64,000 bases of DNA from Microbaculum marinisediminis (GTDB lineage: Bacteria; Pseudomonadota; Alphaproteobacteria; Rhizobiales; Tepidamorphaceae): positions 186,001 to 250,000 of the forward strand of contig NZ_JALIDZ010000007.1 in assembly GCF_025397915.1 (NCBI RefSeq), given 5' to 3'. Both the position numbers and the translations under genes were made by a program. Below the pieces are notes generated by a model that searched no databases, had not been told where the DNA came from, and saw nothing but the letters and a program-made list of their open reading frames with translations. Below are positions 1 to 64,000 of the stretch, piece after piece; positions within the stretch are counted from its first letter, which is position 1, and every line of letters starts with the position of its first letter.

Positions 1-486
1 GACTCGCTCGAGGCCGTGCCGCTGGCGAGCCCGGGTCTCGAATTCCTGGAAGGCACCTACTTCTGGGAAGGCTACCCGCGCTATGCACAGCCCGACCAGA
101 CGCCGTACGACAAGCACTATCGCCAGGCGGTCGGCGTCAACGACGATGGTGCGTCGGTCAACGATCCCAAGGACATCTCGACCTACTCGCACATGTTCGG
201 CTGCTGGGAGACGCTCTACACCATCAAGCAGGCGGTTGAGGCATCGGGCTACAAGGGGCCGAAGGACAAGGCCGCGCTGGTCGAGGCGACCGAGGCGATC
301 ACCGATATCCCGTGGAGCAATCAGCACCCGCAGGGCGACAAGGTGTTCAACGGCAAGATGCACCAGGTATTCGGGCACCAGAACATCTCGCAGGTGGCCA
401 ACGCCAGGCTCGACGTCGTGCACCGCACCTCGATCGAGGACGGCATGTACGAGAACGACACCGACTACACCAAGATGCCGTTGTAG
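1..486 (+). CDS. Liv-type ABC transporter substrate-binding protein, C-terminal part
   Basis: The reading frame is open from the first base and ends at TAG 484-486, so the N-terminus and leader lie outside the window. The visible 161 residues look like the last lobe of a type I periplasmic binding protein (Peripla_BP_6 family): aromatic-rich segments, the stretch GCWETLYTIKQAVEASGYKG, typical of the helix where these proteins enumerate ligand candidates, and a short acidic/aromatic tail. It is followed in the same direction by two permeases and two ATPases, so it should be the periplasmic receptor of that importer. Ligand specificity (branched-chain amino acid, amide or other) cannot be read from this fragment. 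Confidence 0.85.
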   Translation, partial: DSLEAVPLASPGLEFLEGTYFWEGYPRYAQPDQTPYDKHYRQAVGVNDDGASVNDPKDISTYSHMFGCWETLYTIKQAVEASGYKGPKDKAALVEATEAITDIPWSNQHPQGDKVFNGKMHQVFGHQNISQVANARLDVVHRTSIEDGMYENDTDYTKMPL

Positions 487-511
487 GACGGGATCCTCTT
501 TGCACCGGAGG

Positions 512-528
512 GGCCGGAATTTCCGGCC
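512..528 (+). terminator. Short hairpin after the binding-protein gene
   Basis: A perfect 8-base inverted repeat, GGCCGGAA/TTCCGGCC, sits 25 bases after the stop codon of the binding-protein gene. In practice the loop would open to about seven bases. Only a pyrimidine-rich stretch follows, without a clean T run, so it could equally be a transcript-stabilising hairpin that leaves the downstream permeases expressed at a lower level. Confidence 0.35.
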
Positions 529-543
529 TCTCCGTCTCCCACT

Positions 544-619
544 CATTCCCGCGAAGGCGGGAATCCGGAAGCGGCAAGCGCGGAGCAAGTGGCCCTAGAG
601 TCCCGCCTTCGCGGGAATG
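544..619. repeat. Inverted pair of a 22-bp dispersed repeat
   Basis: The 22 bases at 544-565 (CATTCCCGCGAAGGCGGGAATC) recur in inverted orientation at 598-619 with one mismatch, separated by 32 bases. Each copy is itself a small palindrome (TTCCCGC..GCGGGAA). The bases just before the first copy, TCCGTCTCCCACTC at 531-544, occur again at 37035-37048 ahead of another CCCGC/GCGGG hairpin, which shows it is a dispersed intergenic family. It lies between the binding protein and the first permease. Confidence 0.65.
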
Positions 620-690
620 AGCGGAGAGACGTCAGTCGTCCGTCGCGATACGGCCATGATCGCGCGTTTCCAGTCTGAAAGAGACCGCCC

Positions 691-1572
691 TTGGATTTCG
701 GACCCTACCTGTTTCTCGCCGTTCTGGAGGGAACCGTCACCGCCGCGGTGCTGGCGCTCACCGCGCTCGGCCTGTCGCTGGTGTTCGGCGTCATGCGCAT
801 CGTCAACGTCGCGCACGGCGAGTTCTTCATGCTCGGCGCGGTGCTGGCCTGGTGGATCGCCAGCATGGTTGCCGGTCACCCGGCGGTCGGCTTTCTCGCC
901 GCGCTGGTCCTCAGCCCGCTCATCGTCGGCGCCGTCGCGCTCGTGTGCGAGCGCACGGTGCTGAGGCGCATCGACTACGATCCGGAGGCGACCATCGTCG
1001 CCACCATCGGCATCCTCTACATCATCCAGCAGCTCGCGCTGACCTTCTACGGCGCCGATGCGCGGCCGGTCGAGGCGCCTATCCATTTCCGGGTCCTGTT
1101 CCCCTGGTTCGGCTATTCCGGCTACAAGCTCGTCGTCGTCGGTGCCTCCGCCGCGCTGCTCATCGCCACCTGGTTCGTGCTGACGAAGACCCGCCTCGGC
1201 CTCGTCATGCGCGCCACCCAGTACGACCGCGAGACCGCGCAGGCCTTCGGCATTCCCGTCGACAGGGTCTACGCGGTGGTCTTCGCCATCGGCGCCATGC
1301 TGGCCGCCACCGCCGCCGTGCTGATCGTGCCGATCCAGCAGGCGCACTACCTGATGGGCGGCGATCCGCTGCTGCTGTCGTTCATCGTCGTCATCATCGG
1401 CGGGCTGGGCTCGATCCTCGGCACGGTGGTCGCCGCGATCATCATCGGCCTCAGCGACGGCATCATCTCGGTGTTCTTCTCGCCGACGCTGGCCAAGATC
1501 CTCGCCACCCTGCTCGTCGCCCTCGTTCTCGTCGTTCGGCCGCAGGGACTGTTCGGGAGGACGTCGCGATGA
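691..1572 (+). CDS. livH: Liv-type ABC transporter permease (LivH family)
   Basis: A 293-residue integral membrane protein with about eight hydrophobic segments. It contains the family hallmark MRIVNVAHGEFFMLGA near residues 31-47 and the GGLGSILG loop near the C-terminus that contacts the ATPase. It forms one half of the translocation channel for the substrate delivered by the upstream binding protein. The TTG start at 691 is chosen because it begins exactly where LivH proteins begin and follows a purine-rich GAAAGAGA. The stop overlaps the next gene's ATG as ATGA, indicating translational coupling. Confidence 0.9.
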   Translation: MDFGPYLFLAVLEGTVTAAVLALTALGLSLVFGVMRIVNVAHGEFFMLGAVLAWWIASMVAGHPAVGFLAALVLSPLIVGAVALVCERTVLRRIDYDPEATIVATIGILYIIQQLALTFYGADARPVEAPIHFRVLFPWFGYSGYKLVVVGASAALLIATWFVLTKTRLGLVMRATQYDRETAQAFGIPVDRVYAVVFAIGAMLAATAAVLIVPIQQAHYLMGGDPLLLSFIVVIIGGLGSILGTVVAAIIIGLSDGIISVFFSPTLAKILATLLVALVLVVRPQGLFGRTSR

Positions 1573-2561
1573 GCGCGGGCCTGGAGGCGCGCACGATGTC
1601 GCGGTCGCGCGTTGGCGACCGCGCGGTGCTGCTGCACCTCGCCGTGATCGCGGCGCTGTTCCTCGTCCAGTTCGTGGTCGGCGACTATCAGCACCTGAGC
1701 CTTGCCCGCGTCATGGTGCTCGCGGTCTACGCGGTCGGCTACAACATCCTGTTCGGCTACACCGGCCTGCTGAGTCTCGGCCACGCCATGTTCTTCGCCG
1801 CCGGCCTCTACGGCGCCGGGCTGACGGCGACCTACCTGTCCTTTGGCGTCCCGGCGGCCTTCGTCGCCGGCATCGTCTCGGGCCTCGTCCTCTCGGCCGG
1901 GATCGGCCTGATCGCGCTGCGCACTACCGGTGTCGCCTTCATGATCGTCACCATGATGTTCGCCCAGGCCGGCTACCTGATCGTGCTCTATTTCGGCGCG
2001 TTCACCCGCGGCGACGAGGGCATCGTGCTGACCGGCGATATCCGCACCGCTCACCTGTTCGGCCTGACCCTGGACCTGACCAGCGCGACGGTGCGCTACA
2101 ACCTGGCGCTCGGGCTGCTCGCGGTCGCCGTGCTGCTGAGCCTGGCGCTTGTGCGCTCGCCGATGGGCCGCGTTCTCGTCGCCATCCGCGAGAACGAGGA
2201 GCGCGCCCGTATGCTCGGCTACGACACGTTCCGCGCCAAGCTGTTCGCGCTCGTGGTCTCCGGCACCTTCGCCGCGACGGCCGGTGCCGCCTACGGCCTG
2301 ATGTTCGCCTATGTCGGCGCCACCTTCGCCTCGATCCAGTATTCGATCCTGCCGCTTCTATGGGTCCTGCTCGGCGGCGTCGGCACCGTGCTCGGCCCGC
2401 TCGTCGGCACGCTGCTGATGTTCTACCTGGTCGATTTCGCCAGCGGCTACACCTCCGCCTATATGCTGGTGGTCGGCGTCGCCCTGCTCGGCCTGGTCGT
2501 CTGGTTCCCCAAGGGCCTGCTCGGCACCCTGCGCGAAAAGAGGCTGCCATGGCTGCCGTGA
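1569..2561 (+). CDS. livM: Liv-type ABC transporter permease (LivM family)
   Basis: A 330-residue polytopic membrane protein, the second channel subunit of the importer. LivM marks include YNILFGYTGLLSLGHAMFFA near residues 58-77, the cytoplasmic segment VAIRENEERARMLGYDTFRAKL and the LLGGVGTVLGPLVG loop. The ATG at 1569 overlaps the livH stop by four bases, and the stop is followed closely by the ATPase gene whose start at 2549 lies inside this reading frame (13-base overlap). The N-terminus is somewhat long and charged before the first membrane helix. Confidence 0.9.
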   Translation: MSAGLEARTMSRSRVGDRAVLLHLAVIAALFLVQFVVGDYQHLSLARVMVLAVYAVGYNILFGYTGLLSLGHAMFFAAGLYGAGLTATYLSFGVPAAFVAGIVSGLVLSAGIGLIALRTTGVAFMIVTMMFAQAGYLIVLYFGAFTRGDEGIVLTGDIRTAHLFGLTLDLTSATVRYNLALGLLAVAVLLSLALVRSPMGRVLVAIRENEERARMLGYDTFRAKLFALVVSGTFAATAGAAYGLMFAYVGATFASIQYSILPLLWVLLGGVGTVLGPLVGTLLMFYLVDFASGYTSAYMLVVGVALLGLVVWFPKGLLGTLREKRLPWLP

Positions 2562-3292
2562 CGCTGCTTCGCACGGAGGGGCTGTGCCGCTATTTCGATG
2601 GCCTGCGCGCCGTCGACGGCGTCAGCTTCAGCCTCGACGCCGGCGAGATCCGCGCGATCATCGGCCCGAACGGCGCCGGCAAGACCACCTTCGTCAGCCT
2701 GATCTGCGGCCGCGTCCTGCCGACGGCGGGCCGCATCGCCTTCGAGGGGCGCGACATCTCCGCCCTGCCGGCGTTCAGGCGGGTCGGCCTCGGCATCGCC
2801 TACACGTTCCAGATCACCTCGATCTTCGGCAACCTGACCGTCTTCGACAATGTCGCGCTCGCCGTCCAGAACAGCATGCAGCGGACGGGAGGCTCCGGCC
2901 TCTGGCTCGACGAGCGCGAGATGGCCGCGCGCGTCGCCGACGCGCTCGATCGCGTCGGCCTGACCGAACGCCACGACACCAGGGCCTCGGCGCTCTCCTA
3001 CGGCCACCAGCGGCTGCTCGAAGTGGCGATGGGGCTGGCGCTCAGCCCGAAGCTCCTGATCCTCGACGAGCCGACGCAAGGCCTGTCCGATGCCGAGATC
3101 GCCGGCTTCTGCGATCTCGTCCGCGAGATTGCGAAGGACGCGACCGTGCTCCTGATCGAGCACAACATGGACGTCGTCATGGACCTGGCGAGCCGCATCA
3201 CCGTCATGAACAACGGCACCATCCTGTCGGAGGGCACGCCGGACGAGGTCCGCGCCGACGAAGCCGTCCAGCGCGCCTATCTGGGGACGTGA
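2549..3292 (+). CDS. livG: Liv-type ABC transporter ATP-binding protein (LivG family)
   Basis: A 247-residue cytoplasmic ATPase that drives the importer. The Walker A motif GPNGAGKTT is near residue 42, the Q-loop segment is [13 protein letters not shown], the signature is [13 protein letters not shown], Walker B is [11 protein letters not shown] and the switch histidine is in [13 protein letters not shown]. The signature has Y-G-H-Q instead of the common S-G-G-E/Q, a variation tolerated in the LivG branch. The start at ATG 2549 lies within the end of livM. livF follows eight bases after the stop. Confidence 0.9.
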
Positions 3293-3300
3293 GGCCGGCG

Positions 3301-4002
3301 ATGCTCGAGGTGAAGGACATCAATGCCTGGTACGGCGACGTCCACATCCTGCGCGACCTCTCGCTGAGCGTCGACGCCGGCGAGGTGCTCTGCATGCTCG
3401 GCCGCAACGGCGCCGGCAAGACCACGGCGCTGAAGGCGATCATGGGGCTGGTGAAGCCGCGATCCGGATCGATCGCGCTCGACGGCGTCGAGTTGACCGA
3501 ACTGCCGGCGTACAGGGTGCCGAAGCAGGGCATCGCCTATGTGCCGCAGGGCCGCCGCCTGTTCGCCGAGCTCAGTGTCGCCGAGAACCTGGAGATCGGC
3601 CTGATGGCCCGCGACAAGGGCCGCGACACGCGCGACCGCGTGCTCGACCTGTTCCCGGTCCTGCGCGAGCGGTTGAAGCAGCGCTCGGGAACCCTGAGCG
3701 GTGGCGAGCAACAGATGCTGGCGATGGCCCGCGCGCTGTGCCTGGAGCCCAGGGTTCTGTTGCTCGACGAGCCGACCGAGGGGCTGATGCCCTCGATGAT
3801 CGCCGCGATCCGGGACTCCGTGTCCCGGCTGCGCAGACAGGGCGTCGCCATCGTCCTGGTCGAGCAGCGCGTCGACGCCGTTCTGCCGGTCGCCGACCGG
3901 GTCGCCTTCATCGAGAACGGCTGCACCCGCGACACCGTCGCCGTCGAGGCCCTGCACGGCGATCTGTCGCTGGTGCACAAATATGTCGGTGTCGGGCGCT
4001 AG
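3301..4002 (+). CDS. livF: Liv-type ABC transporter ATP-binding protein (LivF family)
   Basis: A 233-residue ATPase, the partner of LivG in the nucleotide-binding heterodimer. It shows Walker A GRNGAGKTT, the LivF-typical IAYVPQGRRLFAELSVAENL after the Q-loop, signature LSGGEQQMLAMARAL, Walker B LLLDEPTEGLMPSM and the switch segment VLVEQRVDAVLPVADR. It closes the first importer operon and ends in an ordinary stop codon, in contrast to its counterpart at 41620, which runs into an amidase. Confidence 0.9.
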   Translation: MLEVKDINAWYGDVHILRDLSLSVDAGEVLCMLGRNGAGKTTALKAIMGLVKPRSGSIALDGVELTELPAYRVPKQGIAYVPQGRRLFAELSVAENLEIGLMARDKGRDTRDRVLDLFPVLRERLKQRSGTLSGGEQQMLAMARALCLEPRVLLLDEPTEGLMPSMIAAIRDSVSRLRRQGVAIVLVEQRVDAVLPVADRVAFIENGCTRDTVAVEALHGDLSLVHKYVGVGR

Positions 4003-4033
4003 GGGCCGCTTGTCGCAGGCCGGCCGCGCCGCC

Positions 4034-4666
4034 TTAAGCCGGCAGCGCCTCGAACTCTGTCAGCACCACGCCCGCCTCGCGCATCTGCGCTTCCGCCGCG
4101 GCCAGCGACCCGTCCAGGTCGATCGCCCGGCAGGCATCCATCACCACGGTCGTGTCGAACCCGAGCCTGGCGGCGTCGAGGGCGGAATAGGCGACGCAGA
4201 AGTCCGTCGCCAGACCGGTGAGGACGAGTTTCGTCAGGCCGCGCTCGCGCAGGTAGCCGTTGAGACCCGTCGGCGTCGTGCGGTCGTTCTCGAAGAACGC
4301 CGAGTAGCTGTCGACGCCCGGCCGGAAGCCCTTGCGGATGATGAGCTGCGCCTTGTCCCAGGCAAGCTCGGGGTGGAAGTCGGCCCCGGCCGTGCCCTGC
4401 ACGCAGTGGTCGGGCCACAGCGTCTGCTCGCCGTAGTGCATCTCGGCCGTGTGGAACGGTTCCTTGCCCTCGTGGAAGGAGGCGAAGCTGGAGTGGCCTT
4501 CCGGATGCCAGTCCTGGGTCAGCACCACATGCTCGAAGCGCCGGATCAGCTCGTTGATCGCCGGGACCACCTCGTGACCTTCGCCCACGGCCAGCGCTCC
4601 GCCGGGGCAGAAATCGTTCTGGACGTCGATAACGATGAGGACGCGGTCGTCGGTGACTTCAGTCAT
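4034..4666 (-). CDS. pncA: Nicotinamidase / pyrazinamidase
   Basis: A 210-residue cysteine hydrolase of the isochorismatase-like superfamily that deamidates nicotinamide to nicotinate for NAD salvage. The catalytic triad is visible as Asp14 (VIDVQNDF), Lys112 (IRKGF) and Cys157 (TDFCV). The metal-binding residues fit Asp52 and His54 (TQDWHPEGH) and His87 (WPDHCVQGT). The length matches bacterial PncA. It is convergent with the upstream livF and divergent from the membrane protein at 4854, so it is probably a single-gene unit. Confidence 0.92.
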   Translation of the reverse strand: MTEVTDDRVLIVIDVQNDFCPGGALAVGEGHEVVPAINELIRRFEHVVLTQDWHPEGHSSFASFHEGKEPFHTAEMHYGEQTLWPDHCVQGTAGADFHPELAWDKAQLIIRKGFRPGVDSYSAFFENDRTTPTGLNGYLRERGLTKLVLTGLATDFCVAYSALDAARLGFDTTVVMDACRAIDLDGSLAAAEAQMREAGVVLTEFEALPA

Positions 4667-4853
4667 GGAACTCTCCGCATTTGCGTGTGCCCGCTACGTA
4701 TGTCGACGCGAACGATAGAAGTCGCGCCCGTGGATATCAAACGCATGCCGCGCGCCGCCGTATCGTCGCATCGACGCGCAACCGATTGCGACGGTTCGCG
4801 TGCGAATGATAGCGTTGAAAGACGATAGAGCGAGCGGGGGGAAGACCGTGCGG

Positions 4854-6305
4854 ATGGGACGAGCGGCGGGGACGGTCCTGGCCATCCTGGGTGTGATCGG
4901 TCCGGCCGCGCCGGCCTTCGCGCATACCAGCGAGCGTGCCTTCGTCCTGTTGCTGCCGACCGGCTATTACATGACCGCCGGCGCGATCGCGGTCGCGGCG
5001 ACGTTCCTGTTGCTCGCTTTCATCCCCAAGGGCATTTCCGACCGGCTGGCCGATGCGCGGCTCACGCTGCTGGCACTCCGGCCGCCGAGCCCGGTCGCCA
5101 CCAGCCTTCTCGCCTTCGTCTTTCTGGTCGTTCTGGTGTTCGCCGGGTTCTTTGGTACCCGCGACCCCCTCGAAAACCCGTTGCCGCTGGCGATCTGGAC
5201 GCTTTGGTGGATCGTCTTCACGATTCTGACCGCGATCGTCGGCAACCTGTGGGTCTACCTCAACCCGTGGAGCGGCCCGTTGCACCTCGTGCGGCGCTTG
5301 TTCGGCGGGCGCGGCGCCGGACGCACAGCCGGACACCCGTTCGCGCTTCCGCCGCGGCTCGGCTACGCGCTGGCGATCGTCCAGTTCCTCGCCTTCGCCT
5401 GGTTCGAGAAGGTCAACATAGCCCCGGCCGACCCCGAACGCCTCGCCACGGCGGTCTCGCTCTACTGGTTCGTCAACTTCCTCGCTGCGCTGCTGTTCGG
5501 GGACGAGGCCTGGTTCGGCCGCGCGGAGCCGTTCTCGGTGTTCTTCCGCTTCATCGCCCGCCTGTCGCCGCTCGTCTGGGAACCCGCCGAGGGGGAGCCC
5601 GCCGATGAGGGGCGGATGCGGCTGTCGCTGGCGATGCCCGGCGCGGCCCTGCTCGGCCGCGAGCCGCTGCCCCTGAGCGGCGTCGTCTTCCTGCTGCTGA
5701 CGCTGACGCTGGAGTCCTTCGACGGTCTGTCGGAGACCTTCTGGTGGCTTGGCATCAACGGCATCAACCCGCTGGAATTCCCCGGCCGCTCGGCGGTGGT
5801 GTGGATCAACACCTACGGCTTGCTGCTGTCCTGGGTCGTTCTCGTCTCGGTCTATATGACTGCCACGGCGCTTGGCTGGTTGCTCGCCGGGCGGCCCGGC
5901 TCGCTCGTCGCGCTCTTCGGCACGCTGGTTTTCTCGATCATGCCGATCGCGCTCGGCTTTCATTTCTCGCACTACCTGACGGCGGTGCTGATCGATCTGC
6001 AATATGCCCTGGCCGCCGCGTCCGATCCGTTCGACGCGGGCATGAACCTGCTCGGCTACGACGAGTCCATGGTCACCACGTCCTTTCTGAACACCCATGA
6101 CGGCGTGCGCGTCATCTGGAATGCCCAGACCGCCGGCATCGTCGTGGGCCATGTGCTCGGGATCCTGCTGGCGCACGAACTCGCCTGCCGGGCGATCGCG
6201 GACTATCGCGCCGCCGTCATCAGCCAGGCCCCGCTGGCGCTCGTGATGGTCGCCTACACGCTGTTCGGCCTGTGGCTGCTGGCATCGCCCGTGACGGGCG
6301 GATAG
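4854..6305 (+). CDS. Polytopic membrane protein of unknown function
   Basis: A 483-residue protein with a clear leader (hydrophobic core, A-F-A cleavage before HTSERA) followed by roughly ten or more membrane segments. Conserved-looking motifs are HTSERAFVLLLPTGYY after the leader, WWIVFTILTAIVGNLWVYLNPW and LGFHFSHYLTAVLID. I recall similar proteins being listed as fenitrothion-hydrolase-like membrane proteins, but nothing in the sequence demonstrates hydrolase activity. The His residues and aromatic-rich loops could bind a metal or haem. ATG 4854 is preferred over upstream GTG/ATG codons because it follows GGGGGGAAG and gives a proper leader. It stands alone ahead of the efflux operon. Confidence 0.8.
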   Translation: MGRAAGTVLAILGVIGPAAPAFAHTSERAFVLLLPTGYYMTAGAIAVAATFLLLAFIPKGISDRLADARLTLLALRPPSPVATSLLAFVFLVVLVFAGFFGTRDPLENPLPLAIWTLWWIVFTILTAIVGNLWVYLNPWSGPLHLVRRLFGGRGAGRTAGHPFALPPRLGYALAIVQFLAFAWFEKVNIAPADPERLATAVSLYWFVNFLAALLFGDEAWFGRAEPFSVFFRFIARLSPLVWEPAEGEPADEGRMRLSLAMPGAALLGREPLPLSGVVFLLLTLTLESFDGLSETFWWLGINGINPLEFPGRSAVVWINTYGLLLSWVVLVSVYMTATALGWLLAGRPGSLVALFGTLVFSIMPIALGFHFSHYLTAVLIDLQYALAAASDPFDAGMNLLGYDESMVTTSFLNTHDGVRVIWNAQTAGIVVGHVLGILLAHELACRAIADYRAAVISQAPLALVMVAYTLFGLWLLASPVTGG

Positions 6306-6379
6306 GGCCCTTTTTGCTGGACCCGACTCGCATAAGAGACGAAACTTAGCCGAAATCGAAATCTTGGTGGGAGGCGCCA

Positions 6380-7528
6380 TTGTATATCGGCAGCCGGTCG
6401 GGTGCGTGTGCTCGGCGTCGCGGATTGATCGCCCTGGCGGCGCTGGGTGCCTCAGTCCTGGGGCTCGTCGCGCCGGCCGCCGCACAGCAAGGCGACGCGC
6501 CTCCGCCCGCGGTGGTGGTGGTGCCGGTGACGACGAAGGCCGTGTCGTCGTCCGCCGAGTTCATCGGCCAGACCGGGGCCTTCCATACGGTCGATCTCAG
6601 GGCGCGCGTCCGCGGCTTCCTTACCGAAAGGACCTTCGAGGAAGGCCATCGCGTCGCCGAGGGCGACGTGCTCTATGTCATCGACCCGTCGGAATACGAT
6701 GCGGCGCGCGACGCGGCCGAGGCGCGGGTCAAGGGCGTCGAGGCCACCATCGAGCAGGCCGAGGCTCAGCTTGCCCGCTACGAGAGGCTGGCGACCACCG
6801 GCACGGCCAGCGAGGCATCGCTCGACGAGGCCCGCGCTGCCGCGGGGCGCGCCCGCGCCGATCTCGCCGCCGCCAAGGCCGAGCTGGAGCAGGCCAACCT
6901 CAATCTCGGATACACCCGGATCGCCACCCCGATATCGGGCCGCATCAGCCGCTCGAGTGTCGACACCGGCAATCTCGTCGGCCCCGATTCCGGCGTTCTG
7001 GCGACCGTGGTCGCCACCGATCCGGTCTACGTCACCTTCTCGGTGACCGAACGCGACTATCTCGAGTATCTGAAGGCCTATCAGGCGGGCAACACCACGG
7101 CCTACAAGCCGCAGATCCGCCTCGTCGACGGCACGGTCTTCGATCACGATGGCAAGATCGACTTCTTCGGAACCGAGGTCGACGCGGCGACCGGCACGAT
7201 TCCCTTTCGCGCCGTCTTCGACAATCCCGACGGCGTGCTGCTGCCGGGCCAGTTCGTCACCGTCGTCCTGGTGAGCTCGGAACCGACGCAGGAGATCGTC
7301 GTGCCGCAGGCCGCGATCCAGCAGAACCAGGCCGGCTATTTCGTCCTCGTCGTCGACGCCGACAGCAAGGTGGAGCAGCGGCCGGTCACCCTCGGCGAGC
7401 GCCTGAAGACCGAGGCCGTGGTCGCCAGCGGCCTGGAGGTCGGCGAGCAGATCATCGTCGAGGGCATCCAGAAGGTCCGCCCCGGCGCCACCGTCACCGC
7501 CGTCCCGCAAGGCGAGGCGAGCCAGTAG
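6380..7528 (+). CDS. RND efflux pump periplasmic adaptor (membrane fusion protein)
   Basis: A 382-residue HlyD/AcrA-type adaptor that links the inner-membrane pump to an outer-membrane channel. The leader ends near A-A-A-Q-Q-G. A lipoyl-like half motif (GFLTERTFEEGHRVAEGDVLYVID), an alpha-helical hairpin (residues about 100-165, Ala/Glu-rich), the second lipoyl half and beta-barrel (GYTRIATPISGRISRSSVDTG split across residues 170-190) and a membrane-proximal domain follow in the usual order. The TTG start at 6380 has GGGAGG five bases upstream. The stop codon abuts the pump gene's ATG. No TolC-type gene is present in the window. Confidence 0.9.
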   Translation: MYIGSRSGACARRRGLIALAALGASVLGLVAPAAAQQGDAPPPAVVVVPVTTKAVSSSAEFIGQTGAFHTVDLRARVRGFLTERTFEEGHRVAEGDVLYVIDPSEYDAARDAAEARVKGVEATIEQAEAQLARYERLATTGTASEASLDEARAAAGRARADLAAAKAELEQANLNLGYTRIATPISGRISRSSVDTGNLVGPDSGVLATVVATDPVYVTFSVTERDYLEYLKAYQAGNTTAYKPQIRLVDGTVFDHDGKIDFFGTEVDAATGTIPFRAVFDNPDGVLLPGQFVTVVLVSSEPTQEIVVPQAAIQQNQAGYFVLVVDADSKVEQRPVTLGERLKTEAVVASGLEVGEQIIVEGIQKVRPGATVTAVPQGEASQ

Positions 7529-10500
7529 ATGCTCAGCGCCTTCTTCATCGACCGGCCGAAGTTCGCCTTCGTCATCGCCATCGTTATCGTGCTGGCCGGC
7601 CTTCTGTCGATGGCCGTGCTGCCCGTCGCCGAGTATCCGGAACTGACCCCGCCGCAGGTGCAGGTGACCGCCACCTATCCTGGCGCCACCGCCCAGGTGG
7701 TGGAGGAGACGGTGGCCGCGGTCATCGAGGCCGAGGTCAACGGCGTCGAGGGCATGATCTACATGTCGTCGAAGAGCGCCAACGACGGGTCCTATTCGCT
7801 GGCCGTGACCTTCGAGGTCGGCACCGACGGCGATCTCGCCCAGATCAACGTGCAGAACCGGGTGTCGCTGGCGACCCCGAAACTGCCCGAGGAGGTGAAC
7901 CGGCAGGGCGTCTCGGTGAAGAAGCAGTCGACCAACATGCTGATGGTCGTTTCCGTCACCTCGCCGAACGACACCTATGACGACCTGTTCCTGTCGAACT
8001 ACACCTCCATCAACATCCGCGACCGGCTCGCTCGCGTGCCCGGCGTCGCCAAGGTCGACATCCTCGGTGCGCGCGACTACGGCATGCGCATCTGGCTCAA
8101 TCCGGACCGGCTGACCAGCCTGCAGCTCACGCCCTCCGACGTGATCGCGGCGATCCGAGACCAGAACGTCCAGGTTTCCGCAGGCGCCATCGGCCAGGAG
8201 CCGGTGCCGGCCGGCCAGCAGTTCCAATATCCGCTACAGGCCAAGGGCCGCCTCACCGACGTATCCGAGTTTTCCAACTTGATCATCCGCGCCCGGCCCG
8301 ACGGCTCGACGATCAAGCTCGCCGACGTCGCCCGCGTCGAGCTCGGCTCCGCGTCCTACGGCTGGTTCGGCCGCCTCGATGCCAAGCCCGCCGCGCTGCT
8401 CGCCGTCTATCAGCTTCCCGACGCCAACGCCCTCGACGTCGCCGACGGCATCCGCGCGGCGATGGACACGCTGTCGCAGAGGTTCCCCGAGGATCTCGCC
8501 TACGACGTGACCTACGACACCACGCTCTACGTCAAGACGTCGATGCGCGAGGTCGTCATCACGCTGTTCCAGGCGCTGGTACTGGTGATTCTCGTCGTCT
8601 TCCTGTTCCTGCAGGACTGGCGCTCGACATTGGTGCCGGCGATCGCCATCCCGGTCTCGCTGATCGGCACCTTCGCCGTGCTTCTGGCGCTCGGCTTCAC
8701 CATCAACACGATCAGCCTGTTCGGCCTGATCCTGGCGATCGGCGTCGTGGTGGACGATGCCATCGTCGTGGTCGAGAACGTCCAGCGCCACATGGCCGAC
8801 GGGCTCGATTCCCGTTCGGCCACGCGTGTGGCCATGCAGGAAGTGACCGCGCCGGTCATCGCCACCACGCTGGTGCTGCTTGCCGTCTTCGTGCCGACCG
8901 CCTTCGCGCCGGGCCTGACGGGCCGCATGTTCGAGCAGTTCGCCGTCACCATCGCCGTCTCGGTGGCTATTTCCTCGGTCAACGCGCTCACCTTGTCGCC
9001 GGCGCTGTGCGCGCTGCTCTTGCGGCCGCCGCCGAAGACCCGGCGCGGCCCGCTCGGCTGGTTCGAGGCCGGTCTCGACAAGACCCGCGCGGGCTACATG
9101 GCGATCGTCCGGCGGCTGTTGCGGCTGATGGCGGTATCGCTCGTCGCCTTCCTCGCGGTGCTGGCCGCCGCCGGTTTTCTGCTCGACCGCCTGCCGACCG
9201 GCTTCCTGCCGGCGGAGGATCGCGGCGCCTTCTTCGTCGACGTGCGCCTGCCCGACGGTGCCGCCCTGCCGCGCACCGAAACCGTGCTGCGCGAGATCGA
9301 GTCGATGATCATGGAGACGCCGGGCGTCCAGAGCGTCATTTCGGTCGGCGGCTATTCCGTGCTGTCGGGCGCGGTGGTGCCCAATGGCGGCCTGGTGATC
9401 GCGGTGCTGGAGCCGTGGAACGACCGCACCGAGCCCGAGCTTGGCCTGGGGCACATCATGGCATCGCTGGGGCCGAAGCTGCTCGCCATTCCCGGGGCGA
9501 CGGCTATCCCCTTCAATCCGCCGCCGATCCCGGGTCTCGGTGCCACCGGCGGCTTCGAGTTCGTGCTGCAGGATACCGAGGGCCGGTCGCCGGCCGAGCT
9601 GTCGACCGCGCTCGGCGGCATGATCGTCGCCGCCAATTCCGACCCGGTGCTGACCGGGGTGTTCACGTCCTATCGCGCCAACGTGCCGCAGCTCTACATC
9701 GATATCGACCGGCAGCAGGCGAAGTCGAAGGGTGTCGACGTCTCGACCATCTTCCAGGTGCTGGGCGCCACCTTCGGGTCCTACTACGTCAACGACTTCA
9801 ACAAGTTCGGCCGCGTTTACCGGGTCTTCGTGCAGGCGGAAGGTCAGTTCCGCACGACACCCGAAGACGTTGGCAAGATCTATGTGCGCGCCAACGACGG
9901 CACGATGATCCCGCTTCGCGCGCTCGCCCGGGTCGAGCCGATCCTCGGGCCGGAGAACATCCAGCGCTACAACCTTTACCGCTCGGCGGTCATCAACGGC
10001 GACGCCGCGCCGGGCTATGCCTCGGGCGATGCCATCGCGGCGATGGAGCGGCTGGCGGCGACCGGCCTGCCGCCCGGCTACACCTACGAGTGGACCGGCA
10101 TGGCGCTCGAGGAGATCAAGGCCGCCGCCGCCGGCTCCGTGGTCTTCGTGTTGTCGATTATCTTCGCCTATCTGTTCCTGGTCGCCCAGTACGAGAGCTG
10201 GACGATTCCCTTCCCCGTCATGCTGTCGGTCGGCTTCGCCCTGTTCGGCGCGGTCGGCCTGCTGCTGCTGACCGATATCCCGCTCAACATCTACGCGCAG
10301 GTCGGGCTTGTGCTGCTGATCGGGCTGGCGGCGAAGAACGCCATCCTGATCGTCGAGTTCGCCAAGCAGCGGCGCGAGGAGGGCCGGCCCATCGTCGAGG
10401 CGGCCGAGGAGGCGGCCTCTCTGCGCTTCCGCGCGGTGCTGATGACCGCGATCTCCTTCATTCTCGGCGTGGCGCCGTTGGTGCTGGCGAGCGGGGCCGG

Positions 10501-10663
10501 GGCGGCGGCGCGGGTATCGGTCGGCATGACCGTGTTCGGCGGCATGCTGATGGCCACCATCCTCGGCGTCGTCTTCATCCCCGTGCTCTACGTCGCCTTC
10601 CAGTCGGCGCGCGAGCGCATCAACCGCAAGTCCGCACCGCCGGCGCCCGAGGCGGCCGACTAG
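7529..10663 (+). CDS. RND multidrug efflux transporter, HAE-1 family
   Basis: A 1044-residue proton-driven pump with the AcrB architecture: one N-terminal helix, a large porter/docking loop, a membrane bundle, and the same arrangement repeated. The paired aspartates of the proton relay appear in helix 4 ([18 protein letters not shown]), and a lysine partner occurs in the second half ([15 protein letters not shown]). N-terminal [14 protein letters not shown] is the family opening. It is directly fused in operon to the adaptor gene. Its stop codon overlaps the stop of the convergent cytochrome gene in the shared tetramer CTAG (10660-10663). Confidence 0.93.
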
Positions 10664-11148
10664 TTCGCGGACAGGGGGGCCTGATCGGCATAGATCGCGT
10701 TGATAGCGCGGTTCTGCGCGCGGATGTGGTCGGGCCACAGTGTCTTGATGTAGGAGAGCACCGCGATGATCTGCGCGTCGCTCAGGGTCTCCCCGAACTG
10801 CGGCATCGCCTCGCTGTCGAGTGTGCGGCAGGCGACCGTCGACAGCCCCGTCTTGGTCAGGTCGAACAGCGCCCCGTCGGGATGCTCCCAGGTATGGCCG
10901 GTACCGTTGTGCGGCGGGGCGAGCGGGTTTTCCTGGGTGGCGCGTTCCCAGCCGGGCTGGCCTTCGCCGCCGGCGCCATGGCAGCCGGCGCAGTCCCTGG
11001 CGTAGAGCATCCGCCCCGTCGCGACCAGTTGCGGATCGTCGGGACGCACCGGTGAGGTCGATCCGTTATCGCGGTTCGCCAGGAACAGGAAGTAGGCGCC
11101 GCCGCCGAGGAGGAGGACCGCCAAAGCCGCTATCAGTCGCACGCCCAT
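10660..11148 (-). CDS. Membrane-anchored monohaem c-type cytochrome
   Basis: A 162-residue protein with an uncleaved or lipoprotein-like N-terminal helix (residues 3-24) and a cytochrome c domain. Haem attachment is at CAGCH (about residues 53-57) and the likely methionine ligand lies in SEAMPQFGE before the C-terminal helix [15 protein letters not shown]. The extra Cys in STVACRTLD is not usual for the fold. It should act in electron transfer in the periplasm, but no redox partner gene adjoins it. Confidence 0.85.
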
Positions 11149-11229
11149 TCTCGCCTGGAGCCCGATTAGTCTCGTTGGACCGGCGGGAAGTATAGCGCAG
11201 CGACAGGCCGCCAGAAACGCGGAGCGAAG

Positions 11230-11661
11230 TCAGCCGGTCTCGGCCGTCAGTCCCGCCGCCTCGATGCCGGCGACCGCGCAGGCCTCGTCGTTGTCGGAGG
11301 TGTCGCCGGTGATCCCGACCGCACCCATCAGCGCGCCGCCCGAATCCCGGATCAGCACGCCGCCGGGCACCGGCACGAGCGATCCCTTGGCCAGCGCGTT
11401 CATGGCCTGGATGAAATAGGGCTGCTCCTGTGCACGCTGGAAGATCGCCCGGCTGCCCATCCCGAGCGCGATCGCGCCGTGCGCCTTGCCGATGGCGATC
11501 TCCGGACGCATCAGACTGGCGCCGTCCGTCCGCTCCAGCACCTTCAGCGCGCCGGCGGAATCGAGCACCGCGACGGTCAGGGGCTTGAGCCCGAGTTCGC
11601 GGCTCTTGTCGAAGGCCGCCGCGACAATCGTGCGGGCAGCCTCAAGCGTTACGTTCGGCAT
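11230..11661 (-). CDS. GlcG/HbpS-family haem- or cofactor-binding protein
   Basis: A 143-residue protein of the GlcG (DUF336) family. The family features are a helical N-terminus (LEAARTIVAAAFDKSRELG), VAVLDSAGALKVLERTDGA, and the Gly-rich GSLVPVPGGVLIRD followed by GAVGITGDTSDNDEACAVAGI. Members include extracellular haem binders and uncharacterised proteins found beside catabolic genes. There is no leader here, so a cytoplasmic role is likely. It lies 15 bases downstream of the CoA-transferase gene and is probably the last gene of that operon. Confidence 0.85.
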   Translation of the reverse strand: MPNVTLEAARTIVAAAFDKSRELGLKPLTVAVLDSAGALKVLERTDGASLMRPEIAIGKAHGAIALGMGSRAIFQRAQEQPYFIQAMNALAKGSLVPVPGGVLIRDSGGALMGAVGITGDTSDNDEACAVAGIEAAGLTAETG

Positions 11662-11676
11662 GGTGTCTCCCCCTGT

Positions 11677-12945
11677 CTACTCGGTATCCGCGGCGATCGC
11701 CGCGCCGTCGGCGACGAGCCGTTCAATTTCATCGTCGTTCAGGCCCGCCTCGGCGAGCACCTCGCGCGTGTGCTGGCCGAACAGCGGCGCCGGCCGGCGG
11801 ATGCCGCCGGGTGTGTCGGAGAATTTCACCGGAAGGCCGATCGCCTTGGTCTTGCCGGCCTTCGGGTGGTCCAGTTCGACGATCATGTCGCGGGCGTTGA
11901 CGTGCGGATCGGCCTGCATCTCGAGAATGTCCAACACAGGGCCGCCCGGCAGCCCGACCTCCTCGAAGCGGGCGAGCCAGTCCGCGCTGGTGCGGGTCTT
12001 GAAATGCGGCGTCAGCACGTCCACCAGCGCCGGCAGGTTCATCATGCGGTCGCCGTTGGTGGCGAAGCGCGGGTCCTCGCCGAGTTCATCGGCGTCGAGA
12101 ACCTTGAGCAGCCGCTGCCAGTTCGCCTGGTTGGCCGCGCCGATATTGATCCAGCCGTCCGCGGTCTCGAAGGCCTGATAGGGCGCGCTCAACGGGTGCG
12201 CCGATCCGATTGGCATCGGGCTCACGCCGGTCGCAAGCGCAATCGCCGACTGCCAGTAGGTCTGGGTGATACCCGCCTCCAGCAGCGAGGAATCGACCAC
12301 CTGGCCCTCGCCGGTCTTGAGCCGGCGGACATAGGCCGCCAGGCAGCCCATCGCCCCGATGATGCCGGCGGTGATGTCGGTGATCGGGGCCGCGACCTTG
12401 ACCGGCGGCCGGCCCGGTCCTTCGCCTGTGATCGACATCAGCCCCGACATGCCTTGCGCGATCAGGTCGAAGCCGCCCCGTGTCGCGTATGGGCCGGTGC
12501 GACCGAACCCCGACAGCGAGCAGTACACGAGGCCCGGATTGTCCTTGCGCAGGGTTTCGTATCCCAGGCCCAGCTTCTCCATCGTGCCGAGCCGGTAGTT
12601 CTCGATCAGGATGTCGGCGTCCTTGATGAGGCGGCGCAGCGCGTCGGCCGCGCCGGGATGCTTGAGGTCGAGCGCGATGCCCCGCTTGTTGCGGTTCATC
12701 ATCATGAAGGCGGCGCTCTCGCCGTTGACATCGGGCGGGATGAAGCGGCGGGTGTCGTCGCCGGCGGGCCGCTCGACCTTGATGACGTCGGCGCCCATGT
12801 CGGCGAGCATCAGGCCGCAGGTCGGCCCCGCCATGATGTGGCTGAGTTCGACGACGCGCACGCCCTCGAGCGGTCCCCTCGATCCATCCCCATCAGCGGT
12901 CGCGCCCCCTGCAGTAGCGGCGCCACCTGCAGTATCGGCGCCCAT
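11677..12945 (-). CDS. Class III (CaiB/BaiF) CoA-transferase
   Basis: A 422-residue protein of the family that moves CoA between acyl groups through an enzyme-bound aspartyl thioester. Typical elements are GPLEGVRVVELSHIMAGPTC, ADMGADVIKVERP, the NRNKRGIALDLK segment and the catalytic-region GFDLIAQGMSGLMS. The first 25 residues are an odd Ala/Gly/Asp low-complexity tail built from imperfect repeats before the family core begins at about residue 26. It is one base apart from the enoyl-CoA hydratase upstream, so the two probably work in one acyl-CoA pathway whose substrate is not evident. Confidence 0.9.
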   Translation of the reverse strand: MGADTAGGAATAGGATADGDGSRGPLEGVRVVELSHIMAGPTCGLMLADMGADVIKVERPAGDDTRRFIPPDVNGESAAFMMMNRNKRGIALDLKHPGAADALRRLIKDADILIENYRLGTMEKLGLGYETLRKDNPGLVYCSLSGFGRTGPYATRGGFDLIAQGMSGLMSITGEGPGRPPVKVAAPITDITAGIIGAMGCLAAYVRRLKTGEGQVVDSSLLEAGITQTYWQSAIALATGVSPMPIGSAHPLSAPYQAFETADGWINIGAANQANWQRLLKVLDADELGEDPRFATNGDRMMNLPALVDVLTPHFKTRTSADWLARFEEVGLPGGPVLDILEMQADPHVNARDMIVELDHPKAGKTKAIGLPVKFSDTPGGIRRPAPLFGQHTREVLAEAGLNDDEIERLVADGAAIAADTE

Positions 12946-12946
12946 G

Positions 12947-13738
12947 TCAGCGGCCCTTCCAGTCCGGCTTGCGCTTGGCCAGGAACGCCTCCATGCCTTC
13001 GCGGAAGTCCTCGCTCATATAGGCCTCGACGATCAGGTCCTTGTCTTCCGCCTCGGCGCCGAGGACGCGCAGGCGCCGCAGCCCCTCCTTGATCGTACGC
13101 ATCGTAAGCGGCGCGTGGCCGGCAAGTTGCGCGGTCAGTTCGTCGACGCGCGCGAGCAGGGCGGAGTAGTCCGACACCACCTCTGTGACGAGGCCGATCG
13201 CTAGCGCGTCCTCGGCGCCGATCAGCTTGGCGGTGAAGATCGCCTCCTTGACCCGGCCGATGCCGATCAGCGCGGCCATGCGCGACAGGTTGTCGATAGA
13301 CAGCGTGTTGCCGAGCGTGCGGGCGATCGGAAAGCCGAACTTCATGTCGGCGGTGGCGATCCGCAGGTCGCAGGCCGCCGCGATGCCGGCGCCGCCGCCG
13401 GTGCACGCGCCCGAGATCGCCGCGACGGTCGGGACCGGGCAGGTCTCTATCTGGTGGAAGACCCGGCTCATGCGGTGCTCGTAGTCGAGGGCGTCCTGCT
13501 CGCTGGAGAAATCGCGGAACTGGCGCATGTCGGTGCCCGCCGCAAACGCCTTCTCGCCGGCGCCGATTACGACGATCGACTTGACCGAGCCGTCGTCGGG
13601 AATCGACGAGCAGATCTCCGCCAGCCCCTCGTACATGGCGAAGGTCAGGGCGTTGCGCGCCTGAGGCCTATTCAGCGTGACCCAGCCCGTGGTGCCGCGG
13701 ACCTCGTAGAGAAGCTCGTCTGTTGCCATTGTACTCAT
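12947..13738 (-). CDS. Enoyl-CoA hydratase/isomerase (crotonase) family
   Basis: A 263-residue crotonase-fold protein. The oxyanion-hole segments are VIGAGEKAFAAGTDMRQF (about residues 55-72) and AISGACTGGGAGIAAACDLRIA (about 104-125). The region that carries the second catalytic glutamate in true hydratases reads LSRMAALIGIGRVKEAI; the residues there are not the usual E-x-x-x-G-x-x-P, so activity on enoyl-CoA is uncertain. It heads the unit with the CoA-transferase and GlcG-like gene. Confidence 0.88.
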   Translation of the reverse strand: MSTMATDELLYEVRGTTGWVTLNRPQARNALTFAMYEGLAEICSSIPDDGSVKSIVVIGAGEKAFAAGTDMRQFRDFSSEQDALDYEHRMSRVFHQIETCPVPTVAAISGACTGGGAGIAAACDLRIATADMKFGFPIARTLGNTLSIDNLSRMAALIGIGRVKEAIFTAKLIGAEDALAIGLVTEVVSDYSALLARVDELTAQLAGHAPLTMRTIKEGLRRLRVLGAEAEDKDLIVEAYMSEDFREGMEAFLAKRKPDWKGR

Positions 13739-13867
13739 TCTTCGAAATTCACCCGCTGCGTGACCAGAACATGCCGACTATTGGTGCATATCAGAACCGT
13801 GCTGGAAAGCACCCTGGCAACGGGTAGATTCACCTTTGCCGTGGGTTTGACACCGAAAGGCGTCCGC

Positions 13868-16654
13868 TCAGCATGCGCCGGAGGAAGAATGCGATTTCGG
13901 GTCGGCCCTGTCGACGCCGAGCAGGGTGCCGAGCGTATTCAGCGGGAGGGCCAGCGTCTCGGCGATGGCCCGCCCCGCGACCCCGCCGCCCTCGATCACC
14001 ACTTTCGGTGCCGACAGCGGACCGCGGATCGCGAATGGCGAGACGATCGGGATCAGGTTGTCGACGCGGGCCCTGGGTTTCGCTTCAATGTCGATCGTGT
14101 CGTCCTTGAAGTCGATCGGGCCGGTCGCCGTGACGATGACGTCGTCGGTTTCGATGACTCCCGACTTCAGCGTCGCCAGGCCGGGATTGAAGTCGACCTT
14201 GGCCGAGAAGCAATCGATGCGTGACATGCCCGTCTTTGCCGAGGGCGCGAACAGCCAGGACGGCAGCACCAGCCCCGACAGGTCGATCAGCCGATTGGCG
14301 ATGGTCCCGTCGGCGAGCCGGATCGTGACGCCGCCCCTGGCCTCCCGGATTGCCGTTTGCACGGATGAGCCGGAAGACGACACGTCGAACGCCGCCTCCA
14401 GGAGGCCCTCGATCGGCAGGTCGATCTCGAGTTCCTGCAGGGCCTTGCCGACCGGCCACCCGTCTATCCGTCCGGTCGCGCTGAACGGCCGGCTGGGCTC
14501 GCGCACCTTCATATGGCCGTCGAAGCCGAAATGGCCGTCGTCGAAGCGAAGCGCGAACGACTTCGCCGTCACCAGACCCTCGTCATAGAGCAGCCGGCCC
14601 GACACACTGCTGACCGCGTCGCCGCTGGCACCCTGGATCTTGCCCGCGTTGACGGCGACGTCGAAGCGCGGTCGGGCGCCGGTGGCGCCAGTCGCCGGGG
14701 TATTCCCCGGAGTATTCGCGGGTGTATTGTCCGGGCCGCCCGCCGGCTCCGTGTGCGCCTTATTGTCCTTGCGCAGCTGCTGGAACGCCGTCCCGATCCC
14801 CACCAGCCGCCAGACATCGGCGACATGCAGGGTCGGTGTCGAGATGTCGCCGCCGATGAGCGGGCGCCCGTCTTCCGGTTTGACGGAAAGGTCGCCGGTC
14901 AGCGCGGTCTTGCCGAAGTGCAGGTTGCCGTCGATGTCGCCGCTGTCATCGCTCAGGGCGATCTGGCCCTTGAAGGCGATCGCGCCGACGGCCTCCGGCG
15001 ACAGGCCGATCGCCTTGGCAAGCGGCACGTAATCCGGCACGTCGAGCGTCAGCGCGAACCGTCCCGTCTGTGTCGGCCGGCTCTGGTCGGCGCTGAGCTC
15101 GAGGCTGGCGGTGGCGAGGCTGGAGCCGGCGAGGCTCGCGGTCAGCCGGTCGACGCCGGCCGCCCCGCTCGCGTCGGATACCGCGAAGGCGCCGGTCAGC
15201 TTGCCGAGCGCCGCCGGGTCGGCCGCCGCGATGCCGAGCAACTCGGCGGTCGGAATGGCGATGTCGCCGGACAGGTTGAAATCGGCGAGCTGCAGCAGGT
15301 CGCCGATCCGGCCGGACAGGTCGAATGTCGGTGCGTCGGCGGGGCCGGCAAGCACATGCAGGCCCTCGACCGAAAGCCGGCCCGCCTTGTCGCGGCGGAT
15401 GGCGCCTGCGCTGATCGGACCGAGGCGTGGAATCGCGTCGGCGAAGAGGTTGGTGGTGATCCACCCGTCCTGCATTGCCAGCGCCGAGAGATCGCCCGTC
15501 AACCGCCCCGTGATGGCGTGGACTTCGAAGCTGAGCAGGCCGGCCTCATCGACGCCGCCGGTGGCGTCTTGCGGCCATTCGGCTTCGACGATCACGTCGA
15601 AGCCCTTTCGCTCCTCGAGGTTGTCGATCGTGCCGCGTGCTTCGAAGGTCGGTCCGTCGGCAAGTGCCAGCGTCGCTTTCAGGTCACGCAGGGCCGACAC
15701 GCCGGCGCTGGTGTCGATACTGCCGGCAAGCGTGGCGGTTCCTTCCACGGTCCGGGCGATCTTCAACGTATCGAGCAGGTCGCCTATCGAGGTGACGTCG
15801 GCGCTGACGGCGGTCTTGCGCAGCGATGCGGTGACGTTGCCTGGAACGATGCTGCGGATCGAGATGCTGCCGCCCGGCCCCGTCACGGTAAGGGTGAACC
15901 CATCGCCCAGCGACCGGTTCCCGGCAACGAGCGGCCGGACTTCGACATCGGCCTTGACGGGCGCGCCGTTGACCGTGCCCGAAGCCGTGATGGTGGACGG
16001 CGTCCCCGGTTCGCCCCTGGCGGTCGCGAAGGTCGCAAGGGCGATGTCGAAGTCCCAGCCCGACACGGGGTTTAGGTAGTGGTAGCTGACATCCGAGACG
16101 GCGATGTCGGCCGTCTTGGCGAGCCGCACCGCACCGGGCACCAGGCCGAACCAGCGATCGGAGATGCTGACGTCCGATGGAGCGTCCGGATCGAAACCGA
16201 CCAGGGTGCTGTTGCGAGCGAGCGAAACGCCGTGCAGCCGCAGCGCCCTGAGGTTGAGCGTGCCGCCCAGCAGCGCATCGAGGCCGAGCCCGATCGCGCC
16301 TTTCGCGATCGTGTCGACTTCGCCGGCAGGGGCCCCCTCCGGCCGTTCGACGCGGATCTTCGAACCGGAGACGACGAGGGTCGAACCCCAGTCGAAGGTC
16401 ACGGGGCCCTCGATCGTGACAGGCGCGCCGAGGCTTGCCGACAGCAGCTTTTCGATCGCAGCCGCGCGCAGCGGCGCGAAGAGCCCGACCGTGCCGAAGA
16501 GAAACGCGACAATGGCCAGCAGCAGGACGAGGCCGATCACCCCGGAGACGATCCGTGCGAACGTGCGCGCTCCCGACCGGCGATCGGATCTATGTCTTTG
16601 CGAAGCCTGCATCAGTACTTTGCCGTTTCGAATCGAGGATGCCCATTGGACCAC
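13868..16654 (-). CDS. AsmA-family envelope protein
   Basis: A large protein of about 928 residues with one N-terminal membrane helix (VIGLVLLLAIVAFLFGTVGLF) and a long periplasmic beta-rich body. The N-terminal ASLGAPVTIEGPVTFDWGSTL and the C-terminal AsmA_2-like part (GGVTIRLADGTIANRLIDL, ATGPIDFKDDTIDIEAKPR, SPFAIRGPLSAPKV) are diagnostic. Such proteins bridge the envelope and are implicated in outer-membrane biogenesis and lipid transport. A Pro/Asn/Thr-rich insert (GGPDNTPANTPGNTPATGA) breaks the body at about residue 640. The start may be GTG 16654 or ATG 16612. Confidence 0.88.
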   Translation of the reverse strand: MVQWASSIRNGKVLMQASQRHRSDRRSGARTFARIVSGVIGLVLLLAIVAFLFGTVGLFAPLRAAAIEKLLSASLGAPVTIEGPVTFDWGSTLVVSGSKIRVERPEGAPAGEVDTIAKGAIGLGLDALLGGTLNLRALRLHGVSLARNSTLVGFDPDAPSDVSISDRWFGLVPGAVRLAKTADIAVSDVSYHYLNPVSGWDFDIALATFATARGEPGTPSTITASGTVNGAPVKADVEVRPLVAGNRSLGDGFTLTVTGPGGSISIRSIVPGNVTASLRKTAVSADVTSIGDLLDTLKIARTVEGTATLAGSIDTSAGVSALRDLKATLALADGPTFEARGTIDNLEERKGFDVIVEAEWPQDATGGVDEAGLLSFEVHAITGRLTGDLSALAMQDGWITTNLFADAIPRLGPISAGAIRRDKAGRLSVEGLHVLAGPADAPTFDLSGRIGDLLQLADFNLSGDIAIPTAELLGIAAADPAALGKLTGAFAVSDASGAAGVDRLTASLAGSSLATASLELSADQSRPTQTGRFALTLDVPDYVPLAKAIGLSPEAVGAIAFKGQIALSDDSGDIDGNLHFGKTALTGDLSVKPEDGRPLIGGDISTPTLHVADVWRLVGIGTAFQQLRKDNKAHTEPAGGPDNTPANTPGNTPATGATGARPRFDVAVNAGKIQGASGDAVSSVSGRLLYDEGLVTAKSFALRFDDGHFGFDGHMKVREPSRPFSATGRIDGWPVGKALQELEIDLPIEGLLEAAFDVSSSGSSVQTAIREARGGVTIRLADGTIANRLIDLSGLVLPSWLFAPSAKTGMSRIDCFSAKVDFNPGLATLKSGVIETDDVIVTATGPIDFKDDTIDIEAKPRARVDNLIPIVSPFAIRGPLSAPKVVIEGGGVAGRAIAETLALPLNTLGTLLGVDRADPKSHSSSGAC

Positions 16655-16729
16655 GTAATCGTGGCGCGCTCACGGCCTATCCGCGCGCCTTGCGAAAGGG
16701 CGGTTGCGGCGATCGGCATTGCTGGTTCG

Positions 16730-17662
16730 CTACTCGGTGGCTGGCCTCTCGAGTTGCGGCAGGAAGCCGGCGCCGGACCCGGCGAGGAAATCCCACAAGG
16801 CCTGAGCGGCGGGAGACAGCCGCTTCTCTGCCAGCCGGACGACATACCATTGCCGGATGATCGGCAGGCCCACCACGTCGAGGACCGCGAGCCTGCCATC
16901 GGCGACCTCGGTGGAGACGGTATGGGCGGAGATCAGCGCGATCCCGAGCCCGGCGATGACCGCCTGCTTGATGGTCTCGTTTGAGCCCATCTCTGCGCCC
17001 TTTCGCGGCGTGATGCCGGCGGTCTCCAGAAGCCGCTCCATCAGGAGCCGCGTTCCCGAACCGCTTTCGCGCACGAGGAAGGTCTCCGCGGCGAGCGCCG
17101 CCATGGCGATGGCGCGTCTGCCGGCGAGCGGATGATCGGGCGGGGCGATGATCACGTGCGGGTGTGGGCCGATGATCGTCTGCTCCACCTCGATATCGCG
17201 CGGTGGGCGCCCCATCACGGCGAAGTCGGCCTGCAGGTCGGCCATTGCCTCGATCGTCTCGCCGCGGTTCCCGACGATCAGCTGCATCTCGACGGTCGGA
17301 TGCTTTTTCAGGAACGCGGCCAGCGCCTGCGGCGCGAAATACTTCGCGGTGCTGACGACGCCGACCCGAACCGTGCCGCGCTCGATGCCGCGCATCGCGT
17401 CGAGCCGTTCGTCGCAATCGGCGATGGCAAGCTCGATCAGGGCGGCGGCATGCAGCAGTTCGCGGCCGGCGTCCGTCGGCCGGAAGCCGTCCGCCCCCCG
17501 TTCCAGCAGCGGCATTCCGGCCAGTTGCTCCAGCTGCTTCAGCTGAAGCGAAACGGCGGATGGTGTCAGGCCGAGTTCCTGCCCGGCAGCGGTGACGCTA
17601 CCCGTCCGTGCGGTTGCCTCGAAGCCGCGCAGTTGCCGGATGGTGACGTGATGCAGGCTCAT
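16730..17662 (-). CDS. cbbR: LysR-family regulator of the Calvin cycle operon, CbbR
   Basis: About 310 residues: an N-terminal winged helix-turn-helix (QLRGFEATARTGSVTAAGQELG, then LTPSAVSLQLKQLEQLAG) and a two-lobe effector domain (from about residue 90). The phrase STAKYFAPQALAAFLKKHP opening the effector domain is characteristic of CbbR. It is divergent from cbbF, as CbbR genes usually are, and should activate the cbb operon in response to metabolites such as RuBP, ATP or NADPH, depending on species. ATG 17662 is preferred; an in-frame TTG at 17677 would add five residues. Confidence 0.92.
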   Translation of the reverse strand: MSLHHVTIRQLRGFEATARTGSVTAAGQELGLTPSAVSLQLKQLEQLAGMPLLERGADGFRPTDAGRELLHAAALIELAIADCDERLDAMRGIERGTVRVGVVSTAKYFAPQALAAFLKKHPTVEMQLIVGNRGETIEAMADLQADFAVMGRPPRDIEVEQTIIGPHPHVIIAPPDHPLAGRRAIAMAALAAETFLVRESGSGTRLLMERLLETAGITPRKGAEMGSNETIKQAVIAGLGIALISAHTVSTEVADGRLAVLDVVGLPIIRQWYVVRLAEKRLSPAAQALWDFLAGSGAGFLPQLERPATE

Positions 17663-17663
17663 T

Positions 17664-17703
17664 TCAAATTTTCTCAATGAGATCCAAAGTTATTCGAAAT
17701 TTA
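17664..17703 (+). promoter_or_regulatory. AT-rich candidate CbbR operator region
   Basis: The space between cbbR and cbbF is strongly AT-rich over 17655-17725 in a GC-rich neighbourhood. Two matches to the TNA-N7/8-TNA pattern described for CbbR sites occur: TCA-N7-TCA at 17664-17676 and TTA-N8-TTA at 17690-17703. The near-palindrome TCTCAATGAGA lies between them at 17672-17682. Arrangement and position suit activation of cbbF and autorepression of cbbR. The assignment rests on pattern only. Confidence 0.4.
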
Positions 17704-17815
17704 CTTCATATTCAATATCTCTAATGTGTCCCCGGCGGCGAAGACCGCGCGGCCGAAAACCCCGAGGAACACCCGAGAAACGTCGGAAAACGGGGCAAGG
17801 CAGGGAGACACCGGG

Positions 17816-18844
17816 ATGCAGGCCCGACAAAGCCTCGAAAGCCACTTGGACGACTGGGCGGCGGACGACCCGCGGCGCGTCGCGATCGCCGACACCCTGA
17901 AGGCGGTGGCGTTCGCGGCCACGGCGCTGTCGGAGCTGATCGGCCGCGGCCCGCTGGCCGGCAGCCTGGCGGCCGAGGTCGGCGGCAATGCCGGCGGCGA
18001 TGTCCAGAAGTTCCTCGACGTGCGCGCCGACGAGCTGTTCGCCGATGCCTTCAGGACAGCGCCGGTCGCCCTCGTCTGTTCCGAGGAATGCGACCAGGCC
18101 GTGGCGCTCAACGACGGCGCCCCGCTCGCCGTCGCCATCGACCCGCTCGACGGCTCCTCCAACATCGACACCAATGTCTCGATCGGCACGATCGTCTCGG
18201 TCTTCCCGGCCCCCGCCGACGGCAAGACCCTGCCGCAGGGCCGCGAACAGCTCGCCGCCTGTTTCGTGATCTACGGGCCGCAGACCGCGATGGTGTTCAC
18301 GGTCGGCGGCGGCACCCATGCCGCTACCCTCGACCGTGCCACTGGCCGGTTCATCGTCACCGCGACCAGAATCAAGATCCCCAAGGGCCGGCGCGAATAC
18401 GCCATCAACGCCTCGAACTACCGGTTCTGGGATCCGGCGGTGCAGGCCTATATCGACGACTGCATCGCCGGCGCCGAGGGGCCGCGCGGCGAGAACTTCA
18501 ACATGCGCTGGATCGCCTCGCTGGTCGCCGAGGCCTATCGCGTGCTGCAGCGCGGCGGCATCTTCCTGTATCCGCGCGATGCCCGCCCCGGCTATCAGGA
18601 AGGCCGGCTCCGCCTCGTCTACGAAGCCAATCCGATCGCCTTCATCATCGAGCAGGCCGGCGGCGGCGCCACCGACGGCATCGATCGCATCATGACCATC
18701 CAGCCCAGAAGCGTGCACCAGCGCACGCCGCTGGTGTTCGGCGCCAGGGACAAGGTCGAGAACGTCGTCCGCTATCATACCGAGCCGCCGGCCGCCGGCG
18801 AGACGTCGCCGCTGTTCGGCCGGCGCGGCCTGTTCCGGGTCTGA
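17816..18844 (+). CDS. cbbF: Fructose-1,6-/sedoheptulose-1,7-bisphosphatase, class I
   Basis: A 342-residue metal-dependent sugar bisphosphatase of the Calvin cycle that removes the C1 phosphate from FBP (and SBP in this pathway). Metal and substrate motifs are AIDPLDGSSNIDTNVSIGTI (about residues 107-126), YAINASNYRFW, the GENFNMRWIASLVAEAYRVL segment and GGIFLYPRD. ATG 17816 follows GGCAGGGAGA; an upstream ATG at 17726 would add 30 residues unlike the family. First gene of the cbb operon; cbbP starts five bases after its stop. Confidence 0.95.
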   Translation: MQARQSLESHLDDWAADDPRRVAIADTLKAVAFAATALSELIGRGPLAGSLAAEVGGNAGGDVQKFLDVRADELFADAFRTAPVALVCSEECDQAVALNDGAPLAVAIDPLDGSSNIDTNVSIGTIVSVFPAPADGKTLPQGREQLAACFVIYGPQTAMVFTVGGGTHAATLDRATGRFIVTATRIKIPKGRREYAINASNYRFWDPAVQAYIDDCIAGAEGPRGENFNMRWIASLVAEAYRVLQRGGIFLYPRDARPGYQEGRLRLVYEANPIAFIIEQAGGGATDGIDRIMTIQPRSVHQRTPLVFGARDKVENVVRYHTEPPAAGETSPLFGRRGLFRV

Positions 18845-18849
18845 TCGCC

Positions 18850-19725
18850 ATGTCCCAGAAGCACCCCATCATCTCGGTCACTGGCTCCTCCGGCGCGGGC
18901 ACCTCGACGGTCAAGCACACCTTCGACCAGATCTTCCGGCGCGAGGGCGTCAATGCGGTCTCCATCGAGGGCGACGCCTTCCACCGCTTCAACCGCGATC
19001 AGATGCGTGCCGAGCTCAAGGCCCGCGTGGCCAAGGGCGACCACACCTTCAGCCACTTCAGCTACGACGCCAACGAGCTGAAGCAGCTCGAAGCCGCCTT
19101 CCGCGAATACGCGGAGACCGGCAACGGGTGCACCCGCACCTATGTCCACGACGAGGCCGAGGCGGAGGTCTGGGGCGCGAAGCCGGGCACGTTCACCGAC
19201 TGGCGCCGCTTCGAGGACGGCTCCGACGTGCTGTTCTACGAGGGCCTGCACGGCGCGGTCCTGACCGACGACGTCAGGATCGCGGACTATGCCGACCTCA
19301 AGATCGGCGTCGTGCCGGTCATCAATCTCGAGTGGATCCAGAAGATCCATCGCGACAAGGCCTCGCGCGGCTACACCACCGAGGCCGTCACCGACGTGAT
19401 CCTCAGGCGCATGCACGACTACGTGCACTGCATCTGCCCGCAGTTCACCAACACCGACATCAACTTCCAGCGCGTGCCGACGGTCGACACCTCGAACCCG
19501 TTCGTCGCCCGCTGGATCCCGACGCCGGACGAGTCGATGGTCGTCATCCGCTTCAAGGACCCGCGCGGCATCGATTTCTCCTACCTGGTGTCGATGATCC
19601 ACGACTCCTTCATGAGCCGGGCGAACTCCATCGTCATTCCCGGCAACAAGCTCGATCTCGCCATGCAGCTCATCCTGACGCCGATGATCCAGCGTCTCGT
19701 CGAGCGCCGCCGACGCATCCTGTAG
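18850..19725 (+). CDS. cbbP: Phosphoribulokinase
   Basis: A 291-residue proteobacterial-type phosphoribulokinase that makes RuBP for Rubisco. The P-loop is GSSGAGTSTVKHTFDQIF near residue 12, with Ser/Thr in place of the textbook GKS/T as in other bacterial CbbP. The catalytic-base region ISIEGDAFHRFNRDQM, the Walker B-like DVLFYEGLHG and the arginine-rich substrate part (KIHRDKASRGYTTEAVTD) are present. It has no CP12-type cysteines. Allosteric activation by NADH is known for this family. Between cbbF and cbbT. Confidence 0.95.
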   Translation: MSQKHPIISVTGSSGAGTSTVKHTFDQIFRREGVNAVSIEGDAFHRFNRDQMRAELKARVAKGDHTFSHFSYDANELKQLEAAFREYAETGNGCTRTYVHDEAEAEVWGAKPGTFTDWRRFEDGSDVLFYEGLHGAVLTDDVRIADYADLKIGVVPVINLEWIQKIHRDKASRGYTTEAVTDVILRRMHDYVHCICPQFTNTDINFQRVPTVDTSNPFVARWIPTPDESMVVIRFKDPRGIDFSYLVSMIHDSFMSRANSIVIPGNKLDLAMQLILTPMIQRLVERRRRIL

Positions 19726-19737
19726 GGGGAAGAGAGT

Positions 19738-21768
19738 ATGCCGACCGCGTTGCAGCCCGTTGCCGTCGAGACCGCGCCCTTGGCCGTCGACGACCGCCTG
19801 ATGGCCAATGCCATTCGCGCCTTGTCGATGGATGCGGTCGAAAAGGCGAAGTCGGGCCATCCCGGCATGCCGATGGGCATGGCCGACGTCGCCACCGTGC
19901 TGTTCACGCGGTTTCTGAAGTTCGATCCCGCCGACCCGTCCTGGCCCGATCGCGACCGCTTCGTGCTGTCGGCCGGCCACGGCTCGATGCTGCTCTATTC
20001 GCTGCTCTACCTGACCGGCTACGACGGGGTGACGCTCGACGAGCTGAAGACTTTCCGCCAGCTCGGCTCGAAGACCGCCGGCCACCCCGAATATGGTCAT
20101 TGCCCGGGGGTGGAGACGACGACCGGACCGCTCGGCCAGGGCATCGCCAACGCGGTCGGCATGGCGCTCGCCGAACGGATGCTCAACGCCCGCTTCGGCG
20201 ACGCGCTCGTCAACCACTTCACCTATGTCGTCGCCGGCGATGGCTGCCTCATGGAAGGCCTGAGCCACGAGGCGATCGATCTCGCGGGGCACCTGAGGCT
20301 CAATCGCCTGATCGTGCTGTTCGACGACAACGGCATCTCGATCGACGGCGATACGTCGCTGGCGACCTCCACCGATCAGCTTGCCCGTTTCGCCGCCGCC
20401 GGCTGGGACGTGACCCGGGTCGACGGCCACGACCCCGAGGCGGTCGCCGCGGCGATCCAGGCGGCGAAACTGACCGGCACGCCCTCGCTGATCGCCTGCC
20501 GGACCGTGATCGGCTACGGCGCCCCGACCAAGCAGGGCACCGAGGCGACCCATGGCGCGCCCCTCGGCGCGGACGAGGTCGCAGGCGCCCGCGCGGCGCT
20601 CGGCTGGTCCCATGCGCCCTTCGAGATCCCCACCGAAATTCTGGCGGCCTGGCGCTCGGCCGGATCGCGCGGCGCCGACGCGCATCTGTCCTGGGAACGG
20701 CGCCTGCAATCCGCCGACCCGGATACCCGCCAGGCCTTCCTCGACGGCCAGCGCGGCACGCCGGGCCTCGGCCTGGACACGGCCCTGGCCAACCTGAAGG
20801 CCAGCTTCGCCGCCGAGGCGCCGAAAATCGCCACGCGGCAGGCCTCGCAAAAGGTCATCGACCAGATCGCGCCGGTCCTGCCGGCCCTGATCGGCGGTTC
20901 GGCCGATCTGACCGGATCCAATCTCACCAAGGCCAGGAGCCAGGAAACGGTGACGGCCGACAAATTCGCCGGCGGCTACATCCACTACGGCGTGCGCGAG
21001 CACGTCATGGGCGCGGCGATGAACGGCATCGCCCTGCACGGCGGGTTCATCCCCTACGGCGGCACTTTCCTCGTCTTCACCGACTATTGCCGCCCGTCGA
21101 TCCGGCTTTCCGCGCTGATGGGCCAGCGGGTGATCTACGTGATGACCCACGACTCGATCGGCCTCGGCGAGGATGGTCCGACGCACCAGCCGGTCGAGCA
21201 TCTGGCGGGCCTGCGCGCCATGCCGAACGTCAACGTGTTCCGCCCGGCGGACGCCATGGAGACGGTCGAGGCCTGGGCCTGCGCGCTCGCCGACACCGAC
21301 ACGCCGAGCGTCTTGTGCCTGAGCCGCCAGGGCCTGCCGGCGCTGCGCCGCGAGGCGGGCGACGACAATCCCGTCGCTAGGGGCGCCTATGTGGTCTCTG
21401 GCGATGTCGAAAGGCGCGACGTCACGCTGCTCGCCACCGGCTCGGAAGTCGCGCTGGCCGTCGAGGCCGCTGCAAAGCTGGGGGACGAGGGCATCGCCGC
21501 CACCGTTGTGTCGATGCCGTGCTGGGAACTCTTCAGGGTCCAGCCCGAGGCCTATCGCACCCAGGTTCTCGGCACCGCCCCGCGCATCGCGGTGGAAGCC
21601 GCCATCGAGACCGGATGGGAGCGCTGGATCGGCGAGACCGGCCGCTTTGTCGGCATGACCGGCTTCGGCGCCTCCGCGCCGGCCGGCGACCTCTACGCCC
21701 ATTTCGGCATCACGGTCGCGGCAATCGTCGCCGCCGCCAAAGAGATCCGCACTTCGAAGGGAGAGTGA
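19738..21768 (+). CDS. cbbT: Transketolase of the Calvin cycle operon
   Basis: A 676-residue ThDP-dependent transketolase for the carbon rearrangements that regenerate pentose phosphates. The N-terminal segment [19 protein letters not shown], the ThDP/Mg motif region [20 protein letters not shown]...DDNGISIDG, the pyrimidine-binding RE-containing [20 protein letters not shown] and [19 protein letters not shown] follow in order. The C-terminal domain ends at [10 protein letters not shown]. The gene starts 12 bases after cbbP and its stop is three bases before cbbA. Confidence 0.95.
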
Positions 21769-21771
21769 CCC

Positions 21772-24353
<2,582 letters not shown>

Positions 24354-24388
24354 GCCGCGAACGCGGACAGGAGCAAGGAGACAGGACG

Positions 24389-24778
24389 ATGCGCGTAACC
24401 CAAGGCTGCTTTTCCTTCCTGCCCGACCTGACCGACGAGCAGATCGTCGCCCAGGTCGAGTACTGCCTGAACAACGGCTGGGCCATCGGCGTCGAGCACA
24501 CCGACGATCCGCACCCCCGGAACACCTACTGGGAGATGTGGGGCAACCCGATGTTCGATCTGCGCGACGCCGCCGGCGTGATGATGGAGCTGGAGGCCTG
24601 CCGCAAGGCCAATCCGGACAGCTACATCCGGCTCAACGCCTTCGATTCGACGCGTGGCTTCGAGACCGTGCGGATGTCTTTCATCGTCAACCGGCCCAAG
24701 GTCGAGCCGACTTTCGCCATGACCCGTACCGACGTCGCCGGCCGCACGATGCACTACGCGTTGCGGGCGCGCACCTGA
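24389..24778 (+). CDS. cbbS: Ribulose bisphosphate carboxylase small chain, red type
   Basis: A 129-residue small subunit that caps the L8 core. [19 protein letters not shown], the [22 protein letters not shown] segment and [19 protein letters not shown] are typical. The C-terminal extension after [10 protein letters not shown] (about 25 residues, rich in Thr/Arg) is the beta-hairpin that fills the solvent channel in red-type enzymes. It starts 35 bases after cbbL with a GGAG-rich RBS. Confidence 0.96.
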
Positions 24779-24798
24779 ACCGGCGGGAGGCGCGAGCG

Positions 24799-25785
24799 AT
24801 GTCGAACCATCTTGCCGACGCGCTGGCCGGCCACAGGGCCGGCGAGGGGAACGAGGCGCAGGCCCCCGCTGCCGAGCCCGCGCAGGCGCCGGCCACCAGC
24901 GTCGATCTCGCCGCCGATTATCGCGAATCCGGTGTCGGCGAGATCCTGGAGGAACTCGACCGGGATCTGGTCGGCCTGAAGCCGGTCAAGCAGCGCATCC
25001 GCGAGATCGCCGCCCTGCTGCTCGTCGAGCGCGCGCGCAAGCGCATGGGTCTCGTCCACGAGACGCCGACCCTGCACATGAGCTTCACCGGCAATCCCGG
25101 CACCGGCAAGACGACGGTGGCGCTGCGGATGGCCGATCTGCTGCACCGCCTCGGCTACGTCCGCAAGGGCCATCTCGTCTCGGTGACCCGCGACGATCTC
25201 GTCGGCCAGTATATCGGCCACACCGCGCCCAAGACCAAGGAGGTCCTTAAGAAGGCGATGGGCGGCGTGCTGTTCATCGACGAGGCCTACTATCTCTACC
25301 GGCCCGACAACGAGCGCGACTACGGCCAGGAGGCCATCGAGATCCTGCTGCAGGTTATGGAGAATCAGCGCGACGACCTCGTCGTCATCCTCGCCGGTTA
25401 TGCCGACCGGATGGACAGGTTCTTCGCCAGCAATCCCGGCTTCCGCTCACGCATCGCCCATCACATCGACTTCCCCGACTACTCCAACGAGGAGCTGTTC
25501 CGGATCGCCGAGACGCTGCTCGCCGACCAGAACTACCACCTCGCCCCGGCGGCGAAGGAGGTGATGTCGCGATACATCGAGCTGCGCCGGCACCAGCCGC
25601 ATTTCGCCAACGCGCGCTCGATCCGCAACGCGCTCGACCGCGCGCGCCTGCGCCAGGCCAACCGGATCTTCGAGGCCGCCGACGGGCCGGTGACGGCCGA
25701 GCAGCTCTGCACGATCGCCGCCGAGGACATTTCCGTGAGCCGCGTGTTCCAGATCGGCGCCGGCGACGCGGACCACCACCCTTAG
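24799..25785 (+). CDS. cbbX: Red-type Rubisco activase CbbX (AAA+ ATPase)
   Basis: A 328-residue AAA+ protein that remodels inhibited red-type Rubisco by pulling on the CbbL C-terminus, with RuBP as allosteric activator. Walker A is GNPGTGKTT from residue 98, the pore-loop region is [13 protein letters not shown], Walker B is [15 protein letters not shown], and the sensor/arginine-finger part includes [17 protein letters not shown]. An Ala/Pro-rich N-terminal tail of about 40 residues precedes the core. Last gene of the cbb operon, convergent with the NAGGN peptidase gene. Confidence 0.95.
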
Positions 25786-25815
25786 CGGTAGTGCGCGTCG
25801 GTGCGTCCCGTGTCG

Positions 25816-26979
25816 CTATGAATCCAGCAGTTTGTTCGCCGCTTTCGGCGACAGCCGCTGCTTGGCGTCCTCGGTCGGCTGCCTGGTGAAGCCTTTCGCA
25901 TCGGCCGTTTCCTCGAAATCGCGTTTGATCGCGACCGGGCTCGACACGTAGGCGGTCACCAGTTCGGCGAGCGACCGCAACGCGTGCATGTGGATGCGCT
26001 CGTAGCCGTGCGAAGCGTCGACGCCGAAGGTGATGAGCGCGGTGCGGACATCGGCACCGGCTTCGATGGCGCTCGCCGAATCCGACCGGTAGTAGCGGAA
26101 CACGTCCTTCTGGAAGCGGATGTCGTTGGTCCGGCACAGCTCCACGAGCTTCTTGGTGAGGTGATAGTCGAACGGGCCGGTCTGATCGGCCATGGCGATG
26201 GTCACGCCGAACTCGGCTGAATTCTGACCCGGTGCCGTCGTGCCGTTGTCGACGGTAACCATGGAGGCGATGTCGGAGGTGAGGATCGACGACGCGCCGA
26301 CGCCGACCTCTTCGGCGATCGTGAACAGCCAGTGGATGTCTACAGGCGTGTCCGTATCCTCGTCCTGCAGCGCCTTCAGGGCGGCAAGCATCACCGCCAC
26401 GCCGGCCTTGTTGTCGAGGTGGCGCGAGACGATGAAACCGTTGTCGAGGAATTCCGGTTGCGGGTCGATCGCGACGATGTCGCCGACGTCGATGCGGAGC
26501 TTTTCCAGATCGGCCGCGTCGCGGGCGAGCGCGTCGACGCGCATCTCCACGTAGTCCCAGCCGACCGGCATCTTGTCGACCTGGTCGTTGTAGGTGTGGC
26601 CCGAAGCCTTGAGCGGCAGAATGGTGCCGCGGTAGCCGCCCTTCTCGGCGAACACGGTCGCCCGTGCGCCCTCGGCGAAGCGGGCCGACCAGTGTCCGAT
26701 CGGAACGACCGCGAGGCGGCCGTTCTCCTTCAACGCTTTCACCTGGGCGCCGAGCGTATCGAGATGGGAGACGATGGCCCGTGCGCCCTGCTGCTTCCGG
26801 CCTGGCCGGATCGCGCGGATGGCACCGCGCCGGGTCATCTCGACGTCGAGCCCGAGCTTTTCCAGTTCCGTGGATACGAACCGGACGACCGGATCGGTGT
26901 ATCCCGTCGGGCTGGGGATATCGAGAAGTTGCTTCAGGATTTCGGAGATGTAGTCCGCGTCGATCGCTAGCCGTGACAT
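25816..26979 (-). CDS. M42-family peptidase of the NAGGN osmolyte cluster
   Basis: A 387-residue co-catalytic metallopeptidase-fold protein. Metal-ligand segments are VSHLDTLGAQVKAL, VSRHLDNKAGVAVMLAAL, the catalytic TIAEEVGVGASS and VTVDNGTTAPGQN, with a late His in DASHGYERIHMHAL. It is the third member of the conserved trio with asnO and ngg, and this subfamily is known only from that context. Its role is unproved: it may hydrolyse the dipeptide osmolyte or a precursor. The gene begins three bases after the stop of ngg. Confidence 0.9.
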   Translation of the reverse strand: MSRLAIDADYISEILKQLLDIPSPTGYTDPVVRFVSTELEKLGLDVEMTRRGAIRAIRPGRKQQGARAIVSHLDTLGAQVKALKENGRLAVVPIGHWSARFAEGARATVFAEKGGYRGTILPLKASGHTYNDQVDKMPVGWDYVEMRVDALARDAADLEKLRIDVGDIVAIDPQPEFLDNGFIVSRHLDNKAGVAVMLAALKALQDEDTDTPVDIHWLFTIAEEVGVGASSILTSDIASMVTVDNGTTAPGQNSAEFGVTIAMADQTGPFDYHLTKKLVELCRTNDIRFQKDVFRYYRSDSASAIEAGADVRTALITFGVDASHGYERIHMHALRSLAELVTAYVSSPVAIKRDFEETADAKGFTRQPTEDAKQRLSPKAANKLLDS

Positions 26980-26982
26980 CGA

Positions 26983-28815
26983 TCAGCCTCTGAGGTCCGC
27001 GCTGTCGGCGACTGCCTGGCGGACACTTGCCGGCATCGACAGCGGAAAGAGAAGATCCACGAACCGTTCGGCCGTCGGCTGCGGTTCGTGGTTGGCGAGA
27101 CCCGGTCGTTCGTTCGCCTCGATGAAGGCGTAGTCCGGCTCCTGCGGCGACTTGACCATGAGGTCGATGCCGACAACCGGGATGTTAATGGCGCGGGCCG
27201 CCTTGACCCCGGCGCCCACCAGGGTCGGGTGGACGGAATCGGTCACGTCGTGGATCGTCCCGCCGGTATGGAGGTTCGCCGTCTTGCGGACCTGGAGCTC
27301 TTCGCCCTCCGGAAGCACGGCCTCGACCTCGTATCCGGCCTCGCGGATGGTGCGCTCGGTTTCCGCGTCGAGCGGGATCGCGGACTCTCCGCCGGTCGCG
27401 GCCGCACGGCGGCGGCTCTGCGCCTCGATCAGATCACGGATCGCGCGCCGGCCGTCTCCCACCACGAAGGCCGGGCGCCGCACGGCGGCGGCGACAAGCC
27501 GGTAGTTGATGACGATCAGGCGAAGGTCGTTTCCGGCGACATATTCCTCGAGCAGCACCGCGTCCGACACGGAGCGGGCTGTTTCGATGGCCGCGGTCAC
27601 GTCCTCCGGCGTCGACAGGCCGACGGCGATGCCGCGTCCCTGTTCGCCGCGGGCCGGCTTCACGACCACCTTTCCGTGCCGGTCGAGAAAGGTCTCGATC
27701 GCGTTGTCGCCGTCGTCGGCGGAGATCTGCTCGGGCACGCGCACGCCGGCTGCCGCGACGAAGCGCCGGGTGACGGCCTTGTCGTCGCAGATCGACATGG
27801 CGACGGCTGAGGTCAGCTCCGTCAGGCTCTCGCGGCAATGGATCGACCGGCCGCCATGCGACAGCCGGAAGAAGCCGCCCTCGGCATCGGTGACCTCGAC
27901 ATGAATGCCGCGCCGGCGCGCTTCCTTGACGATGATCTTGGCATAGGGGTTGAGATCGCTGTCGACATCGGGGCCGGCGTAGAGCGTCTCGTTGATCGGG
28001 TTCTTGCGCTTGACCGTGAAAAACGGCACGCGCTCGAAACCGAGCTTTTCGTAGAGCGCGATCGCCTGATCGTTGTCGTGCATGACCGACAGGTCGAGGA
28101 AGGACGAGCCGCGCGCGGCGAAGTACTCCGCGAGCCGGCGCACCAGCGCCTCGCCGACGCCGGGCTGGCGTGCCTGGGGATCCACGGCCAGGCACCAGAG
28201 CGACGCGCCGCGCTCGGGGTCATCGAAGGCGCGGTAGTGATCGACCCCCATGACCGTGCCGAGGATTTCGCCCGTTACATCGTCCTCGGCGACGAAATAG
28301 GAGATCGACCGGGCGTCGCGCTGTGTCCAGAAGAATTCCGGGGGCACGGTCACCATGCCGCGCGACGCGTAGATCCGGTTGATTGCCTCGGCGTCCGACT
28401 GCGACGTCAGCCGGCGGACGAAGAAGCCCTTCGGCGAGCGGCGCGACGCGCGATAGGTCGCCAGGGTGAGCCGAAAGGTGTGCGAGGGGTCGAGAAAGAC
28501 ATCCTGTGGCGCGTTCGAGAGCAGGACGTGCGGGTCGCGCACATAGATCGCGATGTCGCGCCGGTCGGGAAGCTCGGCCTGCAGCGTCGTGATCAGCGTC
28601 TCCGGATCGGCGAAGGTCTGGCCGAAGATCAGGCGTCCCCAGCCGCAGTTCAGCGAGTAGTCCGGCTTCGCATGGGGCTGGTCGTCGCCTTGGTCTATCG
28701 GCGGTTTCAGACTCTGATCCCGCATCCGCCTGAGACGGTGCGTGTAGGCGTCTCGGTTGCCGTGCTCCCGCCCGCCGCGGTGGGGCGACGCGTCGCGTTG
28801 CTTGCGGTCAGACAT
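26983..28815 (-). CDS. ngg: N-acetylglutaminylglutamine synthetase (GNAT plus ATP-grasp fusion)
   Basis: A 610-residue two-domain enzyme. The N-terminal half carries a GNAT acetyltransferase (about residues 105-275: TGEILGTVMGVDHY, VDPQARQPGVGEALVRRLAEY, NDQAIALYEKLGFERV). The C-terminal half is an ATP-grasp ligase (KVVVKPARGEQGRGIAVGLS, VLLEEYVAGNDLRLIVINYRL, VGIDLMVKSPQEPDYAFIEANERPG). In characterised rhizobial and pseudomonad systems this protein acetylates and ligates glutamine units to form N-acetylglutaminylglutamine, amidated by AsnO. It lies nine bases downstream of asnO. The first 40 residues are His/Arg-rich and not conserved. Confidence 0.93.
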   Translation of the reverse strand: MSDRKQRDASPHRGGREHGNRDAYTHRLRRMRDQSLKPPIDQGDDQPHAKPDYSLNCGWGRLIFGQTFADPETLITTLQAELPDRRDIAIYVRDPHVLLSNAPQDVFLDPSHTFRLTLATYRASRRSPKGFFVRRLTSQSDAEAINRIYASRGMVTVPPEFFWTQRDARSISYFVAEDDVTGEILGTVMGVDHYRAFDDPERGASLWCLAVDPQARQPGVGEALVRRLAEYFAARGSSFLDLSVMHDNDQAIALYEKLGFERVPFFTVKRKNPINETLYAGPDVDSDLNPYAKIIVKEARRRGIHVEVTDAEGGFFRLSHGGRSIHCRESLTELTSAVAMSICDDKAVTRRFVAAAGVRVPEQISADDGDNAIETFLDRHGKVVVKPARGEQGRGIAVGLSTPEDVTAAIETARSVSDAVLLEEYVAGNDLRLIVINYRLVAAAVRRPAFVVGDGRRAIRDLIEAQSRRRAAATGGESAIPLDAETERTIREAGYEVEAVLPEGEELQVRKTANLHTGGTIHDVTDSVHPTLVGAGVKAARAINIPVVGIDLMVKSPQEPDYAFIEANERPGLANHEPQPTAERFVDLLFPLSMPASVRQAVADSADLRG

Positions 28816-28824
28816 GGTCCACCT

Positions 28825-30600
28825 TCAGATGCCGTGAGACTGAAGCCACATTTCCAGTAACGCCACTTGCCACAGTTCCGATCCCTGCAAAGGCGTAATG
28901 TGTTCCGTCGGCTCCGTGAACAGGCTCTCCAGGTACTCCCCCCGGAACATACCGCGTTCACGGGCGGCCTGCGACCCGAGGGCGTCACGAACGAGATCGA
29001 GATAGGGGCCGTCGATGTACTTTAGCTGAGGGACGGGGAAGTAGCCCTTCTTGCGATCGATCACCTCGCTCGGCACGACCAGTCGTGCGGCGTCCTTCAG
29101 AACGCCCTTGCCGTTATCCGCAAGCTTGAAATCGGGCGGGATCGTCGCGGCGAGCTCCACCAGTTCGTGGTCGAGGAACGGCACGCGCGCTTCCAGGCCC
29201 CAGGCCATCGTCATGTTGTCGACCCGCTTGACCGGATCGTCGACGAGCATGACCTGGCTGTCGAGCCGCAGCGCCCGGTCGACCGGCGTCGCCGCGCCCG
29301 GCCGCATCAGGTGCTCGGCGACGAGCTCGCGGCTGACGTCGGTATCGGCGATCCAGCCGTCGGCGAGCTGGGTTCTGAGCGTCTCGTGGCTGCGGTCGAA
29401 GAACACCCTGGCGTAGTCGGAGACGACATCATTGGAGCTGGCCAGAGGCGGATACCAGTGATAGCCGCCGAATATCTCGTCCGCGCCCTGGCCGGACTGC
29501 ACGACCTTGATGTGCTTGGAGACTTCGCGGCTGAGCAGGTAGAAGCCGATATTGTCGTAGGACACCATCGGCTCCGACATGGCGTGGATCGTCTCGGGCA
29601 GCGCCGCCATCAGGTCGGACGACGGCACGAAGATCTTGTGGTGGTCGGTCGAGAAGGTCTTGGCGATCAGGTCGGAATAGACGAACTCGTCGCCCTTCTC
29701 GCCCTTGGCTTCCTCGAAGCCGATCGAGAACGTCGACAGCCCGGTCTGGCCTTCCTCGGCGAGCAGTCCGACGATAACGCTGGAATCGACGCCGCCGGAC
29801 AGCAGTACTCCGACGGGCACGTCGGCGACCATGCGCCGGCGGACGGCGGTGCGTAGCGCCTCCAGCACCCGGTCGCGCCATTCCTCCCGGCTGACGTTGC
29901 CTTCGCCGGGTATGCGGTCATAGGGCGGTGCCCAGTAGATGCGGTCCTGCGTCTCCCCGTCGGGCGTGATGCGCCGTATCGTCGCCGGCGGCAGTTTGCG
30001 CACGCCCTTCAGGATCGTGCGCGGCGGCGGCACGACGGCGTGGAAGGTCATGTAGGTGTGCAGGGCCGCGAGGTCGATCGCGGTGTCGACGTCCCCTGCT
30101 TCGAGCAGGGCCGGCAGCGTGGAGGCGAAGCGCAGCGACTTGTCTGTCTCGGCGTAGTAGAGCGGCTTGATGCCGAACCGGTCGCGCGCAAGCGTCACGA
30201 TGCCGGTGTCGCGCTCCACGATGGCGAAGGCGAACATGCCGTGGAAACGCTCGACGCAGGCCTCGCCCCAGGCATGGAAGGCCTTGAGGATCACTTCCGT
30301 GTCGCCGTGCGAGAAGAACCGGTAGCCTTTGGCCTCGAGCTCGGCGCGCAGTTCCGGGTAGTTATAGATACAGCCGTTGAAGACGATGGTGAGGCCGAGG
30401 TCGGGATCGGTCATCGGCTGACCGGCCTTGTTGGACAGGTCGATGATCTTCAGCCGCCGGTGTCCGAAGGCGACGGGCCCCTGCGCTATGACGCCGCTGC
30501 CGTCCGGCCCGCGTGGCGCCAGGGCCTCCGTCATGCGCGACACCGCGTTGGCGTCGGCGAATGTCCCGTCAAAGCGAATTTCTCCGGCGATTCCACACAT
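28825..30600 (-). CDS. asnO: N-acetylglutaminylglutamine amidotransferase (asparagine synthase-like)
   Basis: A 591-residue class II glutamine amidotransferase: MCGIAGE with the nucleophilic Cys2, RGPDGSGV, the VFNGCIYNYPELRAEL segment and HGDTEVILKAF in the glutaminase domain, then an asparagine synthase domain with the PP-loop SGGVDSSVIVGLL (about residue 265). It makes the terminal amide of the dipeptide osmoprotectant NAGGN. The cluster is normally induced by high osmolarity. First gene of the trio, 197 bases from the divergent MarR gene. Confidence 0.93.
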   Translation of the reverse strand: MCGIAGEIRFDGTFADANAVSRMTEALAPRGPDGSGVIAQGPVAFGHRRLKIIDLSNKAGQPMTDPDLGLTIVFNGCIYNYPELRAELEAKGYRFFSHGDTEVILKAFHAWGEACVERFHGMFAFAIVERDTGIVTLARDRFGIKPLYYAETDKSLRFASTLPALLEAGDVDTAIDLAALHTYMTFHAVVPPPRTILKGVRKLPPATIRRITPDGETQDRIYWAPPYDRIPGEGNVSREEWRDRVLEALRTAVRRRMVADVPVGVLLSGGVDSSVIVGLLAEEGQTGLSTFSIGFEEAKGEKGDEFVYSDLIAKTFSTDHHKIFVPSSDLMAALPETIHAMSEPMVSYDNIGFYLLSREVSKHIKVVQSGQGADEIFGGYHWYPPLASSNDVVSDYARVFFDRSHETLRTQLADGWIADTDVSRELVAEHLMRPGAATPVDRALRLDSQVMLVDDPVKRVDNMTMAWGLEARVPFLDHELVELAATIPPDFKLADNGKGVLKDAARLVVPSEVIDRKKGYFPVPQLKYIDGPYLDLVRDALGSQAARERGMFRGEYLESLFTEPTEHITPLQGSELWQVALLEMWLQSHGI

Positions 30601-30735
30601 CCCAGGCAGTTGTCTCCGTCATTGGCAGGTTGGTATCCGACCGTCGGCGGCACGTGCCGCCCGGCGGAAAACAACCGGCTGAAAAACAAAGCGCGGGGTG
30701 TTCCCGCGCTGACGACGCGACACTATGTAATGCAA

Positions 30736-30757
30736 AATCATTTGAAATCAAATTATT
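30736..30757. promoter_or_regulatory. Palindromic operator candidate between asnO and marR
   Basis: Arms AATCATTTGA (30736-30745) and TCAAATTATT (30748-30757) form an inverted repeat with one mismatch in ten and a two-base centre. It sits in an AT-rich pocket of the divergent promoter region, 40 bases upstream of the marR start and 136 bases from asnO. Size and symmetry suit a MarR dimer. The regulator and site pairing is inferred from position only. Confidence 0.5.
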
Positions 30758-30797
30758 CGTTCTGTAACGGTTTCGTTGCCACGGATGGAGAAGCAGG

Positions 30798-31301
30798 TTG
30801 AGCGAGAAACGCCCGGTTGAGCATGACGGCGCGGCCAAGGTGATGAAGTCGATCCGGCGCATCGTGCGCGCCATCGATATGCGCTCGAAGAGGGTCGCGC
30901 GGGAAACGGGGCTCACCATCCCGCAGATCGTCATCCTGCAGGCGGTACGGGAACTGGGCGAGGTGACAACGGCGGCGTTGTCGAAACATGCCGATCTCAG
31001 TGCGGCCACCACCGTGACCATTCTCGACAAGCTGGAGAGCCGGGGACTGGTGACGCGTCGGCGCAGTGCCACCGACCGGCGCATTGTTCACACGGCACTG
31101 ACCGACGATGGCGACCGCATTCTCGCCGATGCACCGCCGCTGTTCAGCGAAGGATTCAGCCGGCGCTTCGCGGCCCTGTCCCGTGCCGATCAGGACACCG
31201 TGGTCGCGGCGTTCCATACCGTCGCCGATCTGCTCGATCCCGGCCCGATTGACGTCGACGTCGAGGCCGAGGAAGCACGGACGGTCCCGCTCCGTAGCTG
31301 A
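30798..31301 (+). CDS. MarR-family regulator next to the NAGGN genes
   Basis: A 167-residue winged-helix protein. The core includes LTIPQIVILQAVRELGEVTTAAL, recognition helix LSAATTVTILDKLESRGLV and the wing RRRSATDRRIVHTALTDDG. Helical dimerisation segments flank it. It is divergent from asnO and probably controls that operon and itself through the palindrome at 30736-30757. The start is TTG 30798 after GGAGAAGCAGG; ATG 30843 (MKSIRRIV) is an alternative that would remove an unconserved 15-residue leader. Confidence 0.88.
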   Translation: MSEKRPVEHDGAAKVMKSIRRIVRAIDMRSKRVARETGLTIPQIVILQAVRELGEVTTAALSKHADLSAATTVTILDKLESRGLVTRRRSATDRRIVHTALTDDGDRILADAPPLFSEGFSRRFAALSRADQDTVVAAFHTVADLLDPGPIDVDVEAEEARTVPLRS

Positions 31302-31667
31302 CATCGGGTAGGTCTCGGCGATACGGCCTCGATCGTGATCCGCGGCAAGGTACGGCCGTGGGTTGGCAAACAGGACCGGATCCGCCCCATGCCGACTTGG
31401 CCGTTCGCCAACCCTCGCGGACTGCCGGCGATATCGGTGGTTTCCACGCGGACAGCGGGCTGCCCCCTTCAAGACACGATTTTATGGTTTCGGGCAGGAA
31501 GCAGGAACGCCACGGCGTCCTTGTCATGACACGAAGCCTGCCAGTTCCGATGCGTTCTACGCCTGTTCGCCGGGCCTCACCCAAGAGGAGACGCTTGATC
31601 GAATGGCGGGTAGAGATAGTCGGTGTCGACGGCGGCTATACGGCCAAACGAAAAGAATGGCGAGGCC
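31302..31667. other. Intergenic stretch without a recognised gene
   Basis: The 366 bases between the MarR gene and the dehydrogenase gene contain short open frames on both strands, but none has a family-like protein, a good ribosome binding site or a codon pattern like its neighbours. I see no repeat, terminator hairpin with a T run, or RNA gene here. It presumably carries the dehydrogenase promoter and perhaps decayed sequence. Confidence 0.4.
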
Positions 31668-32603
31668 ATGACGACGAAACCGAAGATAAGCGTTGTTGGC
31701 GCCGGCCTGACGGGGCACGGCATAGCCTACCTGTTCGCCCGTGCCGGTCATCCGGTTGCCGTTTACGAGCCCGAGCCCGCAGTTCTGCGCACGCTGCCCG
31801 CGCGGCTGGAGGCGATCGCCGACCTCTTCGGCGACCATCGCGGGGTAGCGCGCCGGGTCGAGGCGGCAACGGATCTCGCCTTCTGCGTCGGCAATGCCGG
31901 TCTCGTCGTCGAGGCTGGGCCCGAGACCGTGCCGCTCAAGCAGGCTTTGTTCGCGGAACTGGAACGTATCACGCCGGCGGATGCGATCCTCGCATCGAAC
32001 ACCTCGGCCATACCGATCTCCGTCATAGCCGAGACGGTCAGGGACAAAGCTCGTGTGGTCGGGACCCATTTCTGGAACCCGCCGCATCTCGTGCCGCTGG
32101 TCGAGGTGGTGCAGATCGCCGATGAGAACCTGCCGGCGGTCGAATGGGTGATCGGCCTCCTGCGTGCGGCCGGCCGGCATCCGGTGCATGTGCGCAAGGA
32201 TATTCCCGGCTTCATCGGAAACCGCCTGCAGCATGCGTTGAAACGCGAGGCGATCGCGATGGTCGCCGCGGGTGTTTGTGACGCCGAGACGATCGACGAT
32301 GTGGTCAAGTTCGGCTTCGGCAGTCGCATGGGGGTGCTCGGTCCGATGGAGCAATCCGATCTCGTCGGCCTCGACCTTACGCGCAACATCCATGAAACGC
32401 TGATGCCGTCCCTCGACAACACGCCGCACCCCCATCCCTACCTCGTCCGCAAGGTCGAGGAAGGAAAACTCGGCATGAAGACGGGGGAGGGGTTCCGGAA
32501 ATGGACGCCGGAAACCGCGGAGGCGGTCCACAAGCGCCTGCGCGACACCCTGGTGGCGATCGCGCGGGCCCGGAAAGAGAGGACGGAATCCGGAGGCGGG
32601 TGA
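31668..32603 (+). CDS. 3-Hydroxyacyl-CoA dehydrogenase family protein
   Basis: A 311-residue NAD-dependent dehydrogenase. The Rossmann motif ISVVGAGLTGHGIAYLFARAG opens the protein, followed by LVVEAGPETVPLKQALFAELE, ASNTSAIPISVIAE with the conserved serine, and the catalytic histidine segment GTHFWNPPHLVPLVEVV. The C-terminal helical domain includes PGFIGNRLQHALKREAI and a GLDLTRNIHETLMPSL substrate loop. It could act on a short acyl-CoA or a beta-hydroxy acid in the lambda-crystallin/carnitine dehydrogenase branch. ATG 31668 is chosen over GTG 31623 because the family begins there. Confidence 0.88.
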   Translation: MTTKPKISVVGAGLTGHGIAYLFARAGHPVAVYEPEPAVLRTLPARLEAIADLFGDHRGVARRVEAATDLAFCVGNAGLVVEAGPETVPLKQALFAELERITPADAILASNTSAIPISVIAETVRDKARVVGTHFWNPPHLVPLVEVVQIADENLPAVEWVIGLLRAAGRHPVHVRKDIPGFIGNRLQHALKREAIAMVAAGVCDAETIDDVVKFGFGSRMGVLGPMEQSDLVGLDLTRNIHETLMPSLDNTPHPHPYLVRKVEEGKLGMKTGEGFRKWTPETAEAVHKRLRDTLVAIARARKERTESGGG

Positions 32604-32755
32604 GCCGTATCGCCGACGCGAGGCCCGACCGCGCGCCACGCCAATCCGGCATGGGCTGCCCGCGCCCACCGGGCAAGGAAGCCGCCCTAACCGATGCTTT
32701 CCGGGGCTATCTGTCGACCGTTCTGCTCGGCGCCTCGAACGCTCGGCCGAACCGG

Positions 32756-33202
32756 TCAGCGCACGACGGTGATCAGCGTGCTGCCCGGACCATGCCTCAG
32801 GACGAGGTCGAAAAGCGTCCGGGCGTGCTGGGGATCGAGCCGGACGCAGCCATGGGAGACGGGGCGACCGAGATTACGGGTCTCGTATGTGCCGTGGATG
32901 GCGTAGCCGCCATAGAAGAAGATCGAGTACGGCATCGGCGACCCGTTGTAGCGGGTGGAATACCAGGTGCGTTCGAGCCGTTTCGGGCGAAAGTGCCCGG
33001 TCGGCGTCCGGTATCCGCGTCGCGCCGTCGAGACCTTCCACGTGTAGGCCGGCCTGCCGCCGACGCTCACATGCATCCGCTGTTCGGAAATGTCGATGCG
33101 CACCGACACGCTGCCTGCGGCTGCGGGCTCTGCCGCAAGGATCGTGAGTGCGACAGCGACGACCGGGAAGAGACAGGCCGTCCATTTGCGAACCACTGAC
33201 AT
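32756..33202 (-). CDS. L,D-transpeptidase (YkuD domain)
   Basis: A 148-residue exported enzyme. A leader (hydrophobic residues 8-24, ending A-E-P-A-A-A-G) is followed by a minimal YkuD domain: IDISEQRMHVSVGGRPAYTWKVSTA, GYRTPTGHFRPKRLERTW, GYAIHGTYETRNLGRPVSHGCVRL. The conserved His and the catalytic Cys in SHGCVRL are present. It would form 3-3 peptidoglycan crosslinks or attach proteins to the wall. The gene is monocistronic, convergent with the dehydrogenase gene. Confidence 0.92.
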   Translation of the reverse strand: MSVVRKWTACLFPVVAVALTILAAEPAAAGSVSVRIDISEQRMHVSVGGRPAYTWKVSTARRGYRTPTGHFRPKRLERTWYSTRYNGSPMPYSIFFYGGYAIHGTYETRNLGRPVSHGCVRLDPQHARTLFDLVLRHGPGSTLITVVR

Positions 33203-33413
33203 CGCGGTCGGTCCGGCTGGCTAAGTGCACCTCGAACAACGCAATTCGACCAGAATTTTGTCATGAAATCCCAGAGATTTACAAGGGATAGAATGGTGCC
33301 GGTCGGTCACGTGTGATCGAGCGCGGTGCGCCCGAGGCCTGAGGCCTGAGACCTGAGACTAAGCCACCGTTTCCTGCCGGGTGGAGCGGGTTGGAGCCCG
33401 CCCCGGTCGTCCC

Positions 33414-33848
33414 CTAGACACTTTCCGCCTTGTCGGCGCCTGCGACGGTGGCGTTTTCCAGGAGCGCTTCGATCGCCTTCGCGTTGGTTGGACCGATCAG
33501 CGCACGCATTTCGGTCTCGTGCGTTTTGACCTTGCGCGACAGCTCTTCGAGTTGGGCGCTGCCGCGATCGGTAAGGTAGACGAGCACGCGGCGCTGATCG
33601 TTTTCGTCCGGGGCCCGGTGGACGAGTCCGTTGGCGACCATCCGGTCGATCATCTTGGTCAGCGCAGGGTGATTCATCAGAACGGTCGTGGCGAGTTCGC
33701 CCATCGAGCGCCCCTTCCGGTCGCGCAGCGCGTAGAGAACGCGCCACTGTTCGACCGAAACACCGGCTTTCTGCATGCTGTCCTCAAGGCGGTTATGCAG
33801 GAACCGGTGAATTCTGGCCACCAGATACGTCAGATTGTCCGCGCGCAT
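33414..33848 (-). CDS. MarR-family regulator beside the amide-uptake cluster
   Basis: A 144-residue winged-helix regulator. VSVEQWRVLYALRDRKGRSMGEL, recognition helix NHPALTKMIDRMVANGLV and wing RAPDENDQRRVLVYLTDRG are clear. It is divergent from the AmiC-like gene across a region containing the element at 33932-33976, which is repeated before the SPFH gene, so it is the best candidate regulator of the cluster. ATG 33848 (MRADNLTYLV) is preferred; an in-frame GTG at 33893 would add 15 residues. Confidence 0.88.
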   Translation of the reverse strand: MRADNLTYLVARIHRFLHNRLEDSMQKAGVSVEQWRVLYALRDRKGRSMGELATTVLMNHPALTKMIDRMVANGLVHRAPDENDQRRVLVYLTDRGSAQLEELSRKVKTHETEMRALIGPTNAKAIEALLENATVAGADKAESV

Positions 33849-33931
33849 TTTCCCTAGCCGTTTCCTCGATACGCCGGGCTGGATACCCGGCACGACCCAT
33901 CGAATTGCGTCCGAATAGGTTTGCTCATAAC

Positions 33932-33976
33932 ATGCTTAAATCGGAAAATGAAATAGGCCGCTAGCCGCACTTTTCC
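33932..33976 (+). promoter_or_regulatory. Shared AT-rich element, copy A, upstream of the AmiC-like gene
   Basis: The first 21 bases, from ATGCTTAAATCGGAAAATGAA, match copy B (from 35254) at 18 positions. Both copies then have GCTAGyCG followed by TTTTCC. Within copy A the inverted hexamers GGAAAA (33943-33948) and TTTTCC (33971-33976) are 22 bases apart. The site lies 36 bases before the AmiC-like ATG and 84 bases from the MarR start. A common operator or promoter is the simplest reading. Confidence 0.5.
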
Positions 33977-34011
33977 AGGGCGGCTCGGGGGCGACAAAAA
34001 GCAGGGGCTGC

Positions 34012-35103
34012 ATGGAAAAGTTAGCCCTTCGAACCGAGGGGGTGACCGCGCGCTCCGGAAGAGCGGAACGCGGTGAACAGGTGATCGCGGTTCTCGCGCC
34101 GATGAGCGGATCGGCCGGGATCTGGGGGCCGTCCTGCATTTCGTGCGCACAGATCGCGGTGGCGGAGGTCAACGAGGAGGGCGGCATCGCCGGCTCGCGG
34201 CTGGTGCCCTATTTCCTCGATTCCGATGACGGAAACGTGAGCGCGCTGGAAGCCGAGATCGCCGCCCTGATCCAGGAAAAGGCGATCGCGGCGATTGTCG
34301 GCATGAATGTCAGCTCGGTGCGCCAGCGCCTCAACAAGATCGTCGCCGGCCGCATACCCTATGTCTACACGCCGCTCTACGAGGGCAACGAGCATTCCCC
34401 CAACGTCTTCGCCATCGGCGAGACGCCCGCCGACCAGCTCGAGCCGGCGATCCGTCACCTGACCGAGACGCTGAAGGTGCGGAACTGGGCGCTGATCGGC
34501 AACGATTATGTCTGGCCGCGCTCCTCCCACGCGGTTGCGCGAAAGCGCATCGGCGAATGCGGCGGCGCGGTGGTTTTCGACGGATACGTCCCGTTCGGCC
34601 TGAAGAACGCCGAGTGGCTGGCGGAAAGGATCGCCCGGGCAAAACCGGACATCGTGCTGGTTTCGCTGGTCGGCCAGGACGCGGTGGAGTTCAACCGGGC
34701 CTTCGGGGCCATGGATCTGGACCGCAGGATGTTCCGCCTGTCGACCGCCGTCGACGAGAACGTGCTGCTGGCCACCGGTGAGGAGAACACCAAACGGCTC
34801 TTCGTGGCGTCGGGCTACTTCTCCGCGCTGAAGACCGACCCGAACGAGGCCTTCAAGGAGCGCTACTGCGCCAGCCACAACACCCATCCGCCGGTTCTCA
34901 ACGCCCTCGGCCAGTCGCTCTACGAAGGCGTTCATTTCTATGCGGAAATGCGGGCCAACCAGGTCCGCGGCCGCGGTCCGGGGCCGATCCGCTACCGTAG
35001 CGCCCGCTCAGGCACCTACCTCTCCAACGACCGCAAGGACCTGACGATCTACCTCTCCCGCGCCGACGGCCACCAGTTCGCCATCCTCGGCGAGCTCGCC
35101 TGA
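34012..35103 (+). CDS. AmiC-like amide/urea-type ligand-binding protein without a leader
   Basis: A 363-residue type I periplasmic-binding-fold protein. VIAVLAPMSGSAGIWGPSCISCAQIAVAEVNEEGGIAG, VGMNVSSVRQRLNKIVAGRIPYVYTPLYEG and VVFDGYVPFGLKNAEWLAERI resemble the AmiC/UrtA/FmdD branch. The N-terminus (MEKLALRTEGVTARSGRAERG) is charged and lacks any hydrophobic leader, so the protein should stay in the cytoplasm, as AmiC does when it senses amides for the Pseudomonas amidase operon. No ANTAR-type AmiR partner is nearby; the divergent MarR is the only regulator. It is separate from the exported receptor at 37151. Confidence 0.85.
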   Translation: MEKLALRTEGVTARSGRAERGEQVIAVLAPMSGSAGIWGPSCISCAQIAVAEVNEEGGIAGSRLVPYFLDSDDGNVSALEAEIAALIQEKAIAAIVGMNVSSVRQRLNKIVAGRIPYVYTPLYEGNEHSPNVFAIGETPADQLEPAIRHLTETLKVRNWALIGNDYVWPRSSHAVARKRIGECGGAVVFDGYVPFGLKNAEWLAERIARAKPDIVLVSLVGQDAVEFNRAFGAMDLDRRMFRLSTAVDENVLLATGEENTKRLFVASGYFSALKTDPNEAFKERYCASHNTHPPVLNALGQSLYEGVHFYAEMRANQVRGRGPGPIRYRSARSGTYLSNDRKDLTIYLSRADGHQFAILGELA

Positions 35104-35253
35104 GCGAAGTCTCGCCCGGAACTGGAAACAGTCGTCTCTCGCGTCGGTTCGGTCGCCGCCCGGTCGTCCGCCGTCGGCTTCCGTTTACCGCCCCGCCATC
35201 GCCTCTCCCTGCCCGCGTCGTGTGCAGTGGCGTATGCAACGTGCCCACGAATA

Positions 35254-35299
35254 ATGCTTGAATTGGAAAATAAATCACGCTAGTCGTTTTCCAATTCAA
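35254..35299 (+). promoter_or_regulatory. Shared AT-rich element, copy B, with a perfect 13-bp inverted repeat
   Basis: TTGAATTGGAAAA (35258-35270) and TTTTCCAATTCAA (35287-35299) are exact inverted copies 16 bases apart. The left half matches copy A at 33932. The site is 103 bases upstream of the SPFH gene start and stands out as AT-rich in a GC-rich intergenic region. It could be a regulator site, or a hairpin acting after the AmiC-like gene; recurrence upstream of another gene favours the first. Confidence 0.55.
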
Positions 35300-35401
35300 A
35301 TAAATCCACCGGGCCCGGCCCCTCCCGAACGGGGCGCCCGGAAGGATGCCCGACCTGAACCGATGCCGTACCCGGTCGGGTCGCGAAACGTGGAGGCTGG
35401 G

Positions 35402-37003
35402 GTGGTCTGGTTCCTTTCGCTCGTCGTCCTGATCGTCGTGATCGCGATCGTCATAGCGATCCTGAACCGGTTCTACGTGAAGTCGTCACGCGATACCGCG
35501 CTGATCCGCACGGGCGCCGGCGGCCGCCGCATCGTCATCGACGGCGGTGCCATGGCCTGGCCGTTCCTGCACAAGGTCGACCGCATGAACATGCGCGCGA
35601 TGCGTCTCACCATCGAGCGCGCCGGCGCGCAGGCGCTGATCACCGCCGACCGGCTCCGCGTCGACATGGCGCTGGAGTTCCACGTCCGCGTCCAGCCGAG
35701 CGAGGAGGGCATCGCGCGGGCCGCCCAGGCGCTGGGCGCCAAGGCCTTCCGCGAGGACGAGATGCAGGCGCTGCTCGCCCCCAATCTCGTCGACGCGGTG
35801 CAGGCCGAGGTCGCGGTGCGCACCATGGACGGGCTGCACGAGGACCGCAGCGGCTTCGTCGCCGCCGTCGCCGAGCGGCTCGCCGGCAAGCTCGACAGTT
35901 CCGGCCTGATGGTCGATTCGGTCTCCCTGGTCCGGCTCGATCAGACGCCGTTTTCCGCGCTCGACGATTCCAACGCCTTCAACGCGGTCGGCATGCGCCG
36001 CCTCGCCGAGGTGATCTCCGAGAACCGCCGGGCGCGCATCGACATCGAGACCGAGACCGACATCGCCATCCGCAAGCGCCAGCTCGAAGGCGTTCGCGAG
36101 CGGCTCGCCATCGAGCGCCAGCAGGAGGAGACAGAGATCGCCAAGCGCCTCGACGTCGAGCAGCGCAAGCTCCACGCCGATGCCGAGATCGAGACGGCGC
36201 GGGCCGCCTCCAACCGCGTCTCGGAGGAAGCGCGCATCGAGCGCGAACGCGAGATCAAGCAGGCCGAGATCGAACGCGACCTGCACCTGCGCAAACGCGA
36301 GATGGAGGCGTTGACCGAGGTCGAGACCCGCAAGCTCGACAACGCCATCCTCGTTGCCGCCAAGCGCGCCGAGGAAACTCTGCAGCAGGCCAAGACCGAG
36401 TCCGCCCGCGGTAAGGTGATCGAGGCGCAGGAAACCGTGCAGACCGCAAAGGATATCGCCGCCGCCGAACGTGCCCGCAAGCTCGCCCTCGTCAAGGCCG
36501 CCCAGGAGGCGGAGGTCGACGACAGGCGGGTCAAGTCGCAGGTCTCCTCGCTGCTCTCGGTGGCCAAGGCCGAGGGCCAGGCGGCCGCCGTCCGCGGCGA
36601 CGGCGAGCGCGACCGCCTGGTCGCCGAGGCGGTCGGCCGTCGCGCCCAGATCGAGGCCGAGAACCAGCAGTCCGAAGCCGTGCTCGCCGCCCGCCTGGAG
36701 ATGCACAAACTCGACCGCCTGCCCGAGATCACCGCGCAGATGATGAAGCCGGTCGAGAAGATCGACTCGATCCGCATCAACCAGATCGCGGGACTGGGCA
36801 ACGGCTCCGGCGGCGGTCAGGGCGCGACATCGCCGTTCAACCAGGCGCTCGAATCGATCCTCGGCATGTCTGTGCAGCTGCCGCTGATGAAGAAGATCGG
36901 CGACGAGATCGGCCTCGAGTTCGATCCGCAGATCGGCGGCCGCACCGCCGATGCCGCGGGGCGGGCGACCGCAGCGCAGCGCGTCGCCAAGAAAGACGAC
37001 TGA
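35402..37003 (+). CDS. Flotillin-type SPFH/band 7 protein
   Basis: A 533-residue protein with one N-terminal membrane helix (WFLSLVVLIVVIAIVIAIL), an SPFH domain (about residues 30-190: GGMAWPFLHKV-like segment, ITADRLRVDMALEFHVRV, VDSVSLVRLDQTPF), a long Glu/Arg/Ala coiled coil (about 210-420) and a flotillin-like C-terminus (LDRLPEITAQMMKPVEKIDSIRI). Such proteins oligomerise into membrane microdomain scaffolds. GTG 35402 is favoured because GGAGG sits five bases before it; ATG 35363 is possible. It lies in the middle of the amide-transport genes, which is unusual. Confidence 0.9.
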   Translation: MVWFLSLVVLIVVIAIVIAILNRFYVKSSRDTALIRTGAGGRRIVIDGGAMAWPFLHKVDRMNMRAMRLTIERAGAQALITADRLRVDMALEFHVRVQPSEEGIARAAQALGAKAFREDEMQALLAPNLVDAVQAEVAVRTMDGLHEDRSGFVAAVAERLAGKLDSSGLMVDSVSLVRLDQTPFSALDDSNAFNAVGMRRLAEVISENRRARIDIETETDIAIRKRQLEGVRERLAIERQQEETEIAKRLDVEQRKLHADAEIETARAASNRVSEEARIEREREIKQAEIERDLHLRKREMEALTEVETRKLDNAILVAAKRAEETLQQAKTESARGKVIEAQETVQTAKDIAAAERARKLALVKAAQEAEVDDRRVKSQVSSLLSVAKAEGQAAAVRGDGERDRLVAEAVGRRAQIEAENQQSEAVLAARLEMHKLDRLPEITAQMMKPVEKIDSIRINQIAGLGNGSGGGQGATSPFNQALESILGMSVQLPLMKKIGDEIGLEFDPQIGGRTADAAGRATAAQRVAKKDD

Positions 37004-37034
37004 CGATGCATCGGGTCGAACCGGACAGACACGT

Positions 37035-37067
37035 TCCGTCTCCCACTCGTCCCCGCTTGCGCGGGAA
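37035..37067 (+). repeat. Relic of the 544-619 repeat family
   Basis: TCCGTCTCCCACTC (37035-37048) is identical to 531-544, and both are followed by a CCCGC/GCGGG hairpin ending in GGGAA. Only one arm is present here. It lies 32 bases after the SPFH gene stop. Confidence 0.45.
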
Positions 37068-37150
37068 CGGGTGCCGGAGCGGTGGCCCGGGCGCATCAGC
37101 GCAGCAGGGGACTATTCCAACGAACATCTGGACCAGCAGGGAGAACTGGA

Positions 37151-38389
37151 ATGACTAGCATCAACAGGCGTTCGGTGCTCAAGGGGGGCGTCGTCCTGAC
37201 GGTAGGTGCGCTGGCGGCACCCTCGATCGGCGGCCGCGCGCTGGCGGCGGACACGATCAAGCTCGGCTCGATCCTCGATACATCGGGCATCTTCGATGCC
37301 TACGGCAAGCCGATGGACATGGCCATGCGGCTCGCGGTCGACCAGATCAACGCGGCCGGCGGCCTCAACGGGCAGCAGATCGAGGTCGTGTCCTACGACA
37401 CCCAGTCGGACATGGCGCTCTACACCCAGTACGCCCAGCAGCTGACCCGCAAGGACAAGACCGACGTCGTCCACGGCGGCATCCTGTCGGCCTCGCGCGA
37501 GGCGATCCGCCAGATCCTGCGCAAGGCCAAGATGCCGTATTTCTACAACGTGCTCTACGAGGGCGGCGTCTGCGACCGCAACATCGTCGTGACGGGCGTC
37601 ACGCCGGCCCAGCAGGTGGAGGTGCTGGTTCCCGCCGCGATCAAGAAATGGGGCCCGAAGGTCTACATCCTGGCGGCCGACTACAATTACGGCCAGATCA
37701 CCGCGCGCTGGATGGAGAAATACGCCAAGGATGCCGGTGGCGAGGCCGTCTCGACCGATTTCTTCCCGCTCGACGTCGCCGACTTCGGCTCGGCCATCGC
37801 CAAGATCCAGCAGGCCGCGCCCGACGTGATCCTGTCGGCGCTGGTTGGCGGCAACCATCTGTCGTTCTACCGCCAGTGGGCGGCCTCCGGCATGAAGGAC
37901 AAGATCCCGCTGGCCTCGACGACGCTGGGCGTCGGCAACGAGCACAAGGTGCTGACCCCGGAGGAAGGCAACGGCATCCTGGTCGCCTACAACTACGCCC
38001 CGGCGATCGAGACGCCCGAGAACCAGGCCTTCCAGAAGGCGTGGACCGATAAGTACGGCGACACCAGCCTGATCCACGAGATCGCCGTCTCCAACTACCA
38101 GGGCATCCAGGTCTGGGCCGAGGCGGTCCGCCAGGGCGGGGGAACCGGATCCGAGGCGATCACCTCGGCGATCGAGGGCGGGCTCTCCATCGTCGGGCCC
38201 GGCGGCAAGGTGACGATCGATCCCAAGACCCATCACGCGACCCTCGACGTCCATTTGATGGAGTTCGAGAACCAGCAGATGAAGGTCCTGGAGAACTTCG
38301 ACCAGCGCCCGCCGATCGACACCCAGGCAGTGTGCGATCTGCAGGCAAATCCGGACGACAACACCCAGTACGAGATCAAGATCGACTGA
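37151..38389 (+). CDS. Exported substrate-binding protein of the second Liv-type importer (urea/amide type)
   Basis: A 412-residue binding protein with a Tat-like leader (INRRSVLKGGVVLTVGALAAPSIGGRALA). The mature part starts DTIKLGSILDTSGIFDAYGKPM and continues with type I fold motifs: QIEVVSYDTQSDMALYTQYAQQL, GILSASREAIRQILRKAKMPYFYNVLYEGG, VLVPAAIKKWGPKVYILAADYNYG. The YNxLYEGG and ADYNYG phrases place it near UrtA/FmdD/AmiC proteins, pointing to an amide or urea-like ligand. The likely permease genes begin only after a 609-base gap filled with repeats. Confidence 0.88.
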   Translation: MTSINRRSVLKGGVVLTVGALAAPSIGGRALAADTIKLGSILDTSGIFDAYGKPMDMAMRLAVDQINAAGGLNGQQIEVVSYDTQSDMALYTQYAQQLTRKDKTDVVHGGILSASREAIRQILRKAKMPYFYNVLYEGGVCDRNIVVTGVTPAQQVEVLVPAAIKKWGPKVYILAADYNYGQITARWMEKYAKDAGGEAVSTDFFPLDVADFGSAIAKIQQAAPDVILSALVGGNHLSFYRQWAASGMKDKIPLASTTLGVGNEHKVLTPEEGNGILVAYNYAPAIETPENQAFQKAWTDKYGDTSLIHEIAVSNYQGIQVWAEAVRQGGGTGSEAITSAIEGGLSIVGPGGKVTIDPKTHHATLDVHLMEFENQQMKVLENFDQRPPIDTQAVCDLQANPDDNTQYEIKID

Positions 38390-38399
38390 TCGCGATCGG

Positions 38400-38426
38400 C
38401 GGGGCGGGGCTTTTTGGCCCGCCCCG
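38400..38426 (+). terminator. Strong GC hairpin after the binding-protein gene
   Basis: CGGGGCGGG (38400-38408) pairs with CCCGCCCCG (38418-38426). The T run (TTTTT) is in the loop, not after the stem, so it is not a canonical intrinsic terminator. In binding-protein-dependent operons such stems often stabilise the upstream message and reduce permease expression. Confidence 0.4.
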
Positions 38427-38620
38427 TACCGGTGCCGTCGCCAGCGCCCCGGGGCCGGTCGGCCAGTCCCGATCGAGCAGGCCCGGTTGGGCTGGGCGTC
38501 GGAACGGAAGAGGTTCGCCCGGAAGCGGGCCCGATTTGGATGGAGACCCGACGCTGGATGGAGACGTTGGAAACCGCACCCGCCATCGCCCGCCGTACTG
38601 CCCGGCGCTTCCTTGTCGCC

Positions 38621-38740
38621 CATGGTTCGAGACGCGGTCTGTCGCCCGCTCCTCACCATGAGGGTGTCCGTGTTCCGGCGTCCGCCACAAGCTCCGTCCT
38701 CATCCTGAGGAGCGGCGACGCCGCGTCTCGAAGGATGGGA
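38621..38740. repeat. Palindromic dispersed repeat (Rhizobiales-like type)
   Basis: The segment CATGGTTCGAGACGCGG..GCTCCTCACCATGAGG (38621-38663) returns in inverted orientation as CCTCATCCTGAGGAGCGGCG..CGCGTCTCGAAGGATGGG (38698-38739), imperfectly matched. The phrases CTCATCCTGAGGAGC and CGCGTCTCGAAGGATGGG are, from memory, common intergenic elements in Bradyrhizobium and Rhodopseudomonas relatives. No coding role is apparent. Confidence 0.6.
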
Positions 38741-38858
38741 GTTGCGCGAGGCGGCAGCGCGTCGCCCTGTAGCCCCGGCGGAGTTCATCCTCGGGCAGGC
38801 AAAAGGACGGACCTGGTAATGCGCGGCGCGGGCGAGGCCGACGTACGAACCACAACCG

Positions 38859-38942
38859 TCATGCCCGGACTTGTCCCGGGCATCCATGACAACGGTCTCC
38901 AGCTTTCGTGTTCATGGATTGCCGGGACAAGCCCGGCAATGA
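38859..38942. repeat. Second palindromic dispersed repeat pair
   Basis: TCATGCCCGGACTTGTCCCG.. (38859-38889) and TCATGGATTGCCGGGACAAG.. (38912-38942) are imperfect inverted copies 31 bases long around a 22-base loop. The sequence type (CATGCCCGG/CTTGTCCCGGGCATCCATG) is widely dispersed in alphaproteobacterial intergenic regions as I recall. It ends 56 bases before the permease start. With the hairpin at 38400 and the repeat at 38621 it accounts for much of the 38390-38998 gap. Confidence 0.6.
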
Positions 38943-38998
38943 CAGGTCGAGATTGCCGCGTGACCCGTCCTCGGCCGGCAGCAAGATGAGGTGAAGCG

Positions 38999-39865
38999 GT
39001 GGACCTGGCCGGCGTCATAGCCATCGAGATCGTCTATTCGATCGCCATGCTGGTGCTGATCAGCGCCGGGCTGGCCGTCGTCTTCGGCATGATGCGGGTC
39101 ATCAACCTGGCCCACGGCGAGTTCATGATGATGGGTGGCTACGCCACCATCGTCGCCGCCAAGGCCGGAATCAATGTCTATGTCGCGATGCTGATCGTCG
39201 CCCCGCTCGTCGTCGGCGTCATCGGCCTGATCGTCGAGAGGCTGGTGATCCGCTTCCTCTACGGGCGGCTGATCGACACGATGCTGGCGACCTGGGGACT
39301 CAGCCTGTTCTTCATCGGCGCGGCGACCATGATCTTCGGCAACACCACGACCGGGATCTCGCCGCCGATTTCCGGCTTCGCGCTCGGCGACTACCAGGTC
39401 AACGGCTACAACCTGTTCATCGTGCTGGTGGCGGCGGTGATCCTGATCGCCATGTACGCGGCGCTGTCGCTGACCCGCTTCGGCCTGATCGCGCGCGGCG
39501 CCATGCAGCGCCCCGACATGGCCTCGGCGCTCGGCTACGATCCCGACCGCATCTACATGCTGACCTTCTTCGCCGGCTCCGCGCTGAGCGGGCTTGCCGG
39601 CGGCATCCTCGCGCCGCTGGTCGGCCTGGTGCCGACGACGGGGGCGACCTACATCGCCAAGGCCTTCATCACGGTGATCTCCGGCGGCGCGTCGGTGATC
39701 GCCGGGCTTGCGAGCTCTGCCACCCTGTTCGGCCTGATCTCGCAGTCCTTCACCTTCCTGTTCACGCCGGTCGTCGGCGAGGTGGCGCTGCTGGTCGCCG
39801 CCGTCGTCCTGCTCAGGCTCCTGCCGCAGGGCATTACCGGGCGCTTCTTCAAGGGTGGCATGTGA
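38999..39865 (+). CDS. Liv-type ABC permease (LivH/UrtB family), second importer
   Basis: A 288-residue membrane protein with about eight helices. MMRVINLAHGEFMMMGGYATI (about residues 30-50) and the late ISGGASVIAGLASSATLFG mark the LivH/UrtB branch. GTG 38999 is preceded by GAGGTGAAG at a good distance. It pairs with the LivM-like permease whose ATG overlaps its stop (TGATG). Unlike the binding protein, it is separated from its receptor gene by repeats, so it may be driven by its own promoter or by read-through. Confidence 0.9.
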   Translation: MDLAGVIAIEIVYSIAMLVLISAGLAVVFGMMRVINLAHGEFMMMGGYATIVAAKAGINVYVAMLIVAPLVVGVIGLIVERLVIRFLYGRLIDTMLATWGLSLFFIGAATMIFGNTTTGISPPISGFALGDYQVNGYNLFIVLVAAVILIAMYAALSLTRFGLIARGAMQRPDMASALGYDPDRIYMLTFFAGSALSGLAGGILAPLVGLVPTTGATYIAKAFITVISGGASVIAGLASSATLFGLISQSFTFLFTPVVGEVALLVAAVVLLRLLPQGITGRFFKGGM

Positions 39866-40908
39866 TGGTGGCGTCGGAGTTCAAGAGCGCGATCACCGTC
39901 CTCGTCGTCGCCGGGATCCTGTTCGTCGTCGCCCCGGCGGTGATCGAGACCTACACGCTGACGGTGCTGATCATCTACGGCATGCTTGCGCTCAGTCTCG
40001 GGCTGATCTGGGGGTTCGGCGGCATCCTCTGCTTCGGCCAGGCCGCCTTCTTCGGTCTCGGCGCCTACACCTACGCCATCGCCGCCATCAATATCGGCGA
40101 GAGCACGGTGCCGTTCCTGCTCGGCATCGCCGTTCCCTTCGCCTTCGCCTTCGTCCTCGGCGCCATGCTGTTCTACGGCCGCCTGTCGGACGTCTATCTC
40201 GGCGTGATCACCCTTGTGGTGACCCTGATCTTCTTCAAGTTCATGAACTCGACGGCCGGGCCGGAATACGTGATCGGCACCGCCCGGCTCGGCGGCTTCA
40301 ACGGCATACCCGGCTTCCAGACGCTGAATGTGCCCGGCGATCCCGGCGCCTACATCTACGACGTCGACTACTACTGGTTCTGCGTCGTCGCGATCCTGAT
40401 CGTCTACGCGCTGGTGCGCTGGCTGCTGGCCAGCCCCTTCGGCCGCATCGCCGTTGCCATCCGCGAAAACGAGTCCCGCGCCGAGCTGATGGGCTACGAC
40501 GTGCGCATCCGCAAGACCGTGCTGTTCGCGGTCGGCGGCGCCATCGCCGGCCTGGCGGGCACGCTGTTCGCCAACTGGGCCGAGATCGTCACGCCCGGCA
40601 TGTTCTCGCTGGCCCAGTCGGCCGAGATCATCATCTGGTGCATCGTCGGCGGCCTCGGCACGCTGATCGGACCGGTCATCGGCGCGATGGCGCTCGCCTA
40701 TCTCAAGTTCCTGCTCGGCCAGCAGGACGTCGTCGACAACATGATGATCCTCGGGCTGATCCTGACGCTGTCGGTGCTGTTCCTGCCGCGCGGCATCGTG
40801 CCGAGCATCGGCCTGGCGATATCCCGGGCGATGCCGAAGCGCCGCCGGCGGCGGCGCCATCGCCGCCCGCGCCGGGTCGCCGAGGAAGCCGAGGCGCTCA
40901 ATGGCTAG
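39865..40908 (+). CDS. Liv-type ABC permease (LivM/UrtC family), second importer
   Basis: A 347-residue polytopic protein: LSLGLIWGFGGILCFGQAAFFGLGAYTY, VAIRENESRAELMGYDVRIRKT and the ATPase-contact loop IVGGLGTLIGPVIG are typical. The extreme C-terminus carries an unusual block of about 12 consecutive or near-consecutive Arg/His residues (KRRRRRRHRRPRR) after the last helix, which would lie on the cytoplasmic face. The stop overlaps the following ATPase gene by eight bases. Confidence 0.9.
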   Translation: MVASEFKSAITVLVVAGILFVVAPAVIETYTLTVLIIYGMLALSLGLIWGFGGILCFGQAAFFGLGAYTYAIAAINIGESTVPFLLGIAVPFAFAFVLGAMLFYGRLSDVYLGVITLVVTLIFFKFMNSTAGPEYVIGTARLGGFNGIPGFQTLNVPGDPGAYIYDVDYYWFCVVAILIVYALVRWLLASPFGRIAVAIRENESRAELMGYDVRIRKTVLFAVGGAIAGLAGTLFANWAEIVTPGMFSLAQSAEIIIWCIVGGLGTLIGPVIGAMALAYLKFLLGQQDVVDNMMILGLILTLSVLFLPRGIVPSIGLAISRAMPKRRRRRRHRRPRRVAEEAEALNG

Positions 40909-41614
40909 CATCCTCGAGACCCGCGGGCTCACCATGCAGTTCGGCGGCGTCACCGCCGTCGACAATGTCGACTTCAGCCTGGAGCGCCACGAGCTGCGCT
41001 GCCTGATCGGGCCGAACGGGGCGGGCAAGAGCACGTTCTTCAAGTGCCTCACGGGGCAGCTCAAGCCGTCCGCCGGCCACGTCTTCATCGAGAACGAGGA
41101 GACCACCGGCTGGGACCCGCACGCCATCGCCCGGCTCGGCATCGGCATCAAGACGCAGGTGCCCAGCGTCATGGACGGCCTGAGCGTGCGCGAGAACATC
41201 TGGCTCGCCGCCTACCGCACCCACGGGCGCGAGCGGGCGCGCCGCTTTGCGGACGACGCCATCGACCGGCTGTCGCTCGGCGACATCGCGTCGGCGACCG
41301 TCGGCCGCCTGTCGCACGGCGAGCGCCAGCGCGTCGAACTCGGCATCGTCATCTCGATGGAGCCGTGGCTGATCCTGCTCGACGAGCCGGCCGCCGGCAT
41401 GACAGGCGAGGAGGTCGCCCGCATGGCCGAGCTCATCGGCGAGCTGAACGCGGAGGCCGCGATCGTCGTGGTCGAGCACGACATGCAGTTCATCCGCTCG
41501 ATCGCCAAGACGGTCACCGTCTTCAACCAGGGCCGAATCCTGGCGCAGGACGACGTCGACACCATCATGACCGACCCGCGCGTGCGCGACGTCTACCTGG
41601 GCAAGAAGGTCTGA
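40901..41614 (+). CDS. Liv-type ABC ATPase (LivG/UrtD family), second importer
   Basis: A 237-residue ATPase: Walker A GPNGAGKSTFFKCLTG, Q-loop region GIGIKTQVPSVMDGLSVREN, signature LSHGERQRVELGIVI, Walker B LILLDEPAAGMTGEEV and switch VVVEHDMQFIRSIA. The SHGE signature and KTQVP Q-loop are typical of the UrtD branch, supporting a urea/amide-type transporter. Five bases separate its stop from the following ATPase-amidase frame. Confidence 0.92.
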   Translation: MASILETRGLTMQFGGVTAVDNVDFSLERHELRCLIGPNGAGKSTFFKCLTGQLKPSAGHVFIENEETTGWDPHAIARLGIGIKTQVPSVMDGLSVRENIWLAAYRTHGRERARRFADDAIDRLSLGDIASATVGRLSHGERQRVELGIVISMEPWLILLDEPAAGMTGEEVARMAELIGELNAEAAIVVVEHDMQFIRSIAKTVTVFNQGRILAQDDVDTIMTDPRVRDVYLGKKV

Positions 41615-41619
41615 GGCCC

Positions 41620-44079
41620 ATGCTGCAGCACAGCCCGCCGGAACACGCACCCGCCGACCATCCCGCCCTCGAGGTTCGGTCGCTGGCGGCGGGCTACGGG
41701 CGCATTCCCGTCCTGCACGGCATCGACCTGGCCGTCGGGTACGACGAGATCGTCGGCATCCTCGGCCACAACGGCATGGGCAAGTCGACGCTTCTGAAGA
41801 CCGTCATGGGCTTCCTGCCCGCCCGCGGCGGCCATGTCGCGCTCGCCGACGAGGACATCACCCGGCTCAAGCCGCACGACCGGGCGCTGCGCGGGCTCGG
41901 CTACATCCCCCAGGGCCGCGGCATCTTCCCGAAGCTGTCGGTCGCCGAGAACCTGCGGCTGGCCTGGCACGACCACGGCGATGCCAGCGAGGCGGATGCG
42001 CTCGAGCGCATGCTCGCCGACTTTCCGCGCCTCAAGCCCCTGCTCGGCCGCGAGGGCGGCGCGCTGTCGGGCGGCGAGCAGCAGCTGCTGGCGCTCGCCC
42101 GCGGGCTGATGGGCGATCCCTGGTTCCTGCTCCTCGACGAGCCGACCGAGGGCATCCAGCCCTCGATCATCGACGAGATCGAGGAGACGCTCCTGAGGCT
42201 GCGCAGGCAGCGCGGCCTCACCGTCCTGCTGGTGGAGCAGAACTTCGAGTTCCTGAGCCTCCTGTCCGACCGCGTCCTGGTGATGGAGCGCGGCGCGATC
42301 ACCGCCGAGTTCGGCCGCGAGGCGGTGCGCGACGTCAGCCAGATCGAGGCGTTCCTGGGCTTCGGCGCCGTGCGCCAGACCCGCCGCGCGCCCGCACATG
42401 CGCCCGCGCCCGCGCTTGCAGGGCAGCCCCCGGGGCCGGCCCGCGCCGGGCCGCTCCATGGGGCGCCGCCCGTCCAATCGATGCCGGCCGAACGGCCCGG
42501 CCAACAGAAATCCCCCGCGCCCGGGAGCGACCGTGCGTCGCCGGCGCGGCCAATGGAGGCGTTCATGAGCGTCAGACGACCGACCGTGGAACAGATGCGC
42601 GACATCGTGTCGGGCCTGCACATGTCGATGAGCGACCGCGAGATCCTCGACTACCTCACGATCATGGAGGACACGTTCAAGGCCTACGACGCCGTCGACG
42701 CGATGCCCGACAACCTGCCGAAGGTGAAGTATCCGCGCACCCCCGGCTATCGTCCGTCCGCCGCCGAGAACCCGATGAACGCCTGGTACGTGAAGGCCGA
42801 GGTGAAGGGCGCCGCCTCCGGCCCGCTCGAGGGCAGGAAGGTCGTGCTCAAGGACAACGTGTGCCTGGCCGGCGTGCCGATGATGAATGGTGCCTCGACG
42901 CTGGAGGGCTACACGCCGGACGTCGACGCCACCGTCGTCACCCGCATCCTCGATGCCGGCGGCACCATCGTCGGCAAGGCCCACTGCGAGTATTTCTGCC
43001 TCTCCGGCGGCAGCCACACCAACGCCACCGGCCCGGTCCACAACCCCTACCGGCTCGGCTACTCCGCCGGCGGCTCTTCGTCCGGGTCGGGCGCGCTCGT
43101 CGGCGCCGGCGAGGTGGAGATGGCGATCGGCGGCGACCAGGGCGGCTCGATCCGCATGCCCGCCTCCTTCTGCGGCGCCTACGGCATGAAGGGCACCCAC
43201 GGCCTCGTTCCCTATAGCGGCATCATGCCGATCGAGCCGACCATCGACCACGCCGGCCCGATCACCGCCAACGTGCGCGACAACGCGTTGCTGCTGGAGG
43301 TGATTGCCGGCGAGGACGGTCTCGATCCGCGCCAGTACTGCCCGAAGGTCGACCGCTACACCCAGGCCGTCGGCATGGGCGTCTCGGGCATGCGCATCGG
43401 CGTGGTCCGGGAGGGCTTCGGCCGCCCCGAAGCCGAGGCCGACGTCGACGACCGGGTGCGCGCGGCAGCCGAGAAGTTCCGCTCGCTCGGTGCGGCGGTC
43501 GAGGAGGTGTCGGTGCCGATGCACCTGACCGGCCCGGCAATCTGGACGCCGATCGCGCTCGAGGGCCTGACCGACATCATGATGCACGGCAACGGCTTCG
43601 CCACCGGCTGGGAGGGGCTCTACGTCACCAGCCTGCTCGACTACCACGCCAACTGGCGCGCGCGCGCCAACGAGCTGTCGAAGAGCCTGAAGATCTCGAT
43701 GTTCGTCGGCGAGTACATGCAGAAGCACTATCGCGGCCACTACTACGCCAAGGCGCAGAACCTGAGCCGCGTTCTGCGGGCCGCCTACGACGACGCGCTG
43801 TCGCGCTACGACGTGCTGATCATGCCGACCACGCCGATGAAGGCGCAGCCGTTGCCCGCGCCCGACGATCCGCTGGCGAACTACATCCAGCGCGCCTTCG
43901 AGATGATCGGCAACACCGCCCCGTTCGACGCCTCGGGCCATCCGGCGATGAGCGTGCCGGTCGGCCTCAGCCAGGGCCTGCCGGTGGGCATGATGATCAT
44001 CGGCAGGCACTACGCGGAATCGACCATCTACCGCGCCGCCGGTGCCTTCGAGTCGCTGGGAGACTGGCGCGCCATGTAG
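41620..44079 (+). CDS. LivF/UrtE-type ATPase continuous in frame with an amidase (819 residues)
   Basis: One uninterrupted frame encodes two complete enzymes. Residues 1 to about 250 are a LivF/UrtE ATPase: Walker A GHNGMGKST from residue 49, YIPQGRGIFPKLSVAENL, signature LSGGEQQLLALARGL from 149, Walker B LLLDEPTEGIQPS and VLLVEQNFEFLSLLSD, ending IEAFLGFG where ordinary LivF proteins end. Residues about 250-315 are a Pro/Ala/Arg/Gln low-complexity linker. Residues 316-819 are an amidase signature enzyme. I checked the linker codon by codon (42340-42570) and found no stop. A good internal ribosome site before 42565 means the amidase may also be made separately. A lost stop codon or sequencing error is the alternative to a true fusion. 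Confidence 0.75.
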   Translation: MLQHSPPEHAPADHPALEVRSLAAGYGRIPVLHGIDLAVGYDEIVGILGHNGMGKSTLLKTVMGFLPARGGHVALADEDITRLKPHDRALRGLGYIPQGRGIFPKLSVAENLRLAWHDHGDASEADALERMLADFPRLKPLLGREGGALSGGEQQLLALARGLMGDPWFLLLDEPTEGIQPSIIDEIEETLLRLRRQRGLTVLLVEQNFEFLSLLSDRVLVMERGAITAEFGREAVRDVSQIEAFLGFGAVRQTRRAPAHAPAPALAGQPPGPARAGPLHGAPPVQSMPAERPGQQKSPAPGSDRASPARPMEAFMSVRRPTVEQMRDIVSGLHMSMSDREILDYLTIMEDTFKAYDAVDAMPDNLPKVKYPRTPGYRPSAAENPMNAWYVKAEVKGAASGPLEGRKVVLKDNVCLAGVPMMNGASTLEGYTPDVDATVVTRILDAGGTIVGKAHCEYFCLSGGSHTNATGPVHNPYRLGYSAGGSSSGSGALVGAGEVEMAIGGDQGGSIRMPASFCGAYGMKGTHGLVPYSGIMPIEPTIDHAGPITANVRDNALLLEVIAGEDGLDPRQYCPKVDRYTQAVGMGVSGMRIGVVREGFGRPEAEADVDDRVRAAAEKFRSLGAAVEEVSVPMHLTGPAIWTPIALEGLTDIMMHGNGFATGWEGLYVTSLLDYHANWRARANELSKSLKISMFVGEYMQKHYRGHYYAKAQNLSRVLRAAYDDALSRYDVLIMPTTPMKAQPLPAPDDPLANYIQRAFEMIGNTAPFDASGHPAMSVPVGLSQGLPVGMMIIGRHYAESTIYRAAGAFESLGDWRAM
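42555..42567 (+). promoter_or_regulatory. Internal ribosome binding site before the amidase domain
   Basis: GGAGG at 42555-42559 lies five bases before ATG 42565 (MSVRRPTVEQM). The same bases encode the end of the linker. The spacing is ideal for independent initiation, so a free amidase of 504 residues could be produced from the same message as the fusion. Confidence 0.55.
42565..44079 (+). CDS. Amidase signature family hydrolase (alternative internal start of the fused frame)
   Basis: If translated from ATG 42565 this is a 504-residue amidase. The Ser-cisSer-Lys triad is visible: Lys in GRKVVLKDNVCLAG, the serine-rich SAGGSSSGSGALVGAG, and the cis-serine/nucleophile loop GGDQGGSIRMPASFCGAYGMKGTHG. 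It hydrolyses a carboxamide to acid and ammonia; the substrate is not predictable. The acyl-CoA synthetase gene follows at 44105 and would suit activation of the released acid. This entry is the same DNA as the C-terminal part of the 41620-44079 frame. Confidence 0.75.
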   Translation: MSVRRPTVEQMRDIVSGLHMSMSDREILDYLTIMEDTFKAYDAVDAMPDNLPKVKYPRTPGYRPSAAENPMNAWYVKAEVKGAASGPLEGRKVVLKDNVCLAGVPMMNGASTLEGYTPDVDATVVTRILDAGGTIVGKAHCEYFCLSGGSHTNATGPVHNPYRLGYSAGGSSSGSGALVGAGEVEMAIGGDQGGSIRMPASFCGAYGMKGTHGLVPYSGIMPIEPTIDHAGPITANVRDNALLLEVIAGEDGLDPRQYCPKVDRYTQAVGMGVSGMRIGVVREGFGRPEAEADVDDRVRAAAEKFRSLGAAVEEVSVPMHLTGPAIWTPIALEGLTDIMMHGNGFATGWEGLYVTSLLDYHANWRARANELSKSLKISMFVGEYMQKHYRGHYYAKAQNLSRVLRAAYDDALSRYDVLIMPTTPMKAQPLPAPDDPLANYIQRAFEMIGNTAPFDASGHPAMSVPVGLSQGLPVGMMIIGRHYAESTIYRAAGAFESLGDWRAM

Positions 44080-44104
44080 GGGCCATGTCTAGGGAGGACA
44101 TGCC

Positions 44105-45889
44105 ATGACCATCCTGTCGGAATCGATGGCGGGACAACTGTCCGTCAGCCTGTTCGAGCGCAACGACGCCGCCCAGGCGTCGGGCGGGGCGGTCGTCGCG
44201 CCGGTCGACGGCAAGTCCTACGTGTCCGGCGACCGGTCGGTGCCGCTGCGCCGGGTGACGATTCCGCAGATGTTCGCCGAGACGGTGTCGCGCTTCGGCC
44301 CGCGCGAGGCCGCCGTCTTCCGCGCGTCGAACCGGCGCTTCACCTACTACGAGCTCGACCGCGAGATCGACCGGCTGGCCAGCGGCCTGCTCGCGCTCGG
44401 CCTGGAGAAGGGCGACCGCATCGGCATCTGGTCGCCCAACCGCCCGGAGTGGCTGATCACCCAGTTCGCCACCGCGCGGATCGGCCTGATCATGGTCAAC
44501 ATCAATCCGGCCTATCGGCTGTCCGAGGTCGAGTACGCGCTGAACAAGGTCGGCTGCAAGGCGCTGATCGCCGCCGACAGGTTCAGGAAATCCGACTATC
44601 TCGGCATGCTCGCCACCCTGGCGCCGGAACTCGCCGCCTGCCGGCCCGGCGCGCTCAGGGCCGAGCGGCTGCCGGCGCTGCGCAGCGTCGTCCGGCTGGG
44701 CTCGGAGAAGACGCCGGGCATGTTCAACTTCGAGGAGGTCTGCGAGATCGGCGGGCCGGCGCAGCAGATGCGTCTCGACACCGTGACCCGCGCGCTCGAT
44801 CCCGACGATCCGATCAACATCCAGTTCACGTCGGGCACCACCGGCTCGCCCAAGGGGGCGACGCTGACGCACTACAACATCGTCAACAACGCCTGGTTCA
44901 CGGTCCGGACCATGGGATTCAGCGAATCCGACCGGCTGTGCATCCCGGTGCCGCTATACCACTGCTTCGGCATGGTGCTGGGCACGCTCGGCTGCGTCAC
45001 GGCCGGCGCGTCCATGGTGTTTCCCGGCGAAGCCTTCGACGCCGGCGAGACGCTGGCGGCGGTCTCGGCCGAGCGCTGCACCGCCGTCTACGGCGTGCCG
45101 ACCATGTTCATCGCCATGCTCGACCAGCCGGATTTCCGGTCGCACGACGTCTCCAGCCTGCGCACCGGCATCATGGCCGGCGCGCCGTGTCCGGTCGAGG
45201 TGATGCGCCGCGTCGTCCGGGACATGCACATGCCCGAGGTCACCATCGGCTACGGCATGACCGAGACGAGCCCGATTTCGTTCCAGTCCGCCATCGACGA
45301 CGGGCTGGAGGAACGCGTCTCCACGGTCGGCCGCATCCATCCGCATGTGGAGGTGAAGATCGTCGACGAAACGGGCGCGATCGTCGACGTCGGCGTCGGC
45401 GGCGAGCTGTGCACCCGCGGCTATTCGGTCATGCGCGGTTACTGGAGCGACGAGGAACGCACCCGCGAGGCGATCGATGTCGGCGGCTGGATGCATACAG
45501 GCGACCTCGCCGAGATCGACGCGCGCGGCTATTGCAGCATTGTCGGCCGGGTCAAGGACATGGTCATCCGCGGCGGCGAGAACATCTATCCGCGCGAGAT
45601 CGAGGAATTCCTCTACCGCCATCCCAAGATCGCCGAGGTGCAGGTCTTCGGCGTGCCCGACGAGAAATACGGCGAGGAGCTGGCAGTCTGGATCGTGCTG
45701 CAGCCGGGCGAGAGCGCCGGCGAGGACGAGATCCGCGACTACTGCAAGGGCGCGATCGCCCACTACAAGGTGCCCCGCTACATCCGCTTCAAGGACGCCC
45801 TGCCGATGACCGTCACCGGCAAGCCGCAGAAGTTCCTGATGCGCGAGGAAATGGCCGAGGAGCTGCAGCAGGCGGGCGGCGCCCGCTAG
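44105..45889 (+). CDS. AMP-forming acyl-CoA synthetase
   Basis: A 594-residue ANL-superfamily ligase. The AMP-binding motif is [18 protein letters not shown] (about residue 239), followed by [20 protein letters not shown], the adenylate motif [27 protein letters not shown] region and the C-terminal catalytic lysine in [11 protein letters not shown]. The type is like medium-chain or fatty acyl-CoA ligases (FadD3-like). It starts 25 bases after the amidase with GGGAGGAC as ribosome site, so it is likely co-transcribed and acts on the product of the amidase. It is convergent with the hydrogenase operon. Confidence 0.92.
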
Positions 45890-45911
45890 TCTCCAACGGC
45901 CGGCAGCGGCG

Positions 45912-47198
45912 CTAGGTCGACGGCCCGGCCGCCGGGGGCGTCCCCGCGCCGTCCTCGATCAGGTTCTCGGCGACGAGTTCCACGAGGCCGCCGATCCCGC
46001 GGTCCCAGCGCCAGTGCGCCTTGCTCTCGTCCATGGTCAGGCGGCAGTTGGAGCAGCCCGATACCATCGTCGTCGCTCCGGTCCGCTCGACCTGATCCAT
46101 CTTGATCTTGAATACCTGGTGGCGCAGGTCTGCGGCTCGCCCGATCGCCTGCACGCCGCCACCGCCGCCGCAGCACCAGTTGTAGTCGGCGGTCGGCGCC
46201 ATCTCGCGGAAGTCCTGCGCGAAGCCGTCGAGCAGGTAGCGCGCCGTCTCGGTCGCGCCGCCGCGCCGTGAGATCTGGCAGGCGTCGTGATAGGTGATCG
46301 GTTCCTCGACCGGCTTCAGCTTCAGCTTGCCCTGGCGTTTGAGCTCGGCGACGAACTCGGAGATGTGCAGCACCTCGTAGGGCAGTTCGCGGCCGAGAAT
46401 GTTGGCCGCGCCCCAGCGCAACACGCCATAGGCGTGGCCGCATTCGGGAATGATGACGGTCTTCGCGCCGATGCTCTCGGCGGCGTCGGTGATGCGCAGG
46501 ATCATCGTCCTGGCGATGTCCGCCTTGCCGGCGAGATAGCCGAAATTGGTCGCCTCGTAGCCCTTGGTGCTGAGCGTCCAGTCGGCCCCGGCGTGATTCA
46601 GGATCTTGGCCATCGCCACCACCGACTCGGGGTACTTCATCACCTCGATCGACGAGACGGTGAGCAGGATGTCGGCCTTGTCCTTGTCGACGACGATATC
46701 GACCTCGTGCTCGTCGGCGAGCCAGTCGATGCGGTCGGTGAGCTTCTCCGGCGTCACGCCGAGGGGGCTGCCGTGGTCGCGCGCGTTGTCGGCGGCCGCC
46801 AGTAGGTCCTCCGGTCCGAGCCCGGCCTTGACGAAGGCCTGCCGGGCGCCGGCGACGATCGAGGCGATGTCGATTCCCATCGGGCAGACCGTCGTGCAGC
46901 GTCCGCACATGGTGCAGGTGTCGAACAGCAGTTCCTCCCACTGGCGCAGGTCCTGCTCGGTGACCCGCGGCGCCAGACCGAGCCAGCTCAGCGGCCATTT
47001 CTGGCGGCGATAGGCCTTGGCGATCGGAAACAGCTTGTAGGCCGGGGTGTGCCGCGGGTCGCCGGACGCCTCGTGGAAATGACAGGCGTCGGCGCACTGG
47101 CCGCAATGGACGCAGCCTTCCAGGTAGCTGACCAGGTGCTCCTCGGTATGGGCGAGGAAGGTGCGGGTGGCGGCGTCGACGTCGATGGCTTCGGCCAT
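45912..47198 (-). CDS. isp2: HdrD-like iron-sulfur protein Isp2 of the membrane-linked hydrogenase
   Basis: A 428-residue cytoplasmic protein with two [4Fe-4S] motifs (CVHCGQCADACHF near residue 30; CTMCGRCTTVCPMG near 95) and two CCG domains (DACQISRRGG and YNWCCGGGGG; SGCSNCRLTM). This is the layout of heterodisulfide reductase subunit D and of Isp2 in Thiocapsa-type hydrogenases, where it passes electrons from hydrogen through the Isp1 cytochrome to thiols, sulfur compounds or quinone. It is the last gene of the operon. The start is ATG 47198. Confidence 0.9.
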   Translation of the reverse strand: MAEAIDVDAATRTFLAHTEEHLVSYLEGCVHCGQCADACHFHEASGDPRHTPAYKLFPIAKAYRRQKWPLSWLGLAPRVTEQDLRQWEELLFDTCTMCGRCTTVCPMGIDIASIVAGARQAFVKAGLGPEDLLAAADNARDHGSPLGVTPEKLTDRIDWLADEHEVDIVVDKDKADILLTVSSIEVMKYPESVVAMAKILNHAGADWTLSTKGYEATNFGYLAGKADIARTMILRITDAAESIGAKTVIIPECGHAYGVLRWGAANILGRELPYEVLHISEFVAELKRQGKLKLKPVEEPITYHDACQISRRGGATETARYLLDGFAQDFREMAPTADYNWCCGGGGGVQAIGRAADLRHQVFKIKMDQVERTGATTMVSGCSNCRLTMDESKAHWRWDRGIGGLVELVAENLIEDGAGTPPAAGPST

Positions 47199-47209
47199 GG
47201 TCGTGGCTC

Positions 47210-48955
47210 CTATCGGACCCGGATCTGCATCAGTTCCTCGCCGTCCGGATCGACGACGTGGACGGCGCAGGCGATGCAGGGATCGAAACTGTGGATGGTG
47301 CGCTGGATCTCCAGCGGCTGCTTGGGATCGTGCAGCGTATGCCGGTCCATCAGCGCGGCCTCGTAGGGCCCGGGATTGCCCTGGGCGTCGCGCGGACCCG
47401 CGTTCCAGGTCGACGGCACGACGGCCTGATAGTTGTCGATCTTGGTGTCCTTGATGACGATCCAGTGGGCGAGCGCGCCGCGCGGGGCCTCCATGAAGCC
47501 GACGCCGCGGGCCTCCTTCGGCCAGGTCGACGGCTCCCATTTGACCGGATTGTGGACGGTGAGATCGCCCGCCTTGATGTTGACGACGAGAGCGTCGAGC
47601 CAGACCTGCATCTGGTCGACGACGATCTTGCTTTCCAGGGTCCGCGCCGCCGTGCGCCCCATGGTGGAGAACATAGCGGTGAGCGGCAGGTCGAGCTTGG
47701 CCAGCGCCTGTTTGGCCAGCGCCTGCGTCGGCTCGTGGCCGCTGGCGTACAGCATCAGCACGCGGGCGAGCGGGCCGACCTCCATGACGTTGCCCTTCCA
47801 GCGCGGCGACTTCAGCCACGAATAGCTCTGCTCGACCTCGAGCTGCTCGTAGGGCGGTTGCGGCCCGGTGTAGTTCAGCGCGGTCTCGCCGTCATAGGGG
47901 TGCAGGCCCGCGTCCTTGCCGCCCGAATAGTAGTACCAGGAGTGGGACACGAATTCCTGGATCTCCTCCGGCGCGGTCATGTCGACCGGATGGATCGTCG
48001 ACAGGTCGCGGTTCAGGATCGCGCCGGCGGGGATCAGCCAGCTCGACGGATCGTCCATGCCTGTCTCGGGGAAGTCGCCGTAGGTCAGGAAATTGCCGAC
48101 GCCTTCGCCGCGCGCGAACCAGTCCTTGTAGAACGAGGCGATCGCCAGCGTGTCCGGCAGGTAGACCTGGTCGACGAAGTCGCGCATGCGCTGGATCACC
48201 GACTTGATCGTGCCGAGGCCGGCCATGTTGACGGCGGTCATCTGGGCCCCGCCGGCATCGAGCGTGTCGATGCTGATGGGCGAGGGCGCGCCGCCGACGA
48301 GGAAGTTCGGGTGCGGGTTCTTGCCGCCGAAGATCGTGTGGATCTGCACCACCTCGCGCTGCCAGGCGAGCGCCTCGAGATAGTGGGCGACGGCCATCAG
48401 GTTGGCCTCCGGCGGCAGCTTGTAGCCGGGATTGCCCCAGAAGCCGTTGGCGAAGATGCCGAGCTGTCCGCCCTCGACGAACGCCTTCAGCTTCGTCTGC
48501 GTGTCGGCGAAGTAGCCGGGGCTCGACTTCGGATAGCTGGAGATCGACTGCGCCAGCTGCGACGTCGCCGCCGGGTCGGCGCTCAGCGCCGAGACGACGT
48601 CGACCCAGTCGAGCGCGTGCAGGTGATAGAAGTGCATGACGTGGTCGTGCACGTACTGCGCCGCGATCATCAGGTTGCGGATCAGCTGGGCGTTCGGCGG
48701 GATCGTGTAGCCCAGCGCGTTCTCCACCGCGCGCACCGAGGCGATGCCGTGCACCAGCGTGCAGACGCCGCAGATCCGCTGGGCGTAGGCCCAGGCGTCG
48801 CGCGGGTCGCGGCCCTTCAGGATCAGCTCGATGCCGCGCACCATGGTGCCCGACGAGTAGGCCCCGGCGATGGTGTTGCCGGCGCCGAGCTCGGCCTCGA
48901 TCCTGAGATGCCCCTCGATCCGGGTGATCGGGTCGACGACGATGCGTTCGTTCAT
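47210..48955 (-). CDS. hynL: [NiFe]-hydrogenase large subunit, Isp-linked group 1 enzyme
   Basis: A 581-residue catalytic subunit. The N-terminal nickel motif is RICGVCTLVHG (about residue 60) and the C-terminal motif is DPCIACAVH. Fifteen residues (VVDPDGEELMQIRVR) follow the conserved histidine and should be removed by the maturation protease at 51092. GTIAG/NPGYKLPPEANLMAVAHYLEALAW is typical of group 1 uptake enzymes. The ATG overlaps the Isp1 stop as ATGA. Gene order is small subunit, isp1, large subunit, isp2. Confidence 0.95.
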   Translation of the reverse strand: MNERIVVDPITRIEGHLRIEAELGAGNTIAGAYSSGTMVRGIELILKGRDPRDAWAYAQRICGVCTLVHGIASVRAVENALGYTIPPNAQLIRNLMIAAQYVHDHVMHFYHLHALDWVDVVSALSADPAATSQLAQSISSYPKSSPGYFADTQTKLKAFVEGGQLGIFANGFWGNPGYKLPPEANLMAVAHYLEALAWQREVVQIHTIFGGKNPHPNFLVGGAPSPISIDTLDAGGAQMTAVNMAGLGTIKSVIQRMRDFVDQVYLPDTLAIASFYKDWFARGEGVGNFLTYGDFPETGMDDPSSWLIPAGAILNRDLSTIHPVDMTAPEEIQEFVSHSWYYYSGGKDAGLHPYDGETALNYTGPQPPYEQLEVEQSYSWLKSPRWKGNVMEVGPLARVLMLYASGHEPTQALAKQALAKLDLPLTAMFSTMGRTAARTLESKIVVDQMQVWLDALVVNIKAGDLTVHNPVKWEPSTWPKEARGVGFMEAPRGALAHWIVIKDTKIDNYQAVVPSTWNAGPRDAQGNPGPYEAALMDRHTLHDPKQPLEIQRTIHSFDPCIACAVHVVDPDGEELMQIRVR

Positions 48956-49611
48956 ATCTTCACCCCCCGGCGGCCGTAGAGCACGCCCGTCTCGCCGCGG
49001 GTCAGGAAGACCAGGAAGGCGTGCATGAGCTTTCCGAACGGAAACCAGATCAGGAACAGCGCGACGCTGAGCATGTGGACCGCGAGCAGCGTCTCGTAGG
49101 GCGCCCACAGATGGCTGACGGCGACGAGGCCGGTGACGACCGGCAGCGTCGTCACGAACCAGCTCCAGTAGTCGTTGACGGTCGACAGCAGCCGGACCAC
49201 CGGGTTCGTCAGCCGCCGCCCCAGCGCGGCGAGCAGCGAGGCGAGCGTGATCACCGAGACGACGGAGACGACGCCGCTGGGCAGGTTCGGCCAGGACACC
49301 CCGAACAGGCCGCGCCACACCAGGATGTGCTGGGCGAGGCCGAAGACGATGACAGCGAGCCCGATATGGAACACGTAGCCGTTAATCGTCGCGAACAGCG
49401 CGGTGCGGAGATAGGGCTTTGCCGGCCACAGGTGCCGTACGAAGCCGCCCGCCGCCAGCACGGCGCGCGACGGCACGCCGGGCCGCGCCACCGACCGGTC
49501 GCGCGCCCATGGCAGCAGCAGCAGCGACGACAGCCGCCACAGCACGCCGAACAGGAACACGGCGAAGGCGAACTCCAGCGCGGGGCCGCGCGCGAAATCG
49601 AGAAGCGTCAT
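48952..49611 (-). CDS. isp1: NarI-like cytochrome b, Isp1
   Basis: A 219-residue membrane protein with five predicted helices and the resemblance to nitrate reductase gamma subunits that defines Isp1. Histidines suited to ligate two b haems lie in NGYVFHIGLAVIVFGLAQHI and VAVSHLWAPYETLLAVHMLS. It should take electrons from the periplasmic hydrogenase across the membrane to Isp2. Both ends overlap neighbours as ATGA (49608-49611; 48952-48955), so the three genes are translationally coupled. Confidence 0.9.
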   Translation of the reverse strand: MTLLDFARGPALEFAFAVFLFGVLWRLSSLLLLPWARDRSVARPGVPSRAVLAAGGFVRHLWPAKPYLRTALFATINGYVFHIGLAVIVFGLAQHILVWRGLFGVSWPNLPSGVVSVVSVITLASLLAALGRRLTNPVVRLLSTVNDYWSWFVTTLPVVTGLVAVSHLWAPYETLLAVHMLSVALFLIWFPFGKLMHAFLVFLTRGETGVLYGRRGVKI

Positions 49612-50690
49612 GACGGTGTCTCCCCGGACGGCTGCGTCCGTTTCGCTGCCTGCGCCCGGCGCCGCCGGGCAAGCAGGGCGCTGGCCACGCCGACGGCGGC
49701 GCCTGCGACCGCGGCGCCGCCGACGATCGCGGCGTTGTTGCGCGTGGTGGCGGACAGTGGCCGGTAGAAGCCGCCCTTGTCCCAGAAGTCCGGCTCGGAG
49801 CAGCCGAGGCAACCATGCCCTGACTGGATCGGGAACGAGACGCCGCCGTTCCACTTCAGCGTGGCGCAGGCGTTGTAGGTGACCGGCCCCTTGCACCCGA
49901 CCTCGTAGAGGCACCAGCCCTGGCGCGCGCCCTCGTCGTCGAAGCGCTTGGCGAACAGGCCCTTGTCGTAGAACGGCCGACGGTAGCAGCGATCGTGGAT
50001 CGAGTCGCCGAAGAACGCCTTCGGGCGGTTGAGGTGGTCGAGTTCGGGCAGCCGGTTGAAGGTGACGAGATAGGCGATGGTCCCGGCCATCGCCTCGGCG
50101 ATCGGCGGGCACCCGGAGATGTTGATGATCGGCTTGTCGGTGATGATCTCGGACACCGCCATCGCGCCCGTCGGGTTGGGCCTGGCGTGCGGGATTCCGC
50201 CAAAGGCGGCACAGGTCCCGACCGAGATCACCGCCAGCGCATGTTCCGCGGACTCCTTGAGCACATCGAGATTGGTCTTGCCGGCGCTGGTCGAATAGAC
50301 GCCGCCGTCACGCGTCGACACCGAGCCGTCGACGACGATGACGTACTTGCCCTCGTTCTCCTTCATCGCCGCCAGCCGCGCCTCTTCCGCCGCGGCGCCG
50401 GAAACGGCCATCAGCGTCTCGTGATAGTCGAGCGAGATCAGATCGAAGATCATGTCCTCGATCGTCGGGCTGAAGGAGCGCGTCAGCGATTCCGTGCAGC
50501 CGGTGCATTCCTGGAACGACAGCCAGATCACCGACTGCCGCCGCGTGTTCGCCAGCGCTTCCGCCATGGTGCGTGAGGCCGCCGGCGGCAGCGCCATCGC
50601 GCTCGCCAGATAGGCGGTGTATTTCAGCAGCGCACGGCGCGATACGCCGCGCCGGGCGAGCAGGTCGCCGACCGTTTCGTTCGCGGGCAT
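49608..50690 (-). CDS. hynS: [NiFe]-hydrogenase small subunit, Tat-exported, Isp-linked group 1 enzyme
   Basis: A 360-residue iron-sulfur subunit. A twin-arginine leader (GVSRRALLKYTAYLASAMALPP) directs the folded dimer to the periplasm. The proximal cluster cysteines are in QECTGCTES, GTCAAFGG and ISGCPP; the others in HDRCYRRPFYDKGLF, GWCLYEVGCKGP, YNACATLKWN and GHGCLGCSEPDFWD. The proximal motif is CTGCTES, not the CTCCSES of oxygen-tolerant group 1d enzymes, in line with an Isp-type (group 1e) assignment. A C-terminal helix (AAIVGGAAVAGAAVGVASALL) anchors it in the membrane. Confidence 0.95.
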   Translation of the reverse strand: MPANETVGDLLARRGVSRRALLKYTAYLASAMALPPAASRTMAEALANTRRQSVIWLSFQECTGCTESLTRSFSPTIEDMIFDLISLDYHETLMAVSGAAAEEARLAAMKENEGKYVIVVDGSVSTRDGGVYSTSAGKTNLDVLKESAEHALAVISVGTCAAFGGIPHARPNPTGAMAVSEIITDKPIINISGCPPIAEAMAGTIAYLVTFNRLPELDHLNRPKAFFGDSIHDRCYRRPFYDKGLFAKRFDDEGARQGWCLYEVGCKGPVTYNACATLKWNGGVSFPIQSGHGCLGCSEPDFWDKGGFYRPLSATTRNNAAIVGGAAVAGAAVGVASALLARRRRAQAAKRTQPSGETPS

Positions 50691-50715
50691 GGCCCGTCAC
50701 CTCCCTCTGCCTTGC

Positions 50716-51105
50716 TCACGCCTCGACCGACAGGTCGTCGCGCAGCCGCGTCGCCGCCGCCGCGACGTCGGCGCCGTGCGTGACGATGATCTCGGGAACC
50801 GTCGTTATCTCTATGCGCTCTGCCGCGATGCGGCCGTCGCCGCCGTAGTGGCGCACCCACCAGACGCCGGCATATCCGGTCTCCCGGATGTTGCTTCGGC
50901 CGGCGACATCGAGGTCGGCCTCCACGTCGCCGCGTCCCAGCCTGCCCTCCAGCTCGTCGCGGTCCGCGGTGCTCATCGGCAGGCTCCGCAGGTCGATCGC
51001 CGCCGTCTCGCCGGTGTCGGCTAGACGGGCCAGGTGCCGGGCGATCTCGCGCAGCAGGCTGTCCGCGATACCCGTGCGCACGTCGTTGCCGTCATCCCGG
51101 TGCAT
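50716..51105 (-). CDS. HupH/HyaF-like hydrogenase formation protein
   Basis: A 129-residue protein resembling the C-terminal conserved region of HupH/HyaF. The recognisable part is LRSLPMSTADRDELEGRLGRGDVEAD, then IRETGYAGVWWVRHYGGDGRI and ERIEITTVPEII. The N-terminal HupH domain is absent: the length is less than half that of classic HupH. Homologues assist maturation of the small subunit. It begins inside the end of the protease gene (14-base overlap) and is 25 bases from the small-subunit gene. Confidence 0.85.
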   Translation of the reverse strand: MHRDDGNDVRTGIADSLLREIARHLARLADTGETAAIDLRSLPMSTADRDELEGRLGRGDVEADLDVAGRSNIRETGYAGVWWVRHYGGDGRIAAERIEITTVPEIIVTHGADVAAAATRLRDDLSVEA

Positions 51106-51595
51106 CGGACCACTCCCCGATCAGCGCGATCACCGCCCCGCACGCCTTCGGCACGGCGGCCTGAACCGGCCCGGTCGCCGCGAGCCCCCAACCGGTCGCA
51201 CCGGGCTGTATCGCCACCAGCGCGCGCCGCTCCGGCGCGCAGCCGGCCAGCCGCGCCGCCGCGATCAAGTCGGCGAGCGCCACCTCGTGCGCCGTTTTCT
51301 TGTTGCCTCGCAGCTGGGCGTCCATGTCGGCGCCGCGAAACGTGCGGACCGTGCCGGGCCGCATGTCGAGATCCATCGCGTCCACCGCGATCAGCGCCCC
51401 GGATTCCTCGATTTCCGACAGGAGCGCGAGGCCGATGGTGCCACCGTCGCGCAGGGCCACGTCGCTGCCGATCTCGCCGCGATCCTGCCGTTGGCCGAGC
51501 GCGTTGACGACGTGAACGCCGGCCCCGTCATCGCTCAGCAGAACGTTGCCGATGCCAAGTACCAGGGTCCGGGTCTTGGTGGCGTCCGTTCGCAT
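51092..51595 (-). CDS. hupD: Hydrogenase maturation protease for the group 1 large subunit
   Basis: A 167-residue endopeptidase of the HyaD/HupD family (M52). LVLGIGNVLLSDDGAGVHVV opens it, with the nickel-binding Glu/Asp position in the SDDGAG segment, and LIAVDAMDLDMRPGTVRTF continues the fold. A C-terminal His expected in M52 proteases is less obvious than usual; AHEVALADLI is the likely region. It should trim the 15-residue tail of HynL. First gene of the operon, divergent from hypC. Confidence 0.9.
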   Translation of the reverse strand: MRTDATKTRTLVLGIGNVLLSDDGAGVHVVNALGQRQDRGEIGSDVALRDGGTIGLALLSEIEESGALIAVDAMDLDMRPGTVRTFRGADMDAQLRGNKKTAHEVALADLIAAARLAGCAPERRALVAIQPGATGWGLAATGPVQAAVPKACGAVIALIGEWSDAPG

Positions 51596-51660
51596 GCTCC
51601 GCTGCCTGCATATCGTCGTGCCGCGCGCCGGAGATCAGCCACGTCACGAAGACACCATCA

Positions 51661-51690
51661 TTGAAGACGACAAACTATGGTGCGTATACT
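51661..51690 (+). promoter_or_regulatory. Candidate sigma70-type promoter for hypCABDFE
   Basis: TTGAAG (51661-51666) and TATACT (51685-51690) are spaced by 18 bases in an AT-rich pocket 54 bases upstream of the hypC start. The same intergenic region (51596-51743) must also hold the promoter for the divergent hydrogenase operon. I did not find a convincing FNR or NtrC/sigma54 site here. Confidence 0.4.
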
Positions 51691-51743
51691 TGACCGAGTA
51701 AAGATAGTTACGCGCATAAATAAGTTTCGTGAAGGAGGCCGTC

Positions 51744-51989
51744 ATGTGTCTGGCCGTGCCGATGCGAGTTGTGGAGCGTGATGGCTTCATGGCACGGTGC
51801 GAAGCCAAGGGCATCGAGCGCGCGGTGAGCCTCTTCCTGCTTCAGCACGAGGACGTCGGCCCGGGCGACCATGTCATGGTCCATGTCGGCTACGCGATCC
51901 AGAAGATGACGGCGGCGGAAGCGCAGAGCGCGTGGGCGCTTTTCGACGAGATTCTCGCCGCGGACGAAGAAGCGCACGGCGGTGCATGA
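51744..51989 (+). CDS. hypC: Hydrogenase assembly chaperone HypC
   Basis: An 81-residue HypC/HupF protein. The invariant N-terminal MCLAVPMRV with Cys2 and the ending DEILAADEEAHGGA fit the family. It binds the Fe(CN)2CO unit together with HypD and delivers it to the large subunit precursor. GAAGGAGG lies just before the ATG, and the five codons upstream are excluded because Cys must follow Met1. The next gene starts within its last codons. Confidence 0.94.
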   Translation: MCLAVPMRVVERDGFMARCEAKGIERAVSLFLLQHEDVGPGDHVMVHVGYAIQKMTAAEAQSAWALFDEILAADEEAHGGA

Positions 51990-52350
51990 GCTAGCGATCT
52001 GCCAGAGCCTGTTGCGGGAAGTGCAGCGCGTGGCCGCGCGGAACGACGCCAGCGAGGTGGTCCGGATCGGCGTCGTGGTCGGGCCGCTGTCCGGTGTCGA
52101 GGCCCCGCTGCTCGAGCGCGCCTTCACGCTGGCCCGGTGCGGAACCATCGCGGCGAACGCGACGCTCGAGATCGAGGAAGCGCCGCTGACGGTCTGGTGC
52201 GAAAGCTGCGGCGTCGAGTCACAGGTGGCGATGAACGCGCTGCTGTGCGGCCGGTGCGGTACCTGGAAGGTTGATCTGAGGTCCGGAAACGAGCTGCTGT
52301 TGAAGCAGGTGGAACTGAGCCGCGACGAAACCGCCGGGGCGACCGGCTGA
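51982..52350 (+). CDS. hypA: Hydrogenase nickel insertion protein HypA
   Basis: A 122-residue protein. The N-terminal MHELAICQSLL supplies the nickel-binding Met-His2-Glu; the zinc site is CESC (about residue 73) with CGRC (about 92). The start is GTG 51982, required to place His at position 2; a nearby ATG at 51986 is out of frame. The eight-base overlap with hypC indicates coupling. It works with HypB to insert nickel into the large subunit. Confidence 0.94.
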   Translation: MHELAICQSLLREVQRVAARNDASEVVRIGVVVGPLSGVEAPLLERAFTLARCGTIAANATLEIEEAPLTVWCESCGVESQVAMNALLCGRCGTWKVDLRSGNELLLKQVELSRDETAGATG

Positions 52351-52386
52351 TACCGGCGGCGTGCGCGGCGGCGAAGGGAGACGATC

Positions 52387-53214
52387 ATGTGCGACCAGTG
52401 CGGATGCGCGACGACGCCGGACACCGTTCACGTCCATGACCATGCCGGCGTCGTGACGACCCGGTCCGTCGACGCCCAGTCCGTCGAGATCCTGACGGGG
52501 CTGCTGCACGAGAACGACCACGTTGCCGCCCACAATCGCGAGCACCTGGACCGCCACGGCATCCTCGCGGTCAACCTGATGTCGTCGCCGGGCTCGGGCA
52601 AGACCAGCCTGCTGGAGGCGACGATCGATGCGCTCGGCGACAGGCACCGCATCGCCGTCATCGAAGGCGACCTCGAGACCGAGAACGACGCGCGCCGCAT
52701 CCGCGAAAAGGGCGTGCCGGCGGTTCAGATCACCACCGGCCAGACCTGCCACCTCGACGCCCATATGGTGCATGACGCGCTGCATGCGCTCGATCTCGGC
52801 GCGATCGACATCCTGTTTATCGAGAATGTCGGCAATCTGGTCTGTCCGGCGAGCTTCGATCTCGGCCAGCACGCCAATGTGACGCTCCTTGCGGTGACCG
52901 AGGGCGACGACAAGCCCGCCAAGTATCCGGTGATGTTCCGCGGCTCAGACCTCGTGCTGCTGGCCAAGGCCGACCTCCTCGACGTGCTCGACGACTTCTC
53001 GCCGCAGAAGGCCGTCGGCCATGTCCGCGACCTGGCGAACCCCGCCGACGTGTTCACGGTCTCCGCGCGCCGGGCCGATACGCTGGTGCCATGGATTGCC
53101 TGGCTCGAGGACAGGCTCGCCGCCTGCCGGGGCGGGATGGCACCGCGGCCGCGGTCGCATCCAGCCTCCCGGCATTCGCATCACCATCCCCATCACGCGG
53201 GCGCCGCGGAATGA
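52387..53214 (+). CDS. hypB: Hydrogenase nickel GTPase HypB with C-terminal histidine tail
   Basis: A 275-residue G3E GTPase. The N-terminal MCDQCGC is the high-affinity nickel motif; the P-loop is MSSPGSGKTSLLEA (about residue 66), followed by IEGDLETENDA, FIENVGNLVCPASFDLG and LLAKADLLD. The nickel-storing His-rich segment, normally near the N-terminus, here sits at the extreme C-terminus (HPASRHSHHHPHHAGAAE), with only three His near the N-terminus. Coupled to hypD: the ATG of hypD overlaps its TGA. Confidence 0.94.
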   Translation: MCDQCGCATTPDTVHVHDHAGVVTTRSVDAQSVEILTGLLHENDHVAAHNREHLDRHGILAVNLMSSPGSGKTSLLEATIDALGDRHRIAVIEGDLETENDARRIREKGVPAVQITTGQTCHLDAHMVHDALHALDLGAIDILFIENVGNLVCPASFDLGQHANVTLLAVTEGDDKPAKYPVMFRGSDLVLLAKADLLDVLDDFSPQKAVGHVRDLANPADVFTVSARRADTLVPWIAWLEDRLAACRGGMAPRPRSHPASRHSHHHPHHAGAAE

Positions 53215-54347
53215 CCGGCGCGCCGGCATCCGCCGTCGCCGCCAGGCGGTGGCTGGAGCGCATTCGCGCCCTGCCGCTGAACGAACGCGTCCGGGTGATG
53301 AACGTGTGCGGCGGCCACGAGCGGTCGATCTCCATGGCCGGCCTGCGCGGGGTATTGCCGCCGCAGATCGAGCTGATCCCGGGGCCGGGCTGTCCCGTCT
53401 GCGTCTGTCCCGAGGAGGATGTCTATGCCGCGATCCGGCTCGCCGCGCGCAGGGAGGTGATCCTGGTCGCCTTCGGCGACATGCTGCGGGTACCGGCGAA
53501 CCTGCCGAAGAACGAGCCCCGCTCGCTGGAACAGGCGCGCGCCGCCGGCGGCGACGTGCGCCCAATTGCCTCGCCACAGGAAGCCGCGAAAATCGCCCGC
53601 GCCAATCCGGACAGGGACGTGGTGTTCTTCGCGGCCGGCTTCGAGACGACGACCGCGCCGGTGGCTGCCCTTGTCGCCGAGGGGCTTCCCGACAACCTGT
53701 CGATCCTGCTGTCGGGAAGGTTGACCTGGCCGGCCGTCGCCATGCTGCTCGACAGCGAGGAGGCCGGTTTCGACGCGCTGATCGCGCCGGGGCACGTCTC
53801 CACGGTGATGGGCCCCGAGGAATGGCGCTTCGTGCCGGAAAGGCACGGCATTCCGTCCGCCGTGGCCGGGTTCGAGACCGACAGCCTGCTTGCCGCGCTC
53901 CATTCCGTCCTCACCCAGCATCTCGAGGGGCGGGCGGTCCTAGACAACAGCTACGAGACCGTCGCCAGGCCCGGCGGCAACCCGACCGCGCGGCGCCTGA
54001 TCGCGGAGACGCTGGACGTAGTCGACGCGACCTGGCGCGGCATCGGCGTGATCCCGAAGTCGGGCTTCGCGTTGAAGCCGCGCTTCGCCGCGTTCGACGC
54101 GGTGCGCCGGTTCGATCTCGATCTCGCCGAGGCCCGCAAGCGCGCCGGCCAGATGCCGCCGGGATGCGATTGCGCCCGCGTCGTCCTGGGCAAGATCTAT
54201 CCCAACCAGTGCGTCCTGTTCGGCAAGGCCTGCACGCCGCGCACACCGATCGGTCCCTGCATGGTGTCGGACGAGGGCGCCTGCCGCATCTGGTGGTCGT
54301 CGGGCATCCGCCAAGCCGAGAGCCATGACCGCGCCGCTGCCGGATAG
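53211..54347 (+). CDS. hypD: Hydrogenase formation protein HypD
   Basis: A 378-residue scaffold on which the Fe(CN)2CO group is built with HypC and HypE. The cysteine motifs are intact: VMNVCGGHERSI, IPGPGCPVCVCPEEDV, FFAAGFETTTAP, and the C-terminal [4Fe-4S] set GCDCARV, NQCVLFGKACTPRTPIGPC and DEGACR. The start at ATG 53211 gives a length typical of the family. hypF begins 23 bases before its end. Confidence 0.95.
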   Translation: MTGAPASAVAARRWLERIRALPLNERVRVMNVCGGHERSISMAGLRGVLPPQIELIPGPGCPVCVCPEEDVYAAIRLAARREVILVAFGDMLRVPANLPKNEPRSLEQARAAGGDVRPIASPQEAAKIARANPDRDVVFFAAGFETTTAPVAALVAEGLPDNLSILLSGRLTWPAVAMLLDSEEAGFDALIAPGHVSTVMGPEEWRFVPERHGIPSAVAGFETDSLLAALHSVLTQHLEGRAVLDNSYETVARPGGNPTARRLIAETLDVVDATWRGIGVIPKSGFALKPRFAAFDAVRRFDLDLAEARKRAGQMPPGCDCARVVLGKIYPNQCVLFGKACTPRTPIGPCMVSDEGACRIWWSSGIRQAESHDRAAAG

Positions 54348-56676
54348 CGACCGGATCGCCGAACCATCTGCCCGCCGCATCGTCGTCGGCGGTCGGGTGC
54401 AGGGGGTCGGGTTCCGGCCGTTCGTCTACCGCACGGCGACGGCGCTCGGACTGTCCGGCTGGGTCCGCAACGGCGCCGGAAGGGTTCTGATCCACGTCGA
54501 GGGGCCGGCGCGGGCGCTTGCCCGCTTCGAGGCCGCGTTGAACGAGGAGGCCCCGCCCTTCGCCGAACCGCACCTCGAACGCGCGGAGGACACCGCCGCC
54601 GAGGGGGCGGACCGGTTCACGATCGTGGCCAGCGAAACAGGTGACGACGCCGACATCCACGTGCCGCCGGACATGTTCTGCTGCGAGGCGTGCCGCGTGG
54701 AGATCGCCGATCCGCGCGAGCGCCGCCATCGCTATCCCTTCACCAACTGCACCCAGTGCGGGCCGCGCTACACCATCATCGAGGCGCTGCCTTACGACCG
54801 GCCGAACACCGCGATGGCCGGCTTCGTGCTCTGTGTCGCGTGCGGGGGCGAGTACGAGGATCCGCGCGACCGGCGCTTCCATGCCCAGCCGCTCGGCTGC
54901 CCGGACTGCGGGCCGCGCCTGACCTTCCGCCGCGACGGCGACGCCTCCTTTACGGGCGGCGACGCGCTGGCCGCCGCGGTCGCGCATCTGCGCGGCGGCG
55001 GCATCGTGGCGACGAAGGGCATCGGCGGCTATCACCTGATGTGCGATGCCGCCAGCGACGAGGCCGTCAAAGCGCTGCGCGCGCGCAAGCACCGCCCACA
55101 CAAGCCACTGGCCGTCATGGTCCCGAATGTCGGGGCGGACGGGCTAGACGCGGCGCGGGCGCATGTCGCGCTGGACGATGCCGAAGCGCGCGCCTGCGCC
55201 GATCCGCGCCGCCCGATCGTCCTCGCCCGCCGCAGGGCCGGGAGCGGCCTGAGCGCCGCGCTGGCTCCGGGCCTCGCCGAGCTGGGCGTCTTCCTTCCCT
55301 ACAGCCCGCTGCACCACCTGTTGCTGTCGGATTTCGCCGCGCCGCTGGTCGCGACCTCGGGGAACGTCAGTGGCGAGCCGGTCCTCACCGACGATGCCGA
55401 GGCAGAGGCGCGCCTGCGCGGCGTCGCGACGGCGTTCCTGCACCACGACCGGCCGATCGTCCGGCCCGCCGACGATTCCGTCGTGCGCGTGATCACCGGC
55501 AAGCCGCGCCCGGTCCGTCTCGGCCGCGGCCTGGCACCGCTGGAGATCGACCTGCCGCGTGCCTTCGCCGAGCCGACACTGGCCGTCGGCGGGCAGATGA
55601 AGGGCGCCGTCGCGCTCGGCTGGGGCCGCCGTGCCGTCGTGTCGCCGCATATCGGCGAACTGGACAGCCCGCGCAGCCGGCGCGTCTTCGAACAGGTCGT
55701 CGCCGACCTGCAGGCGCTCTACCGGGTCGAGGCCCGCCGCGTCGTCTGCGATGCCCATCCCGGTTACGCCGCCACGCGCTGGGCGCGCGACAGCGGTTTG
55801 CCATTGATGCGCGTGCAGCACCATGCCGCCCATGCCTCGGCGCTCGCCGGGGAGGCGCCGCAGATCGATCGCTGGCTGGTGTTCGCCTGGGACGGCATCG
55901 GCCTTGGCACCGACGGCAGGGATCGGGACGAGCTTTGGGGCGGCGAGGCGTTGCTCGGAGCCCCCGGCTGCTGGCGTCGCGTCGCCAGCATGCGGCCGTT
56001 TCGGCTCACCGGCGGCGACCGGGCCGGGCGCGAGCCCTGGCGTTCGGCCGCCGCCGTGATGTGGGAGGCGGGCCATGCCTTCGCGCCGGCCGTCGACGGT
56101 GCCGGCCTTGCCGCCCAGGCCTGGTGCAAGGGCGTGGGAACCGCGCGGACCTCCTCGGTGGGCCGCCTGTTCGATGCCGCCGCCGCGCTGATCCTGGGCG
56201 TCGACGTCGCCACGTTCGAGGGGCAGGGGCCGATGCTGCTGGAAAGCGCGGCGGATGCGACCGATGCGACCGGCGAGGCGGTGCCGCTGCCGCTCGCCCG
56301 CGATCCGGACGGGCTGTGGCGCAGCGACTGGGCGCCGCTGCTGCCGGTGATCGCCGATGCGACCCTGTCCGCCGGCGCCCGCGCCGCGCTTTTCCACGAG
56401 AGCATGGCGCGCGCGCTCGTCGATCAGGTGACGACGCTGGCGCGGACCGAGGACTTTCGCGCGGTCGGGCTGACGGGCGGCGTTTTCCAGAACCGGCTGC
56501 TGGCCGACCGCGTCTGCGCGCTGCTGGCGGCGGAGGGGATTACAGCCCGGCTGCCCGAGGCAGTGCCGGCCAACGACGGCGGGCTGGCGTTCGGACAGCT
56601 CGTCGAGGCACTGTATCGCGGCGCCCGCGGCGGCGATGGCCGCGACAACGATACCCGAGGCAACGGACAGGCATGA
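54325..56676 (+). CDS. hypF: Carbamoyltransferase HypF
   Basis: A 783-residue protein that turns carbamoyl phosphate into the HypE thiocarboxamide, the source of the cyanide ligands. Domains in order: acylphosphatase (GRVQGVGFRPFVYRT, about 20-110), two zinc fingers (CCEACRVEI..CTQCGPRY; CVACGGEY..CPDCGPRL), a YrdC domain (GGGIVATKGIGGYHLMCDA; KHRPHKPLAVM; VATSGNVSGEPV) and a Kae1-like domain (VQHHAAHASALAGE; FAWDGIGLGTDG; GLTGGVFQNRLL). All parts appear intact. It overlaps hypE at ATGA. Confidence 0.95.
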   Translation: MTAPLPDSDRIAEPSARRIVVGGRVQGVGFRPFVYRTATALGLSGWVRNGAGRVLIHVEGPARALARFEAALNEEAPPFAEPHLERAEDTAAEGADRFTIVASETGDDADIHVPPDMFCCEACRVEIADPRERRHRYPFTNCTQCGPRYTIIEALPYDRPNTAMAGFVLCVACGGEYEDPRDRRFHAQPLGCPDCGPRLTFRRDGDASFTGGDALAAAVAHLRGGGIVATKGIGGYHLMCDAASDEAVKALRARKHRPHKPLAVMVPNVGADGLDAARAHVALDDAEARACADPRRPIVLARRRAGSGLSAALAPGLAELGVFLPYSPLHHLLLSDFAAPLVATSGNVSGEPVLTDDAEAEARLRGVATAFLHHDRPIVRPADDSVVRVITGKPRPVRLGRGLAPLEIDLPRAFAEPTLAVGGQMKGAVALGWGRRAVVSPHIGELDSPRSRRVFEQVVADLQALYRVEARRVVCDAHPGYAATRWARDSGLPLMRVQHHAAHASALAGEAPQIDRWLVFAWDGIGLGTDGRDRDELWGGEALLGAPGCWRRVASMRPFRLTGGDRAGREPWRSAAAVMWEAGHAFAPAVDGAGLAAQAWCKGVGTARTSSVGRLFDAAAALILGVDVATFEGQGPMLLESAADATDATGEAVPLPLARDPDGLWRSDWAPLLPVIADATLSAGARAALFHESMARALVDQVTTLARTEDFRAVGLTGGVFQNRLLADRVCALLAAEGITARLPEAVPANDGGLAFGQLVEALYRGARGGDGRDNDTRGNGQA

Positions 56677-57707
56677 CAGACGCCAGGCACGTGGAGCTCG
56701 CGCACGGCAATGGCGGCCGTTTCATGCGGGAGCTGATCGAGGCGGTTTTCGCCAGGCATCTGGCCAATCCCGGCCTCGACGCGGGGCTAGAAACGGGTCT
56801 CGACATCGGGCTCGACGCCGCCCCGATCGGCCTGGAGGCCGGTTTCGTGCCCTACATCACCACCGATGCCTTCACGGTGCAGCCGCTCGAATTCCCCGGC
56901 GGCGACATCGGTTCGCTCGCCGTCAACGGGACCGTCAACGATCTCGCCGTCGCCGGCGCGACGCCGAAATATCTCACCCTCAACGCGATCATCGAAGAGG
57001 GGCTCGAAGTCGCCTGCCTCGAGCGCATCGTCAGGAGCCTCGCCGCCGCCGCCCGCGACGCCGGCGTTTGCGTGGTCGCCGGCGACACCAAGGTCGTCCC
57101 GCGCGGGCAGGGCGGCGGCCTCTATCTCGCCACCACGGGGGTGGGCCTGCGTGCCGCCGGGTGCCGGCTCGGCCTGGAGCAGGTGCGCGCCGGCGATGCG
57201 CTGCTGGTCAGCGGCCCCGTCGGCGATCATGGCATCGCGGTGATGCTGGCGCGCGAGGACTTCGACCTGAAGGGCAGCGTCGCCTCGGACTGCGCCTCCG
57301 TCGCCCCGTTCACGGCGCCGCTCGCGACGATGCCGGGCGTGCGCTTCATGCGCGATCCGACCCGCGGCGGCCTTGCCACCGTCGCACACGAGATCGCCGC
57401 GGCGACGGCGCTGACCGCCCGGCTCGCCGAGCCGTCCGTGCCGGTACGCGACGCCGTGCGCTCGGTATGCGAGATGCTGGGCTACGATCCCTATTATCTC
57501 GCCTGCGAGGGCCGCGTCGTGGCGGTCGTGTCGCCGCAGGTCGCCGACGATGTCCTCGCGCTGTGGCGCGCCCTGCCGGGCGGCGCGGACGCCGCGATGA
57601 TCGGCCGCATGATCGAGGGGCCGGCGCAGGTGATCCTGGAAACGGAGATCGGCGGGGAGCGCGTGCTGGAGGAACTGGAGGACGATCCGCTGCCGCGGAT
57701 CTGCTGA
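56673..57707 (+). CDS. hypE: Carbamoyl dehydratase HypE
   Basis: A 344-residue PurM-like ATPase that dehydrates the carbamoylated C-terminal cysteine to a thiocyanate. The C-terminus PRIC carries that cysteine. HGNGGRFMRELI, TTDAFTVQPLEFPGGDIGSLAVNGTVNDLA, AGDTKVV and MRDPTRGGLATVAHEI are family motifs. Residues about 34-57 contain a run of short GL[DE]xG-type repeats not typical of HypE. It ends the hypCABDFE operon and converges with the group 3b operon. Confidence 0.95.
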   Translation: MTDARHVELAHGNGGRFMRELIEAVFARHLANPGLDAGLETGLDIGLDAAPIGLEAGFVPYITTDAFTVQPLEFPGGDIGSLAVNGTVNDLAVAGATPKYLTLNAIIEEGLEVACLERIVRSLAAAARDAGVCVVAGDTKVVPRGQGGGLYLATTGVGLRAAGCRLGLEQVRAGDALLVSGPVGDHGIAVMLAREDFDLKGSVASDCASVAPFTAPLATMPGVRFMRDPTRGGLATVAHEIAAATALTARLAEPSVPVRDAVRSVCEMLGYDPYYLACEGRVVAVVSPQVADDVLALWRALPGGADAAMIGRMIEGPAQVILETEIGGERVLEELEDDPLPRIC

Positions 57708-57715
57708 CGCCGTTC

Positions 57716-58186
57716 CTAGCCAGCCGGTTCCGCCGGCGCGGCGAGTTCCGCGCAGATCTCGTCGGCGACGCGGCGCGCGGCCTCCGCCACCGCCGGCGTG
57801 ATCCGGCCGCCGGGCGCGAAGGCCGCCGCCTCGATCGCGTACACGGTCAGGCGGGGCGGCAGCGCGCCGAGCGCGCGGGCAAGCTCGATGGTCGTCGCCA
57901 GGCTGATGCCGTGGGACGACAGGGCGCCGAGGCGTTCCGGCAGCGGCGCCGCATGGGCCTCGAAGCGGTGAACGGCCCCGGCGCGCGTCATCGGCACGCA
58001 GGCGTCGACGAGCCAGACCGCCGGAACGCCGCGCCAGGCCTCCATCAGGCCCTGCGGCTCGGCCGCCGACCGGATCACCCGGACGCCATCGAGGCCGGCA
58101 TCCGCGACAAATCCCGCAGCGATCAATCCGGCCGCGTCGTCGCCGCGATCCGCGTTGCCCACCCCGATGACGAGGCGGTCCGTCAC
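57716..58186 (-). CDS. Hydrogenase maturation protease for the group 3b enzyme
   Basis: A 156-residue M52-family protease. [21 protein letters not shown] at the N-terminus has the conserved G-N-x-x-R-x-D-D-x-x-G pattern, [21 protein letters not shown] follows, and [18 protein letters not shown] supplies the conserved histidine. It likely cleaves the large-subunit tail encoded directly upstream. The GTG start at 58186 overlaps that gene's stop as GTGA. It is separate in sequence from the protease at 51092. Confidence 0.9.
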
Positions 58187-59484
58187 GACCCGTCCTCGCC
58201 GCGGTCGATGTCGAGCCTCAGGAAATGCGTCGCGCAGGAAATGCAGGGATCGTAGTTGCGGATCGTCTGCTCGCAGCGCAGCTTCAACGCCTCGTCCGCC
58301 ATCGACAGGTTGGCGGCGAGCACGCCGCGCAGGTCGTCCTCGATGGTCGGCTGGTTCTGCGCCGTCGGCGGCACGATCCGGGCGCTCTGGATGGATCCGT
58401 CGGCGGCGATGTCGTAGCGGTGGAAGAGCAGGCCGCGCGGGGCTTCCGTCGCCCAGGCGCCGCGGCCGTCGCGCGGCGTCACGGGCACGGCGGGTTCGGC
58501 CGGCGGCGCGTAGGCATCGATCAGGCGCAAGGCCTCCTCGAAGGCGAACAGCACCTCGACCGCGCGCACGACGATGCTCCGGAACGGGTTGCGGCAGACC
58601 GGCCCCAGGCCCGCATCCCGCGCCGTCGCGCGCACCGTTTCGGGCAGCCGTTCGAAGTTCAGCGCGTAGCGGGCCAGCGGCCCGGTGAGATAAGGCCCGC
58701 CGCCCCTGATTTGCGCGTGCAGCGCGGTGGAATGGGCGACGTGCACTTCCTCGAAGGTATCCTCGTAGTCGTCCGGCGCGATGTCGATGCCGCCGCTGGA
58801 GGCGATGCGGCCCTCCGCCAGCGGGTATTCGTCCTGGGGCCGCAGCGCGACGAACGTATAGTCGCGCTCGAAGTCGGGACAGTCGAGGGCGGCCGTCCAC
58901 AGCACGGTCTCGCGGGCGGCGTCGCGCGCCCACAGAAGCTCGTCGCGCAGCGCCGCGAGCGCACTTTTGCGCGGGGCGCGATAGAACCCGCCTACGCGCA
59001 CGTTGATCGGATGCACCTCGCGGCCGCCGAGCGTGGCGACGATATCGTTGCCGGCCTTCTTCATGCGCAGGGCCCGCTGCACCGCCGCCCGGTGGTCGCG
59101 CGCCATCTCGACCACGCTGTCGAAGCCGAGGAAGTCTGGCGCGTGCAGCATGTGGATGTGCAGCACGTGGCTCTCGATCCACTCGCCGCAATACAGCAGC
59201 CGGCGCAGGTCGCGCAGCGCCCCGCCGACGCGGACGCCGCAGGCCGCCTCCATCGCGTGGACGGCGCTCATCTGGTAGGCGACCGGGCAGATGCCGCAGA
59301 TCCGCGCGGTGATGTCGGCGGCCTCGCGGAAGTCGCGTCCGCGCAGCAGCGCCTCGAAGAAGCGCGGCGGCTCGTAGATGTTCAGCTCGACATGCTCGAT
59401 CGCCCCGTCGCGCAGGCGCACGTGCAGCGCGCCTTCACCCTCGACGCGGGCGAGCTGCTCAACCTTGATCGTGCGCTGCGTCAT
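58183..59484 (-). CDS. hydA: [NiFe]-hydrogenase group 3b large (alpha) subunit
   Basis: A 433-residue cytoplasmic catalytic subunit. The nickel motifs are [19 protein letters not shown] (about residue 62) and [11 protein letters not shown], the latter followed by a 12-13-residue tail ending RGEDGS for proteolytic removal. [38 protein letters not shown] is typical of the NAD(P)-linked sulfhydrogenase group. It works with the delta, gamma and beta subunits encoded upstream. Its start overlaps the end of the small-subunit gene by 26 bases. Confidence 0.94.
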
Positions 59485-60250
59485 GACGCTCGCTCTCCTC
59501 CCGGAACGGCGGGGCGGCCGCGTTGAAGGTGCTCAGGATCCGCTGGATGTCGCGCGGGGCCATGCCGTGGCGGGCGAGCACCGTGCTGATCGCCGGCATC
59601 TCGGGCGTGTCCTGCGGCCCGTAGCAGCCGTAGCAGCCGCGGTCGAAGGCCGGGCAGATGGCGCCGCAGCCGGCCTGCGTCACCGGTCCCAGGCACGGAG
59701 TGCCGTGCGCGACCGTCACGCAGACGGTGCCGCGCATCTTGCATTCGAGGCAGACGCTGTGGCCGGAGACCGCAGGCCGGCGGCCGAAGGCGAAGGCGCT
59801 GACCACCTCCAGAAGCTGGTACTTGTTGACCGGGCAGCCGCGCAGCTCGAAATCGACCGGCACGTGATCGGCGATCGCGGTGGAGGTCGCCAGCGTCTCG
59901 ATGTAGTCGGGCCGGGCGTAGACGGCGGCGATGAAGTCGTCGATGTCGTGGAAGTTGCGCAGCGCCTGGATGCCGCCGGCGGTCGCGCAGGCGCCGATGG
60001 TGACGAGCGCCTTCGACTGGGCGCGCACCTGCCGGATCCGCTCGGCATCATGCGCCGTGGTGATGGACCCCTCGACCAGCGACAGGTCGTAGGGCCCCGC
60101 GACGACGGCGCTGGAGGCTTCGAGGAACTGGGCTATCTCGACGGCGCCGGCAAGGGCCAGCAGCTCGTCCTCCAGGTCGAGCAGCGACAGCTGGCAACCG
60201 TCGCAGGAGGCGAACTTCCAGACCGCCAGCTTGGGCTTGCGCGCCGCCAT
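59459..60250 (-). CDS. hydD: [NiFe]-hydrogenase group 3b small (delta) subunit
   Basis: A 263-residue iron-sulfur subunit with no leader, as expected for a cytoplasmic enzyme. [35 protein letters not shown] and [15 protein letters not shown] hold the proximal cluster; [46 protein letters not shown] holds the others (12 cysteines in this region and before). The start is ATG 60250, with GTG 60256 possible. It adjoins the FAD subunit. Confidence 0.93.
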
Positions 60251-60252
60251 CG

Positions 60253-61131
60253 TCACAGCCCCGGCACGGCGAGCAGGCCGGCGACGCGGTCGTGCGGGAA
60301 CACCGGCCCGTCGCGGCAGACGAAGGCGGGACCGAGCTGGCAGTGGCCGCAATGGCCGATCGCGCATTTCATGTTCCGCTCCAGCGACACGTGGATATCG
60401 GCGCCGTGCATGCCGCGCGCCTTCAGCGCCTCGGCCGAAAAGTGCATCATGATCTCGGGGCCGCACAGGAAGGCCGTCGACCGGTCCGGATCGAAGTCGG
60501 CTGCGGCGATCAGCTTGGTGATGACGCCCACGCGCCCGTGCCAGGTGATGTCTGCGTGGTCCACCGTGATCTCGAACGCCAGATCGGGCGTGTTGCGCCA
60601 GCGTTCCAGGTCGTCCCTGAACAGGAGCATCTGCGGGTTGCGGGTGCCGTAGAACAGATAGACCCGGCGGTAGCGCCGCCGCTCGGCCAGGATCCGCAGG
60701 ATGGCCGGCCGCAGCGGCGCCAGCCCGAGACCGCCGGCGAGGATCAGGATGTCGCGTCCCTCCGCCTCCCGCGTCGGCCAGGCGGTGCCGAACGGCCCAC
60801 GCACGCCGACGGTCTGGCCCGGCTGCAGCCCCGAAAAGCCGCGCGTGACGCTGCCGACCGATCGCACCGTGTGGACCAGCCGGCCGGCCTCGGCCGGGTC
60901 GCCGCTGATGCTGATCGGCACCTCGCCCAGGCCGAACAGGTAGAGCATGTTGAACTGGCCGGGCGCGAAGGCCATGGACCGGGCGCCGCCGAGCAGTTCG
61001 AGATCGCGCGGCCCGAGATCGCGCGGTTCGAGATCGAAGGTAAAGGTGTCCTCGGTCTCGTCGCGCCGCGCGCGCACCGCGAACAGGCGCGGGATCATCG
61101 GGTCGGTCGGGGCCTCTGCGCCGGTATGCAT
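60253..61131 (-). CDS. hydG: Group 3b hydrogenase FAD/NAD(P)-binding (gamma) subunit
   Basis: A 292-residue reductase of the ferredoxin-NADP reductase fold that passes electrons to NAD(P). The FAD part has [23 protein letters not shown]; the nucleotide part has [34 protein letters not shown] and [16 protein letters not shown]; the C-terminal [2Fe-2S] motif is [22 protein letters not shown]. An [15 protein letters not shown] near-duplication occurs near residue 35. Its ATG overlaps the stop of the cyclic-nucleotide-domain gene as ATGA. Confidence 0.92.
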
Positions 61132-61592
61132 CACGCCATGCCCGCACCGTAGACGTCGAGGGTCTGGAACCGCGCGTGCGTCAGTCTGTCGACCAGCACC
61201 GGAACGAAGCGTTTCATCAGCTCGTAGCCCAGATGGTGATCGGCCTCGCACTTGTCGCGCAGGCACTTGCCGTTGAGTGCCACGGCGACCGTCGTTTCCA
61301 GGGCGCGCGCGTCGGTGCTGCAGCGATACGGCGGCACGATCCAGGCGGCGTTCAGCACGCCGCCGGGGTGCTCGGTATTGAACATCATGTTGCCCTGCGG
61401 TCCGCGCATTTCCAGCCCGACGCTGCCGCGCCGGATGATGTAGAAGGTGTCGGCCGGGTCGCCCTGGCGATAGAGATACTGGCCGGTCTCGAAACGAACC
61501 TGTTTGCCGCACCCGGCGATCGCGCGCGTCAGCTCGTCCTCCAGCCCATGGAAGAACCGGTGTTCGATCATGACGGATTCGAGAGTGCGCAT
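61131..61592 (-). CDS. Stand-alone cyclic nucleotide-binding-domain protein in the group 3b operon
   Basis: A 153-residue protein consisting of one Crp-type nucleotide-binding beta-roll: [47 protein letters not shown] and [39 protein letters not shown]. There is no helix-turn-helix after it, so it is not a DNA-binding regulator of the Crp type. Proteins like it are common between the beta and gamma genes in group 3b operons; the function is unknown, perhaps allosteric or assembly-related. Coupled at both ends to its neighbours. Confidence 0.88.
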
Positions 61593-61594
61593 GC

Positions 61595-62701
61595 TCAGGT
61601 TTCCTCCGCGGACGCGCGCATCGCCGCGACCTCCGCCGTGATGTCGATGCCCGCGGGGCACCAGGTGATGCAGCGCCCGCAGCCGACGCAGCCGCTTTCG
61701 CCGAACTGGTCGATCCAGTTGGCGAGCTTGTGCGTCATCCACTGACGATAGCGCGAACGCACGTCCGGGCGCACCGGTCCGCCGGGCAGATGGGAGAAAT
61801 CCATGGTGAAGCAGGAGTCCCAGCGCTGGCGCCGCTCGGCCCTGAGCCCGTCGAGATCGGTGACGTCCTCCTCGGTGTGGCAGAAGCAGGTCGGGCACAC
61901 GAAGGTGCAGTTGGCGCAGGAGAGGCACCGCGCGGCCACGTCATCCCATCGCGGATGCTCGGGATTGTCCTGCAGCAGCGACTTGAGGCCGCCGGTATCC
62001 ATCGTCCGCCCCATCGCGGCGGCGGTGCGCGCCAGAAGCGCGTCGGCGGCGGCGGTGTCCTCGTCCGTCGCTGGCACGAGCGGCAGCCGCGCCGCCAGCG
62101 CCGCGCCGCGCTCGCTGCCCGTCTCCACGAGAAAGTCGTGCCGGTCCCCGTCGACGAGTTCCGTCAGCGCCAGGTCGAAGCCCTCGCGCGCCCGGGGCCC
62201 GGTCTCCATCGATACGCAGAAGCAGGTGCCGCCGGCCGTGGCGCAGTTGACGGCGACGAACAGCGCGTCCTTGCGCCGGGCCGCGTAGTCGGTCTCGGTC
62301 GCGCCTTCGCGCAGGAAGACCTTGTCCTGAACCGCGACCGCGTGAAGCTCGCAGGCGCGCATGCCGACGAAGGCATAGCGGGGTGTTTCGTCCCGGTGCG
62401 CCCGGATCGCGAAGCCGTCGCCCTCGCGCTCGGCCTGCCAGAGCGTGCGTTGGGGCCTGAACAGGAAACGCTTCCACGACTGCACCCCGGCGGTATAGCC
62501 GAACAGCGAGGGATCGTCGCCGCGCGTCAGCCGGTAGTGTCCCGCCTCCTGCGCGTCGGTCCAGCCGGCGGGCAGGTCGTCGACGCCGGATATCTCGTCA
62601 TAGATGACCGCTCCGGCGTCGAGCCGGGGGCCGACGACCGTATAGCCGTCGGTCTGCAGTAACTGCAGAAGCAGCGGGAAGTCGTCGCGCGACAGCTTCA
62701 A
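61595..62701 (-). CDS. hydB: Group 3b hydrogenase iron-sulfur (beta) subunit
   Basis: A 368-residue protein of the sulfhydrogenase beta/anaerobic sulfite reductase A type. Two [4Fe-4S] motifs lie in its C-terminal half: [22 protein letters not shown] (about residue 258) and [17 protein letters not shown] (about 337). [17 protein letters not shown] and [18 protein letters not shown] are typical of the N-terminal part. It conducts electrons between HydA/HydD and the FAD subunit. The start is TTG 62701, preceded only by a weak purine run. First gene of the operon. Confidence 0.92.
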
Positions 62702-62731
62702 CGGTCCGGGCCCCCAATCGACGTCGGGCCC

Positions 62732-62759
62732 ATTTAAAACCGCAACTGCGGCGATTCAA
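62732..62759 (-). promoter_or_regulatory. Candidate promoter of the group 3b operon with a palindrome in its spacer
   Basis: On the minus strand TTGAAT (62754-62759) and TTAAAT (62732-62737) are 16 bases apart and would start transcription about 25 bases before the hydB codon. Between them lies the palindrome CCGCA-AC-TGCGG (62740-62751), ideally placed for a repressor or an activator that bends the spacer. This is read from sequence pattern only. Confidence 0.4.
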
Positions 62760-62833
62760 TGTACGGATCCGGTCCTGCCGCGGGCGGTCTCGCCGCGCGG
62801 GCACGGGCAAGACCGGACCGGAAAACGCGGGGA

Positions 62834-63376
62834 TCAGTCCCGCAGGCGGTCGTCGCCCAGCCTCGCGTAGCGCTTGGCGAAATAGACGAGCGGATCGCCG
62901 GGCGTGTGCGCGGCGTGCGTAACGGTCCCAATCACGATGTCATGGTCGCCGGAGGGCACGATCTCCGCCACGTCGCAAAGGATGTTCGCCACCGCGCCGG
63001 CGATCACCGGAACGCCACGGCTCGTCACGACGTGCTCGACCGTTTCGAACTTGCCTCGGCCCTTGCCGGCGAACCGGTTCGAGATCTCAGCCTGCGACGC
63101 GGACAGGACATTGATGCAGAAAACCTTGTGCTTGCGGATCGCGGCAAGGGTCGCGGACTCGTGACCGAGGCACGCGAGATACTGCATCGGCGAGATCGAG
63201 ACCGGAACGACCGCAGTCATTGTCAGCCCGCAGCCATCCCCGTCCATCCCTGCTGTCGTGACTACGGCGACGCTGGAGGCGAACCGGCTTGAGGCTTCAC
63301 GAAACAGATCGGGATCGGCCGGATGTAGCTCCCCTATCGACGGCTCGGGCTCTCGCTCGATTTGAATAGCGCGCAT
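62834..63376 (-). CDS. Flavin reductase-like domain protein
   Basis: A 180-residue FMN-binding split-barrel protein. RFASSVAVVTTAGMDGDGCGLTMTAVVPVSISP is the FMN-binding start, and FCINVLSASQAEISNRFAG with PVIAGAVANILCDVAEIVPSGDHDIVIGTV completes the fold. Such proteins are the reductase partners of two-component flavin monooxygenases or act alone as NAD(P)H:flavin oxidoreductases. No monooxygenase gene is next to it in the window. It is downstream of the LuxR-family gene in the same direction. Confidence 0.9.
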   Translation of the reverse strand: MRAIQIEREPEPSIGELHPADPDLFREASSRFASSVAVVTTAGMDGDGCGLTMTAVVPVSISPMQYLACLGHESATLAAIRKHKVFCINVLSASQAEISNRFAGKGRGKFETVEHVVTSRGVPVIAGAVANILCDVAEIVPSGDHDIVIGTVTHAAHTPGDPLVYFAKRYARLGDDRLRD

Positions 63377-63485
63377 TACGCCTCCCGCTTGGCATCATCA
63401 CTACTGGCAACCATTCCCGGAGCAGACACCAGGGCGGTCGGTCGAGGCACCTATCGAAAGATAGCTTTTGCGAACGGTGCGTGAC

Positions 63486-64000
63486 CTACGGGATAAGACC
63501 CAACTCGCGGATGCGCCGGATCGCCCCGGCCCGACGCCGGATGCCGACCTTGTCGTACACCTGCTGCAGGTGCCATTTGACCGATCCTTCCGTCATACCG
63601 AGACGCTGGCCGATTTCGCGGTTGCGCAGTCCCGCGGCGACGAGTGCCGCGATTTCGGTCTCCCGGCTCGTGAGCTGCGACACCATGACGGCAGCATCGT
63701 CCTCAGCTGAAAGCGGGCCGACGCGCCGGCCCGCGTCGGAGGCGCGCAGAATCTCTTCGACGAACGCATCCGTCGCCGTCGCCGTTTGGTGGTTGCCGTC
63801 GACCGAGTCCGCCAGCAGGCGGATCGTCGTTTCCCCTTCGTCGAGGAACGCCCGCACGAATCGGCCGGGCGCACCGCTCGAAGCCGCTTTCCTGACCTGC
63901 CGCCGCGCCGCCAGCTCGTCGCCTTCGAGCAGCTTCAGGTGGCCTATGAGGATGTCCCATCGCACGGCGGAGCGGTTCGCGCCGCTCTCCAGCGTGAACG
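63486..64000 (-). CDS. LuxR-family regulator, C-terminal part
   Basis: The frame is open to the right edge, so the N-terminus is missing. The visible 171 residues end with a LuxR-type helix-turn-helix: LTSRETEIAALVAAGLRNREIGQRL then MTEGSVKWHLQQVYDKVGI (final 65 residues). Before it is a helical repeat-like region (ANRSAVRWDILIGHLKLLEGDEL, ARRQVRKAASSGAPGRFVRAFLDEG) that resembles the tetratricopeptide-like part of MalT/LAL-type large regulators. It probably belongs to a protein of 800-900 residues with an N-terminal ATPase. Confidence 0.85.
   Translation of the reverse strand, partial: FTLESGANRSAVRWDILIGHLKLLEGDELAARRQVRKAASSGAPGRFVRAFLDEGETTIRLLADSVDGNHQTATATDAFVEEILRASDAGRRVGPLSAEDDAAVMVSQLTSRETEIAALVAAGLRNREIGQRLGMTEGSVKWHLQQVYDKVGIRRRAGAIRRIRELGLIP

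Follow-up and report, generated by a model that had tools for sequence, protein, structure and literature searches.

The window, the 64,000-nucleotide stretch of Microbaculum marinisediminis DNA analyzed here, raises the question of whether an ABC importer ATPase and an amidase are encoded as a single protein, or as two ordinary neighboring genes whose intervening stop codon was lost or miscalled. Translation of positions 41620-44079 on the forward strand gave one open frame of 819 residues with no internal stops, in which a LivF/UrtE-like ABC ATPase is followed by a 67-residue Pro/Ala-rich linker and a complete amidase (Table 1). A sequence-only reading of this DNA had described the two genes as continuous in frame through a stop-free Pro/Ala-rich linker of about 65 residues, and both points held on closer analysis. 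Pfam placed ABC_tran at residues 32-176 (99.8 bits) and Amidase at residues 392-803, and returned no peptidase or transmembrane domain in the fusion; a membrane helix was not indicated either (highest 19-residue hydropathy 1.43). The computed mass of the fusion is 88.0 kDa, and that of the free amidase 54.2 kDa.

Table 1. Features of the fused gene and its neighbors; positions are those of the window.
Feature	Position	Strand	Basis
Receptor-like protein, periplasmic-binding fold	34012..35103	+	Pfam Peripla_BP_6 / Peripla_BP_5
Flotillin/SPFH protein, one N-terminal membrane helix	35363..37003	+	Pfam Flot, Band_7; hydropathy peak 3.36 near N-terminus
Substrate-binding protein, twin-arginine-like signal RRSVLKGG (read by eye)	37151..38389	+	Pfam Peripla_BP_6
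Permease 1 (LivH/UrtB-like)	38999..39865	+	Pfam BPD_transp_2; TIGR03622, TIGR03409 below cut-off
Permease 2 (LivM/UrtC-like)	39862..40908	+	Pfam BPD_transp_2; TIGR03727, TIGR03408 below cut-off
First ATPase (LivG/UrtD-like), own stop	40901..41614	+	Pfam ABC_tran; TIGR03411 UrtD below cut-off
ATPase-amidase fusion, 819 residues	41620..44079	+	Single open frame, both Pfam domains
Second ATPase domain (LivF/UrtE-like), residues 1-248	41620..42363	+	Pfam ABC_tran, invariant motif columns, pLDDT
Pro/Ala-rich linker, residues 249-315	42364..42564	+	Stop-free in 58/58 linkers, pLDDT <50
Internal Shine-Dalgarno element GGAGG	42555..42559	+	Read in sequence; predicted pairing -9.3 kcal/mol
Amidase domain, residues 316-819, own internal start ATG	42565..44079	+	Pfam Amidase, NCBIfam NF005565
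Acyl-CoA ligase (AMP-binding), 25 nt after fusion	44105..45889	+	Pfam AMP-binding; NCBIfam NF009233 over cut-off

Both halves carry the marks of their enzyme families. The N-terminal part combines ABC_tran with invariant columns, which we take to be the Walker A, Q-loop, signature and Walker B residues, in an alignment of 55 fused proteins, as found in LivF/UrtE-type ABC ATPases; its score of 254.1 bits falls below the cut-off of the UrtE equivalog TIGR03410 (285.8). The amidase belongs to the subfamily modeled by NCBIfam NF005565 (808.2 bits against a cut-off of 545, covering positions 1-505 of 506). Its residues K96, S171 and S195, presumably the catalytic Ser-cisSer-Lys positions of amidase signature enzymes, were invariant in 12/12 fused amidases and then in 55/55 in a larger alignment, and are collinear with positions in 3a1k. 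The closest solved structures, 3a1k and 3a1i (homology over residues 27-498, 481 bits), are presumably those of the amidase of Rhodococcus sp. N-771, which we take to be a free enzyme, unlike the importer-attached amidase of the window. Judged from these alignments, both fused domains retain their catalytic positions. In the predicted structure the ATPase domain has pLDDT values mostly of 80-95, the amidase part is patchy and poor in places, and pLDDT is below 50 across residues 247-315, so that the linker is predicted to be disordered.

A single open linker of 67 codons is weak proof of a fusion in a GC-rich genome, and the relatives decide the matter. A scan of named genomes returned at least 530 relatives, and the best 80 were kept for classification of their loci. 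In 57 of these 80 the ATPase and amidase share one frame as in the window, in 12 they are adjacent separate genes, in five no such ATPase lies upstream, and six lie too near a contig end for their upstream DNA to be read. Three of the 57 fused loci (L132, L133 and L171) start within the ATPase, truncated by a contig end, and were used neither in the protein alignment nor in the ATPase tree. The window together with the 57 fused relatives gave 58 linkers, which range from 31 to 123 codons with 34 different lengths, keep the reading frame in every case, and have no in-frame stop, whereas stops occur in the other two forward frames of 32/58 and 25/58. Ala, Pro and Ser are abundant in the linkers, which change quickly, and dN was lower than dS in all 24 close-relative pairs, which overlap. 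A genome of the same genus (G001) matches both halves at 87-91% identity and speaks neither for nor against the fusion because its assembly breaks within the linker.

These comparisons bear directly on the alternative raised in the sequence-only reading, that a stop was lost or miscalled and the linker is former intergenic DNA between two ordinary genes. The rarity of stops in a GC-rich genome and the full ribosome site at the internal ATG would both suit such an origin, but the shared frame of the relatives contradicts it, as do the 58 stop-free linkers, which include AT-richer loci for which only about 3-10% of shuffled linkers remain open. A complete Sulfitobacter plasmid is also annotated with the fusion as one 2382-bp gene. 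We regard a lost or miscalled stop as extremely improbable, and the sequence comparisons strongly support a real amidase/ABC importer ATPase fusion that is conserved over several proteobacterial classes.

Fused amidases were found in Alpha-, Beta- and Gammaproteobacteria and in one SAR324 genome, and many soil and marine bacteria encode the importer motor and amidase as one protein. Cultured environmental strains with the fusion include Salinarimonas rosea DSM 21201, Lutimaribacter saemankumensis DSM 28010 and Aquibium carbonis B2.3. Across the phylum the fusion is a minority arrangement: 21 of 398 genomes in a phylum-wide draw matched, none was fused besides the window's own, and the 15 new loci comprised six with separate genes and nine without the ATPase. 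Among the order- and class-match rows without a locus, a frame of more than 780 codons was present only in G309, G463 and G552:C13, and no in-frame ATPase of this kind was found in these three (40% identity required).

In an amidase tree of 101 rows, for which the six loci without upstream DNA were omitted and a chosen set of 26 out of 58 genome loci was included, the fused rows fell in a single clade of 66 that has two members without the ATPase (SH-aLRT 99). No row inside this clade had reverted to adjacent separate genes. In the ATPase tree (90 rows, with long-branch warnings) the separate-gene rows formed one group nested inside the fused rows (support 84), which suggests that one splitting event may have separated the fused genes. 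A single event between the fused and separate states fits both trees, and either fusion or splitting may be the earlier. Repeated independent fusions are not needed to explain the single fused clade and the single separate group.

The strong internal ribosome site that had been reported ahead of ATG 42565 was confirmed and is conserved in most fused loci. Predicted Shine-Dalgarno pairing of -5 kcal/mol or stronger precedes the internal start in 48/58 fused loci, compared with 23% of the 1717 further ATGs that lie in frame within these genes, and is weak in the remaining 10/58. All 58 loci have an ATG at the aligned amidase start or one codon before it. A codon-shuffle control gave p of 0.05 or less in 38/58 loci, so that in 20 loci the element is indistinguishable by this control. 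RNA structure is weak at the internal ATG, although part of this signal may reflect composition, since linker makes up half of the stretch tested and the control ATGs lie in folded domains. The rank tests on pairing and structure, and the Fisher tests, overstate independence because the fused loci are related. The retained ATG, mostly with a ribosome site, suggests that free amidase is probably made as well.

The fusion lies in a cassette of fixed order: receptor-like protein, flotillin, binding protein, two permeases, ATPase, ATPase-amidase and acyl-CoA ligase. The conserved association with flotillin and ligase is a feature that the sequence-only reading did not include. Among the best 80 of at least 530 relatives, flotillin is present in 43/44 readable fused loci and in 0/9 separate loci. 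The start of this membrane-scaffold protein at ATG 35363 was chosen in a frame open from TTG 35258. The ligase is absent downstream in 5/63 fused loci with readable downstream DNA. Flotillin, fusion and ligase may have arrived together, and their association may therefore count as one retained event. The N-terminus of the receptor-like protein, which we assume to be AmiC-like, has no strongly hydrophobic signal stretch, and the protein is probably a cytoplasmic amide sensor. The best NCBIfam models for the binding protein are urea binding proteins, with scores well short of their cut-offs (TIGR03407, 222.2 against 492.75; TIGR03669, 336.2 against 494.8). Assignment as the urea importer UrtABCDE was rejected, as none of the five importer components (binding protein, two permeases, two ATPases) reaches the urea-transporter cut-offs.

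Several known systems share parts of this arrangement. UrtABCDE urea and Liv branched-chain amino acid importers have the same subunit make-up and provide the closest NCBI models; besides the lower scores, the importer studied here differs in that its second ATPase carries an enzyme. The separate-gene operons of Bradyrhizobium (L155, L161, L163, L165, L168, L169 and L172) and of the Tistrella mobilis plasmid pTM2 (L176) contain homologs of the binding protein, the permeases, the two ATPases and the amidase, arranged as they are here, but there the ATPase has its own stop and neither a flotillin nor such an acyl-CoA ligase adjoins. These relatives show that an importer-amidase operon does not require the fusion. 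Other amidase operons are known to include ABC importer genes: in the acetamidase/formamidase operons of Pseudomonas veronii Yu15, amide hydrolase genes adjoin a urea-type ABC importer as they do here, and urtABCDE beside formamidase was taken to suggest formamide uptake (PMC13209695). These are separate genes for the aliphatic amidases AmiE and FmdA, and the available text of that report mentions no fusion (PMC13209695), in contrast to the present locus. In peptidase-containing ABC transporters such as PCAT1 a hydrolase is joined to the transporter and processing is coupled to transport (PMC6959990, PMC8794836), but these systems are described as exporting and cleaving peptides, whereas here an importer ATPase bears a small-molecule amidase.

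Amides might be supplied by nitrile hydratase, which was detected in 28/31 chosen amidase-bearing genomes (22 fused or cut at the linker, nine separate) against 18/31 chosen genomes without the amidase (Fisher p 0.008), an excess that is a hint only, because the controls were hand-picked and unmatched for size. None of the fused genomes had a strong nitrile hydratase match near the fused cassette on the contig that bears it. Such a match does occur near the separate amidase in both G557 and G654, and in G044 one adjoins a second amidase, which is unfused.

On balance we favor reading this locus as an importer of the branched-chain-amino-acid/urea class that takes up an amide and whose second ATPase carries the hydrolase for that amide on a flexible linker. 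With no stop between the domains, a ribosome that initiates at the ATPase start must continue into the amidase, and uptake of the amide appears to be physically linked to its digestion. Each transporter would hold one tethered amidase at the membrane, with which additional free amidase from the internal start could pair. Hydrolysis of the amide on entry would keep its inside concentration low and make uptake one-way; the ammonia would be assimilated and the acid handed on to the acyl-CoA ligase of the adjacent gene. Sensing of the amide and control of the operon probably fall to the receptor-like protein, and the co-encoded flotillin may gather importer, amidase and ligase in a membrane patch. 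That all of these form a flotillin-organized machine, with importer, covalently tethered and free amidase, and ligase acting in one patch to take up the amide, cleave it and convert it to acyl-CoA, is possible but in our view rather doubtful.

Two other explanations accept the fusion and differ on its purpose. It might only fix expression, at one amidase per importer with the start site spared, and bring no benefit of tethering; the linker might even be cut in the cell. The spacing of 22-73 nt and common gene order in the 12 separate-gene relatives mean that a short change would join the genes, and the composition and rapid change of the linker, the retained internal start and the one later split allowed by the ATPase tree would all agree with this. 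However, such an account leaves the flotillin without a reason, none of the 58 linkers has gained a stop despite fast divergence, and the fused clade shows no return to adjacent separate genes; we consider it unlikely. The amidase domain might instead act mainly as a regulator, with amide bound or hydrolyzed there signaling the ATPase to stop or go. The precedent is NrtC, an ATPase of the nitrate importers of cyanobacteria that bears a large extra regulatory domain with a putative nitrate site; truncation of NrtC is described as making nitrate uptake ammonium-insensitive (PMC6603209). Here the added domain belongs to an enzyme family, unlike the regulatory domain of NrtC; its three active-site positions are invariant in 55/55 fused proteins, so catalysis is probably kept, and a long, variable linker predicted to be disordered suits a tether better than allosteric coupling. 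The extra domain of NrtC is C-terminal and related to the nitrate-binding protein; no such domain was found in the fusion, whose C-terminal part matches only Amidase in Pfam. A mainly regulatory role seems to us quite improbable.

We know of no characterized ABC importer with the catabolic enzyme for its cargo built into the ATPase subunit, and no description of an importer ATPase-amidase fusion was found in the titles and abstract openings of open-licence PubMed Central papers. Public annotation hides the fusion, as the Sulfitobacter gene is named only 'amidase'. If confirmed, tethering of the amidase to the importer would offer a simple natural case for testing the coupling of uptake and metabolism, and the in-frame internal start would permit tethered and free enzyme forms from one gene. 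The cargo of bacterial flotillins is often unclear, and near-strict co-occurrence with the fusion provides a concrete client operon; were the flotillin-organized machine to prove true, this would be a case of a bacterial flotillin devoted to a single catabolic operon.

On the sequence evidence, the ATPase-amidase fusion is real and conserved. As the sequence-only reading had proposed, the LivF/UrtE-like ABC ATPase, the linker and the amidase are encoded by one frame, and its translation yields 819 residues without a stop. A Pfam search of this protein (E 0.001) returned the ABC_tran and Amidase domains and no other. The best NCBI model for the amidase part was the amidase NF005565, which scored above its cut-off, and that for the ATPase part was UrtE, which scored below its cut-off. 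The nearest solved structures to the amidase part are 3a1k/3a1i. Alignments of the fused proteins revealed that the ATPase motif positions and the amidase active-site positions are invariant. In a predicted model (55 sequences, mean 71.8) the ATPase is mostly at pLDDT 80-95, residues 247-315 fall below 50, and the amidase part is patchy.

Coordinates of the fused gene, its parts and the other loci mentioned (window coordinates unless stated)
Feature	Position	Strand	Record
ATPase-amidase fused gene	41620-44079		window
ABC_tran domain	residues 32-176		fusion protein
Amidase domain	residues 392-803		fusion protein
Part matched by NF005565	residues 316-818		fusion protein
Internal ribosome site (GGAGG)	42555-42559		window
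Internal start (ATG)	42565		window
M42 peptidase, GNAT/ATP-grasp and amidotransferase genes	25819-30600	-	window
Hydrogenase region, convergent to cassette	45912-50690	-	window
Fe-S/CCG protein	45918-47195	-	window
NiFe hydrogenase small subunit	49608-50690	-	window
Nicotinamidase-like gene	9519-10157		L111
Second amidase after fusion	from 9820		L178
Amidase upstream of importer	near 718		L163
Entire cassette on plasmid	2175-13133		L175 (NZ_CP018077.1)
Unfused amidase with nitrile hydratase gene	48654-51119		G044, contig C330

Relatives were collected by six genome searches, using the whole protein or the amidase part, and by one scan of named genomes in which the best 80 of at least 530 amidase relatives were kept. 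Among these best 80, the amidase is fused in one frame with a related ATPase at 57 loci and lies 22-73 nt downstream of a separate ATPase gene at 12; no such ATPase is within reach at five (L145, L147, L158, L166 and L174), and six start too close to a contig end to class (L097, L100, L121, L130, L131 and L170). Among the matches listed by the genome searches are 58 loci, L010 and L038-L094, one of which is the window's own; 20 are fused, 12 have separate genes, 23 lack the ATPase and 3 are cut. The two sets partly share genomes (e.g. L103 and G043) and are not additive. The amidase was present in 35 of 397 genomes of the order, 44 of 385 of the class and 21 of 398 of the phylum (all E 1e-150), and in 2 of 8 of the window's own family (E 1e-100). 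Since the window's own locus is the sole fused one in the phylum draw, fusion is a minority arrangement. Among the matches listed, the titles of fused records name Hyphomicrobiales, Rhizobiaceae, Rhodobacteraceae, Rhodospirillaceae, Burkholderiales, Comamonadaceae, Acidiferrobacteraceae, gammaproteobacteria, one SAR324 genome and others; numerous records in this set are metagenome assemblies. The entire cassette occurs on a Sulfitobacter alexandrii plasmid, a complete record in which the 2382-bp fusion gene (protein WP_071974000.1) is publicly annotated only as 'amidase'.

The alternative to a genuine fusion is a lost or miscalled stop between two genes, and the sequence-only reading had called for relatives' linkers to be compared for stops. 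None of 58 linkers (the window and the 57 fused loci from the best 80 of at least 530; 31-123 codons each, 3791 in total) contains one in frame, and the frame is intact across 34 distinct lengths. The other two forward frames carry stops in 32 and 25 of the 58, and the reverse frames in 33, 41 and 37. When shuffled, the linkers of AT-richer loci remain open only about 3-10% of the time (fractions of 0.028 for L109, 0.038 for L159, 0.073 for L119, 0.074 for L164 and 0.102 for L152). In all 24 pairs with amidase DNA more than 84% identical, whose members recur across many pairs, linker dN is below dS (ratio 0.2-0.7). Linker dN far exceeds amidase dN in all 24 pairs and linker dS exceeds amidase dS in 19; the linker is therefore fast-changing and weakly constrained. 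It is rich in Ala, Pro, Ser, Gly and Thr, and alignment is difficult; the pairwise alignments were protein-guided, with gaps in multiples of three by construction, and the whole-linker frame is the unbiased measure. In the window's closest relative (G001), an assembly break between contigs C191 and C500 falls within the linker, and low-complexity linker DNA may have split the gene in further draft genomes.

The GGAGG and ATG that could start a free amidase are positioned as first described, and the internal ribosome site is conserved in most fused loci. In all 58 of them an ATG coincides with the aligned amidase start or precedes it by one codon. In 48 of the 58, the site is predicted to pair with the 16S tail at -5 kcal/mol or better (median -7.0). 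The same holds for 23% of the 1717 remaining in-frame ATGs in these genes (median -2.5) and for all 12 separate loci (median -9.0). Pairing is weak at L105, L111, L113, L114, L115, L118, L124, L129, L134 and L146, and stands out against shuffled linker codons in 38 of 58 loci at p 0.05. The peptide encoded over the site differs between groups (MEAF, TEAR, KEYP, QEAIY, ERMSY, PGGI and others), suggesting conservation of the site as a DNA element rather than as peptide. In 55 of 58 loci, RNA structure predicted around the internal ATG is weaker than the average over the remaining in-frame ATGs of the gene (mean -6.1 versus -9.7 kcal/mol; separate loci, -5.2). Together, the conserved ATG, the pairing and the weak RNA structure make two predicted products, the fusion and a free amidase, likely.

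The window cassette runs from a receptor-like protein without a clear signal sequence through a flotillin with an N-terminal membrane helix, a binding protein with a twin-arginine-like signal, two permeases, an ATPase and the ATPase-amidase to an acyl-CoA ligase. Within the best 80 of at least 530, 44 fused loci include sufficient upstream sequence, and 43 of them carry a flotillin relative, versus none of 9 separate ones; a ligase of >40% identity lies immediately downstream in 50 of 52 readable fused loci versus none of 12 separate ones. In a wide-flank set of 19 loci (L175-L190 and L192-L194; 11 fused, 8 separate), flotillin is found in 11/11 fused versus 0/8 separate and the ligase in 8/11 versus 0/8; L191, L195 and L196, with no such ATPase beside the amidase, are outside these counts. 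The receptor-like protein was seen in only some fused loci at the search depth used. Fused and separate loci are probably divided by a single event, and Fisher values for these associations therefore overstate independence; the weight of the association is that the set is held together across great divergence. The sole fused locus without flotillin, L112, is preceded by a masked stretch and by other genes, and no binding protein was found there either. The ligase is missing from the fused loci L111, L112, L177, L178 and L179; at the separate locus L190, which has little upstream DNA, the amidase is immediately followed by a gene distantly resembling the ligase (30% identity). A few bases past the L111 fusion is a gene that reads as nicotinamidase-like, which may point to a different amide substrate. 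A second amidase from this family, with about 50-55% identity, directly follows the L178 fusion, and separate Bradyrhizobium loci (e.g. L163) have one ahead of the importer genes; genome G044, which carries the fused cassette as well, has an unfused one (68% identical) beside a nitrile hydratase alpha-subunit gene.

Elsewhere in the window, domain searches identified neighbouring genes for an M42 peptidase, a GNAT/ATP-grasp protein and an asparagine-synthase-like amidotransferase, presumably an N-acetylglutaminylglutamine amide osmolyte cluster. Between the Fe-S/CCG protein and hydrogenase small subunit genes, the frames read like a large subunit and a cytochrome.

An amidase tree of 101 rows places 64 fused rows in one group with two ATPase-less rows, L145 and L174 (SH-aLRT 99); because it was built by a quick method and has long branches outside this group, its finer details carry less weight. 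The importer half has apparently been lost from these two amidases, which lie within the fused clade. For the ATPase, a tree of 90 rows was rooted with four further ATPases from the window's genome; in it, all 20 separate rows cluster together, nested among the fused ones (support 84). A single switch between the two arrangements is probably enough for both trees; with this rooting, the ATPase tree would be more consistent with a split of the fusion.

Amidase operons with ABC importers are already known (PMC13209695). PCAT exporters have a peptidase joined to an ABC transporter (PMC6959990, PMC8794836), and in NrtC an importer ATPase bears a regulatory domain (PMC6603209). The same source reports PII binding to UrtE and control of urea uptake that prevents futile hydrolysis (PMC6603209); the second ATPase of this type is therefore already a known control point. 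In titles and abstract openings of the open-licence literature we found neither a fusion of ATPase and amidase nor an amidase-flotillin operon described, and as far as such searches reach the fusion is undescribed.

Liv/Urt importers contain two ATPases in one copy each, and one amidase per transporter is therefore expected. The amidase, together with the receptor-like protein, which we take to be AmiC-like, makes an amide the likely substrate; a nitrile as the source of the amide is only hinted at. Flotillin would act as a scaffold; assembly on flotillin is a bold proposal. A tethered hydrolase is the most likely reading: the imported compound would be hydrolyzed at the importer exit, releasing ammonia as a nitrogen source and an acid that would be converted to acyl-CoA as a carbon source.
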